A stretch of 52,982 nucleotides of DNA from an uncultured Bacteroidales bacterium. Its GTDB lineage: Bacteria > Bacteroidota > Bacteroidia > Bacteroidales > UBA932. How positions within the stretch are numbered: the stretch's first letter is position 1; every line of letters begins with the position of its first letter. This document shows positions 1-52,982 of the stretch, piece by piece. Under the pieces are notes generated by a model that ran no database searches, was not told where the DNA came from, and was given only the letters and a program-made list of their open reading frames with translations. The translations under genes and the position numbers were made by a program. The stretch covers positions 1 to 52,982 of the forward strand of contig CALUQB010000019.1 of assembly GCA_944322815.1 (NCBI GenBank), given 5' to 3'.

Positions 1-226
1 TGTCCGGAACATTTGCTACCGTACCTACACCTGTCTTCTTCTTGGTTGTGGCTGTTTTCAGACTATAAGTCCCGACTATCCTCATATCCATAACGGAAGT
101 CTGACTCACCGGGTCGTAGATGACTTTGTCCTCATTCTCCACAGTCACTATCCGTGACGGCCTCGTACATCCCATCAGCAGGGGCATCACCGTCCCCGCA
201 CTTGTTTTTGTTGAGTTGTAAAGCAT
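1..226 (-). CDS. Hypothetical protein, 3' end cut by window edge
   Basis: Not recognised. An open frame of 75 codons runs from an ATG at 226 to the window edge without a stop, so only the N-terminus is seen. It begins MLYNSTKTSAGTV and then has MPLLMGC, which resembles a lipobox (LMGC) but lacks the long hydrophobic stretch of a normal lipoprotein signal, so export is uncertain. The rest is polar with many Thr, Val and Lys residues. It starts 10 nt after the stop of the TerB-like gene, on the same strand, and so looks like the fifth gene of the left-hand cassette. Confidence is moderate that it is coding and low for any role. Confidence 0.55.
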   Translation of the reverse strand, partial: MLYNSTKTSAGTVMPLLMGCTRPSRIVTVENEDKVIYDPVSQTSVMDMRIVGTYSLKTATTKKKTGVGTVANVPD

Positions 227-236
227 AATTTTAATT

Positions 237-599
237 TTATAGATTGAACTCTTTTCTCCACTGCGAGAAAAACTGTTGTTCCTGTTCTGATACGACGGAA
301 TCAGCCTTTATCACGTTTCCGATAAATTCTGAAAAAGAGTCAAGTATCGCCCGTCTTTCAACCTTATTGAATTCCTTCAGATATGTTTTCGTTTCGGAAA
401 CAATATCAGAGAAAGAATATGAAGAATCTAATGCCTTAACAGCCAATTTTCTGGTTTCACCAGAAACAGAACAGCCGTTATTGTCAAGTTCAGAAAGGAA
501 ATTTTCAATGAATTTTCTTTCTGTCTCATCATATACACCGTCACAATTGGCAAAAAACAATCCTGTTTTCACCAATAAAATCACTACTGTATCATTCAT
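237..599 (-). CDS. TerB-like small helical protein
   Basis: A 120-residue acidic protein predicted to be all helical. Residues about 15-32 read FFANCDGVYDETERKFIENF and residues about 98-112 read IKADSVVSEQEQQFFSQW; the pattern DG-x-Y/V-x-x-E-x-x-F/f is that of the TerB (tellurite-resistance B) helical bundle, which in known proteins can bind metal ions and often acts as an accessory part of membrane-linked stress or defence complexes. No transmembrane segment or signal is seen. The gene lies 9 nt downstream of a 48-aa hydrophobic ORF and 10 nt upstream of the cut-off gene, so cotranscription is likely. The TerB assignment is from pattern only; the function in this cassette is unknown. Confidence 0.7.
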   Translation of the reverse strand: MNDTVVILLVKTGLFFANCDGVYDETERKFIENFLSELDNNGCSVSGETRKLAVKALDSSYSFSDIVSETKTYLKEFNKVERRAILDSFSEFIGNVIKADSVVSEQEQQFFSQWRKEFNL

Positions 600-608
600 A
601 GCTATTGA

Positions 609-755
609 TTATTTACCTGATATTGCTTTTATCGCCAAAGCTGCAACTGCAATAGTGCCTAACGCGATTGTACCTATCAATCCTTTTTGATTGTTCTGTC
701 CAGAAGTAATAATATCCTTTACCCCGGATGCTGCGTTTTTAGTTACATTTTCCAT
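609..755 (-). CDS. 48-aa hydrophobic small protein
   Basis: A small ORF of 48 codons plus TAA. It begins MENVTKNAASGVKDIITSGQ, a polar, possibly amphipathic N-terminal half, followed by a hydrophobic run of about 20 residues (GLIGTIALGTIAVAALAIKA) and a basic end. This fits a single-span membrane peptide. It is held between the 744-aa gene (18 nt upstream) and the TerB-like gene (9 nt downstream) on the same strand, which supports it as a real cassette member. No family is recognised. Small hydrophobic partners occur in several membrane stress and toxin modules, but nothing in this sequence shows such a role. Confidence 0.6.
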   Translation of the reverse strand: MENVTKNAASGVKDIITSGQNNQKGLIGTIALGTIAVAALAIKAISGK

Positions 756-773
756 AATGACATAATTTTATTG

Positions 774-3008
774 TTAAACATTTGGTTTTAATACGGTACG
801 TTCAATTTCCGCGGCCCGATCCCGTGAGATGCCGAGCGACTCCCGTTCTCTGTCAAGAAGTCGTCGCATACGGTCGGAAATCTCACCGTCTGATGTCATT
901 TCCCGGAATGTATCAAGATACTCCTGTTCTTCTTCAGTTAATTGTGGCTTACACATACTCTCTATTTCTGCCGCACGCTCCGGAGATATTCCAAATTTGT
1001 TTCTCTTCCTTTCGAGATATTTTCTGTCGTCATCAGATATTGAACCTCCGTCTTCAAGGCAAAACAGGACTTCTTCCTTGTATTTTTCTTCTTCATGGCT
1101 TAAACATTCGCACTGATGTTCGTTTTTGTCATTAGGGACTGTGTTTGACTCTGTTTGGGAATTTTTATCTTTCTGCGCTTCTTGATGTTTCAGATAAATT
1201 TTCATTCCTTTACGGATATTTGAAGAATCCATCCCTTTGAGAAACAATCCTGCTTTGTCACCCTTTTCTCCTTCCTGCAGAATAGTACAGAACATCATTA
1301 TATCTTCAATAACAGACTCGTATTCAGAATCTTCATCGCAAATGACCACTTGCTTCCCAGTCTTAATGTCCATAGCCAGTGTTCCCAAAGCGACAGTTCC
1401 ACGTCCTCCAGTATAAGCGAATTTGTCTATCTCCATTACCAGATCCTGTTCTGAATAATTCATTGATTCAGAAACTGAAGGCAATTCATCAAGAGGCTTG
1501 AACTCCACGGATATTTCCCATTCTGTTTCCTGTGTAGAACTGAATGTCGTATCTGCTGATGCAGAATAATTTGCAGATACATTTCCCATAAGATTCTGAA
1601 ATGCAGCCTTCACATCTGTAATCAGATTTTGCGACATATTGGAAGTTTCGTAAGAAGAAACTCTTTTTGTAAAATCAAGCAGCCCGCCTTCCATCCTTTG
1701 CTTTATCAAAGACAGGAGTTCCGGATCTTTTTTCGTCCATACAAGATCTTTTGGACAGTATGGTGCCTTGTAAGGAGAAAATGTCTGTGTCATGAACATT
1801 TCATCTCTTGTCTCGCTGTCCGCAGATGCATTTGACTGATTTTTTACTCCGCCTGACCCGGAGACGATCTTATAGCCTCCTTCTGCATTTACTGCGGATG
1901 ATGTCATGACATTGGAGGACACCTTGTTCCCTTTCAGACATCTTGCTGTTATCTTTGTAGCACCCAAACACTGGAACAAGCGGCACATTTCCTGAACTTT
2001 TTCATAGAAAAGCGTTAACTGTGCATTTTCAAATGGAAGATATACAGGTCTCAACGGATGGGCATAATAGAGGGTGTTAGCCTGCGGATGTCCCATAGGG
2101 AATGATATGTCCTTCGGCAATTCATCCAATGGAAAAACGTACTTTATATTGTCTGTTTCGTCATAACACCCGCCGATATGGTCGAGATCCCGTACAGTAA
2201 ATATAAATTGACGGTCATGATAAGGCTGCAATGAAAATATAAACCGATCTTTAGTCAACTGAATGTCGTTCATCAATTCGTCGGCACAAAGGTCAAGCAT
2301 TTCATCATTGTCTTCCCATGAATACTCTTTATTGATTTCCCATTTGTTCAACTGATCCAAAAATTCGATACTTTCCTCTATCGTCTTGTCAATAATTACT
2401 CCATATCCTCCTTCTCGGCTTCTTATCAGATGTTCTGTATCGTAGTTTTTGCCCGATATCAGTGATATTGCCCATTCTTTCTCTTTGTCATTAAAAGCAT
2501 AAGGCAGCCCCTGGATAGCCAGTCTGGTCGCTTCCATGTGATTATTCATCCAATGTAGCCTTTCGGCTCTTGCGCAACAGAGCGTACAGTACCAAAATTG
2601 TATATTATCTTCGTTCAAATTATTTTCAAGCTTCTGTAAAGCTTCGAGACATTTATCATTTGCTTCATCAGCATCTTGTTTTGCTCTTGTCCTTTCATCG
2701 TTAGGTAAAGTTCCGTCAAGAACAGAATTCCACGCATTATTGAACACCTTGTCCCAGCCTAAATATTTGTTGTAATATGCCATGGCATAGTCATCTTCAG
2801 TAGAACAATATTCTTGGATATATCTGTCCACCTTATGCTGAAATCTGTCATTGTCAAACGAATCTCTTCTCAAGTCCTTGTCTATTGAATTTGACAGTTC
2901 TTCTTTCTTCTCTTTTGTTTCCGCCACTTTTGCAACCTGTTTAGATACGGCTTCAGCGGCATAACCTACTAAAGGACTTGCAGTCTTAATAACATCAATT
3001 AGTTTCAT
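774..3008 (-). CDS. 744-aa cassette protein with C-terminal helical-hairpin repeats
   Basis: Not recognised as a characterised family. Residues 1-240 look helical and charged, with a stretch around 130-170 (FWYCTLCCARAERL, NNHMEATRLAIQGL) that resembles TPR-like helices. Residues about 280-345 hold a Tyr/Pro-rich segment (MGHPQANTLYYAHPLRPVYLP). Residues about 370-410 are rich in Gly, Ser and Asn, and about 420-510 contain W-x-x-x-DPELLSLIKQRMEGG and a likely beta-rich region. After a hydrophilic linker near residues 605-632 come two copies of about 50 residues (about 636-685 and 690-738) sharing DG-x-IS-D...R..L.R.R..xGIS..RAAEIE. No signal peptide and no clear membrane span. Spacing to both flanking cassette genes is short. 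Base composition is clearly AT-richer than the core genes to the right. Confidence 0.8.
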   Translation of the reverse strand: MKLIDVIKTASPLVGYAAEAVSKQVAKVAETKEKKEELSNSIDKDLRRDSFDNDRFQHKVDRYIQEYCSTEDDYAMAYYNKYLGWDKVFNNAWNSVLDGTLPNDERTRAKQDADEANDKCLEALQKLENNLNEDNIQFWYCTLCCARAERLHWMNNHMEATRLAIQGLPYAFNDKEKEWAISLISGKNYDTEHLIRSREGGYGVIIDKTIEESIEFLDQLNKWEINKEYSWEDNDEMLDLCADELMNDIQLTKDRFIFSLQPYHDRQFIFTVRDLDHIGGCYDETDNIKYVFPLDELPKDISFPMGHPQANTLYYAHPLRPVYLPFENAQLTLFYEKVQEMCRLFQCLGATKITARCLKGNKVSSNVMTSSAVNAEGGYKIVSGSGGVKNQSNASADSETRDEMFMTQTFSPYKAPYCPKDLVWTKKDPELLSLIKQRMEGGLLDFTKRVSSYETSNMSQNLITDVKAAFQNLMGNVSANYSASADTTFSSTQETEWEISVEFKPLDELPSVSESMNYSEQDLVMEIDKFAYTGGRGTVALGTLAMDIKTGKQVVICDEDSEYESVIEDIMMFCTILQEGEKGDKAGLFLKGMDSSNIRKGMKIYLKHQEAQKDKNSQTESNTVPNDKNEHQCECLSHEEEKYKEEVLFCLEDGGSISDDDRKYLERKRNKFGISPERAAEIESMCKPQLTEEEQEYLDTFREMTSDGEISDRMRRLLDRERESLGISRDRAAEIERTVLKPNV

Positions 3009-3042
3009 GATGAAGTTATTTATTTTATAGTTCGTTGCATTT

Positions 3043-3567
3043 CTATAAACTTTTCACGAATATATACCCTACCGTCCACAACCCTGCCCAGCTGATATAG
3101 ACGAACGCTGCCATGAAGCGGTTGAGACTGTATTTGAGGGTCATATCGAACATGCCGACATCGCTGTTGACATACAGCATCCTGCGAGAGACGACATCGT
3201 CCATATTTATGGCGGTATATATACCGATAGCCAGTGCCACAACGAGCGATACTGCACCATTGGCAATCAAGGCAGACGGCATCCACGGCAAGGTGGCGCT
3301 ACCTATTGTATCGGGACTGACTATGACATAGATGTACCCGGCCAGCATCAAAAGGAACAATATCATGCTCATCTCAAAGTTCTTGACCGTTATCGATGCC
3401 GGCAGCGCCATTAAAAATACGGCGACACTGATGAGTCCCCATTTCTCCTGCGCCGTAAAGACAAAAGAATCAATCCCGACGGCGAAAAGAATTCCGAATA
3501 CGATGCACAGAAGCACCGTCACAAACACCTCAAAGTTGGCTATCAGCCATGAAACAAATGTCTTCAT
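3043..3567 (-). CDS. Multi-pass membrane protein, first gene of cassette
   Basis: A 174-residue protein with about five predicted membrane spans: residues about 10-33 (FEVFVTVLLCIVFGILFAVG), 43-60, 66-85 (MSMILFLLMLAGYIYVIV), 96-118 (LIANGAVSLVVALAIGIYTA) and 148-172. Between spans four and five is a soluble loop with DDVVSRRMLYVNSD. No family is recognised and no catalytic residues stand out. It is the most upstream gene of the minus-strand cassette, 34 nt ahead of the 744-aa gene, and its start is followed upstream by a 575-bp stretch without a convincing gene. It could anchor the cassette's soluble proteins at the inner membrane, which is inference from gene order only. Confidence 0.75.
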   Translation of the reverse strand: MKTFVSWLIANFEVFVTVLLCIVFGILFAVGIDSFVFTAQEKWGLISVAVFLMALPASITVKNFEMSMILFLLMLAGYIYVIVSPDTIGSATLPWMPSALIANGAVSLVVALAIGIYTAINMDDVVSRRMLYVNSDVGMFDMTLKYSLNRFMAAFVYISWAGLWTVGYIFVKSL

Positions 3568-3739
3568 TATATTCTGGAATCAGGTTAAAAATATTTCTCA
3601 ACAACAATGGCACAACAATCCGTTTCATAATTTATCGTGTTACTAATACAGTTCCACTCATGCACAAAAAAAGTGCGGTGCTGCCGTTTTCCATATTACG
3701 ACAGGCACCGCCAAGCGCCTCATAGAGATACAGATAAAC

Positions 3740-3952
3740 AAGCAGTCCGCACCCTTACAGGTATACGAACAACGCTTCTTTATCCCTTTCTCTACTATGG
3801 CCTGCAGGATTATCCCGACGGCCAAACAAAATTGGCGGTTTTGTCGTAAAAGGGAATCCGAAGATTCTATTCCAAATTTTCAGCTTTTCCGGTCTTTGAC
3901 CGATTTATACAAAGTTAAAAATTTTTCATAAGAACATTGCTGCGGACTGCTT
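3740..3952. repeat. Pair of 12-bp inverted arms
   Basis: AAGCAGTCCGCA at 3740-3751 is the exact reverse complement of TGCGGACTGCTT at 3941-3952. The two arms bound 213 bp without an intact gene, the layout of a small non-autonomous element or a decayed insertion sequence. No matching target-site duplication is visible outside the arms, so this remains weak. Confidence 0.35.
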
Positions 3953-3978
3953 TTTTCGCACAATTATCTTGTAATGTT

Positions 3979-4019
3979 GAATTCAGGGACTCTCTGCCAA
4001 TGCCTGCAATCCTGAATTC
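3979..4019. repeat. 9-bp inverted repeat, possible hairpin
   Basis: GAATTCAGG at 3979-3987 pairs exactly with CCTGAATTC at 4011-4019 across a 23-nt loop. It sits about 125 nt downstream of the minus-strand glycosylase-like gene and could end its transcript, but no T-run follows on either strand. Confidence 0.45.
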
Positions 4020-4142
4020 CCCTTCAATAAAATTACACTTTAATATATAAGCGAAGAAAAAATTAGGACAGGGATTTTATAAAATAATTATTATCAACAA
4101 GTAAAATTTGAGTTTATGAAAAGTTCATTACACGAGCCGGAA

Positions 4143-5153
4143 TCAGTCTCGCCTGCGTCTGTGCTTCAGATTCAAATCACTGATACGTTTTTCGATATTC
4201 GCGATATCGGTATGCAGCATGTCCTGGATGTCCTTGTATGTAAGCCTGTTTTTGTTGGGCGACAAGTCTCTGACAGCCCGCCGTATCTCATGTATGAGCC
4301 TGACCGTCTTTTCCGAATCTTTTTCGTGGCACTCTATGCGCGGCACCGGACTGTCTTGTACTGCATGAATAATATCATGTGCATTGTAAAGGATCGAGGA
4401 TATGCGGTCTATAAGACATGTTTCCGTAAGATTCATTTGTTCCATCAGGAATTTCCTGTACCACGCATAGCGGACTCTTTTTCTTCTATATCGCGGAGAC
4501 ATGTGTATGGAAAATTGTCCGTCATAGGCGACAGCCACCTCCCAGACAGACATGGAACCGACGAAATAGTTACCTATAAATTTGAGATTCAATCCTTTCA
4601 GTTTGCGCGCATTGCTGAACACGGCATCCTTTACGGCATCTGTCCAGATGTATATGAGCTCCGGTCTGAGTTCCTCCAGGACTTGCATGAATGCCGGGAA
4701 ATCAGCATCGAGTACAGATTTGCGATCCGGATATGTGAAGTCTTCCGCTTCAGGAAGAAAATGCTGGATATAATTGTAGAATGCCACTCTGTCCCAGAAG
4801 TCTGCGCGTTCCTGCCGGGATATGATGCGGCCTCGTATCCCCGTCATGAAGCGTGTGAACTCCCCGTAGGAGGGACAGCGTTCACCTTCGGTATAAGAGT
4901 CTATCTCTATGATATTGCTGTTCGAAATCCGGTAATAGCCATTATACAGGTCCATCCTGTCCTTGTATATGGGGCACAAGTCGTCAAATTCCCTGGAACG
5001 GCCTTTCCCGACACATTGTTCATAATAGGTACAGCCATACTGGCCGGCGTGGGCTTCCCAGCAAAAATGATAGGCTCCCACGACAAGTGTTTTCACTCCG
5101 TTGAATCCTTCGGAATATCTATTGCCTTTTCTTGGCTTGAAAAAATAACGCAA
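4143..5153 (-). CDS. Uracil-DNA-glycosylase-like protein with C-terminal helical extension
   Basis: A 336-residue protein. Residues about 17-32 (FNGVKTLVVGAYHFCW) resemble the first strand and loop of the uracil-DNA glycosylase fold, FWDRVAFYNYIQHFLP at about 119-134 resembles the middle of that fold, and RPELIYIWTDAV at about 163-174 matches the central strand preceding its second motif; IHMSPRYRRKR near 217-227 sits where an H-P/S motif would be. Several Cys residues (CTYYEQC, LCPIY) are near the N-terminus. About 100 C-terminal residues form a charged helical region. The start appears to be TTG at 5151-5153: a stop lies six codons upstream and no ATG is near. It lies 46 nt after the phosphopantetheinyl transferase gene. 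A base-excision role is inferred from fold resemblance only. Confidence 0.6.
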   Translation of the reverse strand: MRYFFKPRKGNRYSEGFNGVKTLVVGAYHFCWEAHAGQYGCTYYEQCVGKGRSREFDDLCPIYKDRMDLYNGYYRISNSNIIEIDSYTEGERCPSYGEFTRFMTGIRGRIISRQERADFWDRVAFYNYIQHFLPEAEDFTYPDRKSVLDADFPAFMQVLEELRPELIYIWTDAVKDAVFSNARKLKGLNLKFIGNYFVGSMSVWEVAVAYDGQFSIHMSPRYRRKRVRYAWYRKFLMEQMNLTETCLIDRISSILYNAHDIIHAVQDSPVPRIECHEKDSEKTVRLIHEIRRAVRDLSPNKNRLTYKDIQDMLHTDIANIEKRISDLNLKHRRRRD

Positions 5154-5199
5154 ACAAATTAGAAAATTTCAAAATTGGCTAACAATGGTGTTTCATGGG

Positions 5200-5835
5200 T
5201 CAGCCTACTACCCAGACTAAGACGTGCCTGTCGAAAAAGACATAACCGAGCTCGAATTCTTCTTCATGTCCGTCCTTGTGGGTAAAGGTGGCTTCCAGTT
5301 CGCCTTTCCCCTTGAGAGTGAATTTTTCCACTTCGATCTGTTCCGCAAAGTCGACCCTGTTCTGGGACATCCTTTTGTATATGGCTTCTTTTGCACACCA
5401 GTAGATGGCCAGCTGCTCGTTCTTCTGGTCGTCATCCAGATCTTCTATCTCTTCTTCGGAGAGGGCTTTCTGTTCTACTGCCGAGAAATCCCTGTCCAGG
5501 GACTCGATGTCGATGCCGAGATCGTCTTCCTGATGAGTGATCACGGCGACGTACTTTTCGCAGTGGGTTATGCTTATGTTGGTGATACAGTTTTCGAGAA
5601 AAGGCTTGCCGTTGTCATGATGGCCGAGGTAAACCTTTTCCTCGAACATTTCATTCAGGAGTGCGCGGACAGCCAGCTTCTGCTTCCGGAGACTCTGATT
5701 GCGGATCAGCGAGATTTCTTCCATTTCATCTGTCGGCACAGAACTCATGGCTATGAGGTCTTCTTCCGTCTCGGTGATCTGCCAGACTCCGATTTCTGCT
5801 TTATTATCAAGCGTTTTCCTTAAATACAGTCCCAT
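5200..5835 (-). CDS. 4'-phosphopantetheinyl transferase, Sfp type
   Basis: Members of this superfamily move the phosphopantetheine arm of coenzyme A onto a conserved Ser of acyl or peptidyl carrier proteins. The 211-residue length fits. The two hallmark motifs are present: GIDIES at about residues 112-117 (metal-binding Asp and Glu) and WCAKEAIYK at about 146-154 (W-x-x-KEA). NISITHCEKYVAV near 87-99 matches the substrate-side strand of the family. The ATG at 5833-5835 follows a long leader starting near a strong minus-strand promoter at 6092-6099. The carrier protein it serves is not in this window. The exact type (Sfp or another group) is not resolved. Confidence 0.88.
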   Translation of the reverse strand: MGLYLRKTLDNKAEIGVWQITETEEDLIAMSSVPTDEMEEISLIRNQSLRKQKLAVRALLNEMFEEKVYLGHHDNGKPFLENCITNISITHCEKYVAVITHQEDDLGIDIESLDRDFSAVEQKALSEEEIEDLDDDQKNEQLAIYWCAKEAIYKRMSQNRVDFAEQIEVEKFTLKGKGELEATFTHKDGHEEEFELGYVFFDRHVLVWVVG

Positions 5836-5856
5836 AATAATCCAATATTCCCGTTC

Positions 5857-6063
5857 TTATGAAATGGTATTCCCTGTGGTGCCTATATACGACAATCCTG
5901 TATGTGCCTTATAGACGCATACACAATGACACCCGGTCCCGTTTTCGTTTTCGGAACCGGACTTCGAGTCCAGTATCATGAAAATACAGTTCGACAGCGG
6001 ATCGTCAGACATCGAGTCCGCTTCAATAGCTGAAGGTTTTACTGTTGGACTGGGAGGTTCCAC
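5857..6063 (-). CDS. Possible small Cys-containing protein or leader ORF
   Basis: An open frame of 68 codons begins with GTG at 6061-6063 and ends 21 nt before the phosphopantetheinyl transferase start; an internal ATG would give 51 residues (MSDDPLSNCIFMILDSKSG and onward). It contains GCHCVCVYKAHTG. A strong promoter element lies about 30 nt upstream, so the region is very likely transcribed. The amino-acid composition is not clearly protein-like, and the stretch may instead be an untranslated leader with hairpins such as CCGGTTCC/GGGACCGG (about 5925-5955). I would not assign a function. Confidence 0.3.
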   Translation of the reverse strand: MEPPSPTVKPSAIEADSMSDDPLSNCIFMILDSKSGSENENGTGCHCVCVYKAHTGLSYIGTTGNTIS

Positions 6064-6091
6064 TTCGTTTTATCGGTTTTGATTCAGTCTG

Positions 6092-6117
6092 CAAATATAG
6101 ACATTTTTTAAATGTCT
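6092..6117 (-). promoter_or_regulatory. Minus-strand promoter with overlapping palindrome
   Basis: Reading leftward, TATATTTGCA places a Bacteroidota -7 element at 6099-6092. Immediately upstream, GACATTTTTTAAATGTC at 6100-6116 has 7-bp perfect inverted arms around a 3-nt spacer, where a repressor or activator could contact the promoter. It should drive the phosphopantetheinyl transferase and the glycosylase-like gene. Confidence 0.6.
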
Positions 6118-6202
6118 TCTTATTATTTGGGAAAATTTCTGACAGACTGAATCTTTTAAGAAATTATCATGACGAAAATGGAATTATCGTCAAAGAAATT
6201 GT

Positions 6203-6210
6203 TATATTTG
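6203..6210 (+). promoter_or_regulatory. mdh promoter -7 element
   Basis: TATATTTG matches the Bacteroidota TAnnTTTG element and lies 48 nt before the malate dehydrogenase ATG. No clear -33 TTTG is seen at the usual distance. Confidence 0.6.
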
Positions 6211-6258
6211 TCGGATTGAAGACAGCCGAATAATAAGTTGCATAAAATATAATGTATT

Positions 6259-7254
6259 ATGGATTTTCTGACAAATGAAAAACTGACCATCATCGGGGCT
6301 GCCGGAATGATCGGGTCGAATATGGCCCAGACTGCCATGATGATGAAGCTTACTCCGAATCTCTGCCTTTATGATCCTTTCGCTACTGGCCTGAAAGGTG
6401 TGGCTGAGGAAATGTATCACTGTGCATTCGACGGAGCGGAGATCACGTATACTGATGATATCAAGGAAGCTTTGACGGGGGCCAAATATGTGGTTTCTTC
6501 CGGCGGAGCGCCACGCAAACAGGGCATGACCCGTGAGGATCTGCTCAAGGGGAACTGCGAGATCGCGGAGCAGCTCGGAAAGGATATCAAGGCATACTGC
6601 CCTGATGTAAAGCACGTGGTCATCATCTTCAACCCTGCTGACCTCACAGGTCTCGTTACCCTTCTTCATTCAGGACTGAAGCCGTCACAGCTTACGACTC
6701 TGGCCGCTCTGGATTCCACCAGACTTCAGAGTGCTCTTGCGCAGGAGTTCGGCGTACAGCAATGCAAGGTGACAGGCTGCCACACTTATGGCGGTCACGG
6801 CGAGCAGATGGCTGTATTCGCTTCCGAGGCTAAGGTGGACGGAGTGCCTTTCACGGAACTTCTCGGCTCGAAACTTCCTTTCGTAAGATGGGATGAAATC
6901 AAGGGCGATGTCATACAGGGAGGAAAGAAGATCATAGAGCTCAGAGGCCGTTCTTCATTCCAGAGCCCTTCATACGTATCCATCGAGATGATAGCTGCAG
7001 CCATGGGCGGCAAGCCGTTTACCTGGCCTGCAGGCTGCTATGTGAACACTCCTAAGTATCACAATGTGATGATGGCCATGCCTACCGTCATCGACGGTAC
7101 CGGTGTCCACTATTCGGATGTAAAGGGTACTGCCGAGGAAATGGCCGCTCTCGATGCTTCATACGAACATCTCTGCAAGATGCGTGATGAGATCATCGGT
7201 CTGAATATCATCCCTGCAGTCGAAGACTGGAAGACAGTGAATCCGAATCTCTAG
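6259..7254 (+). CDS. mdh: Malate dehydrogenase
   Basis: A 331-residue NAD-dependent dehydrogenase of the lactate/malate family, which interconverts malate and oxaloacetate in the cytosol. The N-terminal Rossmann motif reads IIGAAGMIGSNMA (residues about 11-23), with the acidic ribose-binding Asp in LYDPF near 38. The catalytic His lies in TYGGHGEQM near residues 176-184, where most relatives have GGHGDTM; the Glu-Gln variant is known from Bacteroidota enzymes. FNPAD near 124 matches the conserved N-P-x-D motif. It stands alone with its own promoter and a strong terminator. Substrate is assigned from overall family resemblance; lactate use cannot be excluded from sequence. Confidence 0.88.
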   Translation: MDFLTNEKLTIIGAAGMIGSNMAQTAMMMKLTPNLCLYDPFATGLKGVAEEMYHCAFDGAEITYTDDIKEALTGAKYVVSSGGAPRKQGMTREDLLKGNCEIAEQLGKDIKAYCPDVKHVVIIFNPADLTGLVTLLHSGLKPSQLTTLAALDSTRLQSALAQEFGVQQCKVTGCHTYGGHGEQMAVFASEAKVDGVPFTELLGSKLPFVRWDEIKGDVIQGGKKIIELRGRSSFQSPSYVSIEMIAAAMGGKPFTWPAGCYVNTPKYHNVMMAMPTVIDGTGVHYSDVKGTAEEMAALDASYEHLCKMRDEIIGLNIIPAVEDWKTVNPNL

Positions 7255-7274
7255 CAGACAGGAATCCCTGACAG

Positions 7275-7317
7275 AAAACGGTGTCTCAAGGAATTTTTCC
7301 GGGACACCGTTTTTTTT
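7275..7317 (+). terminator. Intrinsic terminator after mdh
   Basis: ACGGTGTC (7278-7285) pairs with GACACCGT (7303-7310) and is followed by a run of T residues to 7317. It is 20-odd nt after the mdh stop. Confidence 0.9.
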
Positions 7318-7370
7318 GCGTTCGGTTGCGCACCGATCTTAGCGTAAAACCAGTCTGTTTTTGAAAAAAG

Positions 7371-7402
7371 TTTAGAGTTGAATTTAAAATTGCTTAATTT
7401 TG
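7371..7402 (+). promoter_or_regulatory. Transketolase promoter
   Basis: TAATTTTG at 7395-7402 fits the TAnnTTTG element. A TTTA at 7371-7374, 20 nt upstream, can serve as a weak -33. The transketolase ATG is 47 nt downstream. Confidence 0.6.
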
Positions 7403-7448
7403 GGTCTCGGTTGGGTTTTCCGGAAATTAATCAATAGTCAGTATAATC

Positions 7449-9461
7449 ATGAAAAACGACAAGAAACTTTTGGACAGGGCCGCTGACAATATCAGGATTC
7501 TGGCGGCTTCCATGGTAGAAAAGGCGAAGTCAGGACATCCTGGCGGCGCTATGGGAGGAGCTGATTTCATCAATGTGCTTTTCTCCGAGTATCTGGTGTA
7601 TGATCCGGAGAACCCGAGGTGGGAAAGCAGGGACCGTTTCTTCCTGGACCCCGGACACATGTCTCCGATGCTTTATTCCGTACTGGCGTTGTCCGGAAAG
7701 TTTTCTCTTGACGAGCTTGCACAGTTCAGACAGTGGGGAAGTCCGACTCCGGGTCATCCTGAGGTGAATGTCGATCGTGGTATCGAGAATACTTCCGGTC
7801 CGCTCGGCCAGGGCCATACATTCGCCGTCGGAGCGGCCATAGCGGCCAAGTTCCTGAAAGCCAGGCTGGGTGATCAGATGAATCAGACCATATATGCGTA
7901 CATATCTGACGGCGGTATACAGGAGGAGATTTCGCAGGGAGCGGGGCGTATAGCCGGATATCTCGGACTCGACAACCTCGTTATGTTTTATGATTCCAAC
8001 GACATACAGCTTTCGACGGCTACCGATGCGGTGACTGATGAAGATGTGGAAGCAAAGTACCGCGCCTGGGGCTGGGATGTGATGAAAATCGACGGCAATG
8101 ATGCCGATCAGATCCGTCAGGCTCTCGACTGGGCAAAGGCCGTTCAGGGAAAACCGGCCCTGATCATCGGACATACCGTTATGGGCAAGGGTGCACGCAA
8201 GGCCGACGGGTCCAGCTACGAGAATTGCTGTGCCACACACGGGGCTCCGCTTGGCGGCGATGCATACGTGAATACAGTGAAGAATCTGGGCGGTGACCCG
8301 GAGAACCCGTTCGTGATTTTCCCTGAAGTCCGGGCCATCTATGAAGCCCGCAAACAGGAGCTTCGGGCAATAGTCGCACAGAAAAAGTCCTGTCATGACA
8401 AATGGGCTGCAGAGAATCCTGAACTGGCGGCCAAGATGCGGAAGTGGTTTTCAGGAGAGGCCCCTACACTGGACTGGAATGCCATCGTACAGAAACCGGG
8501 AGCTGCAACCAGGGGTGCTTCTTCTACCGTACTTGGCTATCTCGCGGAACATGTTGAGAATATGATCGTGTCTTCGGCCGATCTTTCGAATTCCGACAAG
8601 ACCGACGGCTTCCTGAAGAAGACCCATGCATTCACCAGAGGAGATTTTTCAGGAGCTTTCCTCCAGGCGGGAGTATCCGAGCTGACCATGGCCTGCTGCT
8701 GTATAGGCATGATGCTTCACGGCGGTGTCATAGCTGCCTGCGCTACATTCTTCGTATTCTCTGACTATATGAAACCGGCAGTCAGGATGGCTGCCCTGAT
8801 GGAAGTTCCTGTAAAGTTCATCTGGTCTCATGATGCTTTCAGGGTGGGAGAAGACGGGCCTACGCATGAGCCTGTGGAGCAGGAGATGCAGCTTCGTCTT
8901 ATGGAGAGGCTGAAGAATCATCACGGAAGGAATTCCATGCTGGTTCTCCGCCCTGCCGATGTGGAAGAGACTACCCGGGCCTGGAAACTGGCCATGGAGA
9001 ATACCATGACTCCTTCCGCCCTGATCTTGTCAAGGCAGAATATAGAAAACCTGCCTGCCGGCAATGATTATGGCCAGGTATCCAAAGGCGCATACGTTGT
9101 GGGCGGATCAGACGAAAATCCGGATGTCATACTGGTGGCTTCCGGTTCGGAGGTTTCCACGCTGGTGGCCGGTGCCGCCCTTCTGAAAGCTGACGGAATC
9201 CGCGTGCGTATCGTTTCTGTCCCTTCAGAGGGGCTGTTCAGGACTCAGGATCCTGCATATCAGGCTTCGGTACTTCCTGCCGGCGTGAAGAAATTCGGTC
9301 TGACTGCAGGCCTTCCTGTCACGCTGGAGAGTCTGACAGGTGCCGACGGAAAGGTATGGGGGCTTGATTCTTTTGGATTCTCGGCTCCGTACAAGGTTCT
9401 GGATGAAAAGCTCGGCTTTACAGCTCAGAATGTATACGACCAGGTGAAGTCGATGCTCTGA
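7449..9461 (+). CDS. tkt: Transketolase
   Basis: A 670-residue thiamine-diphosphate enzyme that moves two-carbon ketol units between sugar phosphates in the pentose phosphate pathway. Residues about 26-36 read KSGHPGGAMGG and about 99-120 read PGHPEVNVDRGIENTSGPLGQG, both classical N-terminal cofactor-binding motifs of transketolases. The pyrimidine domain carries EDGPTHEPVEQ near 466-476, with the conserved Glu-Asp-Gly-Pro-Thr-His motif, and the C-terminal domain has ILVASGSEV near 560. Full length for the family with no gap. It is a single-gene unit with its own promoter and a bidirectional terminator shared with the opposite tRNA gene. Confidence 0.96.
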   Translation: MKNDKKLLDRAADNIRILAASMVEKAKSGHPGGAMGGADFINVLFSEYLVYDPENPRWESRDRFFLDPGHMSPMLYSVLALSGKFSLDELAQFRQWGSPTPGHPEVNVDRGIENTSGPLGQGHTFAVGAAIAAKFLKARLGDQMNQTIYAYISDGGIQEEISQGAGRIAGYLGLDNLVMFYDSNDIQLSTATDAVTDEDVEAKYRAWGWDVMKIDGNDADQIRQALDWAKAVQGKPALIIGHTVMGKGARKADGSSYENCCATHGAPLGGDAYVNTVKNLGGDPENPFVIFPEVRAIYEARKQELRAIVAQKKSCHDKWAAENPELAAKMRKWFSGEAPTLDWNAIVQKPGAATRGASSTVLGYLAEHVENMIVSSADLSNSDKTDGFLKKTHAFTRGDFSGAFLQAGVSELTMACCCIGMMLHGGVIAACATFFVFSDYMKPAVRMAALMEVPVKFIWSHDAFRVGEDGPTHEPVEQEMQLRLMERLKNHHGRNSMLVLRPADVEETTRAWKLAMENTMTPSALILSRQNIENLPAGNDYGQVSKGAYVVGGSDENPDVILVASGSEVSTLVAGAALLKADGIRVRIVSVPSEGLFRTQDPAYQASVLPAGVKKFGLTAGLPVTLESLTGADGKVWGLDSFGFSAPYKVLDEKLGFTAQNVYDQVKSML

Positions 9462-9506
9462 CAGATGCTGATGCCCCTTCCGGCCCGGCGGGGAACAGTA
9501 TCAAGT

Positions 9507-9548
9507 AAAAAAAGCAGCCATCTGAAAATCAGATGGCTGCTTTTTTTA
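9507..9548. terminator. Bidirectional terminator between tkt and tRNA-Pro
   Basis: GCAGCCATCTGA pairs perfectly with TCAGATGGCTGC around a short A-loop, with an A-run on the left and a T-run on the right. It can stop transketolase transcripts going right and tRNA-Pro transcripts going left. Confidence 0.92.
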
Positions 9549-9551
9549 ATG

Positions 9552-9625
9552 TCGGGGTACTGTGACTCGAACACAGGACCCTCTGGTCCCAAACCAGATG
9601 CGCTAGCCAACTGCGCCACACCCCG
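9552..9625 (-). tRNA. tRNA-Pro (anticodon TGG)
   Basis: Read on the minus strand, the gene folds as a standard tRNA: acceptor CGGGGTG with TACCCCG, D-arm GCGCAGTTGGCTAGCGC, anticodon stem TCTGG/CCAGA around loop TTTGGGA (anticodon TGG) and T-arm with GTTCGAGTC. The discriminator is A and the 3' CCA is not encoded. 74 nt. A promoter with TTTG-N19-TATATTTG lies just upstream. Confidence 0.97.
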
Positions 9626-9651
9626 AATTCCTCTTCTTTCGAATTGGACTG

Positions 9652-9682
9652 CAAATATACACTTTAATTTCGAAACAACAAA
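9652..9682 (-). promoter_or_regulatory. tRNA-Pro promoter
   Basis: Reading leftward, TTTG (9682-9679), 19 nt, then TATATTTG (9659-9652), followed by CAG. This is a near-perfect Bacteroidota promoter, and the tRNA begins 27 nt past it. Confidence 0.85.
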
Positions 9683-9726
9683 ATATTTTCAATATTTTTA
9701 TTCTCAAAATCGGGTAAGATAAAAAA

Positions 9727-9758
9727 AAGATGCAGGAGACGTTCATCTCCTGCATCTT
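9727..9758 (-). terminator. Terminator of the ribosomal protein operon
   Basis: Reading leftward, GATGCAGGAGA (9756-9746) and TCTCCTGCATC (9739-9729) form an 11-bp stem with a 6-nt loop, followed by a run of eight T residues (9728-9721). It lies about 25 nt after the rpsC stop and ends the operon there. Confidence 0.92.
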
Positions 9759-9781
9759 CATATCATGTTTTCCGTATCGGA

Positions 9782-10531
9782 TTATTTGTTTTCCTTACGG
9801 TCTCCGCCACGGTTGCGTCCGCCACGACGACGTTCTCCACGGCCTCCCTGACGGGATGAATTCTGAGCCTGCGCTGCAGAAATGCCTGCGTTTGGAGAAA
9901 GGTCTTTCTTTCCGTAAACTTCACCGTTGCAGATCCATACCTTGATACCGAGCACGCCGACTTTGGTATGAGCCTCTGCGAGAGCGTAGTCTATGTCAGC
10001 ACGGAAAGTGTGGAGTGGAGTACGTCCTTCCTTGAACATTTCGCTCCTGGCCATTTCAGCGCCGCCAAGACGGCCGCTGATCTGGATTTTGATACCTTCC
10101 GCACCTACTCTCATAGTAGTGCCGATAGCCATCTTGATAGCCCTTCTGTAGGATACACGGCCCTCAATCTGGCGGGCTATGTTGTCAGCTACGAAATGAG
10201 CGTCGGTCTCAGGCTTCTTCACTTCGAAGATGTTGATCTGGACATCTTTGCTGGTTACCTTTTTCAGCTCTTCCTTGAGCATGTCCACTTCAGCTCCGCC
10301 TTTTCCGATGATGACACCTGGTCTGGCAGCATGAATGGTCACGGTAATGAGTTTCAGAGTCCTCTCGATAACTATCTTTGAAAGTCCTGCCTTTGCAAGA
10401 CGGTTTACGAGATATTTGCGGATTTCATAGTCTTCAGCGATCTTGGCTGCGTAGTCACCACCACACCAGTTAGAGTCCCAACCACGGGTGATACCGATTC
10501 TGTTGCTGATAGGATTTGTTTTCTGTCCCAT
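9782..10531 (-). CDS. rpsC: 30S ribosomal protein S3
   Basis: A 249-residue S3, part of the head of the small subunit at the mRNA entry channel. The N-terminus [20 protein letters not shown] and the KH-domain signature [14 protein letters not shown] (about 75-88) identify it; [16 protein letters not shown] (about 150-165) is the conserved C-terminal domain motif. The last 30 residues form an Arg/Gly-rich tail ([19 protein letters not shown]) longer than in Escherichia coli S3. It is the last gene of this operon: a strong terminator follows, and rplP, the usual next gene, is absent. Confidence 0.97.
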
Positions 10532-10534
10532 AAT

Positions 10535-10954
10535 TTATTCCTCCACTGTTGCTGGTTTCTTGACATCGAGGATGACGGTGATGTGGTTTGAACGCTTGCG
10601 GATCCTTCCGGCCCTTCCCTGAGGACAAGGACGGATTCTCTTGAGGGTTCTGCCTTCATTTACCATGAGGGTCTTGATATATACATTTCCGTTATCCAGT
10701 TCGCTTGACTTGTCCTGGTTCTTTGCTTCCCAGTTTGCGATAGCGCTGCGCACTACCTTCTCGAGACTTGCAGAAGCATGCTTCTTCGAGTACTTGAGAA
10801 TATCGAGCGCCTTGTTCACCTCCACGCCTCTGATGATATCGGCTACCAGACGCATTTTGCGAGGTGAAGTAGGAACATTATTCAGTTTAGCTATAGCTGT
10901 TTCCTTCTTTTCAGCTTTCAGCCTCTCGGCCATCAATCTTTTACGAGCTCCCAT
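10535..10954 (-). CDS. rplV: 50S ribosomal protein L22
   Basis: A 139-residue L22, which binds several 23S rRNA domains and lines the peptide exit tunnel. [15 protein letters not shown] (about 29-43) and the C-terminal beta-hairpin [22 protein letters not shown] are clear family signatures. The N-terminus has a 25-residue basic extension before the conserved core ([18 protein letters not shown]), which is common in Bacteroidota. The gene ends 3 nt before rpsC and begins 19 nt after rpsS, inside the operon. Confidence 0.96.
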
Positions 10955-10973
10955 AATTCAATTTTCATTTTAA

Positions 10974-11243
10974 TTATTTACGATTGCCCGAATGGCCTCT
11001 GAATGTTCTTGTCGGAGCGAACTCTCCGAGCTTGTGGCCTACCATGTTCTCAGTAACGTAAACAGGAATAAACTTGTTTCCATTATGAACAGCGATAGTG
11101 TGACCCACGAAGTCAGGAGAGATCATACTTGCGCGTGACCAAGTCTTGACAACCTCTTTCTTCATGCTACCTTCATTCATAGCAAGAATTTTCTTTTCCA
11201 GGCTAGCCTGGATATAAGGACCTTTTCTTAATGAACGACTCAT
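10974..11243 (-). CDS. rpsS: 30S ribosomal protein S19
   Basis: An 89-residue S19 of the small-subunit head, which contacts 16S rRNA together with S13. [11 protein letters not shown] at the start and [16 protein letters not shown] near the end are diagnostic. Normal length. It is placed between rplB and rplV as in most bacteria. Confidence 0.97.
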
Positions 11244-11264
11244 AATCTCTAAAGTTTTATTCCG

Positions 11265-12089
11265 TTATTTTTTCCTTCTTTCAATGATAAACCTGTTTGA
11301 AGCGCTCTTAGGATTACGTGTCTTGTAGCCCTTGGCTGGGAGACCCTTGCGTGAACGTGGATGACCTCCGGATGCACGTCCTTCACCACCACCCATCGGG
11401 TGATCTACCGGGTTCATGACAACGCCTCTGTTGCGAGGTCTGCGTCCGAGCCATCTGTTACGTCCTGCCTTACCGTGAGACTCCAAATTGTGGTCTGGAT
11501 TTGATACAGTACCCACTGTTGCGCGGCAAGTCACAAGTACCATTCTGGTCTCGCCTGAAGGGAGACGTACGATGGCGTGGTTGCCTTCGCGTGCTGCGAG
11601 CTGGGCGAATGCGCCTGCACTACGTGCCATGGCTGCACCCTGACCAGGACGAAGCTCTATGTTGTGGATAAGTGTACCGAGCGGAATTTCAGAGAGTGGA
11701 AGAGTGTTGCCGACTTCAGGAGCCACGCCAGGGCCTGAAGCTATGACCTGTCCTACTTTCAGTCCGTTAGGAGCGATGATATATTTCTTTACACCATCTT
11801 CATATTTGACCAGTGCGATACGTGCGCTGCGGTTCGGATCGTATTCGATCGTCATCACCGTAGCCTTGCAGTCGTCCTTGTCACGACGGAAGTCGATGAT
11901 ACGGTACATTCTCTTGTGACCGCCACCGATGTAGCGCATAGTCATTTTACCCTGGTTGTTTCGTCCGCCTGTCTTTTTCAGCGGAGCCAACAGAGATTTC
12001 TCAGGAACTTTGCAGGTAATGTCGTCAAAAGCACTAATTACCTTGTTTCTCTGTCCCGGGGTTACCGGTTTGAATTTTCTTACTGCCAT
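11265..12089 (-). CDS. rplB: 50S ribosomal protein L2
   Basis: A 274-residue L2, needed for subunit joining and peptidyl-transferase activity. The N-terminal [17 protein letters not shown], the internal [20 protein letters not shown] and the C-terminal [19 protein letters not shown] with the functionally essential His identify it. Length is normal. It lies in the conserved order rplW-rplB-rpsS. Confidence 0.98.
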
Positions 12090-12100
12090 TGTACAATACC

Positions 12101-12394
12101 TTAAATGTTACTATAGAAATCTATCTTGTCTTCACCGGCGAGAGTCACGTAAGCTTTCTTGTAGTGATTCTCGCGGCCTTTAAGTATTCCTGCCTTTGTG
12201 TAGCGGGATTTCTTTTTCCCGTGATAGTTCAATGTATTGACTGAAGCTACAGATACATTGTACATCTGCTCAACGGCAGCCTTGATCTGAAGTTTGTTGG
12301 CATCACGGTCAACTATGAAGCCATAGCGGTTCAACTTTTCGCCCTGAACCGTCATCTTTTCAGTTACTATAGGCTTAATGATAATTCCCATCAC
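12101..12394 (-). CDS. rplW: 50S ribosomal protein L23
   Basis: A 97-residue L23, which sits at the exit of the peptide tunnel and docks trigger factor and the signal recognition particle. [11 protein letters not shown] near the start and [26 protein letters not shown] match the family. Two ATG codons occur in a row; the second (12391) may be the real start. It is 11 nt ahead of rplB. Confidence 0.96.
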
Positions 12395-12403
12395 TCAATC
12401 GTT

Positions 12404-13030
12404 TTATTTGATTCTTGACTCAAGTATATCCTGCACGCCATCAACCATGACCATAGAATATGCATTCATAATGGCGTAAGTGTTGATCTCATCCACAGTG
12501 ATCACTTTTACGTATGGGATATTGCGTGAAGAAAGATAAATGTTGGCTGAATTCTGCGGAAGAACGAAAAGTACCTTCCTGTCGCCTGCCTTAAGATTCT
12601 TCAGAATCTGGATGAATTCCTTGGTCTTAGGAGCTTCCATGGCGAAAGGTTCTACCATGATCAGGGCATTTTCCTTTGCCTTGTATGAAAGAGCAGAGAA
12701 TCTTGCGAGCTGTTTCAGCTTCTTGTTCAATTTTTTGCGGTAGCAGCGAGGCTTAGGGCCGAATACACGTCCGCCGCCTACATAGATACCGGCTTTCAAG
12801 CTGCCGTGACGGGCGCCGCCTGAACCTTTCTGACGGATCAGTTTCTTGGTGCTGTAGGCTACTTCGCTACGGTCCTTGGTTTTGGCTGTACCCTGTCTCT
12901 GGTTGGCCAGATACTGTTTTACATCGAGATAAATCGCATGGTCGTTAGGCTCGATACCGAAGATGGCATCGTTAAGGACCACCTTCTTTCCGGATTCTGT
13001 TCCGTCAATCTTATAAACTGACAATTCCAT
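12404..13030 (-). CDS. rplD: 50S ribosomal protein L4
   Basis: A 208-residue L4, an early-assembly protein whose extended loop lines the exit tunnel. The loop is visible as [14 protein letters not shown] and [14 protein letters not shown] (about 44-80), followed by [18 protein letters not shown]. In Escherichia coli L4 also represses its own operon; whether that holds here is unknown, but a hairpin is present in the operon leader. Gap to rplC is 4 nt. Confidence 0.97.
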
Positions 13031-13034
13031 AGCC

Positions 13035-13658
13035 TTAATCCTCCAAAATTACATATGAACCCTTTGCTCCTGGTACAGAGCCTTTCAGAACGAGAAGGTT
13101 GTTCTCAGGGATGATCTTCACCACTTCGAGGTTGAATACCTTCACTCTTTCGTTGCCCATGTGCCCTGCCATGCGCATTCCCTTGAATACGCGTGAAGGC
13201 CATGATGATGCACCGAGAGAACCCGGGTGACGAAGCCTGTTGTGCTGGCCATGTGTCTGTCCGCCTACTCCGGCGAAGCCATGGCGTTTCACGACTCCCT
13301 GGAAACCTTTACCTTTGGAAGTACCGACAACGTCGATGTAGACAGTGTTCGCGAACACGTCGGCTACAGTCAGAACGTCGCCTAATTTGAGATCCTGAGC
13401 GAAATCTGCCTTGAACTCGACAAGTTTGCGCTTAGGGGTGGTTCCTGCCTTTGCGAAGTGCCCCATCAGAGGCTTGCTGGCGTGCTTTTCTGAAATTTCG
13501 TCATAGGCAAGCTGTACAGCGGCATAACCATCTTTTTCTACTGTACGAATCTGCGTAACAACACACGGACCAGCCTCAACTACGGTGCATGGAATATTTT
13601 TTCCATCAGCACCGAAAACGGAAGTCATTCCGATTTTCTTTCCAATTAATCCAGGCAT
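13035..13658 (-). CDS. rplC: 50S ribosomal protein L3
   Basis: A 207-residue L3, an early-binding 23S rRNA protein whose loop reaches the peptidyl-transferase centre. [15 protein letters not shown] at the start and the loop segment [20 protein letters not shown] (about 128-147), with the Gln methylated in some species, identify it. It is the first gene of this operon: rpsJ, the usual first gene, is not in front of it. The leader begins near 13713 from the promoter at 13720-13750. Confidence 0.97.
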
Positions 13659-13696
13659 TGGTTTGTTTAATTAATTGTTTATTAATAACTTAATCG

Positions 13697-13715
13697 CCGC
13701 AATACATTTTTGCGG
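13697..13715 (-). promoter_or_regulatory. Leader hairpin of rplC operon
   Basis: CCGCAA and TTGCGG form a 6-bp stem around a 7-nt loop close to the expected 5' end of the operon mRNA. It could mediate autoregulation by a ribosomal protein or simply protect the transcript. Confidence 0.4.
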
Positions 13716-13719
13716 GCTG

Positions 13720-13750
13720 CAAATATACAATTAATATTTTAATTTTCAAC
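13720..13750 (-). promoter_or_regulatory. Ribosomal operon promoter
   Basis: Reading leftward, GTTG (13750-13747), 19 nt, TATATTTG (13727-13720), then CAG. This is a strong Bacteroidota promoter for rplC and the genes after it. Confidence 0.8.
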
Positions 13751-13798
13751 ATCTTGACCGAAAAATAATTCTTTGTAGTCTGTTCGCGATAAAATTCC

Positions 13799-13806
13799 TA
13801 TCTTTG
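13799..13806 (+). promoter_or_regulatory. cdaA promoter -7 element
   Basis: TATCTTTG followed by CA. It is divergent from the ribosomal operon promoter about 70 nt away. A start of transcription near 13812 argues against the first ATG at 13814 as the start of cdaA. Confidence 0.65.
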
Positions 13807-13831
13807 CAAGGATATGCATTATGATATGGTA

Positions 13832-14635
13832 ATGGGAATATTCGGCTTCCTGAACCTGACGTTCATAGACGTGCTCGACATATTGCTCGTGGCACTCATC
13901 ATTTATGTGGTGTTCCGCTGGATAAGGGGTACCTCGGCCATGAGTATCTTTGTGGCCATCATCTCCCTGTATGTGGCCAGAGTGGTCGTGAGCGCTTTCA
14001 ACATGAGGCTGATGTCCGCTATTCTGGGCCAGGTGCTGGATGTGGGAGTCATAGCCCTTATCGTGATTTTCCAGCCCGAAATCCGCAAGTTCCTGATACG
14101 TTTCGGAAGCAGATATCTGATGGAAGCCGGACAGAACGGATTTCTCGGAAAGATTTTCGGAAACAAGGCACGGGCCATGGAAAGCGCAACGGTGAAGGAA
14201 GTCACTGAGGCATGCCGTTCCATGTCGGAACAGAAGACGGGGGCGCTCATAGTCATACCTCACAGATCTCCGGTGGATTTCGTGATAGAGACGGGGGACA
14301 GGATAGATGCCATCATCAGCAAAAGGCTCATCATGAACATCTTCTTCAAGAATTCGCCTCTTCATGACGGTGCCATGGTGATGAGTACCGACCATATCAT
14401 AGCGGCCAGATGCACGCTGCCCATCACGGAGAAGACGGATATTCCGGCACATTACGGAATGCGCCACAAGGCCGCCATGGGTATTTCCGAAGTGACGGAT
14501 GTGGACGTGATAGTGGTCTCTGAAGAGACCGGACAGATATCTTTCGTGAAAGGAGGGATCATCACTCCTCTGAGCAATGCAAACGAGCTGCAGCTGTTGT
14601 TGAACAATTCTTTCGCAAAAGGACAGGAGGGTTAG
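13832..14635 (+). CDS. cdaA: Diadenylate cyclase, CdaA type
   Basis: Makes the second messenger cyclic di-AMP from two ATP at the membrane. Three hydrophobic segments lie in the first 85 residues (IDVLDILLVALIIYVVF, AMSIFVAIISLYVARVVV, VGVIALIVIFQPE), followed by the catalytic DAC domain with HDGAMVM (the metal-binding DGA motif) and MRHKAAMGISE, where many relatives have RHR. VVSEETG closes the core. In-frame ATGs are at 13814, 13826 and 13832; I chose 13832 because the promoter element ends at 13806. The gene is followed within 3 nt by mutS2. Cyclic di-AMP usually links to potassium balance and cell-wall stress; the wall-synthesis operons lie further right in this window. Confidence 0.92.
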   Translation: MGIFGFLNLTFIDVLDILLVALIIYVVFRWIRGTSAMSIFVAIISLYVARVVVSAFNMRLMSAILGQVLDVGVIALIVIFQPEIRKFLIRFGSRYLMEAGQNGFLGKIFGNKARAMESATVKEVTEACRSMSEQKTGALIVIPHRSPVDFVIETGDRIDAIISKRLIMNIFFKNSPLHDGAMVMSTDHIIAARCTLPITEKTDIPAHYGMRHKAAMGISEVTDVDVIVVSEETGQISFVKGGIITPLSNANELQLLLNNSFAKGQEG

Positions 14636-14641
14636 GTTTTG
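14625..14641 (+). promoter_or_regulatory. Shine-Dalgarno site setting a TTG start
   Basis: AGGAGG at 14625-14630, within the end of cdaA, lies 8 nt before the TTG at 14639. Strong sites like this are uncommon in the window and support the TTG start of mutS2. Confidence 0.65.
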
Positions 14642-17191
14642 GAAGAAATACAGGACAATATCGACATAAGACTTGAACAGAAACTGGGATTCGACCGGAT
14701 AAGGAATGCCATAGCAGACAAGTGTGTCACCGAATATGCCGCCGACAGGACTATGGAAGAGACATTCGTCAATGATGCCGGAATCATACGGGAGCGGCTG
14801 CAGCTGACGGATGAAATGAGACTCATACTGATGTTCGAGGAAAGTTTCCCGACAAGCGGCTATATCGACTGTCTCGGTTTCCTGAAGCTGCTTGAAACAC
14901 CGTCGTCATATATCAATCTGGTGTCTTTGCGCAAGCTCAGAACCATGCTGGAGACTGTCAGGAAGGTTACGAATTTCTTTTCTTCCATCAAGGACGGGAT
15001 CTACCCTGCACTCAAGAAGATGGCTGAGCCAGTGATGTGTTTTCCCGAGGTACAGCACAGGATAGACCTGATTCTGGACAGGTACGGCGAGGTGAAAGAT
15101 ACGGCTTCCGATGAACTGGCTTCCATCCGCAAGACCTTGAAAGAAACGGAAGGGACCGTTTCCAGAAGGGTGAACTCCATTCTCAGGAGGATGCAGGATG
15201 AGGGGATCGCCGACAAGGATGCGTCCGTATCGGTCCGGGACGGGAAACTTCTGATTCCAGTCCCTGCGGTAAACAAGAAGAAAATCCCCGGATTCATTTA
15301 TGACGAGTCCGCCTCTGGCAAGACATCTTTCATAGAGCCTGCTGAAATAGTCGAGCTGGACAACAGGATAAAGGAACTCAAGTTCGCGGAGAACCGCGAA
15401 ATACTCCGGATACTGACCGTTTTCACAGACTTCCTGAGACCCTATGTCCCTGATCTCCTGCGTACTGCCGAATATATGGGCGAACTTGATTTTATCATGG
15501 CCAAGGCCAATGTCGCATTGGATATGATAGCAGGTATGCCGATATTGTCATCAACCGGTGAAATGAGCATCAGGAAGGCCCGTCATCCTCTGTTGGAGAA
15601 GGCACTCAGGAGGGACCGGAAAGAGATAGTGCCGCTGACCATAACATTGACGGACAAGAAGAGGATCCTGATGATATCAGGTCCCAATGCCGGAGGCAAG
15701 TCCGTATGTCTGAAAACCGTCGGACTTCTGCAGTATATGTTCCAGTGGGGTATGCTCATCCCTACATCGGAGACTTCGGAAATGCTGGTATTCGACCGTA
15801 TAATGGTCGATATCGGCGACGACCAGTCGATAGACAATGATTTGAGTACCTACAGTTCGTTCCTGGCCAATATGCGGGAAGTGTTGCTCCGTGCCGATGA
15901 CAAGACGCTGGTCCTTGTCGACGAGTTCGGTTCGGGGACCGAACCTGCTGCCGGAGGAGCCATCGCCGAGGCGATCCTGGCGGAGCTGGACAGGCGTGGC
16001 GTATATGGGGTGATCACGACACATTATACGAATCTGAAACTGTATGCGTCAAGTGCCGATACTCATGTGACAAACGGCGCGATGATGTTCGATGTCCGGA
16101 ATATCGCCCCATTGTTCAAGCTGGAGATGGGCCTGCCCGGGAATTCTTTCGCCTTCGAACTGGCCAGGAAAATGGGGCTGCCGGAGAATATCGTCAAGGA
16201 TGCTGAAACGAGGGCCGGAGACGAGTTCGTTGGGATCGAGCGGAATCTCCGGAAAATAGCCAGGAACAGAAAGGCCCTGGATGAGAAGCTGGAAAGGATA
16301 AGGAATACTGACAGGACTCTGGAAAGCATTACGGACAAGTACCAGAAAGAGCTGCTCGAAATAAAGAAAAAGAAGAAGGAGATTCTGGATGAAGCTGCGA
16401 AAGAAGCCCGGGAGATAGTGGCCGGTGCCAACCGTCAGGTGGAAAATACCATCAAGACGATAAAGGAAGCCCAGGCGGAGAAGGAGATTACCAAAGAGGC
16501 GAGAAAGGAACTCCAGAATTTCGTCTCTGCCCTGACTCAGAAAAAAGAGCAGGAACAGAAGGATAAGGATGACTATATAGAGCGGAAAATCAGACAGATA
16601 GACGCCAGAAAAGAGAGGGAGCGCCAGCGGAAGCTGCAGAGGGCTGACGAGAAGACCAGAAAAGAGATGGAGGCCTTGGCCGAAGAACAGAGGAAACAGG
16701 AAGAATTCAGGAACGCTCCGCTGAAACCCGGCGAGAAGGTCCGTATCAAGTCGAACGGGATGGTGGGAGAGATAGCCAAGGTAGCGGCAAAGACGATAGT
16801 GGTGAATATCGGCAATATCAGTTCGAAGCTTACTCCTGACAAGGTGGAGAGGATCACGTCTAACGAGTATCGTGACGCTGTCAAGGTCATTGCACCGAAG
16901 GTGTCGGCTGTAAGGATAGATGCGTCCATTTCGGAACGGAAACTGAATTTCAGTCCGGAACTTGATGTCCGCGGAGAGAGACTGAATGATGCGATAGAGA
17001 AGGTGACCAGATATATCGATGATGCCGTGATGCTGAGCATTCCGAGCGTCAGGATCATCCATGGGAAAGGGACCGGTGTCCTCAGGGAGGAAATCCAGAA
17101 ACTTCTGAGGGCCATGCCCGGGGTGGAGAAGGTCGCAGACGAGCATATACAGTTCGGCGGGACCGGAGTCACGGTCGTGACGCTGTACTGA
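14639..17191 (+). CDS. mutS2: Endonuclease MutS2
   Basis: An 850-residue MutS2, a DNA- or ribosome-associated ATPase that counters recombination or rescues collided ribosomes in other bacteria; it does not do classical mismatch repair. Residues 348-355 are the Walker A motif GPNAGGKS, and the Walker B segment LVLVDEFGSGTEP is near 420-432, followed by the signature ITTHYTNLK. Residues about 520-690 are a long charged coiled coil. The C-terminal Smr domain has LDVRGERL near 773 and HGKGTGVLR near 811. Start is TTG, supported by an upstream Shine-Dalgarno sequence and by homologous N-terminal spacing. It is 3 nt after cdaA, so the two are almost certainly cotranscribed. Confidence 0.95.
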   Translation: MEEIQDNIDIRLEQKLGFDRIRNAIADKCVTEYAADRTMEETFVNDAGIIRERLQLTDEMRLILMFEESFPTSGYIDCLGFLKLLETPSSYINLVSLRKLRTMLETVRKVTNFFSSIKDGIYPALKKMAEPVMCFPEVQHRIDLILDRYGEVKDTASDELASIRKTLKETEGTVSRRVNSILRRMQDEGIADKDASVSVRDGKLLIPVPAVNKKKIPGFIYDESASGKTSFIEPAEIVELDNRIKELKFAENREILRILTVFTDFLRPYVPDLLRTAEYMGELDFIMAKANVALDMIAGMPILSSTGEMSIRKARHPLLEKALRRDRKEIVPLTITLTDKKRILMISGPNAGGKSVCLKTVGLLQYMFQWGMLIPTSETSEMLVFDRIMVDIGDDQSIDNDLSTYSSFLANMREVLLRADDKTLVLVDEFGSGTEPAAGGAIAEAILAELDRRGVYGVITTHYTNLKLYASSADTHVTNGAMMFDVRNIAPLFKLEMGLPGNSFAFELARKMGLPENIVKDAETRAGDEFVGIERNLRKIARNRKALDEKLERIRNTDRTLESITDKYQKELLEIKKKKKEILDEAAKEAREIVAGANRQVENTIKTIKEAQAEKEITKEARKELQNFVSALTQKKEQEQKDKDDYIERKIRQIDARKERERQRKLQRADEKTRKEMEALAEEQRKQEEFRNAPLKPGEKVRIKSNGMVGEIAKVAAKTIVVNIGNISSKLTPDKVERITSNEYRDAVKVIAPKVSAVRIDASISERKLNFSPELDVRGERLNDAIEKVTRYIDDAVMLSIPSVRIIHGKGTGVLREEIQKLLRAMPGVEKVADEHIQFGGTGVTVVTLY

Positions 17192-17268
17192 CGGGAGGGC
17201 AGGTATTGGACCGTAAGGGTCCTGAAAGACAGAATAATACATTGGCCGTAAGGTCGGAAAAGGATTGG

Positions 17269-17652
17269 ATGATGACAGGTGATGGCGGAAGACGCGGTAT
17301 CGTGGGACGCAGAGGAGAGGAGGTAGCCGCGGCATATCTGATGGCTGCAGGACATACCGTTCTGGCGAGAAACTGGAGGTGCGGACATTTGGAAATAGAC
17401 ATCATTTCCATGGCGGCAGACGGAATACATTTTGTAGAAGTCAAAAGCCGCGTCCTGCCGATGGAGGCCGCTCCTGAGGAAAACGTGGGACCGGCCAAGC
17501 GCAGAAAACTGCTGGCGGCTGCCGGAAAGTGGCTTGAAAGGAACGGAATATACGATACTGACTGTGTCTTCGATATCGTGAGCGTGGTGTTTGACGGTGA
17601 CAGGTATACGGTGCAGTACTTCCCGCAGGCTTTTATCCCGCTTTTCATGTGA
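17269..17652 (+). CDS. yraN: YraN family (UPF0102) nuclease-like protein
   Basis: A 127-residue protein with the restriction-endonuclease-like core of UPF0102. GRRGEEVAAAYL, ARNWRCGHLEIDIIS and IHFVEVKSR give the E...GEIDLI...EVK pattern of a possible metal-binding nuclease site. The biochemical role in bacteria is not firmly known. A longer frame from TTG 17206 is open, but the ATG at 17269 (or 17272) gives the usual family length and start. It sits between mutS2 and manC, all on the plus strand with short gaps. Confidence 0.88.
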   Translation: MMTGDGGRRGIVGRRGEEVAAAYLMAAGHTVLARNWRCGHLEIDIISMAADGIHFVEVKSRVLPMEAAPEENVGPAKRRKLLAAAGKWLERNGIYDTDCVFDIVSVVFDGDRYTVQYFPQAFIPLFM

Positions 17653-17685
17653 CAGGATGTCATGACTATGTAGAACATTTAAACG

Positions 17686-18789
17686 ATGACCAATATGAAC
17701 GGCAATTTCTATTGTGTAATAATGGCTGGAGGAATCGGGACCAGATTCTGGCCTATGAGTAAGATCTCCAGGCCCAAGCAGTTCCTCGAAATAGCTGAAT
17801 CGGGAAAATCCTTCTTGCGCAGTACCTATGAACGGTACGCTGACATAGTTCCTGAGGAGAATATCATCGTGGTCACGACCGACCGTCTCGGGGCTCTGGT
17901 GAGAGCGCAGCTTCCTGAGCTGAAGGAGGAAAATCTTCTGCTGGAACCGTACGGACGTGACACGGCTCCTTGTATCGCCTATGCTACATATACTCTGCTG
18001 AAGAGAAATCCGGACGCTACGATGGTGGTCACTCCGGCGGATCATATTATCCGGGACACGGATGTGTTCAAGGAAGATATCCTGGCTGCCATGGAGTATT
18101 CTTCCGGAAAGGATGTGCTGATGACTCTGGGTATCAAGCCTACACGCCCTGACCCTAACTACGGGTATATCCAGGTGAGCGGCGGACGGTGCAGCAGCGA
18201 CAGGCATGAGGCAGTGAAGGTGAAGACGTTCACGGAGAAGCCAGATGTCGAGCTGGCCAAGGTCTTCATAAGTTCCGGAGAATTTTTCTGGAATTCCGGT
18301 ATTTTCGTCTGGAGGGCTGACAGTATCAGGTCCGAGATGGAGAGGCATCTGCCGGAAGTGACCCGTCTGTTCCAGGGATGGGAAAATGCCATAGGGAGTC
18401 CGGTGGAGGATATGTTCATAGAGAAGGCTTATTCCGACTGCATCAAGATTTCCATCGACTATGGCGTGATGGAGAAAACGGACAAGGCATGGCTTTATCC
18501 GGCCAGGTTCAGCTGGGCCGATGTGGGTACCTGGGAATCCCTTTATAATATAGTCAACAAAAAGGATGAGAACGGCAATGTCTGCAATTCGCATTTTATC
18601 CTTTCACGGGACAATGCCGAATCTCTGGTCATATCCGAGAACAGGAACAAGCTCATGGCCATTTCCGGACTGAAGGATTTCGTAGTCATAGACACGGAGG
18701 ACGTGCTGCTGATATGTCCGAAGAGCGACAAGCGCGTGAAGGATATCATGTCCGGCCTGGCCATGCCGGGATATGAACAGTTCAAGTAA
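17686..18789 (+). CDS. manC: Mannose-1-phosphate guanylyltransferase
   Basis: Makes GDP-mannose from mannose 1-phosphate and GTP, the precursor of GDP-fucose and mannosyl units for surface glycans. The N-terminal nucleotide-binding motif reads MAGGIGTRFWPMS (residues about 14-26), followed by RPKQFLEI. VTPADHII, FTEKPD and FWNSGIFVW are the other diagnostic motifs of nucleotidyltransferases of this group. At 367 residues it is the short, single-domain form without a fused isomerase. It starts with ATG at 17686, with a second ATG at 17695. It is cotranscribed with yraN and followed by yqeY. Confidence 0.94.
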   Translation: MTNMNGNFYCVIMAGGIGTRFWPMSKISRPKQFLEIAESGKSFLRSTYERYADIVPEENIIVVTTDRLGALVRAQLPELKEENLLLEPYGRDTAPCIAYATYTLLKRNPDATMVVTPADHIIRDTDVFKEDILAAMEYSSGKDVLMTLGIKPTRPDPNYGYIQVSGGRCSSDRHEAVKVKTFTEKPDVELAKVFISSGEFFWNSGIFVWRADSIRSEMERHLPEVTRLFQGWENAIGSPVEDMFIEKAYSDCIKISIDYGVMEKTDKAWLYPARFSWADVGTWESLYNIVNKKDENGNVCNSHFILSRDNAESLVISENRNKLMAISGLKDFVVIDTEDVLLICPKSDKRVKDIMSGLAMPGYEQFK

Positions 18790-18818
18790 AGTCAGGAGAA
18801 TAATTCAAATCATATAAT

Positions 18819-19268
18819 ATGGAACTCGAGAAACAGATTCAGGCGGACATCGTGTCTGCCATGAAGGCAAAGGAGACTGTGCGTCTCGCTGCCTTGAGAG
18901 GTATAAAGGCTGCGATACTTCTGGCCAAGACTTCGGAGGGAGCCAACGGTGAGATATCGGATGCCGAGATCGTCAAGATCATCGGCAAGCTGGTGAAGCA
19001 GCGTAAGGAAAGTGCCGGGATTTATACTCAGCAGGGGCGTCCGGAGCTGGCAGAAAACGAATTGGCCGAGGCTGCAGCTATGGAGGTGTATCTTCCGAAG
19101 CAGCTGTCCGAAGCCGAGGTGGAGGCTGAACTTCAGAAGATCATTGCGGAGACTGGCGCTTCGAAAATGTCCGATATGGGCAAGGTCATGGGTGTCGCCA
19201 CCAAACGCCTGGCAGGTCAGGCTGACGGCAAGCTGATTTCCACTCTGGTAAGGGAGTTTCTTGCCTGA
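18819..19268 (+). CDS. yqeY: GatB/YqeY domain protein
   Basis: A 149-residue protein of the YqeY family, related to the C-terminal tail domain of the GatB amidotransferase subunit. MELEKQIQADIVSAMKAKE, LAALRGIKAAILLAKT and the C-terminal GKVMGVATKRLAGQADGKLIS match the family; the last resembles the tRNA-contact helix of GatB. Free-standing members have no firmly known role, although a part in tRNA-dependent amidation has been suggested. It lies 29 nt after manC and ends before a shared terminator. Confidence 0.92.
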   Translation: MELEKQIQADIVSAMKAKETVRLAALRGIKAAILLAKTSEGANGEISDAEIVKIIGKLVKQRKESAGIYTQQGRPELAENELAEAAAMEVYLPKQLSEAEVEAELQKIIAETGASKMSDMGKVMGVATKRLAGQADGKLISTLVREFLA

Positions 19269-19295
19269 CACTGTCGGCGATTTTCAGACACAAAT

Positions 19296-19333
19296 AAAGG
19301 CAAACTCAGTATCATTCACTGAATTAGCCTTTT
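19296..19333. terminator. Bidirectional terminator between yqeY and tRNA-Leu
   Basis: AAAGGC...CTCAGT and ACTGA...GCCTTT form an interrupted stem with a TTTT tail on the right and an A-run on the left. It can serve both the plus-strand yqeY transcript and the minus-strand tRNA transcript. Confidence 0.75.
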
Positions 19334-19340
19334 AAAAATG

Positions 19341-19426
19341 TGCTCCGGACGGGGATCGAACCCGTACGGACATTTCTGTCCAAGGGATTTTAAGTCCCTC
19401 TTGTCTACCAATTCCAACACCAGAGC
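19341..19426 (-). tRNA. tRNA-Leu (anticodon TAA)
   Basis: On the minus strand the gene has acceptor GCTCTGG with CCGGAGC, a D-arm, an anticodon stem GGGA/TCCC with loop CTTAAAA (anticodon TAA), a long variable arm (TGGACAGAAATGTCC) typical of class II tRNAs, and T-loop GTTCGATCC. Discriminator A; CCA not encoded. 86 nt. Confidence 0.97.
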
Positions 19427-19435
19427 TTCCGGGTG

Positions 19436-19443
19436 CAAAGGTA
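19436..19443 (-). promoter_or_regulatory. tRNA-Leu promoter -7 element
   Basis: Reading leftward, TACCTTTG followed by CA, 10 nt before the tRNA 5' end. It is divergent from the fabG promoter about 13 nt away. Confidence 0.6.
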
Positions 19444-19455
19444 TAAAAAAAATAT

Positions 19456-19463
19456 TATCTTTG
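19456..19463 (+). promoter_or_regulatory. fabG promoter -7 element
   Basis: TATCTTTG, 44 nt upstream of the fabG ATG at 19508. Confidence 0.65.
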
Positions 19464-19507
19464 CCCCATGTTTCTGTAAATGACTGAATTTTTAAAACAG
19501 ATATAAA

Positions 19508-20254
19508 ATGGGACTTCTAAACGGAAAAGTCGCCCTGATCACAGGAGCGGCAAGAGGAATCGGAAAAGCTATCGCTGCGAAATACGCATCGGAAGGTGCT
19601 GACATCGCTTTCACTGATCTGGTCATCAACGATGCAGCCGAGGCTACTGTAAAGGAACTTGAAGCATACGGCGTGAAAGTCAAGGCATATGCTTCCAATG
19701 CAGCCGACTTCGAAGAGACACATAAGGTCGTATCTGAAATCCTGAACGAGTTCGGACATATCGACATACTGGTGAACAACGCCGGAATCACGAAAGACGG
19801 ACTCATGATGAGGATGACTGAGGCTCAGTGGGATGCGGTCATCAACGTGAACCTGAAGTCTGCCTTCAACTTCATACATGCCCTGACACCTGTCATGGCC
19901 AAACAGAGAAGCGGCAGCATCATCAACATGTCATCAGTGGTAGGAGTATCAGGCAACGCGGGCCAGTGCAACTATTCCGCTTCCAAGGCCGGTCTGATAG
20001 GACTCGCCAAATCCATCGCCAAGGAGATGGGACCTCGCGGAATACGTGCGAACTGCATCGCCCCGGGCTTCATCATTACCGACATGACAAACGCGCTTCC
20101 TGAGAAGGTCCGCGAAGAATGGGAGAAGCAGATTCCTCTCAGAAGAGGCGGTACTCCTGAGGATGTAGCCAATGTGGCTCTCTTCCTGGGGTCTGATCTG
20201 TCTTCTTATGTCAGCGGACAGGTTATCCACTGCTGCGGTGCCATGAACTGCTAG
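19508..20254 (+). CDS. fabG: 3-oxoacyl-[acyl-carrier-protein] reductase
   Basis: A 248-residue short-chain dehydrogenase that reduces 3-ketoacyl-ACP with NADPH in fatty acid synthesis. The cofactor motif TGAARGIGKAIA (residues about 12-23), the NNAG motif (about 88-91) and the catalytic YSASKAG (about 155-161) with the upstream Ser of the catalytic triad are all present. C-terminus is GQVIHCCGAMNC, a Cys-bearing variant of the usual GQ-x-x-x-x-x-GG-x end. FabG is the best match among short-chain dehydrogenases, given the length and KSAFNF...SSVVG pattern. It has its own promoter and is separated from comF. Confidence 0.88.
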   Translation: MGLLNGKVALITGAARGIGKAIAAKYASEGADIAFTDLVINDAAEATVKELEAYGVKVKAYASNAADFEETHKVVSEILNEFGHIDILVNNAGITKDGLMMRMTEAQWDAVINVNLKSAFNFIHALTPVMAKQRSGSIINMSSVVGVSGNAGQCNYSASKAGLIGLAKSIAKEMGPRGIRANCIAPGFIITDMTNALPEKVREEWEKQIPLRRGGTPEDVANVALFLGSDLSSYVSGQVIHCCGAMNC

Positions 20255-20331
20255 GATTTTCTTTTTTTTAATACGTTTTTTCTTTTTTTATGCCTCGGGG
20301 GATTTTCCCGGAGGTATATTTGAAAGAAAAA

Positions 20332-21090
20332 ATGGAAAAAATCACATATTATCTGTCCGCTCTCGCAGACATTGCATTGCCGAGGTGCTGCATAGTCTGC
20401 GGACGGCAGCTGGGAACGAGGGAGAATCATCTGTGCCTGTATTGCGCGGCTGATTTTCCCTTTACCCGTTTCTGGAGTTCCTCCCGTAATGACATGGCTG
20501 ACAGGCTGAATCTTTCAATCAGCCGCGATATGGAATCACATCCGGAAAATGCCGGATACGAAAAGTATTCCTACGCTGTGGCCCTGTTTTTCTATTATGG
20601 CGAAGCACCGTACAAGAAAATCCCGCAGGGACTGAAATACAGGAAGCAGTTCGGAGAAGGAAGATATTTTGCCGGACTTCTGGCGGAAAAGGCTTTTTCC
20701 TGCAGGTGGTTTTCCGATGTAGATATGATCATACCGGTGCCGCTGCACTGGAAGCGGAAATGGGATCGTGGTTATAATCAGGCAGAAGTGATAGCCGCGG
20801 AACTGGCTGCGGAAAAACGGTGCCGCATGCAGGCTGACCTTCTCTGCAGAGGAAAATATACGCTTACCCAGACCAGGCTTTCGGTGGAAGACAAGAAGCG
20901 GAATGTAAACAGTGCCTTTCACGTCCGTGAGAATGTGGCAGATCGGTATTCTCCGGAGCATATCATGCTCGTCGACGATGTGTTTACTACCGGTGCTACC
21001 ATGACGGCATGTCACCACGCATTGCGCGGTTTCTATGGCCGGGATATCCGTATCAGTGCCGCAGCCCTTGGCTTTGTCAGCAGCGACTGA
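20332..21090 (+). CDS. comF: ComF family amidophosphoribosyltransferase-like protein
   Basis: ComF proteins combine a small Zn ribbon and a phosphoribosyltransferase fold and are linked to DNA uptake in naturally competent bacteria. The Zn ribbon is PRCCIVCG...LCLYC near residues 17-44; VPLHWKRKWDRGYNQAE near 143-159 is a family hallmark; and the PRPP-binding loop IMLVDDVFTTGATM lies near 211-224. I chose the ATG at 20332, which gives MEKITYYLSALADIALP; an upstream ATG at 20290 would read through a hairpin-like GC-rich stretch. No other competence gene is in this window. Confidence 0.88.
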   Translation: MEKITYYLSALADIALPRCCIVCGRQLGTRENHLCLYCAADFPFTRFWSSSRNDMADRLNLSISRDMESHPENAGYEKYSYAVALFFYYGEAPYKKIPQGLKYRKQFGEGRYFAGLLAEKAFSCRWFSDVDMIIPVPLHWKRKWDRGYNQAEVIAAELAAEKRCRMQADLLCRGKYTLTQTRLSVEDKKRNVNSAFHVRENVADRYSPEHIMLVDDVFTTGATMTACHHALRGFYGRDIRISAAALGFVSSD

Positions 21091-21117
21091 AGCAGCGGCA
21101 GAAGCAGCGTCTGACGC

Positions 21118-21321
21118 TCAGACTATCCTTATTTTGTCTTTCGGAACAAAATAATACTTCACCGCATCATCGGCGACTGCCTGTGACGGGACATTCACGA
21201 TATCGGCATTCCTGAGCAGGATGCTGTATTTCAGATTCAGTAGATGTCTCCGAATCCAGCTGTATCCGGGCTGCGATACGAAATCCAGATTGTCGACAGT
21301 AACTGTTTTCGGGCTTTTCAT
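21118..21321 (-). pseudogene. Glycosyltransferase family 4 fragment (67 aa)
   Basis: A short minus-strand ORF with ATG and TGA whose sequence matches only the middle of a GT4-type glycosyltransferase: TVDNLDFVSQPGYSW, then LRNADIVNVPSQAVADDAV and YYFVPKDKIRIV. In a full enzyme this segment lies between the N-terminal Rossmann domain and the nucleotide-sugar domain; here the stop falls right where a YNG motif would follow. It resembles the same region of the intact glycosyltransferase on the opposite strand at 21450 (TVHDLNFLYDKPAYKH, DRADRIVAISEYARKD). It is most likely the remnant of a lost gene; a small expressed protein cannot be ruled out. Confidence 0.6.
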
Positions 21322-21360
21322 TTGAAAAAAGTTTGAGAACAGATGCGAATTTACGATAAA

Positions 21361-21392
21361 TTGATGTGAATCCGATGAAATTTCTATCTTTG
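21361..21392 (+). promoter_or_regulatory. Promoter of the glycosyltransferase/PAP2 unit
   Basis: TTG at 21361-21363, 21 nt, then TATCTTTG at 21385-21392. The glycosyltransferase ATG is 57 nt downstream. Confidence 0.75.
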
Positions 21393-21449
21393 TATAATTT
21401 TATGCGGATTCATCACTGACATCCGAATCATATAACTTGACCGACAGCT

Positions 21450-22502
21450 ATGTATGTATTTGACTGTGCTCTTATGAAATATCCGAATACCGGATTATTC
21501 GCTTTCAGCGACAACCTGGCAAGGTGTCTCGCACGCCATGCGGAAGAGCAGAAAGAAAAGATGGGCTTTTATGTTCCCGAAAAGTATATCGGAAGATGGG
21601 GGAGTGGAGTGTCCTACATGAAATTGAGTGCATTGCACAAGATTTATCTCCCTGCCCGCGGGATAGACGTGTGGCATGCCGCATATCAGCGCAGCCGTTA
21701 TCTGCCGCCGAAAGGTACCAGAATGGTGCTTACGGTCCATGACCTGAACTTCCTGTATGACAAGCCGGCCTACAAGCATGCGAAGCACCTGAGATGGGTC
21801 CAGAACAGAGTCGACAGGGCTGACAGGATAGTCGCCATTTCCGAATATGCCAGAAAGGATATCGAGGCCCATGTCGATCTGAAAGGGAAGAAAGTGGACG
21901 TCATATACAACGGCCTTAACTTTTTCGACGGTGACATAGCTGCTCCGGAACGCGTACCGCAGCGGCCTTTCCTCTTCTCGGTAGGGACCGTACTTCCCAA
22001 AAAGAATTTTCATGTCCTTCCGGCTTTGCTCCAGGACAATGACTATGAGCTGATCATAGCCGGAAACAGGTCCAGCTACGAACAGCAGATAATCGAAGAG
22101 GCCAGAAAATACGGTGTGGAAGACAGGGTTTTCATTGCCGGTCCGGTATCGGAACCGGTAAAATACTGGTATATCAAGAACTGTCTGGCCTTCCTCTTCC
22201 CTTCTCTGGCCGAAGGATTCGGCCTTCCGGTGATAGAGGCCATGTATTATCAGAAGCCTGTCTTCTTGTCGGACCATACCTCCCTGCCTGAAATAGGCAG
22301 CCGTTATGCATTCTATTTCGACCATGATTTCGACAGGGATCTGATGAGGCGGAAATTCACTGAAACCATGGCGGAGTTCGGCAAGGGGGGCAGCAAGATC
22401 GAAAAACTGAAGGAAGAAATGAAGATTCACGCCGAAAGCTTTTCATGGGAGAGAACCGCACGGAAATATTTCAATATCTATCGGGAACTTGCTTCAAGAT
22501 GA
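21450..22502 (+). CDS. Glycosyltransferase family 4
   Basis: A 350-residue GT-B-fold glycosyltransferase that would add a sugar to a glycan or lipid from a nucleotide donor at the inner membrane face. DADRIVAISEYARKDIE-type sequence occurs near 127-140; FLFSVGTVLPKKNFHVL near 172-188 and the donor-site signature SLAEGFGLPVIEAMYYQKPV near 251-270 (E-x-x-x-x-x-x-E pattern) are clear. Acceptor and donor cannot be deduced. It overlaps the PAP2 phosphatase start in ATGA, so the two are translated together and probably work on the same lipid-linked product. Confidence 0.9.
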   Translation: MYVFDCALMKYPNTGLFAFSDNLARCLARHAEEQKEKMGFYVPEKYIGRWGSGVSYMKLSALHKIYLPARGIDVWHAAYQRSRYLPPKGTRMVLTVHDLNFLYDKPAYKHAKHLRWVQNRVDRADRIVAISEYARKDIEAHVDLKGKKVDVIYNGLNFFDGDIAAPERVPQRPFLFSVGTVLPKKNFHVLPALLQDNDYELIIAGNRSSYEQQIIEEARKYGVEDRVFIAGPVSEPVKYWYIKNCLAFLFPSLAEGFGLPVIEAMYYQKPVFLSDHTSLPEIGSRYAFYFDHDFDRDLMRRKFTETMAEFGKGGSKIEKLKEEMKIHAESFSWERTARKYFNIYRELASR

Positions 22503-23662
22503 AAATGCTGCAGAAGATCATTTTTTCTCTGGCATTGCTTCTCGGATATCCTGTCCTGACTACTGCGCAGTTCATCCAGGGAAGCGGTGCGGAGCGTGTG
22601 GGATTTGACAGAAGCTTTCAGGCCCTGAGATACAATGCCGTCGGCGATCTCCACTATGAAGTGGATGACTATGTACAGTATCTTCCTGCTGCAGCCATGG
22701 CCGGAATCAAGGCCTTGATCAAGGCGGAAGGATACGAGAGCCGCAGTTCATGGGGACGGATGCTCGTATCGGATGCCATTTCCGTCGCCGCCATGACAGC
22801 TGTAGTCAACGGTATCAAATATACGGCAAGACGGCCAAGGCCTGACGGGACTTCGCACAACTCTTTCCCTTCGGGACATACTGCGACCAGTTTCATGACA
22901 GCCGCGATGCTTCATGAAGAATACGGATGGAGAAGTCCATGGTTCAGTTTCGGGGGTTATGCCGCGGCTTCCCTGGTAGGCATGTCGAGAATCATCAACA
23001 ACAGGCACTGGGCTACGGATGTCATTGCCGGAGCTGCCATAGGTATGGCGTCTGTCAAGTTCGGTTACTGGATAGCCGATCTTATATTCAAGGATAAATA
23101 TATTTCATGGAACTATGCACGGCCTGTCTTCGGTTTCGATCCTGACAGGAAATATTACGATATCGGCCTTTATTTCGGATATCGGTTTTTTCTTGGCCAT
23201 AACGCTGTCGCTATGGCCGATGGAGGAAAGCCTGCCGCCTTCAATGGCGGAAGCGTGACAGGTATCGAGGTCTCTGTTCCTGTGGCAAACGGCGGACGGA
23301 TAAAAGGTACTGCAGGTATCGCTGCCAGGATAGGTGCGAATTCGTATTGTGCCGGCAGCAGGATGGACTTCAATACCTACGATTTTATGGCCGGAGGATA
23401 TTGGCGCAAGCCGTTGGTACGTATTCTGGAAGTGGACACGAGGATTCTTGCAGGATATTCTCTGGCAGGAAACAGAAGGCTGTCGGGTCCTGCCGGAGTG
23501 CTGGACGGAATTGCCCTGGCTGCGGATGCCGGCCTTGCGATCACTACCGGGGAGAACTTCAAGATAAAGGCTTTCGCAGCATATGAAGCCTCACGCTTCA
23601 CCGTGCAAAAGCCTTTTACTCAATCTGTCGTTCTGGGCGGAGCTGCACATTTCTTCTGGTAG
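22499..23662 (+). CDS. PAP2-family phosphatase with C-terminal barrel-like domain
   Basis: A 387-residue secreted phosphatase. The first about 22 residues (MKMLQKIIFSLALLLGYPVL then TTAQ) are a signal peptide. The three PAP2 motifs are present: KYTARRPRP (about 107-115), PSGHT (about 124-128) and SRIINNRHWATD (about 166-177), which hold the catalytic His and the phosphate-binding residues. Residues about 215-387 are beta-rich with alternating hydrophobics and end in FFW, the pattern of an outer-membrane barrel or a barrel-like domain. Possible substrates are undecaprenyl diphosphate, phosphatidylglycerol phosphate or a lipid A phosphate. The start at 22499 overlaps the glycosyltransferase stop. 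Confidence 0.85.
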   Translation: MKMLQKIIFSLALLLGYPVLTTAQFIQGSGAERVGFDRSFQALRYNAVGDLHYEVDDYVQYLPAAAMAGIKALIKAEGYESRSSWGRMLVSDAISVAAMTAVVNGIKYTARRPRPDGTSHNSFPSGHTATSFMTAAMLHEEYGWRSPWFSFGGYAAASLVGMSRIINNRHWATDVIAGAAIGMASVKFGYWIADLIFKDKYISWNYARPVFGFDPDRKYYDIGLYFGYRFFLGHNAVAMADGGKPAAFNGGSVTGIEVSVPVANGGRIKGTAGIAARIGANSYCAGSRMDFNTYDFMAGGYWRKPLVRILEVDTRILAGYSLAGNRRLSGPAGVLDGIALAADAGLAITTGENFKIKAFAAYEASRFTVQKPFTQSVVLGGAAHFFW

Positions 23663-23683
23663 CAGTTCTCCGGACCGGCCATG

Positions 23684-24109
23684 TCAGATGACCTTGACCT
23701 TGAAGATGGCCTTGTGGATTTTTCCTTCTCCGATGAGAGGTGCATGCGCCGTGTCAGGAGCGAAAGTGACAGCTTCTCCAGGGGCGATGGTCTTCGTCTC
23801 CTCTACCGGATCCTTGAAGAACAGGATATCTTTCACCGTGTTCATCTCTCCGTCAGGAATCTTGCATTCGCTGCGTGGCTTGACACCGAATGTCTCCTCC
23901 TTTGAAAGAGGTACCTGGATGTCGATGTATTTGTCGTGGACTTCAAGCCTGGCCTGCTGCGGGGTCTTCATGTCGCTGTCTACGATGTTTACATAGAGGT
24001 TTTCCCCGTCGAGGATATGTTTCCCGTTTTCAAGGGCGTTGAGGTCATGAGTCTGGATAAACTCGATAGCCTTCGCATAGTAAGGGTTGTTCATGAGTTT
24101 GTCTTCCAT
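23684..24109 (-). CDS. YhcH/YjgK/YiaL family protein
   Basis: A 141-residue cupin-like protein of the YhcH/YjgK/YiaL (DUF386) family, whose members are tied to sialic acid or other sugar use. NPYYAKAIEFIQTHDL, LEVHDKYIDIQVPLS, ETFGVKPRSECK and FAPDTAHAPLIGEG match the family, and the His, Glu and Asp residues that would hold a metal are present. I chose the ATG at 24107-24109; a longer frame to 24304 crosses the divergent promoters. No sugar-use genes are next to it, so the substrate is open. Confidence 0.85.
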   Translation of the reverse strand: MEDKLMNNPYYAKAIEFIQTHDLNALENGKHILDGENLYVNIVDSDMKTPQQARLEVHDKYIDIQVPLSKEETFGVKPRSECKIPDGEMNTVKDILFFKDPVEETKTIAPGEAVTFAPDTAHAPLIGEGKIHKAIFKVKVI

Positions 24110-24167
24110 AGCGCTGTCAATTATAGTGATTCTTATGTAATGTTCTGAAATTCCGTCCAATATTCTG

Positions 24168-24199
24168 CTAATATACAAATTTCTTTCTTTTATCGCAAA
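24168..24199 (-). promoter_or_regulatory. Promoter of the YhcH-family gene
   Basis: Reading leftward, TTTG (24199-24196), 20 nt, TATATTAG (24175-24168). The -7 element deviates at one position. It faces the ahcY promoter. Confidence 0.6.
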
Positions 24200-24204
24200 A
24201 TCCT

Positions 24205-24212
24205 TATCTTTG
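24205..24212 (+). promoter_or_regulatory. ahcY promoter -7 element
   Basis: TATCTTTG followed by CA, 21 nt before the ATG at 24234. It overlaps an upstream in-frame ATG at 24210, which therefore cannot be the start. Confidence 0.7.
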
Positions 24213-24233
24213 CATTTCCAAAAAAAGAATCTG

Positions 24234-25487
24234 ATGAAAAGCGAAATAAGAAATGAAGGTCTCTGGCAGGATGGCCGGATGAAAATAGACTGGGTAAGAC
24301 ACAATATGCCGCTTTTGAACGGTCTGGAAAAGGAATTCCGTGATGAAAAACCGTTCCGGGGGCTGAAAATAGCGCTTTCCGTTCATCTGGAAGCCAAAAC
24401 TGCATATCTGTGCGAAGTACTGGCTGCAGGCGGTGCCACGATGTTCGTGACCGGCAGCAACCCTCTTTCCACACAGGATGATGTGGCTGCCGCCCTCGTC
24501 CACGAAGGCCTGAATGTGTTTGCCTGGTATGGAGCCACATCCGAAGACTATCAGAGACATATTCGCAGGGTTCTGGAATCCGGGCCGAATATCATAATCG
24601 ATGACGGCGGAGATCTGGTATCCCTCATGCATTCGGACTTCCAGCATCTGATACCTGAGGTGCTGGGCGGATGCGAGGAGACTACCACGGGTATCCTCAG
24701 GCTCCAGTCCATGAACAGGGCCAGGACACTGCTTTTCCCGATGATGCTGGTGAACAATGCTGACTGCAAGCATCTGTTCGACAACCGTTACGGTACGGGG
24801 CAGTCCGTATGGACAGGCATAAACAGGACTACGAATCTCATCGTGGCAGGAAAGACTGTGGTGGTGGCAGGATACGGATGGTGCGGCAAAGGGGTCGCCA
24901 TGCGTGCGAAAGGCCAGGGCGCCAGGGTGATAGTCACGGAAGTCGATCCCGTAAAGGCTCTTGAGGCCGTGATGGACGGCTTCACGGTCATGAAAATGTC
25001 ACAGGCTGCTTCGGAAGGAGATGTCTTCGTGACTGTCACGGGGTGCAAAGGTGTCATCACGGGACCGGATTTCCAGAAGATGAAAGACGGAGCCATCTGC
25101 TGCAACGCGGGACATTTCGATGTGGAAGTGGATGTGGCCGCCCTGAAAAAGATGGCGGTTGAAGCCAAGCCTGCCCGCCAGAACATCATGGGCTACAAGC
25201 TTCAGAACGGAAACACGATATACATTCTCGCTGAAGGCAGGCTGGTGAATCTTGCGGCAGGAGACGGTCATCCGGCTGAAATCATGGACATGTCTTTTGC
25301 CATCCAGGCTCTCAGCGCGAAGTATCTGGTCGAAAACAGGGACAGGATAGCGCGTATTCCGGGCAGTATGGTATATGAAGTGCCGAAGTCCATCGATCTG
25401 GAAGTGGCGAGACGCGAACTGGCATCCTGGGGCTGTGAAATAGATACCCTTACAGAGGAACAACGTATCTATCTTTACGGAGCATAG
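24234..25487 (+). CDS. ahcY: Adenosylhomocysteinase, short type
   Basis: A 417-residue NAD-dependent enzyme that splits S-adenosylhomocysteine into adenosine and homocysteine and so recycles the by-product of methylation. LSVHLEAKTAYLCEVL and GSNPLSTQDDVAAAL match the substrate domain, DDGGDL near 127 the catalytic region, and VVAGYGWCGKGVAMRAKGQG (about 207-226) the NAD-binding Rossmann loop; the C-terminus ends EEQRIYLYG, whereas most bacterial and eukaryotic enzymes end in K-x-x-x-Y-R-Y. The roughly 40-residue insertion typical of the common bacterial form is missing, so this is the short form known from archaea and some bacteria, some of which act on inosyl-homocysteine. Start at 24234 because the promoter lies over the earlier ATG. 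Confidence 0.88.
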   Translation: MKSEIRNEGLWQDGRMKIDWVRHNMPLLNGLEKEFRDEKPFRGLKIALSVHLEAKTAYLCEVLAAGGATMFVTGSNPLSTQDDVAAALVHEGLNVFAWYGATSEDYQRHIRRVLESGPNIIIDDGGDLVSLMHSDFQHLIPEVLGGCEETTTGILRLQSMNRARTLLFPMMLVNNADCKHLFDNRYGTGQSVWTGINRTTNLIVAGKTVVVAGYGWCGKGVAMRAKGQGARVIVTEVDPVKALEAVMDGFTVMKMSQAASEGDVFVTVTGCKGVITGPDFQKMKDGAICCNAGHFDVEVDVAALKKMAVEAKPARQNIMGYKLQNGNTIYILAEGRLVNLAAGDGHPAEIMDMSFAIQALSAKYLVENRDRIARIPGSMVYEVPKSIDLEVARRELASWGCEIDTLTEEQRIYLYGA

Positions 25488-25515
25488 CCGGCAGCGGACA
25501 TATTGGCGTGGAGGC

Positions 25516-26982
25516 TCAGCCGAAATATCTTCGTTCGTGACGGATAAGCGCGATGAAGATGAACAGCATCACGGTAAATGCCCAGAGCGATGAGCCGCCA
25601 TAGCTGACGAACGGCAGCGGAATCCCTATCACCGGCATGATTCCGATCGTCATGCCTATATTTATGAAAAGGTGCATGAATATACAGCTTGCCACACAGT
25701 AACCGTATATTCTGGTGAAATTCTCGCGGCTGCGTTCGGCATCCTGCAGCACTCTCCATATCAGGAAAGCATAGAGAAGTATCGTGAAAGCGCTTCCGAC
25801 AAATCCCCATTCTTCGCCTATCGTACAGAAAATGAAGTCAGTGCTTTGTTCCGGAACGAAACCGTATGTCGTCTGCGTGCCTTTCAGGAAACCCTTTCCT
25901 GTCAGGCCTCCGGAGCCTATGGCTATCATCGACTGGTTGACATTGTAGCCTACTCCCGTAGGGTCGTCTTTGAGTCCGAGCAGCACCTCTATACGTTTTC
26001 GCTGATGATCCTGCAACACATCGTGGAAGATGAAGTCCACTGAAAACACCAGCAGGATGCCGGCTATGAAAGCTGCCAGGGACATCCATTTGAACCTGTT
26101 CCTTTCCCTGAATGCCTGAATGGCGAAATACGGGAGAGAGAGTATCCCGGCTCCGGCCAGGATGTATTCGAGACGGACAGTCCTCAGGAGGGACTCTTCC
26201 CCTGCATGTGTGATGACGGCTATCCTTTCGAGTCCCCAAGGAAGGACGGCCAGAGCAGCCGCTGCCGGAAGCATGATCATCAGCCATTTCCGTATCTTTC
26301 CGTTATAAAGGGCGTTGCATAACGTGGCTATGATCATCAGTGCCAGTATCGAATAATAAGGGGACAGTGTCAGTGTCAGTATGAACAGAAGTATGGCTAC
26401 TCCTGCCATGAACAGAATCCATCCTGACAGGCCTTCTCTGTAGAGCATGAAGATGAATCCGACATATACAAGGGCTGAACCGGTTTCGCTCTGGGCGACT
26501 ATTATGGCCATTGGCACCAGTATGATGGCTGCAGTCAGTATGAAATTTCTGGGACTGGACAGCTTGTATCCGTATTGGCCCATCACTGATGCAAGCATCA
26601 GTGATGTCGCTATTTTGGATATTTCCGCAGGCTGGAACCGGACAGGACCGAATTCGAACCACGATCTCGAACCTTTGACTTCGACTCCGAGAAATATTAC
26701 CGCCACGAGCAGTGCGATGGTAGCCAGGTAAATGGGCAATGAAAAACTTTCGTATATCTGCGGGCTGATGACGAACAGGATCAGTCCGGCTAGCGAGAAA
26801 GCCGTAATCATCCAGATAAACTGTTTCCCGCTGCGTGTCGCGAAATCGAATATCGACGAAGGTTCGGCAGACTGCACGGATGCGTATATGTTTATCCAGC
26901 CGATGAACACCAGCAGCAGGTAGCAGATGATCAGCGGCCAGTCGAGCGTATCTTTCAGTCCTCTTCCTTTAAATCTTTCCAT
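25516..26982 (-). CDS. rodA: Rod shape-determining glycosyltransferase RodA
   Basis: A 488-residue SEDS-family polymerase of the elongasome, which makes glycan strands from lipid II together with PBP2. It has about ten predicted membrane segments; conserved stretches include WINIYASVQSAEPS near 29-42, FQPAEISKIATSLM near 119-132, QSETGSALVYVGF near 166-178, and GLTGKGFLKGTQTTYGFVPEQSTDFIF near 355-381 with the catalytic-loop Asp. The long loop near 230-330 makes it larger than Escherichia coli RodA, as in many Bacteroidota. Last gene of the mre operon, 3 nt after mrdA. Confidence 0.95.
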   Translation of the reverse strand: MERFKGRGLKDTLDWPLIICYLLLVFIGWINIYASVQSAEPSSIFDFATRSGKQFIWMITAFSLAGLILFVISPQIYESFSLPIYLATIALLVAVIFLGVEVKGSRSWFEFGPVRFQPAEISKIATSLMLASVMGQYGYKLSSPRNFILTAAIILVPMAIIVAQSETGSALVYVGFIFMLYREGLSGWILFMAGVAILLFILTLTLSPYYSILALMIIATLCNALYNGKIRKWLMIMLPAAAALAVLPWGLERIAVITHAGEESLLRTVRLEYILAGAGILSLPYFAIQAFRERNRFKWMSLAAFIAGILLVFSVDFIFHDVLQDHQRKRIEVLLGLKDDPTGVGYNVNQSMIAIGSGGLTGKGFLKGTQTTYGFVPEQSTDFIFCTIGEEWGFVGSAFTILLYAFLIWRVLQDAERSRENFTRIYGYCVASCIFMHLFINIGMTIGIMPVIGIPLPFVSYGGSSLWAFTVMLFIFIALIRHERRYFG

Positions 26983-26985
26983 GAT

Positions 26986-28818
26986 TCAGTCCGTTTTGAC
27001 CTTGTCCATCAGATTCCCGTCCAGGATGCGCTGTTCCAGGGCAGCCCTTCCGGTTTCTCCGTTCAGGTATTTCTCCACCAGAAGCGATGCTATGGGAGCA
27101 GCCCATCTGGCTCCGAAAGATCCGTTTTCGACATATGCCGCCACGGCAATTTTCGGATCGTCCTTAGGCGCGAAACAAATAAAGACAGAATTGTCGTCTC
27201 CCCTCGGATTCTGCGCCGTGCCTGTCTTTCCGCAAATGTCCAGACCGTCGACTGCGGCAATGGTGGCCGTACCTCCAGAGCCCGGGCCTCCGTTTACCGC
27301 CATGTACATTCCTTCAATCACTTCGGGAAACCATACGGTGTCGACCATGGTGTACTGCCTTTCCTTGTATTTGGGATCGATGGAAATGTCTTCCGAATCC
27401 TTGATCAGATGAGGAATGTAGTAGTAGCCGCGGTTTGCCACGGTCGCGCACAGGTTTGCCAGGTGCAGGGGAGTGCATCCGATTTCTCCCTGACCGATAG
27501 ACAGGGAAATGACATTGGTGGCTTTCCATCTTCCCTGGCCGTAGACCTTGTCGTAGTATTTCGAATCGGGAATGAAGCCTCCAAGTTCGGACGGGAAGTC
27601 GCTGCCCAGTTTCTTTCCGAAGCCGAAACTCTGTACATAGCTGTTCCAGACATCCAGCGCTTCCGCGACGGAATCATACTTTCTGTTTTCCAGAATGCCC
27701 CGGAGGACATAGCAGAAGTAAGCGTTGCACGACATCATGATGGATTCCTCGAAATCGATCGGGGAGCGGTGGTCGTGGCATCCGAGTCTGTTTTTCCCGA
27801 AATAGTATCCCATGTGGCAGGGATACTTCGTATCGGGTGTGAATACCCCTTCCTGCAGTCCTATCAGTCCGTTGACGAGCTTGAATACGGAACCTGGAGG
27901 ATAGGCTGACTGGACAGCCCTGTTGAACATGGGTTTATATGGATTTGCCAGTATTTCGTTGTAATGCGATCCTATGTCCGCGAGCATGTCCACGTCTATT
28001 CCCGGGCTTGATACCAGTGTCAGTATCTCTCCTGTGGATGGTTCTATGGCCACCAGACTGCCTACCTTGTTCTGCATGAGCATCTGTCCGTAATGCTGCA
28101 GTTCCGCGTCTATGGTGGTAGTGACATTTTTCCCCGGGACAGCTTCCTTGTCCATTTCCCCGTTCCTGTAGCGGGACTCTATCTTGTTGCGGGAATTTCT
28201 CAGATAGATGTTGTAGCCCTTTTCCCCTTTGAGGTATTCTTCACATGTGGCCTCTATCCCTGTCTTCCCTGCGTAGTCGCCGGCACTGTATCCTTCGTGT
28301 GTTTTCAGGAAGGTAGCGTCCACTTCGGATACATAGCCCAGCAGATTCCCTCCGGCATTGTACGGGTATTCCCTTATGCTTCGGGCCTGTCCGCGGAATC
28401 CTGGAAATCTGTATGCCACCTCCGCGAATTTCATGTATCTTTCGGGAGTAAGCTGTTTGAGCATCACTACCGACTGATAGCCTATGCGTCTGCTGTTCTT
28501 CCGGTATTCCTGCATTTTCTCCCGGACGAACTCCGGCTCTATGTCGAGGACTTTGCACAGTACTGTAGTGTCGAATTCTTCCAGTTCTTTCGGGGTGACC
28601 AGAAGGTCGTAGGCGATCTTGTTGCCTACGAGTATCTTTCCGTTCCTGTCATCGATGATGCCGCGTGGAGGATAGATGATGGAATAGACCATGGAGTTGT
28701 TGCTCGCGTCTATTTTGTACTTTTCGTCTACTATCTGGATGACGAAAAGTCTGGCCAGAATGATCAGGACGGCTATAGCCAGTCCTATCCTCAGCTTGTT
28801 GGGCTTGTCCAGCTTCAT
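26986..28818 (-). CDS. mrdA: Penicillin-binding protein 2
   Basis: A 610-residue class B transpeptidase that cross-links peptidoglycan during cell elongation with RodA. One N-terminal membrane anchor (LRIGLAIAVLIILARLFVIQIV) is followed by the dimerisation-type domain with YPPRGIIDDRNGKIL near 49-63 and the transpeptidase domain: YPPGSVFKLVN near 307-317 has the catalytic Ser and Lys, SCNAYFC near 363-369 the S-x-N motif, and GKTGTAQN near 532-539 the KTG motif. Its start overlaps the mreD stop by 4 nt. A beta-lactam target. Confidence 0.96.
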   Translation of the reverse strand: MKLDKPNKLRIGLAIAVLIILARLFVIQIVDEKYKIDASNNSMVYSIIYPPRGIIDDRNGKILVGNKIAYDLLVTPKELEEFDTTVLCKVLDIEPEFVREKMQEYRKNSRRIGYQSVVMLKQLTPERYMKFAEVAYRFPGFRGQARSIREYPYNAGGNLLGYVSEVDATFLKTHEGYSAGDYAGKTGIEATCEEYLKGEKGYNIYLRNSRNKIESRYRNGEMDKEAVPGKNVTTTIDAELQHYGQMLMQNKVGSLVAIEPSTGEILTLVSSPGIDVDMLADIGSHYNEILANPYKPMFNRAVQSAYPPGSVFKLVNGLIGLQEGVFTPDTKYPCHMGYYFGKNRLGCHDHRSPIDFEESIMMSCNAYFCYVLRGILENRKYDSVAEALDVWNSYVQSFGFGKKLGSDFPSELGGFIPDSKYYDKVYGQGRWKATNVISLSIGQGEIGCTPLHLANLCATVANRGYYYIPHLIKDSEDISIDPKYKERQYTMVDTVWFPEVIEGMYMAVNGGPGSGGTATIAAVDGLDICGKTGTAQNPRGDDNSVFICFAPKDDPKIAVAAYVENGSFGARWAAPIASLLVEKYLNGETGRAALEQRILDGNLMDKVKTD

Positions 28819-29342
28819 CTCCGGCCCTCCTGGTCATCACATGATGTGAGCATGTTGACTACAGGCAGGGAAAGCAGGTAGCCGCATGGCAGAGAGACGG
28901 TGAATTTGATCAGGTTGAAAAGGAAAGGTCTGGTTCCTGCCCCGTCGATGACTATATAGATGGCCAGAAAAACTGTCTGGCAGATCAGAATGCCTGCAGA
29001 TACCTTCGGAAGTCCGCTCTTTCTGATGGATATGTTTTCATTCCTTTCCGAAAGCTCTTTCCCGAACAGGAGCCTGACCAGGAAATTCCTGATGACTGCG
29101 ACAGGGACCAGAGCCGCCATGTTCAGGCCGACTATTCCTTCCGCCAGCCAGTCCACTGCCAGTCCGCACACTGCAGCGACGAACATCAGTATTGTCGTCG
29201 AAATGCCCTGAGGCAGACAGAGTATCAGTGCAGGCAAGATGGTCAGCATGACATACGGACCCGTGTTGATGAAGTTGCAGATCAGGATCTGCCCCACCAC
29301 CAGCAGTATGAACATCAGTGTGAAATTCTGGCTAATCTTCAT
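28815..29342 (-). CDS. mreD: Rod shape-determining protein MreD
   Basis: A 175-residue inner-membrane protein with about five membrane segments, including MFILLVVGQILICNFI near the start and PALILCLPQGISTTILMFVAAVCGLAVDW. MreD sequences are poorly conserved; the assignment rests on topology, length and its position between mreC and mrdA. The start overlaps the mreC stop by 11 nt and the end overlaps mrdA by 4 nt, so translation is coupled. It helps hold the MreBC-PBP2-RodA elongasome together. Confidence 0.88.
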   Translation of the reverse strand: MKISQNFTLMFILLVVGQILICNFINTGPYVMLTILPALILCLPQGISTTILMFVAAVCGLAVDWLAEGIVGLNMAALVPVAVIRNFLVRLLFGKELSERNENISIRKSGLPKVSAGILICQTVFLAIYIVIDGAGTRPFLFNLIKFTVSLPCGYLLSLPVVNMLTSCDDQEGRR

Positions 29343-30156
29343 CTTTCCCCTCCAGTTCTTCTATCTCTTCGTCGTTCATGTTGTTCACTATGGTCACGTA
29401 TCTTATGGCACTGAAATCGGCGAAAAGAGTCACCTTGACATTGTGTGTTGAGCCGTTGACTGCGGTAGCTTCCCCTGTAATGCCGAGCGGAATGTCTGCC
29501 GGGAAAACCGATGAAAAGCCGCTGGTATAGACCGTGTCACCTTCATGAATGGGAATATGGAGAGGAATTTCCCTGAGCTGGGCGCCATTGCTCGAAACTC
29601 CGTCCCAAATCATCTCGCCTACCGGACCTTCTTTCCCTATGCGGGCGCTTACGACCATGCCGGTATTCTTGAAAGACCTGGCGTATGAGTAGTTTTTTCC
29701 CACGGCATCTATTATTCCGATCACTCCTTTGTCCGTGATGATTCCCGAGAATTCTTCTATGCCGTCTTCGGAACCTTTGTCCAGAATGAGATAGTTGTGC
29801 TGTTTGTTGTTGCTGACTTTGACGGTAGTCGCGTGCGTGTATCGGAACCCTCCTGTTACATTCCCCACGCTGTCCGCGGATATGTTTTTTCCTGTAAGGG
29901 CGCGGTATTCGCGGATGATGTTCCGGAGCCTGGAGTTTTCAGTGGCCAGACTGTCGTTCTGCCTGCGCAGCGAAAAATAGTTCCTGACACTTTCGGTGCC
30001 GCCCCATATCGCCCCCTGTACGGCATGTATGCCTTTGGAGATCCAGATATTCTGCATCTGCCCGTTATGCCTGAGCATAACCAATGCAGCTACCTCCAGA
30101 AGTATGAAGACAGCTGCATTTGATACGATCCTGACTATATTCCCGCCTTTGGACAT
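29332..30156 (-). CDS. mreC: Rod shape-determining protein MreC
   Basis: A 274-residue bitopic protein with a membrane anchor near residues 9-25 (VSNAAVFILLEVAALVM), a coiled coil near 60-90 (NDSLATENSRLRNIIREY) and the periplasmic beta-barrel domains that activate PBP2. YLILDKGSEDGIEEFSGIITDKGVIGII and DTVYTSGFSSVFPADIPLG are typical MreC segments. The C-terminus is acidic (EEIEELEGKDED). It begins 1 nt after mreB ends. Confidence 0.94.
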   Translation of the reverse strand: MSKGGNIVRIVSNAAVFILLEVAALVMLRHNGQMQNIWISKGIHAVQGAIWGGTESVRNYFSLRRQNDSLATENSRLRNIIREYRALTGKNISADSVGNVTGGFRYTHATTVKVSNNKQHNYLILDKGSEDGIEEFSGIITDKGVIGIIDAVGKNYSYARSFKNTGMVVSARIGKEGPVGEMIWDGVSSNGAQLREIPLHIPIHEGDTVYTSGFSSVFPADIPLGITGEATAVNGSTHNVKVTLFADFSAIRYVTIVNNMNDEEIEELEGKDED

Positions 30157-30157
30157 C

Positions 30158-31180
30158 CTACCTCATCAGGAAAGGATATCTGTCAGTGTGTTTGAGCGCG
30201 AGACATGTCCCTCTCGCCACCGCCCTCAGCGGATCTTCCGCTACATGGAACGGGATATTCACCTTTTCCGAAAGCCTCTTGTCCAGACCTCTCAGAAGGG
30301 CTCCGCCTCCTGAAAGGTAAATGCCCGTCTCCACGATGTCTGAGTACAGTTCCGGAGGTGTCTGCTCCAGAACATGAAGGACGGCTGCTTCTATCCTGGC
30401 TATGGATTTGTCCAGACAGTGTGCGACTTCCTGGTACGTGATCGTAGCGTCTACCGGATGTGCGGTCATGAGGTTCGGCCCCCTTACGAGCAGCGGCTCC
30501 GGTTCTACGTCCAGATCGGTGATGACAGAGCCCACGGCTATCTTTATCCTTTCCGCAGTGATTTCCCCGACCTTGATATTGTGCTGCTGCTTCATGTAGT
30601 ACTGGATATCGCTTGTGAACACGTCTCCTGCGACCTTGATGCTGTTCTGCTGGACTATGCCGCCCAGGGATATCACGGCGATTTCCGTGGTACCGCCTCC
30701 TATATCCACTACCATATTCCCTTTCGGCGCCTCGACATCCATCCCGATACCGAGAGCGGCGGCCATAGGCTCGAAAATCAGGTAGACGTCACGGCCTCCG
30801 GCATGTTCCGCAGAATCACGGACGGCCCTGATTTCCACCTCCGTACTTCCTGAAGGAATCCCCACAACTATTTTCAGGTTCGGTGTGAACAGATATCTTT
30901 TGCGGCTGTTGACTTCCTTTATGAATCCGCGTATCATCATCTCCGCTGCGTTGAAGTCGGCGATCACACCGTCTTTCAGCGGACGTATGGTCTTGATGCT
31001 CGGATTTACCTTTTCATGCATCAGCTTGGCTTTCTGTCCGAGAGCTATAGGCTTGCCTGTATTATTGTCGATGGCTATGATGCTGGGCTCGTCCAGAACT
31101 ATCTCGTCATTCTGGAATATGACCGTGTTCGCAGTGCCCAGGTCCATGGCCAGTTCTTGTGTCAAGAAAGAAAAACCCAT
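30158..31180 (-). CDS. mreB: Rod shape-determining protein MreB
   Basis: A 340-residue actin-like ATPase that polymerises under the membrane and directs the cell-elongation machinery. ELAMDLGTANTVIF (about 8-21) is the phosphate-1 loop, VVDIGGGTTEIAVI (about 160-173) the phosphate-2 loop and GIYLSGGGALLRG (about 286-298) the adenosine-binding motif. I chose the ATG at 31180 (MGFSFLTQEL) because the longer frame to 31264 runs over the promoter. First gene of the mre operon. Confidence 0.97.
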   Translation of the reverse strand: MGFSFLTQELAMDLGTANTVIFQNDEIVLDEPSIIAIDNNTGKPIALGQKAKLMHEKVNPSIKTIRPLKDGVIADFNAAEMMIRGFIKEVNSRKRYLFTPNLKIVVGIPSGSTEVEIRAVRDSAEHAGGRDVYLIFEPMAAALGIGMDVEAPKGNMVVDIGGGTTEIAVISLGGIVQQNSIKVAGDVFTSDIQYYMKQQHNIKVGEITAERIKIAVGSVITDLDVEPEPLLVRGPNLMTAHPVDATITYQEVAHCLDKSIARIEAAVLHVLEQTPPELYSDIVETGIYLSGGGALLRGLDKRLSEKVNIPFHVAEDPLRAVARGTCLALKHTDRYPFLMR

Positions 31181-31202
31181 TGTTTTGTCATTTTCAAAAT
31201 TA

Positions 31203-31261
31203 ACTGTCAAATTTATGAAAAAAACTCGTTTGTTAGTGTTAATTTCTGTATTTTTGACAGT
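31203..31261. promoter_or_regulatory. Symmetric divergent promoters of mreB and ispD
   Basis: Leftward, TAAATTTGACAGT starts at 31215 and drives mreB; rightward, TATTTTTGACAGT starts at 31249 and drives ispD. The sequence TTTGACAGT is identical in both, so ACTGTCAAA (31203-31211) and TTTGACAGT (31253-31261) form a 9-bp inverted repeat around both start regions. Confidence 0.65.
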
Positions 31262-31281
31262 CAATCAAGTATTTTTCTGAA

Positions 31282-31986
31282 ATGGGAAGAGACAGGTATC
31301 TGATACTGGTCGCAGGCGGAAGCGGAACGCGCATGGGCGGGAAACTGCCCAAGCAATTCGTCGAACTGGGGGGAAAATCCGTGCTTCACCACACATTGGC
31401 ACGCTTTGTCTCCGCAGTTCCTGATATCCGGGTGATAACGGTACTTCCGGATGCGTTCCGGCAGTTGTGGACGGACTACTGTTATACTCACAATGTGATA
31501 TGCAGCCAGAAACTCGTATCCGGTGGCATAACCCGTTTCCATTCAGTGAAAAATGCATTGGAAAAAGTCCCTCCCGGTGCTTTGGTGGCCGTCCATGACG
31601 GTGTCAGGCCGCTGGTTTCACAAGAGATGATCAGAAGGCTGTTCGATGATGCCGGAACCTTTCAGGCCGTGGTTCCTGTAGTTCCGGTGGTGGATACCCT
31701 GAAAGTCCTGAAAAGCGGGAAGGATGCCGGCGGTCACCCAGTCCTGGTCCCTGTACCCGGTGAAAAGGCAGACAGAAGCCGCCTTTTCGCTGCCCAGACT
31801 CCACAGATATTCTGGTCCGAAATCCTCAAGGAGGCCTACACCCAGCCATATTCCACGGACTTTACCGACGATGCGTCCGTTGTGGAATCTTCAGGGGTGG
31901 AAATAAGATATCCGGAGGGTGAGAAATACAATATCAAACTCACGACTCCGGATGATATGCTGATGGCGGCTGCCATGCTCAAATGA
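31282..31986 (+). CDS. ispD: 2-C-methyl-D-erythritol 4-phosphate cytidylyltransferase
   Basis: A 234-residue enzyme of the MEP pathway that joins CTP and methylerythritol phosphate, leading to isoprenoids including the undecaprenyl carrier used for the cell wall. LVAGGSGTRMGGKLPKQF (residues about 9-26) is the nucleotide-binding loop, VAVHDGVRPLVS near 103-114 and AAQTPQIFWSEIL near 172-184 are family motifs, and the C-terminal NIKLTTPDDMLMA is a hallmark. It diverges from the mre operon, and its terminator-free end faces the regulator gene. Confidence 0.95.
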   Translation: MGRDRYLILVAGGSGTRMGGKLPKQFVELGGKSVLHHTLARFVSAVPDIRVITVLPDAFRQLWTDYCYTHNVICSQKLVSGGITRFHSVKNALEKVPPGALVAVHDGVRPLVSQEMIRRLFDDAGTFQAVVPVVPVVDTLKVLKSGKDAGGHPVLVPVPGEKADRSRLFAAQTPQIFWSEILKEAYTQPYSTDFTDDASVVESSGVEIRYPEGEKYNIKLTTPDDMLMAAAMLK

Positions 31987-32000
31987 GACAGGGGCCCGTG

Positions 32001-32531
32001 TTATTCCGCTGCCTGCTGGCTCTTTCTGGCGTTGGCTGAAAAACTGGTATTCTGATATTCCTTCACCCACACCTGACGTTCTATGGCCTGGTCAAGCGAA
32101 ATCTGCGTTTCTGTAGACTGCACGTACGGAATCTTCTGGATGGTATTCACCAGAATCTCCATCAGATGATCGTGGTTGAAACAGTATATCTTCAGAAGAA
32201 GAGCGTATTTTCCCGTGACGAAGTGGCACTCCACGATTTCGGATATCTTCTTGAAGGATTCTATGACTTCAGGATATCTGTTCGACTCGGAAAGCGAGAC
32301 GCTGACAAATGCGCATACATTCAGTCCCAGTGCCTGAGGCTTGACGAGCAGCCGGGATCCGGTGATGACACCGTTCGCCTCAAGTCTTTTCACCCGCTGA
32401 TGTATGGCTGCTCCGGAAACTCCGCACTCACGTGCAATTTCCAGAAAAGGCATTCTTGCGTTTTTGACAAGAAATGACAGGATTTTCTGATCGATCTGAT
32501 CGATGTGATAACTTTGCATTGCCATAATCAT
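32001..32531 (-). CDS. Lrp/AsnC family transcriptional regulator
   Basis: A 176-residue regulator. Residues about 10-62 form the N-terminal helix-turn-helix domain (IDQKILSFLVKNARMPFLE, GVSGAAIHQRVKRLE), followed by the RAM/AsnC ligand-binding domain with VCAFVSVSLSE and VECHFVTGKYALLLKIYC. These proteins form octamers that sense amino acids and control nearby or distant genes. The C-terminus continues about 20 residues beyond the usual end (VWVKEYQNTSFSANARKS). Three in-frame ATG codons (32531, 32525, 32519) leave the start open by a few residues. Target genes are unknown. Confidence 0.9.
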   Translation of the reverse strand: MIMAMQSYHIDQIDQKILSFLVKNARMPFLEIARECGVSGAAIHQRVKRLEANGVITGSRLLVKPQALGLNVCAFVSVSLSESNRYPEVIESFKKISEIVECHFVTGKYALLLKIYCFNHDHLMEILVNTIQKIPYVQSTETQISLDQAIERQVWVKEYQNTSFSANARKSQQAAE

Positions 32532-32636
32532 AAAAATTCAAAGGCGAAGTTATAATAAATTTTAATAAATTACATTAATATTCAGTTAAAAATTACAAAT
32601 TATAAGTCCTGACTGCGATATTGTGATTTTTATATA

Positions 32637-34949
32637 CTATTTTCTGCCTTTTCTCCTGCCTTTGCCGGTCGGCTTGCCCTCTTCTATGATTTTCTTGCAG
32701 TCATCTTCCGTCAGAGTCTCCGCATCTGTCCCTTTAGGTATCCTGTAGTTGCCTCCGTCGAATTTTATGTACGGTCCGTAATTCCCGGCTATCACCTGGA
32801 TGCCGCTGGCGGTGAAATCGGAGATGATCTGTTTTTCCGGTTTCGACGCTGCGTTTTCTATGATTTCCATGCATTGGTCCAGACTTACCCTGAGCGGATC
32901 TGTCCCCTTTGGCAGGGAGACGTTCCTGTCCCCGTATTTGAGATATGGTCCGAACCGTCCTTTCGTGGCGATGATATCAGTCCCGTTATACTGGCCTACA
33001 GTGCGTGGCAGGCTGAAAAGCCTGAGGGCATCCTCCAGTGTGAGACTTTCGATAAGCTGGCCGGGAGCAAGACTCGCATACTGCCGGTTTTCACCTTCCC
33101 CTTTCTGGATATAAGGTCCGTACTGTCCGTATCTGGCCACGAGCATCTGTCCGTCTGCCGGGTCGACTCCCAGTTCCTTGCTCACATGGCTGTATTCCTT
33201 GTTGTTCAGGGTTTCTTCGACTTTCTCGTGGAACGGAGTATAGAAAGCGCTGATAAGGTTCTCCCATTTCATGTCGCCGGCGGCTATCTGGTCGAATTCC
33301 TTTTCCACATTGGCCGTGAAGCCGTAATCGATCACCGGCCCGAACTTGTCTACCAGGAAGTCGGTGACTATCATGCCTATCTCCTGCGGCAGAAGACGGC
33401 CTTTTTCCGCCCCTACGGTTTCTGTCCGGGACACTGCCGTCACTTTCCCGTCTTTCAGGATGTAGTCGGTGACTGGGATTTTCTCGCCATCCTTGTCTCC
33501 CTTTATTATATAGCCGCGTCCTGTGGTAAGTGTCGATATGGTCGGGGCGTATGTCGAAGGTCTGCCTATGCCGAGCTCTTCCAGTTTCTTGACGAGTGTG
33601 GCTTCGGAATACCTGGCTGGAGGAGCCGTGAACTTGCAGCCGGCCGTGATGCCCTGCTCTTCCATGCTCTCTCCTTCCCTGAGTTCCGGCAATATGATCT
33701 CCTCGTTGTCCTGCTGCTCGTCATCCGTACTTTCCATATACAGTTTCAGAAATCCGTCGAAAAGGATTTCGGTGGACTGGGCCGTAAACAGTTCGCTGAA
33801 TCTCTCAGACCCTATCCTGATGTCTGTACGGAGCACCTTGGCATCGGCCATCTGCGAAGCCACTGTCCTTTTCCATATCAGTTCGTACAGTCTTTTTTCC
33901 TGCGGCGTACCCGGTATTTCCGTGTTTGCGATGAATGTAGGACGTATGGCCTCATGCGCTTCCTGCGCGCCCTTGCTTTTGGTCTTGTACTGTCGCGGCT
34001 TCGAATATTCTTCTCCGAAATTTCCGGAAATATATTCTTTGGCCGTATTCACGGCCAATGAGGCCAGATGCGTGGAATCTGTACGCATGTATGTGATATA
34101 TCCCGACTCGTACAGCTTCTGTGCGATGCTCATGGTCAGGCTGACGGAAAAACGGAGTTTTCTGGCGGCCTCCTGCTGGAGAGACGAGGTCGTGAAAGGC
34201 GCGGCCGGAGTCCTCGTCCCTTCTTTTTTCTCTATGCTCCGGATGGAAAATTCCGCATTCGCACATTTTTCCAGGAACGTCTTGGCTTCTTCGGCTGTCT
34301 TGAATCTGGTGTCAAGCAGAGCTTTTACCTTGACATTGGCCGGCAGGCCTGCAGGATGGAAAACTGCTTCCACCTTATAGAACTGCTCCTTGTTGAAGCC
34401 CATGATTTCCTTTTCCCTGTCCACTATCAGTCTCAGAGCCACCGACTGTACCCGTCCGGCAGAGAGCTTCGGCTGTATCTTTCTCCAAAGTACGGGCGAA
34501 AGTTCGAAACCTACCAGTCTGTCCAGCACTCGTCTGGCCTGCTGGGCATCTACCAGATCCATGTCTATGTCGCGCGGATTCTCGATGGCTTTCCGGATGG
34601 CATCTTTGGTGATTTCGTGGAAGACTATCCTCCTGGTGTTCTCTTTCCTGAGTCCGAGGGTCTCGAAAAGATGCCATGAAATGGCCTCTCCTTCACGGTC
34701 TTCATCGGATGCCAGCCATACTGTGGAAGCGGTCTTGGCGGCCTTCTTCAGGTCGGCCACTATGGCTTTCTTGTCTGACGGTATCTCATATTCAGGCTTG
34801 AACCCGTGCTCTATGTCGATGCTCAGCCTGCTTTTGCTCAGGTCTCTAATGTGTCCCTGGCTCGACTTGACATTGAAGTCTTTCCCCAGGAATTTCTGGA
34901 TGGTCTTGGCTTTCGCGGGTGACTCGACTATGACTAGATTTTCCTCCAT
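32637..34949 (-). CDS. topA: DNA topoisomerase I
   Basis: A 770-residue type IA topoisomerase that relaxes negative supercoils. The Toprim domain begins LVIVESPAKAKTIQKFLG, with the acidic metal ligands in ASDEDREGEAISWH near 77-90; the active-site Tyr is in GYITYMRTDSTHLA near 289-302. The zinc fingers of Escherichia coli TopA are missing; instead the last 200 residues carry several Toprim-associated repeats (RYGQYGPYIQKG, RFGPYLKYGD, NYGPYIKFDGGNYRIP) and a basic tail GKGRRKGRK, as is usual in Bacteroidota. Confidence 0.97.
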   Translation of the reverse strand: MEENLVIVESPAKAKTIQKFLGKDFNVKSSQGHIRDLSKSRLSIDIEHGFKPEYEIPSDKKAIVADLKKAAKTASTVWLASDEDREGEAISWHLFETLGLRKENTRRIVFHEITKDAIRKAIENPRDIDMDLVDAQQARRVLDRLVGFELSPVLWRKIQPKLSAGRVQSVALRLIVDREKEIMGFNKEQFYKVEAVFHPAGLPANVKVKALLDTRFKTAEEAKTFLEKCANAEFSIRSIEKKEGTRTPAAPFTTSSLQQEAARKLRFSVSLTMSIAQKLYESGYITYMRTDSTHLASLAVNTAKEYISGNFGEEYSKPRQYKTKSKGAQEAHEAIRPTFIANTEIPGTPQEKRLYELIWKRTVASQMADAKVLRTDIRIGSERFSELFTAQSTEILFDGFLKLYMESTDDEQQDNEEIILPELREGESMEEQGITAGCKFTAPPARYSEATLVKKLEELGIGRPSTYAPTISTLTTGRGYIIKGDKDGEKIPVTDYILKDGKVTAVSRTETVGAEKGRLLPQEIGMIVTDFLVDKFGPVIDYGFTANVEKEFDQIAAGDMKWENLISAFYTPFHEKVEETLNNKEYSHVSKELGVDPADGQMLVARYGQYGPYIQKGEGENRQYASLAPGQLIESLTLEDALRLFSLPRTVGQYNGTDIIATKGRFGPYLKYGDRNVSLPKGTDPLRVSLDQCMEIIENAASKPEKQIISDFTASGIQVIAGNYGPYIKFDGGNYRIPKGTDAETLTEDDCKKIIEEGKPTGKGRRKGRK

Positions 34950-35004
34950 AACATTTTCTTTTCAAATCGATAAGGATGCCGGACCCTGCCGGCAAATGAG
35001 TCTG

Positions 35005-35012
35005 CAAAGTAA
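35005..35012 (-). promoter_or_regulatory. topA promoter -7 element
   Basis: Reading leftward, TTACTTTG followed by CAG, one mismatch to TAnnTTTG, with a TTTG about 21 nt upstream. The topA ATG is 56 nt further on. Confidence 0.45.
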
Positions 35013-35075
35013 AACACAAACTGTCTAATATTCAAATTTTTTTCATTCGGCAGCTCCGAGTCTATTCTCTTTTTT

Positions 35076-35089
35076 GTGGCATTTGCCAC
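35076..35089. promoter_or_regulatory. Operator-like palindrome upstream of PBP1A
   Basis: GTGGCA-TT-TGCCAC is an inverted repeat with 6-bp arms. It lies between the divergent topA and PBP1A promoters, about 85 nt before the PBP1A -7 element, and could be a regulator site. Nothing identifies the protein. Confidence 0.4.
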
Positions 35090-35173
35090 CAAATTCCGGG
35101 TACGTTCAACGGATATTGGGAAAGTCCCTCCGAGACTTTTCGCGGAAATTGCATCATCTTGGAAATTTGTTGC

Positions 35174-35181
35174 TATTTTTG
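35174..35181 (+). promoter_or_regulatory. PBP1A promoter -7 element
   Basis: TATTTTTG followed by CA; a TTG sits 22 nt upstream at 35149-35151. The PBP1A start is 50-65 nt downstream. Confidence 0.6.
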
Positions 35182-35246
35182 CACTTTTCGGACATTATCG
35201 GAGACGGCCGCATGTGCCGGCTGCCGGAATTATGAACATATTCACT

Positions 35247-37583
35247 ATGAAAGAGATTACGAAAAAACGGATAGTCAAATGGTTCTGGATCATTCTTCTG
35301 GTACCGATAGCCTGCGTCATCCTGCTGATTCTGGCCGTGTGGGCTTTTGCCGACATACCTTCCTTTGAAGAACTGGAGAATCCGGAAAGCAAGCTGGCGA
35401 CCCAGGTGATAGCGGAAGACGGGGAGATTCTGACCACTTTCCATATCGAAAACAGGTCCTACGTGAGCTTTGACGAACTTTCTCCATACCTTATACAGGC
35501 GGCAGTATCCACAGAGGATGTCAGGTTCTATACTCATTCGGGGATAGATTTCCAGAGTCTGGCCAGAGTGCTTGTGAAGACACTCCTGATGAATGATTCC
35601 AGCCAGGGTGGCGGCAGCACCATCACACAGCAGCTGGCAAAGACCTTGTACCCGCGAGAGAATCTGGGCGGGACATTCCGTCATTTCAAGATGATATGGA
35701 CGAAACTCAAGGAATGGATCACGGCAGTGAAACTGGAAAGGAACTATACCAAGAACGAGATTCTGACCATGTACATGAATGCTGTCTTTTTCGGCAGCAA
35801 TGCATACGGTATCAAGACTGCATCCCAGACTTTCTTCTCGAAGAATCCTTCCGAGCTGACTGCCGAAGAGAGCGCCATGCTGGTGGGTATGGTGAACAAG
35901 CCTACCAGATACAATCCGGTCCTGAATCCGGACAAGGCTCTTGGCAGGAGAAATTTCGTCCTGAAGCAGATGGCAAAGGCAGGCTATCTTACAGAAGAGG
36001 CAGCCGACTCTATCAGCAACATCCCGATCACTCTGGCATACCAGGTCCAGGACCACAATGCCGGACTCGCCCCTTATTTCAGGGACATGCTCCGCAGGGT
36101 CATGAATGCAAAGCAGCCGAAACGTTCTTCCTACAGCGTGTATGAAGACTATAAGGTCGATTCGCTCCAGTGGGCTGACAACGACCTCTACGGCTGGCTG
36201 AACAAGAACACGAAGGCTGACGGGACTCCGTACAGTCTGGACAGGGACGGTCTGAGGATATATACTACCATCAATTACAAGATGCAGCAGTACGCCGAAG
36301 AAGCGGTGGAAGAACATCTGGGGCTGGATTTGCAGCCGAGTTTCTGGAGAGACCAGAGGAGCAAGGTCCGCAAGCCGTTCTCGAACAGCGTGGACAAGGA
36401 GACTGTGGACAGGCTGATGGCCCAGGCCCGCAGATGGAGCGACCGGTATCGTGTCATGAAGGCCAGGGGGGCATCGGAGCAGGAAATCAGGCGCAGTTTC
36501 GGAGAAAAGACAAACATGCGTGTCTTCTCGTGGAAAGGCAAGGGATATATAGATACACTGATGACGCCGGACGACTCCATCAGATATTACAAGGCGCATC
36601 TGCGTGCCGCCTTCATGGCCATAGAGCCGGAGACAGGACACGTGAAGGCATATGTGGGAGGACCGGACTACAGATATTTCAAGTATGACAATGTCCGTCA
36701 GGGCAAGCGTCAGGTCGGTTCTACCATCAAGCCGTTCCTTTACACCCTCGCCATGCAGGAGGGTATGACTCCGTGCGACCAGGTCGTCAATGTCCCTCAG
36801 ACATTCATAGTCGGGGAAGATACCTGGACGCCTCAGAGTACCGACAGCGATGAATGGATAGGCCAGACTGTCACCCTCAAATGGGGGCTGACGAAGAGCA
36901 GCAACAATATATCCGCATATCTCATGAAACAGTTCGGCCCGCATGCCATGGCTGAAATGATGAGGAAGATGGGTATCGGAAGCCATATAGAGGAAGTCCC
37001 TTCCCTGTGTGTAGGTCCTGCCGACCTGTCTCTGTATGAAATGGTTTCGGCATACAATACCTTCCCGTCGCGCGGAGTCTATGTAGAGCCTCTGTTCGTG
37101 ACCAGGATAGAGGATAACATGGGCAATCTGCTATCTGAATTCACAAACGAAAAACGCGAGGCGATCAGTGAGCAGACAGCATATCTGATGGCCAATCTGA
37201 TGCAGGGCGTAGTGACCGGAGGTACGGCGGTGAGGTTGAGGTACAAATATCATCTGATGGGTGAGATCGCAGGCAAGACAGGTACCACGAATGATCAGGC
37301 CGACGGCTGGTTCATAGGATATACCCCGGCCCTGACGGCGGGAGTATGGGTCGGAGCAGAGGACAGACAGGTGCATTTCGAATCACTTGCCCTGGGCCAG
37401 GGTTCCAATATGGCCCTTCCTATCTGGGGTATTTTCATGAACAAGGTGATCAAGGACGGTACTCTGGGCATCACCGGGGAAGAGAAATTCATGGCCCCGG
37501 CAGGAATGCACCTGAACCTGGACTGCGATGGCAGCGATGCGGACGTGATGACGGATAGCGGAAGTGAAGATTTTTTTAACTGA
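35247..37583 (+). CDS. Penicillin-binding protein 1A
   Basis: A bifunctional class A penicillin-binding protein of 778 residues from ATG 35247 (or 783 from ATG 35232). One membrane segment (WFWIILLVPIACVILLILAV) is followed by the glycosyltransferase domain with STEDVRFYTHSGID and GGGSTITQQLAKTLYPRE, which build glycan strands from lipid II. The transpeptidase domain has GSTIKPFLY (catalytic Ser and Lys), KSSNNISAYL (S-x-N) and AGKTGTTNDQADGWF (KTG). The open frame extends upstream to 35076 but across the promoter. It forms an operon with ddl (2-nt gap) and prmC. Confidence 0.95.
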   Translation: MKEITKKRIVKWFWIILLVPIACVILLILAVWAFADIPSFEELENPESKLATQVIAEDGEILTTFHIENRSYVSFDELSPYLIQAAVSTEDVRFYTHSGIDFQSLARVLVKTLLMNDSSQGGGSTITQQLAKTLYPRENLGGTFRHFKMIWTKLKEWITAVKLERNYTKNEILTMYMNAVFFGSNAYGIKTASQTFFSKNPSELTAEESAMLVGMVNKPTRYNPVLNPDKALGRRNFVLKQMAKAGYLTEEAADSISNIPITLAYQVQDHNAGLAPYFRDMLRRVMNAKQPKRSSYSVYEDYKVDSLQWADNDLYGWLNKNTKADGTPYSLDRDGLRIYTTINYKMQQYAEEAVEEHLGLDLQPSFWRDQRSKVRKPFSNSVDKETVDRLMAQARRWSDRYRVMKARGASEQEIRRSFGEKTNMRVFSWKGKGYIDTLMTPDDSIRYYKAHLRAAFMAIEPETGHVKAYVGGPDYRYFKYDNVRQGKRQVGSTIKPFLYTLAMQEGMTPCDQVVNVPQTFIVGEDTWTPQSTDSDEWIGQTVTLKWGLTKSSNNISAYLMKQFGPHAMAEMMRKMGIGSHIEEVPSLCVGPADLSLYEMVSAYNTFPSRGVYVEPLFVTRIEDNMGNLLSEFTNEKREAISEQTAYLMANLMQGVVTGGTAVRLRYKYHLMGEIAGKTGTTNDQADGWFIGYTPALTAGVWVGAEDRQVHFESLALGQGSNMALPIWGIFMNKVIKDGTLGITGEEKFMAPAGMHLNLDCDGSDADVMTDSGSEDFFN

Positions 37584-37585
37584 TT

Positions 37586-38599
37586 ATGAAATACAGCACG
37601 ATTGCAGTCATTTATGGCAGCGACTCTTCCGAATGGGAGATTTCCTGCCGCAGCGGTGAATTCGTCTCCTCCCGTATAGACGGGTCCAGATATGATGTCT
37701 ATGAAATTTTTGCCCGTTTCGGGCAATGGTCTCTCGTTGCCTACAGGAAAAGGAATTCCGTAAGGGTGATATTGTCCGAAGGGCAGCGTCCGGCTATCGA
37801 CAAGACCGACTTTTCGGTCGAAGTGGACGGCCGTAAGGTCAAATTCGACTATGCCTATATCATGCAGCACGGGAATCCGGGGGAGAACGGTCTCATGCAG
37901 GGTTATCTGGAGATGCTGGGAGTACCTTTCAGCAGCTGCAGTTCTTTCGTCTCCACCATTACGTTCGACAAGTTCACCTGCAAGAACTATCTCAGGAATG
38001 TAGATTATGTAAAATGTGCGGATGACGTATTCATCAGACAGGGAGAAGTGACTCCTGACCTGGCCGGAAAAGTGGTCGCGAGACTTGGACTTCCGCTTTT
38101 CGTCAAACCTACTGACGGCGGCTCCAGTTTCGGTGTGGTGAAAGTGAAGAAGGAGGAAGACTTCGATGCGGCCGTGAAAGAGGCGTTTTCGGAAGGGAAG
38201 ATGATCATAGCCGAACAGTTCATCCCCGGGAGGGAACTGACTGATGCGGTTTATTTCAACGGCCGGGAACTGGTGGCGCTTCCTGTCATCGAGATAGTGA
38301 CCGATCACGAATTTTTCGACTATGATGCCAAGTACAACGGTTTCAGCGATGAGATCTGCCCGGCTCCGATATCGCAGGAACTGACCCTGAAGATCCAGGA
38401 AGCATCGAAGAAGATTTACCGTCGGCTCGGATGTTCGGGTGTGGTGAGAGTCGACTACATCCTTTCCGGAGAAGACCTTTATTTCCTGGAAGTGAATACC
38501 ATCCCGGGAATGACCAGCGCATCTCTGGTGCCGAAGATGGTCAGGACGGCAGGCCTCGACATCACGGATTTTCTGACGGAAATCATAGAATGCTGCTGA
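37586..38599 (+). CDS. ddl: D-alanine--D-alanine ligase
   Basis: A 337-residue ATP-grasp enzyme that joins two D-Ala for the peptidoglycan stem peptide. HGNPGENGLMQGYLEMLG near 92-109 is the N-terminal D-Ala site; LFVKPTDGGSSFGVVKVKKEED near 170-190 is the glycine-rich ATP lid; and the metal-binding end is YFLEVNTIPGMTSASLVPKM (about 301-320), where ENNTxPG is the family pattern. The loop YDAKYNGFSDEICPAP is also typical. It starts 2 nt after PBP1A and overlaps prmC by 10 nt. Confidence 0.96.
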   Translation: MKYSTIAVIYGSDSSEWEISCRSGEFVSSRIDGSRYDVYEIFARFGQWSLVAYRKRNSVRVILSEGQRPAIDKTDFSVEVDGRKVKFDYAYIMQHGNPGENGLMQGYLEMLGVPFSSCSSFVSTITFDKFTCKNYLRNVDYVKCADDVFIRQGEVTPDLAGKVVARLGLPLFVKPTDGGSSFGVVKVKKEEDFDAAVKEAFSEGKMIIAEQFIPGRELTDAVYFNGRELVALPVIEIVTDHEFFDYDAKYNGFSDEICPAPISQELTLKIQEASKKIYRRLGCSGVVRVDYILSGEDLYFLEVNTIPGMTSASLVPKMVRTAGLDITDFLTEIIECC

Positions 38600-39468
38600 A
38601 ATCTTTCATAATGGAGGCGGAGGAGCGGCTCGGACAGGTTTACGACAAGAGGGAAGCCGCTGCCATCGTCCGGACTCTGTGCAGCTCGGTACTTGACGTG
38701 CCGGGCTACATTTTTGTGACCGAACCGGGGTATCAGCTTCCGGAAACCGATGTCAGGGTGCTGGAAGCTCTTCTTGACCGCCTCTGCAGGTGCGAGCCGC
38801 TCCAGTATGTCCTGGGAAAGGCGGAATTCTACGGGCTGGAATTCTCTGTAAACCCTTCCGTACTGATACCACGGCCCGAGACCGAACTGCTTTGCAGGTA
38901 CATCCTGTCGGATATTCTTCCGTCCGTCCCCGTGCCGGCACCGCGTATTCTGGATTTGTGTACGGGTTCCGGATGCATAGCCTGGACCCTGGCACATAAT
39001 ATTCCTGAATCCGATGTCATCGGTGTGGATTTCTCTGCAGATGCCCTGAAGACAGCCTCTTCCCAGAAAATACCCGGCCATGCTCCTGATTTTCTTTTTA
39101 TGGATGTCCTGTCTCCGCAGGACAATATCAGGGCTGTTCTCGGCGACCGCCGCTTCGATCTCATAGTCAGCAATCCTCCGTATGTGAGGACAGTGGAAAA
39201 GAAATTCATGCACGGCAATGTTCTTGATTATGAGCCGGACACGGCCCTGTTCGTCCCGGATGATGATCCCCTGCTTTTCTACAGGGCCATTGCCGCGATA
39301 GCGGCAGAATATCTGGATTCCGGCGGCAGGGGTGCCGTGGAGATAAATGAAGCTTTCGGTGATGAAACCTGCCGTGTTTTCAGGAATGCAGGCTTCAGTG
39401 ATGTCATGCTCCAAACGGATATGTCGGGCCGGGACCGGTATGTATTCTTCAGCAAGCCGGAATGTTGA
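38590..39468 (+). CDS. prmC: Peptide chain release factor N5-glutamine methyltransferase
   Basis: A 292-residue methyltransferase that modifies the Gln in the GGQ motif of release factors. The N-terminal helical domain (RLGQVYDKREAAAIVRTL) binds the factor; PLQYVLGKAEFYG and LIPRPETELL are typical; the AdoMet-binding motif LDLCTGSGCIAWTLA is near 118-132; and the catalytic SNPPYV near 187-192 contacts the Gln. The ATG at 38590 overlaps the ddl stop, giving the standard length; the longer frame from 38431 would lie inside ddl. Confidence 0.96.
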   Translation: MLLKSFIMEAEERLGQVYDKREAAAIVRTLCSSVLDVPGYIFVTEPGYQLPETDVRVLEALLDRLCRCEPLQYVLGKAEFYGLEFSVNPSVLIPRPETELLCRYILSDILPSVPVPAPRILDLCTGSGCIAWTLAHNIPESDVIGVDFSADALKTASSQKIPGHAPDFLFMDVLSPQDNIRAVLGDRRFDLIVSNPPYVRTVEKKFMHGNVLDYEPDTALFVPDDDPLLFYRAIAAIAAEYLDSGGRGAVEINEAFGDETCRVFRNAGFSDVMLQTDMSGRDRYVFFSKPEC

Positions 39469-39633
39469 CGGTATTCCTGTCCGGTTTTGACTGACACCGG
39501 CCAAACGGCTATGGATTTTTCTGTCTGCATTTCCTGCCGTCAGTGGCCCTGCAGCCGTTTTTTTGCAACTAAACGCTTATTCCTTGCGAACACGGATAGG
39601 ATTTGCTCTCTTTGCGGAAAAAAGGAGAGAGCG

Positions 39634-40965
39634 ATGAAGATGAATTTATCCGTGTTCAGAACATCCGTAATGCTGCTGTACCTGCTGCATGGATGTATAG
39701 ATCCTATCCCTCAGACGGGTGAAGGGAACAATGGGGATGAAGCCGGGGTGTATGGACCGGCACTGTCCGAGATAGCCGTACTGCTGTCGGAACTTCCGTT
39801 TTCAAAGGAACATCTGGAGGAAGTCCATGATGCCGTATCATCTTCATCATCAAACGGGTATGATGAAGAATACACTATGGCTGACCTCTTTTCAGTCCCG
39901 GGTGCCGGAGTAGGAGACAGGCATCTGGAGTCAAAATCTGTCCCTGAATATGACTATCCTCTGTCGGAACTCATCAGGGAACATCTGATGGCCCGGGCCA
40001 TGACCAGAGCTTCCGGAGTGTCCGATGCCGGAGGAGATGCTGAGGGTGACGGACAGATGGCGGATACGGACCGTGTCCCTGCTCCGGACGAGGAGGAAAT
40101 CGCCGAAGAAGTGGACAAGTATCTGGATATTCTGGCTTCCACTGACATCCAGATATACTGGCCGTTCTCCGACAGGTGGGACGGTCTCGATTCGCTTATC
40201 ATCACCTTTGATCCTGAAAATGCGTCCACTGCGAATATCGGCTATAAACTGGCCTTTGATGAGGACGGGAAGGCTGCCGTACATTCAGAAGTGACGGTGA
40301 CTGAAGAAACGGCATGTGAAATGCCGGTATGGGTCGTGAACAGGAATTCGGACGATGAATACCTGACCCTGGACATGATCAGGCAGCTTTATCCCGGATG
40401 GACTGACGGCGGCGGAAGTCTGGTCGTAAATCCGGCAGGCAAGGTGACTGCGAAGTCCGGAGGGCAGTCGGGGCTGAGGACACTGGTACTGAAAGACTTT
40501 ACCATGCTCAGGAATTATGACTCCTGGTTTGCGGGGGCATCGGAATTCTTCGTCAAATGCGGTTCAGTGGAAAACTTTACCGCCAGTACCGAAGCCGAAC
40601 TCCAGCTTTACTCTCCTGCCATTACCGATTTCATGATAGTGGTGAAACGGAGTCAGGTCGGGATTCCCCAGCCGTTCAATGCGGTACTTGTTTCCGACTG
40701 GACAGGACAGATGGAGAACTGCGCTTTCATGATAGTGGAAGACGACGGGGGAAAAGAGACTTCGTGGAAGTGTACCGCTCTGGTGAGGATCGAATCGAAA
40801 AGTTACGGTGTCGAACTGGATCTTCCGTTCAAGACCCGTGATGACATAGTGTGGCGCGGGTCATTGAGCCGGCGTTTCATAGAAGCGTATGACGGTATGC
40901 CTTCGAGGTTCGGAGATGTGAATCTGACTTTTGAGATCATCGGGCCTCCTGATGCGCAGGAGTGA
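39634..40965 (+). CDS. Lipoprotein of unknown function
   Basis: A 443-residue secreted protein. A basic N-terminus, a hydrophobic segment (SVMLLYLLHGC) and a lipobox-like LHGC around residue 20 point to lipidation at the envelope. The stretch from about 60 to 150 is strongly acidic and low in complexity (SSSSSNG, GDAEGDGQ, DEEEIAEEVDKY), followed by a globular part with DIQIYWPFSDRWDG and repeated Trp, Tyr and Asp. No family is recognised. AAGGAGA lies 6-7 nt upstream of ATG 39634, which selects this start over the open frame back to 39487. Neighbours give no hint. Confidence 0.75.
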   Translation: MKMNLSVFRTSVMLLYLLHGCIDPIPQTGEGNNGDEAGVYGPALSEIAVLLSELPFSKEHLEEVHDAVSSSSSNGYDEEYTMADLFSVPGAGVGDRHLESKSVPEYDYPLSELIREHLMARAMTRASGVSDAGGDAEGDGQMADTDRVPAPDEEEIAEEVDKYLDILASTDIQIYWPFSDRWDGLDSLIITFDPENASTANIGYKLAFDEDGKAAVHSEVTVTEETACEMPVWVVNRNSDDEYLTLDMIRQLYPGWTDGGGSLVVNPAGKVTAKSGGQSGLRTLVLKDFTMLRNYDSWFAGASEFFVKCGSVENFTASTEAELQLYSPAITDFMIVVKRSQVGIPQPFNAVLVSDWTGQMENCAFMIVEDDGGKETSWKCTALVRIESKSYGVELDLPFKTRDDIVWRGSLSRRFIEAYDGMPSRFGDVNLTFEIIGPPDAQE

Positions 40966-40969
40966 TTCT

Positions 40970-42832
40970 TCACCTTTTCGACATGACCGTCATTTCGCAG
41001 CGGAGGCAGTCGAATTCCAGCGGGAACCTGTTCCCGTTGTTTTCCAGGAAGAGACGGGCGGGCCAGCTCTGTTTGTGGACTTTCGGACAGCGTCCCCACT
41101 GGTATCTGATACAGTATCTGGTTCTCATAAGTTCCGCGTCTTGTTTCCCGGATATCTCGTATGCAGGTTCGACATCTGCAGCTCCCAGTTTTCTCATCAG
41201 AGTCTCTGCAGCCAGGTTCGCGATATTGTCCTTATAGGTGACGGCAGTACCTGCGAGAGGCTTCGAGGACATGATTTCAGGATCGGGTTTTCCAAGATGC
41301 AGGGGCAGAGACTTACATGGCATGGTGTCCAGTGTCTCCGCCAGGGAGCGGCGCAGTGCGTTCACCGCGGAAACCGGGAGGAATGGCAGAACTTCCGCTT
41401 CGAACGGTCTTACGGAGAAAGCATAGTGTCCTGCCGACTTGCCCAGCTGCGAGATGAGGGTTTTCTTCATGTTTTCCGTATTTCTGGCAGCTTCGCATCC
41501 TTCACCTGCGGTCAGGCTGCAGCGTCTTCCGTCTTCCGTTTCCGCCATGACGGTGATCACCGGCGGTTCCGGACAGACTGTCAGCCTTACTCCGATGGTT
41601 CGTTCAGGCATATTGTTCTCCAGCTCTTTTTCGAATGCCGTGTCCACGTTTCTGTAGAGCATGGTGCCTTCCGTCAGTCCGGGGACAGGCTTGCACCTGA
41701 CGAAGAGTCCGTCGCAGACATCTGCCCTGAAGCCGACCACTTCGTTCCCTCCGGTCACGAAGCACAAGCCGTCGCCGTTGCCCAGCTTCACCCCCTCGCG
41801 CACCGGCCGCACCCGGAAAGCCACCCCGCCCCTGGCCACATCTGTGGCCCGGCCGACGGCTTCTCCCATGGAGGTGGCGGCTTCAGTGCTGGCCCATGGC
41901 CCTCGTCTTTCATCCAGAAACAGCTCGGTGTATCCGCGGTTGAAAGTCTTTTCGGGAACCGGGGTGAATCCTCCCGACACTTTCCCGGCCGAGGCCCTCC
42001 GGAACCGGTCCGGATGCGCCTCGACCAGATGGTCCAGAGCCAGAGAATAATCCCTGACTATATTCTTCACGTAAGACATGTTTTTCAGCCGTCCCTCTAT
42101 CTTGAAAGACGAGATGCCTGCTCCGGCCAGCGCCTCCAGGCGCTGTTTCAGACTGTAATCCTTCAGTGAAAGGAGAGGCTTGTCCTTTATCAGGATCTTC
42201 CCTGTCCCGTCTGTCAGATCGTAGCGGGAACGGCAGGCCTGTATGCATGCCCCCCTGTTTGCGCTCCGCCCGGCGATGTTTTCGGATATATAGCACTGTC
42301 CGCTGTAGCATACACACAAAGCTCCGTGAACGAAAAATTCCAGTTCGCAGGAGACGGCTTCCCGTATCTCCCGTATCTGTTTCAGGGACAGTTCCCTTTC
42401 CAGTATAAGCCTGGAAAAACCGAGCCTTTCCAGCAGTCTGGCCTTTTCGGGAGTCCTGATGGCACACTGTGTCGAAGCGTGGAGCGGAATCTTCAGGCCG
42501 GGCACCGCCCCGGACAGCATGAGTCCGGCCGGACTCAGTGCCATATCCTGGATGATGATGGCATCCGCTCCGGCATCCTGGAGCTCTTCCATCATCCTGT
42601 ATGCGGATTCCAGTTCGGAATCATAGATGATGGTGTTGAGGGTCGCGAATATCCGCGCCCCGAACTTATGTGCATGGTCGCAGAGCCGTCCGATGTCGCT
42701 TATGGAGTTCCCGGCAGCCTGTCTGGCCCCGAATGCCGGTCCTGCGATATACACAGCATCGGCACCGCACCCGATGGCTGCGATGCCGATGTCAGCTGTC
42801 CTGGCCGGAGCCAGCAGTTCGAGTTCTCTCAT
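40970..42832 (-). CDS. Peptidase U32 family protein
   Basis: A 620-residue protein of the U32 family, which includes both putative collagenases and enzymes that add hydroxyl groups to tRNA uridine (TrhP-like). ELLAPARTADIGIAAIGCGADAVYIAG opens the barrel; LEFFVHGALCVCYSGQCYISE (about 194-214) has the conserved Cys residues for an iron-sulfur cluster in the hydroxylation subgroup; GACIQACRSRYDL follows. The C-terminal third is less conserved. I chose the ATG at 42832, which overlaps the TPR gene stop in ATGA; the frame continues to 42916 but inside that gene. tRNA modification is the more likely role. Confidence 0.88.
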   Translation of the reverse strand: MRELELLAPARTADIGIAAIGCGADAVYIAGPAFGARQAAGNSISDIGRLCDHAHKFGARIFATLNTIIYDSELESAYRMMEELQDAGADAIIIQDMALSPAGLMLSGAVPGLKIPLHASTQCAIRTPEKARLLERLGFSRLILERELSLKQIREIREAVSCELEFFVHGALCVCYSGQCYISENIAGRSANRGACIQACRSRYDLTDGTGKILIKDKPLLSLKDYSLKQRLEALAGAGISSFKIEGRLKNMSYVKNIVRDYSLALDHLVEAHPDRFRRASAGKVSGGFTPVPEKTFNRGYTELFLDERRGPWASTEAATSMGEAVGRATDVARGGVAFRVRPVREGVKLGNGDGLCFVTGGNEVVGFRADVCDGLFVRCKPVPGLTEGTMLYRNVDTAFEKELENNMPERTIGVRLTVCPEPPVITVMAETEDGRRCSLTAGEGCEAARNTENMKKTLISQLGKSAGHYAFSVRPFEAEVLPFLPVSAVNALRRSLAETLDTMPCKSLPLHLGKPDPEIMSSKPLAGTAVTYKDNIANLAAETLMRKLGAADVEPAYEISGKQDAELMRTRYCIRYQWGRCPKVHKQSWPARLFLENNGNRFPLEFDCLRCEMTVMSKR

Positions 42833-43770
42833 CAGTTGCATTTGAGAGCCGTGATCTGCTGTTTTGCAGTAGCTCCGTATGTAGGATGCGAAGTCAGTTT
42901 CTGATAGTAGCCGCAAGCCTTTGCATTGTCGCCTGCCTGCTGTGCCAGCACTGCGATGGAGTAGTAGATATCGTTCACGTTTCTGGCAGTAGGGGCGAGA
43001 GCCACGTATTTCTCGAAGTATGAGATGGCTTCTTCATTCTTGCCGAGCTGGAGGGAAGCCTGGCCTGCTACCTGCATGGCTGTAGCGCTCTCTGCGTATT
43101 CGTTGGACTTGAGAGCGTTTTCCACTGCGGCTTCATAGTCCTTTGCTTTCAGGGCTGAAGCGGCGAGCTTGATGTAGGTGTTGGAAATCTGCTTTACGGC
43201 ATTCTTTTCCTGACCGTGTCTCATGGCCATGGTATAAGCTTTCACGGCACCGTCTATGTCACCGGTAGCGGCGAGAGCCTGGCCGAGTCTCAGGCAGGTC
43301 ATGCCGTTGGTGGAGTCGATTTCCACTGATTTCTGATAGCTGGCTGCAGCACCTGCGAAATCCTTCGCATTCAGGAGAGTGTTGCCCTTCTGGAGATATA
43401 CCTGAGGAATCAGGTCGGTAGCTTCGGCTGCGACATCCGCGTTGTCGAATTCTCCTGCGATCTTGATGGCTTCATCGAGTTTCGTGATGGCTGCCTCATA
43501 GTTCCCGTCCTTGATTTCTCCCTTGGCGATGGAAAGCGCTATCACCGGAATGTAGCTTTTGCAGTTTGCCACGATGTCCGCACCTTCGTCTCCGCAGGCT
43601 TCTGCCATGGTGAGAGCATCACGGAAATACTGGAGAGCGCCGGCGTTGTCTCCCATGTTCAGGGCTGTAGCTCCGTTGTTGTAGGTTTCAGTGGCTGCTG
43701 CCATGTCCTGTGCAGAAAGCGAAACTGCCGAAATGGCCAGTGATAATGCGATGAGGATGATTTTCTTCAT
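42832..43770 (-). CDS. TPR-repeat secreted protein
   Basis: A 312-residue protein with an N-terminal signal peptide (MKKIILIALSLAISAVSLSA, with AQD after it). The rest is a chain of tetratricopeptide repeats: YNNGATALNMGDNAGALQYF, NYEAAITKLDEAIKIA, LNAKDFAGAAASYQKSVEID, LGKNEEAISYFEKYVALAP and others. Such proteins scaffold envelope complexes; no partner is clear. It has its own promoter and its last codon overlaps the start of the U32 gene. Confidence 0.88.
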   Translation of the reverse strand: MKKIILIALSLAISAVSLSAQDMAAATETYNNGATALNMGDNAGALQYFRDALTMAEACGDEGADIVANCKSYIPVIALSIAKGEIKDGNYEAAITKLDEAIKIAGEFDNADVAAEATDLIPQVYLQKGNTLLNAKDFAGAAASYQKSVEIDSTNGMTCLRLGQALAATGDIDGAVKAYTMAMRHGQEKNAVKQISNTYIKLAASALKAKDYEAAVENALKSNEYAESATAMQVAGQASLQLGKNEEAISYFEKYVALAPTARNVNDIYYSIAVLAQQAGDNAKACGYYQKLTSHPTYGATAKQQITALKCN

Positions 43771-43833
43771 AATGATATTGATTTGATTCTTATATTTTCT
43801 TTATGGAAGTGCATTCAAAATTGCACATCATTG

Positions 43834-43841
43834 CAAAAATA
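43834..43841 (-). promoter_or_regulatory. TPR gene promoter -7 element
   Basis: Reading leftward, TATTTTTG followed by CA, 63 nt before the ATG at 43770. Confidence 0.6.
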
Positions 43842-43855
43842 GCAAAATTTTGTTT

Positions 43856-43863
43856 TACTTTTG
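43856..43863 (+). promoter_or_regulatory. M16-like gene promoter -7 element
   Basis: TACTTTTG followed by C, with ATTG about 22 nt upstream. The M16-like ATG is 26 nt downstream. Confidence 0.55.
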
Positions 43864-43889
43864 CTTTGTGATAGAATAAATGTAAGGAT

Positions 43890-46463
43890 TTGATGAAAAA
43901 ATATATTATACATGTGTGGATTGCGGTTCTGACCCTGGTCTCAGGCATTGCTGCAGAGGCTTCTGCAGCACTTGGGACCGATCCGGCTGTGTCTTCCGGC
44001 AGACTTGACTGCGGCCTGTCCTATTATCTGGTCACGAATGATTCCGGAAAGGGACTGGCCGACTTCGCTCTGGTCCGCAAGATAAATGCATCTACTCCGG
44101 AGGCCAGAAAGGCGGAAACGGAGTTTTCGAGAGCCTGCCTTGATTCTTTGCCGCATTTTGCCGGCAGGCTGCCGCTCGGGTTCCTGTCGGATCACGGGAT
44201 TTCATATCCCGGAAGCGGGTATATTTCAGTCGAGGATGACGCCGTCTTGTATCATTTCCGGGATGTACGCCTTTCCAGAACTCCGCAAACGGCAGATTCC
44301 ACCATGCTGATGCTTTTCGATATCGCTCTCGAATCGGCGATGCGTTCTCCGGCCGGTCATGTATCGGGGACCGTGTCCGATCAGGCTGTGATCATATCAG
44401 GAGACATTGACAAGGAATCCCTTATCGGAAAGATGAAAATGCTTTCCATGATGATAAACAGGGACATGCCGGCTTCCGAAGTTTCCGATACGGCTGTTGC
44501 GGCGGAAAATGTCAGGCCGGAGGGACTGACGATAGACCATGCCGTGGATTCCGTGGGCGGGACGGTGTCCGTGAACGTGCGTTTTTCCGGTCCGGAGATT
44601 CCAAGGAAACTCAGAGGATCTTCCGTTTCCCTGATTTCCGCACGTTTCTGGAGCGAGTTCCAGAGCGCTGCCAGGATCAGGATATCTTCAGTGCTGAGAT
44701 CCTCCGGGATTCCTTATTCTTCCGTGAAGCTGTACCGGTACAGTTCCGCTGATGCGGCCGAACGGGAAAAATATCTGGTGACGGCCGGTGTGTATCCTGA
44801 TGATACCGCCAGGGTGAAAGATGTGATCCTTTCCGTACTTTCGGATTTCAGGGAGAACGGACTTGGCCATGACGAGTACAGGTATTCCAGGAATGTGGCC
44901 TCACGGAATCTGTATTTCCGTTCCATAGCCAGGTCAAAGGAGAACAGCGACTATGTCCGGAAATGCGCTGATGCGTTCGTTTACGGCTCGGCCGTGATAT
45001 CGGCTCAGGATGAGGCTGCCTTTTTCCTTTCATCCGGGCTTCCGGACAGTACTGGCAGAAGATTGCTGAATGAATATCTTGCCGCCCTGATCCCGGAGTG
45101 CGGGGATGTAGTTCCCGTGGAAAACGTCCATCCTGCTTTCAGGATGAGCGATACCCTTCTCCTCGTTTCGGAGCAGCCTGCCGTCAGGGTCAGGAAAACC
45201 AGGCAGGGAAAGGGCACCGGCGCTGATATCTGGTATTTTTCAAACGGAATGGTCGTCATGTACAAGAAGATGCCTACAGACGGCATCATGCATTATTCAT
45301 GGGTCATGCGTGGCGGATACGGTTCGGTACCTGATCTCAAGGCCGGTGAAGGGGCTTTTTATTCTGACCTGCTTTTCAAGGGGGATGTCTGCGGCATGAG
45401 AAGTTCCGATTTCAGGAACCTGCTTTCGTCGGAAGGCATATCCATGAATTCCGAAGTCGGACTTTCAGTCATGCGTATTTACGGGAAAGCACCTTTTTCA
45501 CGCATGACGCTTCTGATGAAATCCCTGCTGTCTGTGGCACGGACTTATGCGGAGGACGACATGCTCGGGCAGTATTATCTCGAATGTGAACGGCTCAGAC
45601 TTTCTTCCGGAAGAGGTGAATACCGTTCCAGACTGGCGGTCATAGACAGCATCATGAGTCCGGGATACCGGTATTATCCGGACAAGTCTTTGTCCGGACT
45701 TTATCCTGACCTGCCTGTCAGGGCGGAAAAATTCTACAGGGACATGTTTTCCAAGGCGAACGACGGCGCCCTCATTCTGGTAGGGGATATGGATCCTTAT
45801 GACGTACGCAAGATTATGGAATCATATCTGGGCGGTTTCGAGACACAGGATTATATGGCGATACGTCCGCGCATCGCATATCAGCCTGTTTCGGGATGGT
45901 CGACATACGTCACTGACGGCAGGACGAATACCATAGACGTGGTCCTGTCTTCCAGGATAGTTCTGAATTCCTTGAATTACATGTCGGCGCAGATCGTGAC
46001 GATGGCTGTCAGGGACGAGGTCGCCGGGAGCCTTTCCGGACTGGGAATGACCGCGAGAGTCTCCGGAGAGTTCACCTGTTTCCCGCACGAACGCTACACC
46101 GTCTCGGTATCGGCCATGCCTGTCCGGCTTTCCACACTTCCGCAGTCGGTCATAAGAGGCAGTTATTTCCACTGTCTGTTCGCCATCCGCATGGCTCTTG
46201 ACAAGCTGAAAAACGAAGGCCTGGGTGAAGACAGGGTGAAGATGTACAAAGCCGCATTGCTGGACAGCTACAAGTCCAGACAGGATGATCCGGATTTCTG
46301 GATAAGTATCATGTCGGACAGAATCGCCGACGGGAAAAATCTGGATCTGGATTATGAGGAGAAGATCGCTGCCGTGAATGCCGGCTCCGTGACCGATGTC
46401 CTGGCTTCGCTGTTTGAAGGCAGCCAGATAGAATATGTAATAAAAAAGGATGAAAATGAATGA
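43890..46463 (+). CDS. M16-family peptidase-like protein, active site lost
   Basis: An 857-residue secreted protein with signal peptide (MMKKYIIHVWIAVLTLVSGI...ASA). The fold is that of two M16 metalloprotease halves. In active members the motif HxxEH holds zinc; here the equivalent segment of the second half reads GEGAFYSDLLFKGD and of the first half EFSRACLDSLPHF, so both zinc sites are gone. ALILVGDMDPYDVRKIMESYLGGF near 630-653 is a normal M16 segment. It may act as an inactive partner or chaperone in the envelope, as known for some M16 pairs. It overlaps the DUF3109 gene by 14 nt. No active partner is adjacent. Confidence 0.85.
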   Translation: MMKKYIIHVWIAVLTLVSGIAAEASAALGTDPAVSSGRLDCGLSYYLVTNDSGKGLADFALVRKINASTPEARKAETEFSRACLDSLPHFAGRLPLGFLSDHGISYPGSGYISVEDDAVLYHFRDVRLSRTPQTADSTMLMLFDIALESAMRSPAGHVSGTVSDQAVIISGDIDKESLIGKMKMLSMMINRDMPASEVSDTAVAAENVRPEGLTIDHAVDSVGGTVSVNVRFSGPEIPRKLRGSSVSLISARFWSEFQSAARIRISSVLRSSGIPYSSVKLYRYSSADAAEREKYLVTAGVYPDDTARVKDVILSVLSDFRENGLGHDEYRYSRNVASRNLYFRSIARSKENSDYVRKCADAFVYGSAVISAQDEAAFFLSSGLPDSTGRRLLNEYLAALIPECGDVVPVENVHPAFRMSDTLLLVSEQPAVRVRKTRQGKGTGADIWYFSNGMVVMYKKMPTDGIMHYSWVMRGGYGSVPDLKAGEGAFYSDLLFKGDVCGMRSSDFRNLLSSEGISMNSEVGLSVMRIYGKAPFSRMTLLMKSLLSVARTYAEDDMLGQYYLECERLRLSSGRGEYRSRLAVIDSIMSPGYRYYPDKSLSGLYPDLPVRAEKFYRDMFSKANDGALILVGDMDPYDVRKIMESYLGGFETQDYMAIRPRIAYQPVSGWSTYVTDGRTNTIDVVLSSRIVLNSLNYMSAQIVTMAVRDEVAGSLSGLGMTARVSGEFTCFPHERYTVSVSAMPVRLSTLPQSVIRGSYFHCLFAIRMALDKLKNEGLGEDRVKMYKAALLDSYKSRQDDPDFWISIMSDRIADGKNLDLDYEEKIAAVNAGSVTDVLASLFEGSQIEYVIKKDENE

Positions 46464-47079
46464 CAATACGCCTGCTATCGTCCAGATAGGAGACTGTCTG
46501 GTATCAGCCGAGATCTTTACTGAATATTTTGCCTGCGACTATGAAGTCTGCAAAGGGGCATGCTGCGTGATAGGTGACAGCGGCGCTCCGTTGGAGGATA
46601 GCGAGACCGAAGCCCTTCGCAAGAACTACAGGTTCTATTCCAGGCTGATGAGTGAAAAAGGCCGGGCCGTAGTGGACAAGTCCGGATTTTCCGTGGTGGA
46701 TGCCGACGGTGACCTGGTCACACCTCTGGTCCCGGATACCGAAGAGTGCGTGTACAGCAGTTTTGACGGGAAAGGGAACTGTTTCTGCTCGGTAGAGCGT
46801 TGCTGGATGTCCGGTGACGGAGATTTCCGCAAGCCGATTTCATGCTGGCTCTATCCGATACGCGTATCCGTACTTGGCAGCGGCCTGACTGCACTGAACC
46901 TGCACCGCTGGGAGATTTGCAAATGTGCTTTCGAAAAAGGCAGGAAAGAAGGAATCCGCGTGTATGAATTCCTCAAGGAACCTCTCGTCCGATACTTCGG
47001 TGAAGACTTCTATAGTGAAATGGAGGAGGCTGCAGCCGTGATCACTGGTTCCCCAGCCGGTATTCCATCCTCGAAATGA
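46450..47079 (+). CDS. DUF3109 family Cys-rich protein
   Basis: A 209-residue protein of a family widespread in Bacteroidota with unknown function. The Cys residues are arranged as FACDYEVCKGACCVIG (about 28-43), EECVYSS, NCFCSVERCWM and SCWLYPIRV, which suggests a metal or iron-sulfur cluster as in YkgJ-like proteins. The His in LNLHRWEICKC may take part. No membrane span. It overlaps the end of the M16-like gene, and its own 3' end runs 38 nt into the opposite-strand membrane protein gene. Confidence 0.85.
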   Translation: MKMNDNTPAIVQIGDCLVSAEIFTEYFACDYEVCKGACCVIGDSGAPLEDSETEALRKNYRFYSRLMSEKGRAVVDKSGFSVVDADGDLVTPLVPDTEECVYSSFDGKGNCFCSVERCWMSGDGDFRKPISCWLYPIRVSVLGSGLTALNLHRWEICKCAFEKGRKEGIRVYEFLKEPLVRYFGEDFYSEMEEAAAVITGSPAGIPSSK

Positions 47080-47503
47080 TCCTGACTATATCTTTCCGGA
47101 GACCTTCGACAGAGAGCCCGTTTTCCGTCTGCTCGACGGTGATCCTGTCTTCGTAACGCCTGGAGAAACGTGCTGCACCGCTTTTCAGCCTGAATGTCAT
47201 CACACCAACGCTTTCCTTTTCGACTTCGTAGCCGAATTCCTGCATCAGGGCTATGATCTGGACTCTGAGTCCGCTCAGGTTTCCGTTTACTTTCGGGAAC
47301 AGCCTGGCATAGCTCACCTTGGGATATACGGCGGCTATGGCTAACAGCAGGGCCATTATCTGCCACAGGGAATTGTACCCGTTCCGGAACATGGTTTCTA
47401 TGTTGAATTCGGACATTCCCGTGAGCACCACTATGGCTACGATGATGACAAAAATCATCAGAAACCAGACGAAAGTCTTGAGAGATCTTATGAAATAGCG
47501 CAT
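47042..47503 (-). CDS. Membrane protein of unknown function
   Basis: A 153-residue protein with two membrane segments near the N-terminus (FVWFLMIFVIIVAIVVLTGM and NSLWQIMALLLAIAAVYP) and a cytosolic C-terminal domain of about 85 residues (LMQEFGYEVEKESVGVMTFRLKSG). No named family recognised, though a Bacteroidales-specific family is likely. It converges on the DUF3109 gene and overlaps it by 38 nt. It starts 28 nt after a good minus-strand promoter element. Confidence 0.75.
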   Translation of the reverse strand: MRYFIRSLKTFVWFLMIFVIIVAIVVLTGMSEFNIETMFRNGYNSLWQIMALLLAIAAVYPKVSYARLFPKVNGNLSGLRVQIIALMQEFGYEVEKESVGVMTFRLKSGAARFSRRYEDRITVEQTENGLSVEGLRKDIVRIISRMEYRLGNQ

Positions 47504-47530
47504 ATTTCTTTCTGTAAAGTTTGTTTAGTG

Positions 47531-47561
47531 CAAATATAATATAATAAAATTCATATCTTTG
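47531..47561. promoter_or_regulatory. Divergent promoters of two membrane proteins
   Basis: Leftward, TATATTTG (47538-47531) followed by CA serves the gene at 47503. Rightward, TATCTTTG (47554-47561) serves the gene at 47601. Confidence 0.7.
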
Positions 47562-47600
47562 TAATTCATAAGCCTGAAATAATGTAAAACTTGCAAGAAA

Positions 47601-48485
47601 ATGGAAGAAAATCTTACAAATTCCAGAGAAGACTCTCTGAAGAAGACCATGTACGTGATGATCGGTGTTGCTGTGGTCATGGCACTGGTTCTTGCATATG
47701 TATGGTACCAGAAAAGCTCTCTTGTAAAAGAGCTTAACATCGAAAAGGAAGCCCTCACGGAACAGATGGTCACTCTCCAGCATGAATATGCCACCCTGTC
47801 CTCCGACAACGAAAAGATCAATGCACAGCTGGATTCTTCCAGAGAGGAAGTGTCGCAGCTCATCGAGCGCATCAAGAAGACGGAGGCCACGAACAGGACC
47901 ATGATACGCAAATACGAAAGGGAACTCGGTACGCTCAGAAGCATCATGCGCAACTATATCGCACAGATAGACTCCCTGAATACGCTCAACCACAAGCTTA
48001 CTGCCGATGCGGCGGCTGCAAGGAAAGAGGCTGCCGAGACCAGGAAGCAGTCAGAAGAACTCAGCAAGACAGTGGCTACGCTGTCCGACCAGGTCGCTGC
48101 CGGGTCGGTACTGAAAGGCCGTGCCCTCAGGATGGATGCATATAACGCTTCCGACAAGATCACGGACAGGAGCAGCAGGGTAGTGAGACTTATGGCCACT
48201 CTCAGTCTGGTGGAGAACGAACTGGCTCCGAAAGGTCCGGTCAGAGTCTACATCAGGGTCAAGGGCCCTGACGGAATCCTTCTGACAGGCAATGACAAGC
48301 ACACCTTCACTTTCAACGGCGAACCTATGATGTGTTCCGCATCCAGAGAGGTGGACTATCAGGGCGAGGAAGTCGAAATGAGCATTTATCTCAACGGTAT
48401 CGAGGATTATGTGAAAGGCATCTATACCGTAGAGGCCTATACTGACGGAAATCTTCTCGGTTCGGCTGAACTTATGCTCAGATAA
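47601..48485 (+). CDS. Membrane-anchored coiled-coil protein
   Basis: A 294-residue protein with one N-terminal membrane segment (VMIGVAVVMALVLAYVWY, about 19-36), a long coiled coil of about 110 residues (about 40-150, for example NIEKEALTEQMVTLQHEYATLSS), then a likely beta-sandwich domain of about 120 residues (VRVYIRVKGPDGILLTGN, EMSIYLNGIEDYVKGIYTVEAY). No family name is recognised. The layout suggests a periplasmic rod with a globular tip. It is 3 nt ahead of hemW. Confidence 0.78.
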   Translation: MEENLTNSREDSLKKTMYVMIGVAVVMALVLAYVWYQKSSLVKELNIEKEALTEQMVTLQHEYATLSSDNEKINAQLDSSREEVSQLIERIKKTEATNRTMIRKYERELGTLRSIMRNYIAQIDSLNTLNHKLTADAAAARKEAAETRKQSEELSKTVATLSDQVAAGSVLKGRALRMDAYNASDKITDRSSRVVRLMATLSLVENELAPKGPVRVYIRVKGPDGILLTGNDKHTFTFNGEPMMCSASREVDYQGEEVEMSIYLNGIEDYVKGIYTVEAYTDGNLLGSAELMLR

Positions 48486-48488
48486 GCC

Positions 48489-49649
48489 GTGATATATATC
48501 CACGTTCCTTTCTGCAGGACTTTCTGCACGTATTGCGGATTCTATTCGGAACTTTGCCCGGAGACGGGACGGAATATGATGGAATCATTTGCGGCAGCAT
48601 TGGCGAATGAAGTGCTTGTCAGAAAGGAAGAGCAGGCCGGCGGCCCGGATACGCTGTATATTGGAGGCGGCACCCCTTCGGTGCTGCCTCTTGACGTTAT
48701 TTCACGTATCGTGGAAGCGGTTTCGGCTGTCAGACAGGCAGGAAAGCCGTTTGACGAGTGTACGGTGGAGGTCAATCCAGATGATCTGGTTTCCGGAGGA
48801 CGGCGCTACATTGAGGGCTTGCTTTCACTCGGGGTAGACAGGATAAGCATGGGCGTCCAGTCTTTCGATGACGGCATATTGAAATGGATGAACCGCAGGC
48901 ATGATTCGGCGGAAGCCGTCAGAGCCTACAGGATATTGAGACAGTCCGGTGTGGAAAACGTCAGTCTTGATCTGATTTTCGGCCTTTCACAGATGGATGA
49001 CCGCATCTGGAATGAGACTCTGGACAGGATTCTGGACTTGCCTGGAGGCCCTCCGGAGCATATTTCGGCATATCAGCTTTCCGTGGAAGAGAATTCCGCC
49101 CTGGACAGGCTTGTGGTTTCCGGACGCTATCGGGAAGCATCCGATGATATCTGCTGCAGGCAGTATGAAATACTGTGTGAAAGGCTGGCAGATGCAGGGT
49201 ACCATCATTATGAGGTTTCGAATTTCGCCCGTCCCGGATACGAGGCGGTGCACAATTCCGCATATTGGGACGGAAGTCCGTATATAGGCTTCGGTCCCGG
49301 CGCACATTCTTACACGATAGCGGACGGACTTCATGTCAGAAGCTGGAACCGGCCGTCCGTGAAGGAATATACCGGTGTTTTCGGATCCGTTTCCGGTGCG
49401 TATGACCGTATGTCAGGATTCAGGGAGAGGGAAGTGCTGACCGGGGATCAGCTTGCGCTGGAGAGAATCATGCTGGCGTTGCGGACAGACAGAGGACTGC
49501 CGGAAGATGAATTGAGGGCTGACGGCGACTCTGCCGCCATAGACGGAATGCTGGCTGCAGGTGATCTGGAGCGGCTTGCGGACGGTCGTATACGTATTCC
49601 GGAATCAAGGTTCTTCATTTCAGATTCCATCGTGGCGCGTATTGTCTGA
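48489..49649 (+). CDS. hemW: HemW-type radical SAM protein
   Basis: A 386-residue radical SAM protein of the HemW group, which holds haem and inserts it into respiratory proteins; the older name is oxygen-independent coproporphyrinogen oxidase-like. IHVPFCRTFCTYCGFYS near residues 4-20 is the CxxxCxxC iron-sulfur motif, TLYIGGGTPSVLP near 54-66 and QLSVEENSALDR near 193-204 are typical. The start is GTG at 48489. Length supports HemW rather than HemN; the extra Cys of true coproporphyrinogen oxidases is not seen. Confidence 0.9.
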   Translation: MIYIHVPFCRTFCTYCGFYSELCPETGRNMMESFAAALANEVLVRKEEQAGGPDTLYIGGGTPSVLPLDVISRIVEAVSAVRQAGKPFDECTVEVNPDDLVSGGRRYIEGLLSLGVDRISMGVQSFDDGILKWMNRRHDSAEAVRAYRILRQSGVENVSLDLIFGLSQMDDRIWNETLDRILDLPGGPPEHISAYQLSVEENSALDRLVVSGRYREASDDICCRQYEILCERLADAGYHHYEVSNFARPGYEAVHNSAYWDGSPYIGFGPGAHSYTIADGLHVRSWNRPSVKEYTGVFGSVSGAYDRMSGFREREVLTGDQLALERIMLALRTDRGLPEDELRADGDSAAIDGMLAAGDLERLADGRIRIPESRFFISDSIVARIV

Positions 49650-49729
49650 AAGGATGTACAGCCCGGGAAGAAGACAATATCATTGACCGGAACGGAACAT
49701 GTGAAGTGAAGGGTATAATCTCACAGAAT

Positions 49730-51523
49730 ATGAATATTAATGCAGAAAGAATTCAGAATCTCCGTTCTCTGATGGCTGACAACGGATGGGATGCTGTCGT
49801 CATTTCGGGATCGGATCCGCATGCGAGCGAATATGTAGCTTCGAGATGGCAGCAGGTGACATGGCTGTCCGGTTTTACGGGCGAAGCAGGCGACCTGGTC
49901 ATCACCATGGACCATGCAGGCCTGTGGACGGATTCCCGTTTTTTCATACAGGCTGTCCGACAGCTCGAAGGGACCGGAGTGGTTCTTCACAAGACGCGGA
50001 TTCCGGGAGCCGTAAGTATTCCGGAGTGGCTGGCAGGCAGGGCTTCGGTAGTGGCGGTGGACGGTCTCTGCCAGACAGTGGCTTCGGTAACGGAACTGGA
50101 AAAGGCTGGCTGTACGGTGGCGGATGTCCCGGATCTGCTTTCTGCACTCTGGCCGGACAGGCCGGGCGTCCCGTCGACACCTGTCATGACACTTTCGGAA
50201 GAGTCTGTAGGGCAGTCAAGGTACAGCAAGCTCACGGAGCTCAGGAAATTCCTCCTGCTGAACGACTGCGACTGCATCCTCGTCCCTGCACTCGACCAGA
50301 TAGCCTGGCTGTTGAATGTGAGGGGAGAAGACATCGACTACAATCCGTATGTCATTTCATACCTTCTCGTGACCCAGTCTGATGCATTCTGGTTCGCCGG
50401 AAAGGGTGATGAGACTCCGGATCCGGATACTCAGGACAGTTTTCAGGAACTTGAAGCGGACGGAATCTCCATCCTTCCGTACGGTGAAGTGAAGGGAATT
50501 CTGGAAGATTTCTTCAGAGCCGAGGGACAGAGAGTCTTCCTGGACCTTTCTTCAGTGAATTATTCCCTGTATCAGGACATCGCCGAATCTGCGGGGGAAG
50601 AGAACATAGTTTCGGGGACATCGCCTGTCATTCTGTGGAAAGCCGTGAAAAACTCGTCCGAGACAGAAGGACTGCGTGAGGCCTTTCTCGAGGACGGGAT
50701 AGCCATGGAGAAATTCCTTTTCTGGCTGGATACTGAAGTCGGTTCCGGGCGGACCGTCTCCGAATGGGATGCCTCGGAAAAGCTTTCTTCGCTGAGGGCG
50801 GAAATCCCCGGGTACAGAGGCGACAGTTTCGCCAATATTTCGGCCTACGGGCCTAATGCAGCCCTTCCGCACTATTCTACTCCGGAGTCCGGGTCCGCTG
50901 TCATCGAGCCGCGAGGCCTGTATCTGACCGATTCTGGAGGCCAATATCTTTTCGGCACGACAGACATCACCAGGACCGTCCCTGTGGGCGAGTGCTCGTA
51001 TCTCGAAAAAGAAGACTATACGCTCGTCCTGAAGGGTATGATAGCCCTTGCCAGGGCAATATTCCCGTCCGGGACTGCCGGATGCCAGATAGATGTCCTG
51101 GCACGGAATCCGCTCTGGCAGAACGTGCGCAATTTCGGCCATGGTACGGGCCATGGCGTAGGCTTCTACTCCGGCGTCCATGAAGGGCCGCAGGATATCA
51201 GGCAGAATTTCAATCCACAGCCCCTTCTGCCAGGGATGGTCACATCGGACGAACCTGGTATCTATCGCGAGGGAATGCACGGCATAAGGCATGAGAATAT
51301 CCTGCTCTGCCGTGAACTGGAGACGAATGCTTTCGGTTCATGGCTCTGTTTCGAGACACTTACGCTCTGCCATATAGACACATCCGCCATCATCAGAGAC
51401 CTGATGACAGCGGATGAGATAGAATGGCTGAACAGTTATAACAGGCGAGTCTTCGAGACTCTGTCTCCGAGACTTGACGATGAGACCGTCGCCTGGCTCC
51501 GCTCGAAAACCCTCCCTGTGTGA
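49730..51523 (+). CDS. Xaa-Pro aminopeptidase family M24
   Basis: A 597-residue metallopeptidase of the M24B group that removes N-terminal residues before proline. Two creatinase-like N-terminal domains precede the pita-bread domain with LYLTDSGGQYLFGTTDITRTVPVG (Asp ligands), HGTGHGVGFYSGVHEGP (His) and VTSDEPGIYREGMHGIRHEN (Glu ligands), so all five metal ligands are present. The frame is open to a GTG at 49706, but I prefer the ATG at 49730. It ends exactly where the opposite-strand trpB2 gene ends. Confidence 0.9.
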   Translation: MNINAERIQNLRSLMADNGWDAVVISGSDPHASEYVASRWQQVTWLSGFTGEAGDLVITMDHAGLWTDSRFFIQAVRQLEGTGVVLHKTRIPGAVSIPEWLAGRASVVAVDGLCQTVASVTELEKAGCTVADVPDLLSALWPDRPGVPSTPVMTLSEESVGQSRYSKLTELRKFLLLNDCDCILVPALDQIAWLLNVRGEDIDYNPYVISYLLVTQSDAFWFAGKGDETPDPDTQDSFQELEADGISILPYGEVKGILEDFFRAEGQRVFLDLSSVNYSLYQDIAESAGEENIVSGTSPVILWKAVKNSSETEGLREAFLEDGIAMEKFLFWLDTEVGSGRTVSEWDASEKLSSLRAEIPGYRGDSFANISAYGPNAALPHYSTPESGSAVIEPRGLYLTDSGGQYLFGTTDITRTVPVGECSYLEKEDYTLVLKGMIALARAIFPSGTAGCQIDVLARNPLWQNVRNFGHGTGHGVGFYSGVHEGPQDIRQNFNPQPLLPGMVTSDEPGIYREGMHGIRHENILLCRELETNAFGSWLCFETLTLCHIDTSAIIRDLMTADEIEWLNSYNRRVFETLSPRLDDETVAWLRSKTLPV

Positions 51524-52870
51524 TTATTCGGCGAGGTTTTTCGCGATTTCCTCGTCTGTCAGCGTGTAGTCCACGAGGTTTCCGGCGAGATACTGGTCGT
51601 AGGAGGCCATGTCCACCAGACCGTGCCCCGAAAGGTTGAACAGGATCACCTTTTCTTCTCCGGATTCCTTGCACTTGAGGGCTTCATTGATGGTCGCCGC
51701 TATTGCGTGGCAGGACTCGGGTGCCGGTATGATGCCTTCCGCCTTCGCGAAAAGGCATCCTGCCTTGAATGACTCCAACTGCCGGATATCCACAGCTTCC
51801 ATCAGCCCGTCTTTCAGCAGCTGGGAAACTATCACTCCTGCTCCATGATACCTCAGACCGCCTGCATGTATGTTCGCCGGCTTGAACTTGTGGCCAAGGG
51901 TGAACATCGGGAGCAGAGGCGTGTATCCTGTCTCGTCTCCGAAATCGTATTCGAACTTTCCTTTGGTCAGTTTAGGGCAGGAGGCCGGTTCTGCAGCGAT
52001 GAACCTGGTCTTCTTTCCGTCCAGGATGTTGTGCCTGAGGAACGGGAAGGAAATGCCTCCGAAGTTCGATCCGCCACCGAAGCAGGCTATCACCATGTCC
52101 GGGTATTCTCCGGCCATTTCCATCTGCTTTTCGGCTTCCAGACCTATCACTGTCTGATGCAGGGTGACATGACTCATCACTGAGCCGAGGGTGTATTTGC
52201 ACCCCGGTGTCATCTGCGCCAGCTCTACGGCTTCCGAGATGGCTGTTCCGAGCGAACCCTGATGGTTCGGGTCTTTGGTCAGTATATCCTTTCCGGCCCT
52301 GGTGGTCATGGACGGGGACGGTATGACCTGGGCTCCGAATACCTGCATGATACTCCGTCTGTACGGTTTCTGTTCATAACTGATCTTCACCTGATAGACG
52401 GCAGCCTCGATTCCGAAAAGCTTGGCTGCGTATGACAGGGCGGCACCCCACTGTCCGGCACCGGTTTCGGTGGTGACATTGGTGATACCCTCCTGTTTGC
52501 AGTAATATGCCTGGGCGAGGGCGGAATTCAGTTTGTGCGAGCCTATAGGGCTGACGCTTTCGTTCTTGAAGTATATATGGGCAGGTGTCCCTATCGCTTC
52601 TTCAAGTCCGTAGGCACGGACGAGCGGGGTAGAGCGATAGTAGGCGTACATTTCTCTTACCTTGTCCGGGATATCGATCCATCGGTCAGTCTGGTTAAGT
52701 TCCTGTCTGCAGAGTTCTTCCGCGAAAATAGGATAGAGGTCTTCGGCTTTCAAAGGCTGCTTTGTCGCCGGGTTCAGCAGAGGCATAGGCTTGTTGATCA
52801 TGTCTGCCTGGATGTTGTACCATTGTTTAGGCAGATCAGCCTCACTCAGAAAAAATCGTTTCTGTTTCAT
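51524..52870 (-). CDS. trpB: Tryptophan synthase beta chain, TrpB2 type
   Basis: A 448-residue PLP enzyme of the TrpB2 group, which turns indole and serine into tryptophan. The PLP lysine is in PIGSHKLNSALAQ (residue about 113), and CFGGGSNFGGISFPF has the phosphate-binding Gly/Ser loop. The N-terminal extension (FFLSEADLPKQWYNIQADM) and overall length fit TrpB2, not the TrpB1 that pairs tightly with TrpA. It is alone; trpA and other trp genes are not in the window, so it may salvage indole. Its stop codon abuts that of the M24 peptidase. Confidence 0.92.
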   Translation of the reverse strand: MKQKRFFLSEADLPKQWYNIQADMINKPMPLLNPATKQPLKAEDLYPIFAEELCRQELNQTDRWIDIPDKVREMYAYYRSTPLVRAYGLEEAIGTPAHIYFKNESVSPIGSHKLNSALAQAYYCKQEGITNVTTETGAGQWGAALSYAAKLFGIEAAVYQVKISYEQKPYRRSIMQVFGAQVIPSPSMTTRAGKDILTKDPNHQGSLGTAISEAVELAQMTPGCKYTLGSVMSHVTLHQTVIGLEAEKQMEMAGEYPDMVIACFGGGSNFGGISFPFLRHNILDGKKTRFIAAEPASCPKLTKGKFEYDFGDETGYTPLLPMFTLGHKFKPANIHAGGLRYHGAGVIVSQLLKDGLMEAVDIRQLESFKAGCLFAKAEGIIPAPESCHAIAATINEALKCKESGEEKVILFNLSGHGLVDMASYDQYLAGNLVDYTLTDEEIAKNLAE

Positions 52871-52909
52871 GACGCGATGGATTTAAGTTTGTTTTATATG
52901 TGTTATAAC

Positions 52910-52960
52910 GTCAGTTCGACGAATTACTTTACTCTGTACCAGAGATTTCGTCGAACTGAC
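52910..52960. repeat. Nested inverted repeat at right edge
   Basis: GTCAGTTCGACGAA (52910-52923) pairs perfectly with TTCGTCGAACTGAC (52947-52960), and inside it CTCTG (52932-52936) pairs with CAGAG (52940-52944), so the whole could fold as a two-part stem. A further short palindrome, GATTTC-TTC-GAAATC, follows near 52966-52980. It may be a repetitive element or terminus of an element running beyond the window. Confidence 0.55.
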
Positions 52961-52982
52961 ATTACGATTTCTTCGAAATCTC

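What the first reader, a model, noticed from the sequence alone, without database searches (positions are those of the whole stretch)
1..3567. Five-gene minus-strand cassette with a TerB-like protein, a membrane protein and an unrecognised 744-aa core protein
Five ORFs sit on one strand with gaps of 34, 18, 9 and 10 nt, in AT-richer DNA than the rest of the window. The order is membrane protein, 744-aa protein with tandem C-terminal hairpins, 48-aa hydrophobic peptide, TerB-like protein, cut-off protein. TerB domains are known from tellurite/stress and membrane-linked defence complexes. I know of no described system with this composition, and its flanks suggest an accessory insertion. A role in membrane stress or phage defence is inference only.
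Basis: partly seen in the sequence, partly recalled or inferred. Interest (0 to 1): 0.75.

Follow-up and report, generated by a model that had tools for sequence, protein, structure and literature searches.

The report
TerB-linked modified-peptide operon, cut by contig end
The five genes look like the first part of a Bacteroidales operon for a small peptide that an ATP-using enzyme would cross-link; its unusual feature is a TerB stress-type protein beside the peptide gene, and its product and purpose are untested.

Summary
In detail: five minus-strand ORFs with gaps of 34, 18, 9 and 10 nt in AT-rich DNA at a contig end. The cut-off gene is the precursor of a predicted ATP-grasp-modified peptide (graspetide type). 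In an intact close relative (L047) and an Odoribacter MAG (L048) the ATP-grasp peptide ligase follows it directly. In the window's own genome that ligase begins contig C3, 461 bp away in L047 coordinates. The ligase subfamily is a supported clade (100/99) seen in 5 of 393 genomes of the order; its precursors share a PLL leader and a DxKNxIDDxK tail. A TerB-like gene lies directly before the precursor in 4 of 6 lineages (10 of 12 genomes, seven from one genus). The 744-aa protein is not specific to this set: of 17 other loci with its central domain, 2 carry the ligase, 1 carries TerB and 11 carry a DUF6140 gene. Best reading: a new graspetide-type locus with TerB as recurrent partner, joined by the 744-aa module in a few genomes. 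Roles of TerB, the 744-aa protein and the membrane genes are inferred. No paper in the held library contains both 'graspetide' and 'TerB'.

The parts
2..226 (-). RiPP (graspetide-type) precursor, 75 aa seen, C-terminal tail missing at the contig end; leader motif MPLLMG
   Evidence: 49% identical to the L048 precursor, 95% to the complete 86-aa L047 precursor; weak match to NCBIfam TIGR04186 GRASP_targ, E=0.011, below cut-off; precursor HMM 117 bits, but that HMM includes this row
237..599 (-). TerB-like protein, 120 aa
   Evidence: PF05099 E=0.0014, 19.3 bits, gathering score 24.4; 40% identical to the L048 protein; the only PF05099 match at E<=10 in its genome
609..755 (-). 48-aa peptide with one predicted membrane helix
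   Evidence: 48% identical to the L048 56-aa peptide; hydrophobic stretch 24-48
774..3008 (-). 744-aa core protein: N-terminal half helical in a low-confidence model, central GHP..LY..HP...Y.PFE domain (about 261-509), EF-Tu domain-2-like insert (about 519-605), tandem TerB-like helical hairpins (about 638-740)
   Evidence: 15 loci with the central domain in genome contigs; EF-Tu domain 2: 41.0 bits against the EF-Tu of its own genome, PF03144 22.8 bits, below cut-off 30.3; dN/dS 0.17
3043..3567 (-). 174-aa multi-helix membrane protein
   Evidence: four hydrophobic stretches; a shorter 119-aa homologue before the core in L047; no Pfam match at E<=1
4143..5153 (-). 336-aa flanking protein, related (25% over 166 aa) to the UDG-like 201-aa gene after the ligase in contig C3; probably a flank, not part of the peptide machinery
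   Evidence: PF03167 UDG E=0.0047, below cut-off, for the 201-aa homologue in L047

Best explanation
The five genes are the 5' part of an operon that makes an ATP-grasp-modified ribosomal peptide (graspetide type). The cut-off gene encodes the precursor. The next gene, interrupted by an assembly gap and resumed at the start of contig C3, encodes an ATP-grasp peptide maturase. Inferred chemistry, by homology to MvdC/MvdD-type enzymes: the ligase is engaged by the PLL leader, activates Asp/Glu side chains with ATP, and joins them to conserved Thr/Ser/Lys side chains of the C-terminal part ([GS]Tx[SC]L[KR]xxxT ... DxKNxIDDxK) as ester or amide rings. Shown by comparison: TerB is a recurrent genetic partner, directly upstream of the precursor in 4 of 6 lineages. 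Inferred: TerB binds the precursor, the ligase or the mature peptide, as chaperone, carrier or receptor. The membrane protein, the one-helix peptide and the 744-aa protein form a membrane-linked module attached to this peptide locus in a few genomes, for export, self-protection or sensing (inferred). A YgjP-type metallopeptidase, second gene after the ligase in the window's genome, could remove the leader (inferred; not seen in the loci of L048, G117, G206 or G124).
For: Ligase: NCBIfam TIGR04187 'ATP-grasp ribosomal peptide maturase' E=7.8e-60, TIGR04185 6e-48, TIGR04184 2e-47 for L047, and 1.4e-65, 1.4e-50, 1.5e-46 for L048, all below the family cut-offs; Pfam PF21068 MvdD pre-ATP-grasp domain above cut-off for L048 (30.5 against 27). 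Order core-precursor-ligase in L047; core-peptide-TerB-precursor-ligase in L039/L048. Own genome: ligase residues 142-328 open contig C3. Window position 1 maps to L047:11760 (96% identity) and C3 position 1 to L047:12222 (94%). Precursor alignment of six: invariant M, PLL, I, YD, Q, T, L, T, D; the tail DxKNxIDDxK is in all 5 complete ones. PLLMG resembles the Phhx(1,2)h leader motif of graspetides (PMC8939145). Of six ligase loci outside the clade that I opened, three have classic graspetide-like precursors: TETFTSTEPSDSD type in L082 and L085, repeated TKT...DD in L083. Ligase clade support 100/99. TerB upstream of the precursor: window, L048, G206 and 7 of 7 carrier genomes of the G117 genus. 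Purifying selection: 0.14-0.20 for membrane, core, precursor, ligase and UDG-like genes in window/C3 against L047, and 0.043-0.045 for TerB, precursor and ligase in one within-genus pair.
Against: TIGR04186 matches the precursor only weakly (E 0.011 window, 0.0063 L047, below cut-off), and the L048 precursor does not match it at E<=0.1. Neither of the two ligases tested passes its NCBIfam cut-off. Of the six outside loci opened, I recognised no classic precursor in L086 and L087, and only a 56-aa candidate in L084. The tail does not match, by eye, the core motifs quoted in the paper sections I read, so which residues are joined is unknown. I recognised, by eye, no dedicated exporter or C39 peptidase beside the loci. 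TerB is absent in L047 and G124. The locus is patchy: 1 of 3 genomes in the family of G124 and 1 of 3 in that of G206 carry the clade's ligase. The C3 link rests on L047, not on reads. TerB scores in the window and G206 are below Pfam's gathering score, that of L048 is borderline. The metallopeptidase gene has dN/dS 0.44 and very low dS (0.05), unlike its neighbours.
Confidence: 0.75

Rival explanations
1. Two unrelated units lie side by side: a TerB-precursor-ligase peptide triad, and a separate 744-aa/membrane module whose function has nothing to do with the peptide.
For: The core family mostly lives without the ligase (2 of 17 loci have it) and often with DUF6140 (11 of 17). The triad occurs without the core beside it in G117 and G206, and precursor-ligase without it in G124; in the six relatives of G117 only about 1.5 kb each side was seen.
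Against: In L047 and L048, and in the window as far as its contig goes, the genes are on one strand with short gaps, and L047 keeps core directly before precursor (94 nt) although TerB and the 48-aa peptide are missing. The EF-Tu-like insert was found in cores of this clade only, though that may be one event.
Confidence: 0.35
2. A TerB-based membrane-stress or phage-defence system; the ligase makes a signal that TerB senses.
For: PADLOC PDC-S48 matches 14 of 16 core proteins and BnzA 3 of 16, and PDC-S48 also matches the TerB of G117 weakly (E=0.0032); the cassette is patchy; PMC7824862 (passages) describes TerB and TerD as ligand-binding domains that might sense a signal in Ter systems.
Against: Where located (window, L053), the PDC-S48 match falls on the C-terminal hairpins. 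The L047 ligase, the TerBs of L048 and G206, and the four other L047 genes tested (708-aa, DUF4112, UDG-like, YgjP-like) match no PADLOC model at E<=0.01; the window's precursor, 48-aa and membrane genes match none at E<=1, its TerB only a restriction-enzyme model at 0.0071. Ligase and precursor fit peptide biosynthesis.
Confidence: 0.15
3. The EF-Tu domain-2-like insert is a decoy that protects the producer from a peptide aimed at EF-Tu.
For: 37% identity to domain 2 of its own EF-Tu; among 16 core proteins detectable only in the window and L047, both in the peptide locus.
Against: The insert of L048 is not recognisable as EF-Tu by that test (E 0.77). Peptide loci without the core exist. EF-Tu-binding graspetides are not known to me (recall).
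Confidence: 0.07

Closest known systems
Graspetides (microviridin, thuringinin, chryseoviridin and other families; ATP-grasp ligases of the MvdC/MvdD/TIGR04187 kind)
   Same: Small precursor directly before an ATP-grasp peptide maturase; P-hydrophobic-hydrophobic leader motif; Thr/Ser, Lys and Asp/Glu in the C-terminal part; some related ligases have classic precursors.
   Different: Tail DxKNxIDDxK; TerB as partner; no C39 peptidase, ABC exporter, methyltransferase or SPASM enzyme recognised beside it; extra membrane/744-aa module in three genomes. Table 1 of PMC8939145 lists no TerB family and its main text has no occurrence of TerB.
Ter stress systems (TerB/TerC/TerD, with nucleoside-like metabolite synthesis; as described in passages of PMC7824862)
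   Same: TerB-like gene in an accessory set with membrane proteins.
   Different: No TerC, TerD, TelA, phosphoribosyltransferase or HAD gene recognised by eye among the ORFs read; the enzyme is a peptide ligase.
DUF6140 plus 744-aa-type core gene pairs of Bacteroidales ('DUF6140' found in no paper of the held library)
   Same: Same central domain and C-terminal hairpins.
   Different: Some carry zinc-ribbon, bacterial PH or TPR matches (in 2, 1 and 1 of 16 members scanned), none shows a detectable EF-Tu insert, and their loci lack ligase and precursor.

Membership tests
Graspetide biosynthetic locus | ATP-grasp ligase of the peptide-maturase family next to the precursor | tested here: met
   TIGR04187 E=7.8e-60 and TIGR04185/TIGR04184 E<1e-46 for L047, below the strict cut-offs; PF21068 above cut-off for L048; adjacent in L047, L048, G124, G117 and G206
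Graspetide biosynthetic locus | Small precursor with leader motif Phhx(1,2)h (present in about half of precursors according to PMC8939145) | tested here: met
   PLL invariant in 6 of 6 precursors; the last position is F in L048 and G117, L in G206, and Cys, only loosely hydrophobic, in window, L047 and G124; motif
Graspetide biosynthetic locus | Core with Thr/Ser/Lys acceptors and Asp/Glu donors of a described group | tested here: inconclusive
   Acceptors and donors are conserved, but I matched no described group motif by eye; the supplementary tables could not be read
Graspetide biosynthetic locus | Side-chain ester or amide rings in the product | not testable with these tools
   needs mass spectrometry
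TerB domain family (PF05099) | Score above the Pfam gathering score | tested here: inconclusive
   window 19.3 and G206 20.8 bits below 24.4; L048 24.6 (23.6); G117 35.4 above
Ter stress system | TerC/TerD/TelA or nucleoside-type synthesis genes beside TerB | tested here: not met
   none recognised by eye among the ORFs of L047, L048, L079, L080 and L081 or in the Pfam scans made of part of them
Known anti-phage system | Full match of its genes to PADLOC models | tested here: not met
   only partial, weak matches to PDC-S48, BnzA and one restriction-enzyme model

The most novel reading that the evidence does not exclude
TerB is a dedicated receptor or carrier of a cross-linked ribosomal peptide. 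The TerB-precursor-ligase triad would then be a minimal system in which a graspetide acts inside the cell as a ligand, rather than as a secreted inhibitor, and the 744-aa membrane module is an effector that some lineages attached to it. That would link Ter-type stress proteins to RiPP chemistry, a link I found in no paper of the held library.
Probability: 0.2. Interest if true: 0.75.

Novelty: new variant of a known kind. Interest (0 to 1): 0.55.

Why it matters
If true, it gives a new graspetide family with its own leader and tail, a conserved partner (TerB) whose biochemical role is unclear, and a three-gene operon simple enough to reconstitute. It would make the question 'what does TerB bind?' directly testable with a defined peptide and enzyme.

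Tried and rejected
AlphaFold of the full 744-aa protein (16-row alignment) gave mean pLDDT 52, and the central domain alone 63. Foldseek against the PDB gave no match at E<=0.001 for either; the notable one is an ENT domain (5zx1, probability 1.0, 53 columns, E 0.74), probably the C-terminal hairpins, since Pfam ENT also matches 4 of 16 core proteins weakly. No fold is claimed for the central domain. A profile of the central domain finds nothing convincing in PDB sequences (best E 0.097, RhsI2). A pore-forming reading of its Ser/Thr-rich strands was considered and dropped for want of any match.

No relative of the core in IMG/VR with a single-sequence query, which finds close relatives only, or in plasmids at E<=1e-5. 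One phage record (MT836227) has a distant relative; its other ORFs (an integrase and a TraG-like ATPase, by eye) look like an integrative element. Eight viral ligase matches are at most 32% identical and the best plasmid row listed is 32.8% (8 of 87 records listed); four viral rows fall outside the clade.

First precursor alignment used a wrong frame, redone. A second order-wide ligase search, centred on G326, listed no carrier that was not already known; how far its draw overlaps the first I cannot see. PMC8939145 was read in part: outline with abstract, passages, sections 5 and 7, and parts 1-2 of section 6. Its supplementary tables, which may already list this precursor as a cluster, could not be read. 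PMC7824862: passages only. Of ten library searches, six used the term TerB: no paper holds both 'graspetide' and 'terb'; the eight papers listed I saw only as listings, except passages of PMC7824862. The other four sought graspetides in Bacteroidetes, the maturase name and DUF6140. The library holds open-licence papers only.
Full report
WHAT IS THERE. The five minus-strand ORFs, their gaps (34, 18, 9, 10 nt) and the lower GC are as described. Window position 1 is the end of contig C19 of a 2.68-Mb, 64-contig genome, so the last gene is truncated by the assembly. In 36 same-genus genomes, matches to the 744-aa protein are confined to its EF-Tu-like stretch, so the cassette is accessory.

THE MISSING HALF. 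A relative of the 744-aa protein at 55% identity was found in G326, the same contig as the uncultured Odoribacter MAG locus L048. There the order is core, 56-aa one-helix peptide, TerB-like protein, an 86-aa homologue of the window's cut-off protein, then a 330-aa ATP-grasp protein. The ATP-grasp protein matches the NCBIfam ribosomal peptide maturases TIGR04187 (1.4e-65), TIGR04185 and TIGR04184 below their strict cut-offs, and Pfam PF21068 above cut-off. Its match in the window's own genome starts at base 1 of contig C3 and covers residues 142-325. Locus L047 (uncultured Bacteroidales MAG, 98% identical in the central domain, 216-kb contig) is intact: core, precursor of 86 aa, ATP-grasp of 328 aa, UDG-like 201-aa protein, Sel1-type protein (by eye), YgjP-like metallopeptidase. 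Window base 1 falls at L047:11760 and C3 base 1 at L047:12222, a gap of 461 bp in L047 coordinates.

THE PEPTIDE FAMILY. Ligases at 49-65% identity to L047's were found in G124, G326, G117 and G206 among 393 genomes of the order (13 of 393 at E<=1e-20, of which five, with G000, belong here). A profile search over 393 genomes centred on G326 shows a step from 570-612 bits (four genomes) to 228 bits. Of 395 class-level genomes four match at E<=1e-45: G000 itself and three distant ones. In the family of G117, 7 of 31 genomes carry it, all in one genus; in the families of G124 and G206, 1 of 3 each. The subfamily is a clade with 100/99 support in a 17-row tree whose eight clade rows include three from one genus and the close pair G000/L047. 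In every complete locus seen an 80-90-aa precursor lies directly before the ligase. In an alignment of six, M, PLL, I, YD, Q, T, L, T and D are invariant, and the five complete ones share DxKNxIDDxK near the C-terminus. Of six loci opened outside the clade, three have classic graspetide-like precursors (L082, L083, L085), one a 56-aa candidate (L084), and in two I recognised none (L086, L087). The leader fits, in some members loosely, the Phhx(1,2)h motif of PMC8939145. TIGR04186 (GRASP_targ) matches the window and L047 precursors only weakly (E 0.011, 0.0063) and not that of L048.

TERB. The gene directly before the precursor is TerB-like in the window (19.3 bits), L048 (24.6; 23.6 in the whole-genome search), G117 (35.4) and G206 (20.8), against a gathering score of 24.4, and by similarity in all seven carrier genomes of the G117 genus. 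It is not TerB in L047, where the 48-aa peptide and TerB are absent, or in G124, where a 410-aa protein with a DnaJ-type zinc-finger match stands there. So 4 of 6 lineages and 10 of 12 genomes have it; the 12 are inflated by seven from one genus. PF05099 matches at E<=10 number 0 to 6 per genome in the five genomes searched, four of the 14 over the cut-off, so adjacency by chance is unlikely; common descent with two losses, or repeated recruitment, both fit the tree (three changes). Low dN/dS in one within-genus pair of triads (0.043-0.045, with high dS) shows that all three genes are kept.

THE 744-AA PROTEIN. Its central domain (about residues 261-509) was found in 15 loci of a collection of 84,980 genomes with one peptide pattern, which will miss members, plus a phage-collection record (MT836227) and a partial copy in G051. 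Scanning these 17 loci with local HMMs: 2 have ligase and precursor (L047, L048), 1 has TerB (L048; a further hit at E 0.0044 is the core protein of L060), and 11 have a DUF6140-like gene, ten of them ending 8-517 bp before the core. Several loci are cut by contig ends, so these counts are lower bounds. Two loci (L056, L060) hold a second core-like gene. No DUF6140 gene was found in the window or L046. An EF-Tu domain-2 insert is clear in the window and L047 (41.0 and 40.5 bits against the EF-Tu of the window's genome) and not significant by that test in the other 14 of 16 proteins, although L048 has an insert at the same place. The C-terminal hairpins resemble TerB: PADLOC PDC-S48 matches the hairpins of the window and L053 cores and also the TerB of L080, and PF05099 matches the hairpins of L041 weakly. 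Structure prediction was too weak to name a fold.

MECHANISM. Shown: gene order, homology, conservation. Inferred: ligation of acid to hydroxyl or amine side chains in the tail, TerB as binding partner, leader removal by the YgjP-like peptidase in this genome (its dN/dS, 0.44 at dS 0.05, sets it apart from its neighbours), and a membrane-linked role for the 174-aa, 48-aa and 744-aa proteins. The alternative that the core/membrane genes are mere neighbours is serious and is given 0.35; the readings overlap, so the numbers need not add to 1.

NOVELTY. The kind (graspetide locus) is known. No paper in the held open-access library holds both 'graspetide' and 'terb', and other searches with TerB listed nothing that by its title or abstract start describes such a link; those papers were not opened, save passages of PMC7824862. 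The supplementary tables of PMC8939145 were not readable here and may list this precursor.

Noticed in passing
L050, L052-L057, L059-L061, L038: A DUF6140-like gene (73 aa in most) accompanies the 744-aa-type core gene in 11 of 17 loci, an apparently undescribed two-gene unit of Bacteroidales.
   Followed up: partly
window 4143-5153; L046 589-1194; L047 3508-4587 and 12810-13415: Related UDG-like proteins lie on both sides of the cassette (25% over 166 aa), possibly marking an insertion hot spot.
   Followed up: partly
L047 5071-8805: Before the membrane gene L047 carries three genes absent from that place in the window: a 708-aa protein, a DUF4112 protein and a zinc-ribbon-type protein with a hydrophobic stretch.
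   Followed up: no
L038 (MT836227.1) 1-14848: An 'unverified' phage record whose ORFs include, by eye, an integrase and a TraG-like ATPase, so probably a piece of an integrative element; it carries a core gene.
   Followed up: partly
L056 11110-12702; L060 5455-6828: Second core-like genes lie close after the first.
   Followed up: no
L079 5967-7199: A 410-aa protein with a DnaJ-type zinc-finger match takes the place of TerB before the precursor.
   Followed up: partly
window 3043-3567 and L047 8827-9186: The membrane protein is 174 aa in the window but 119 aa in L047, with an internal stretch missing.
   Followed up: no
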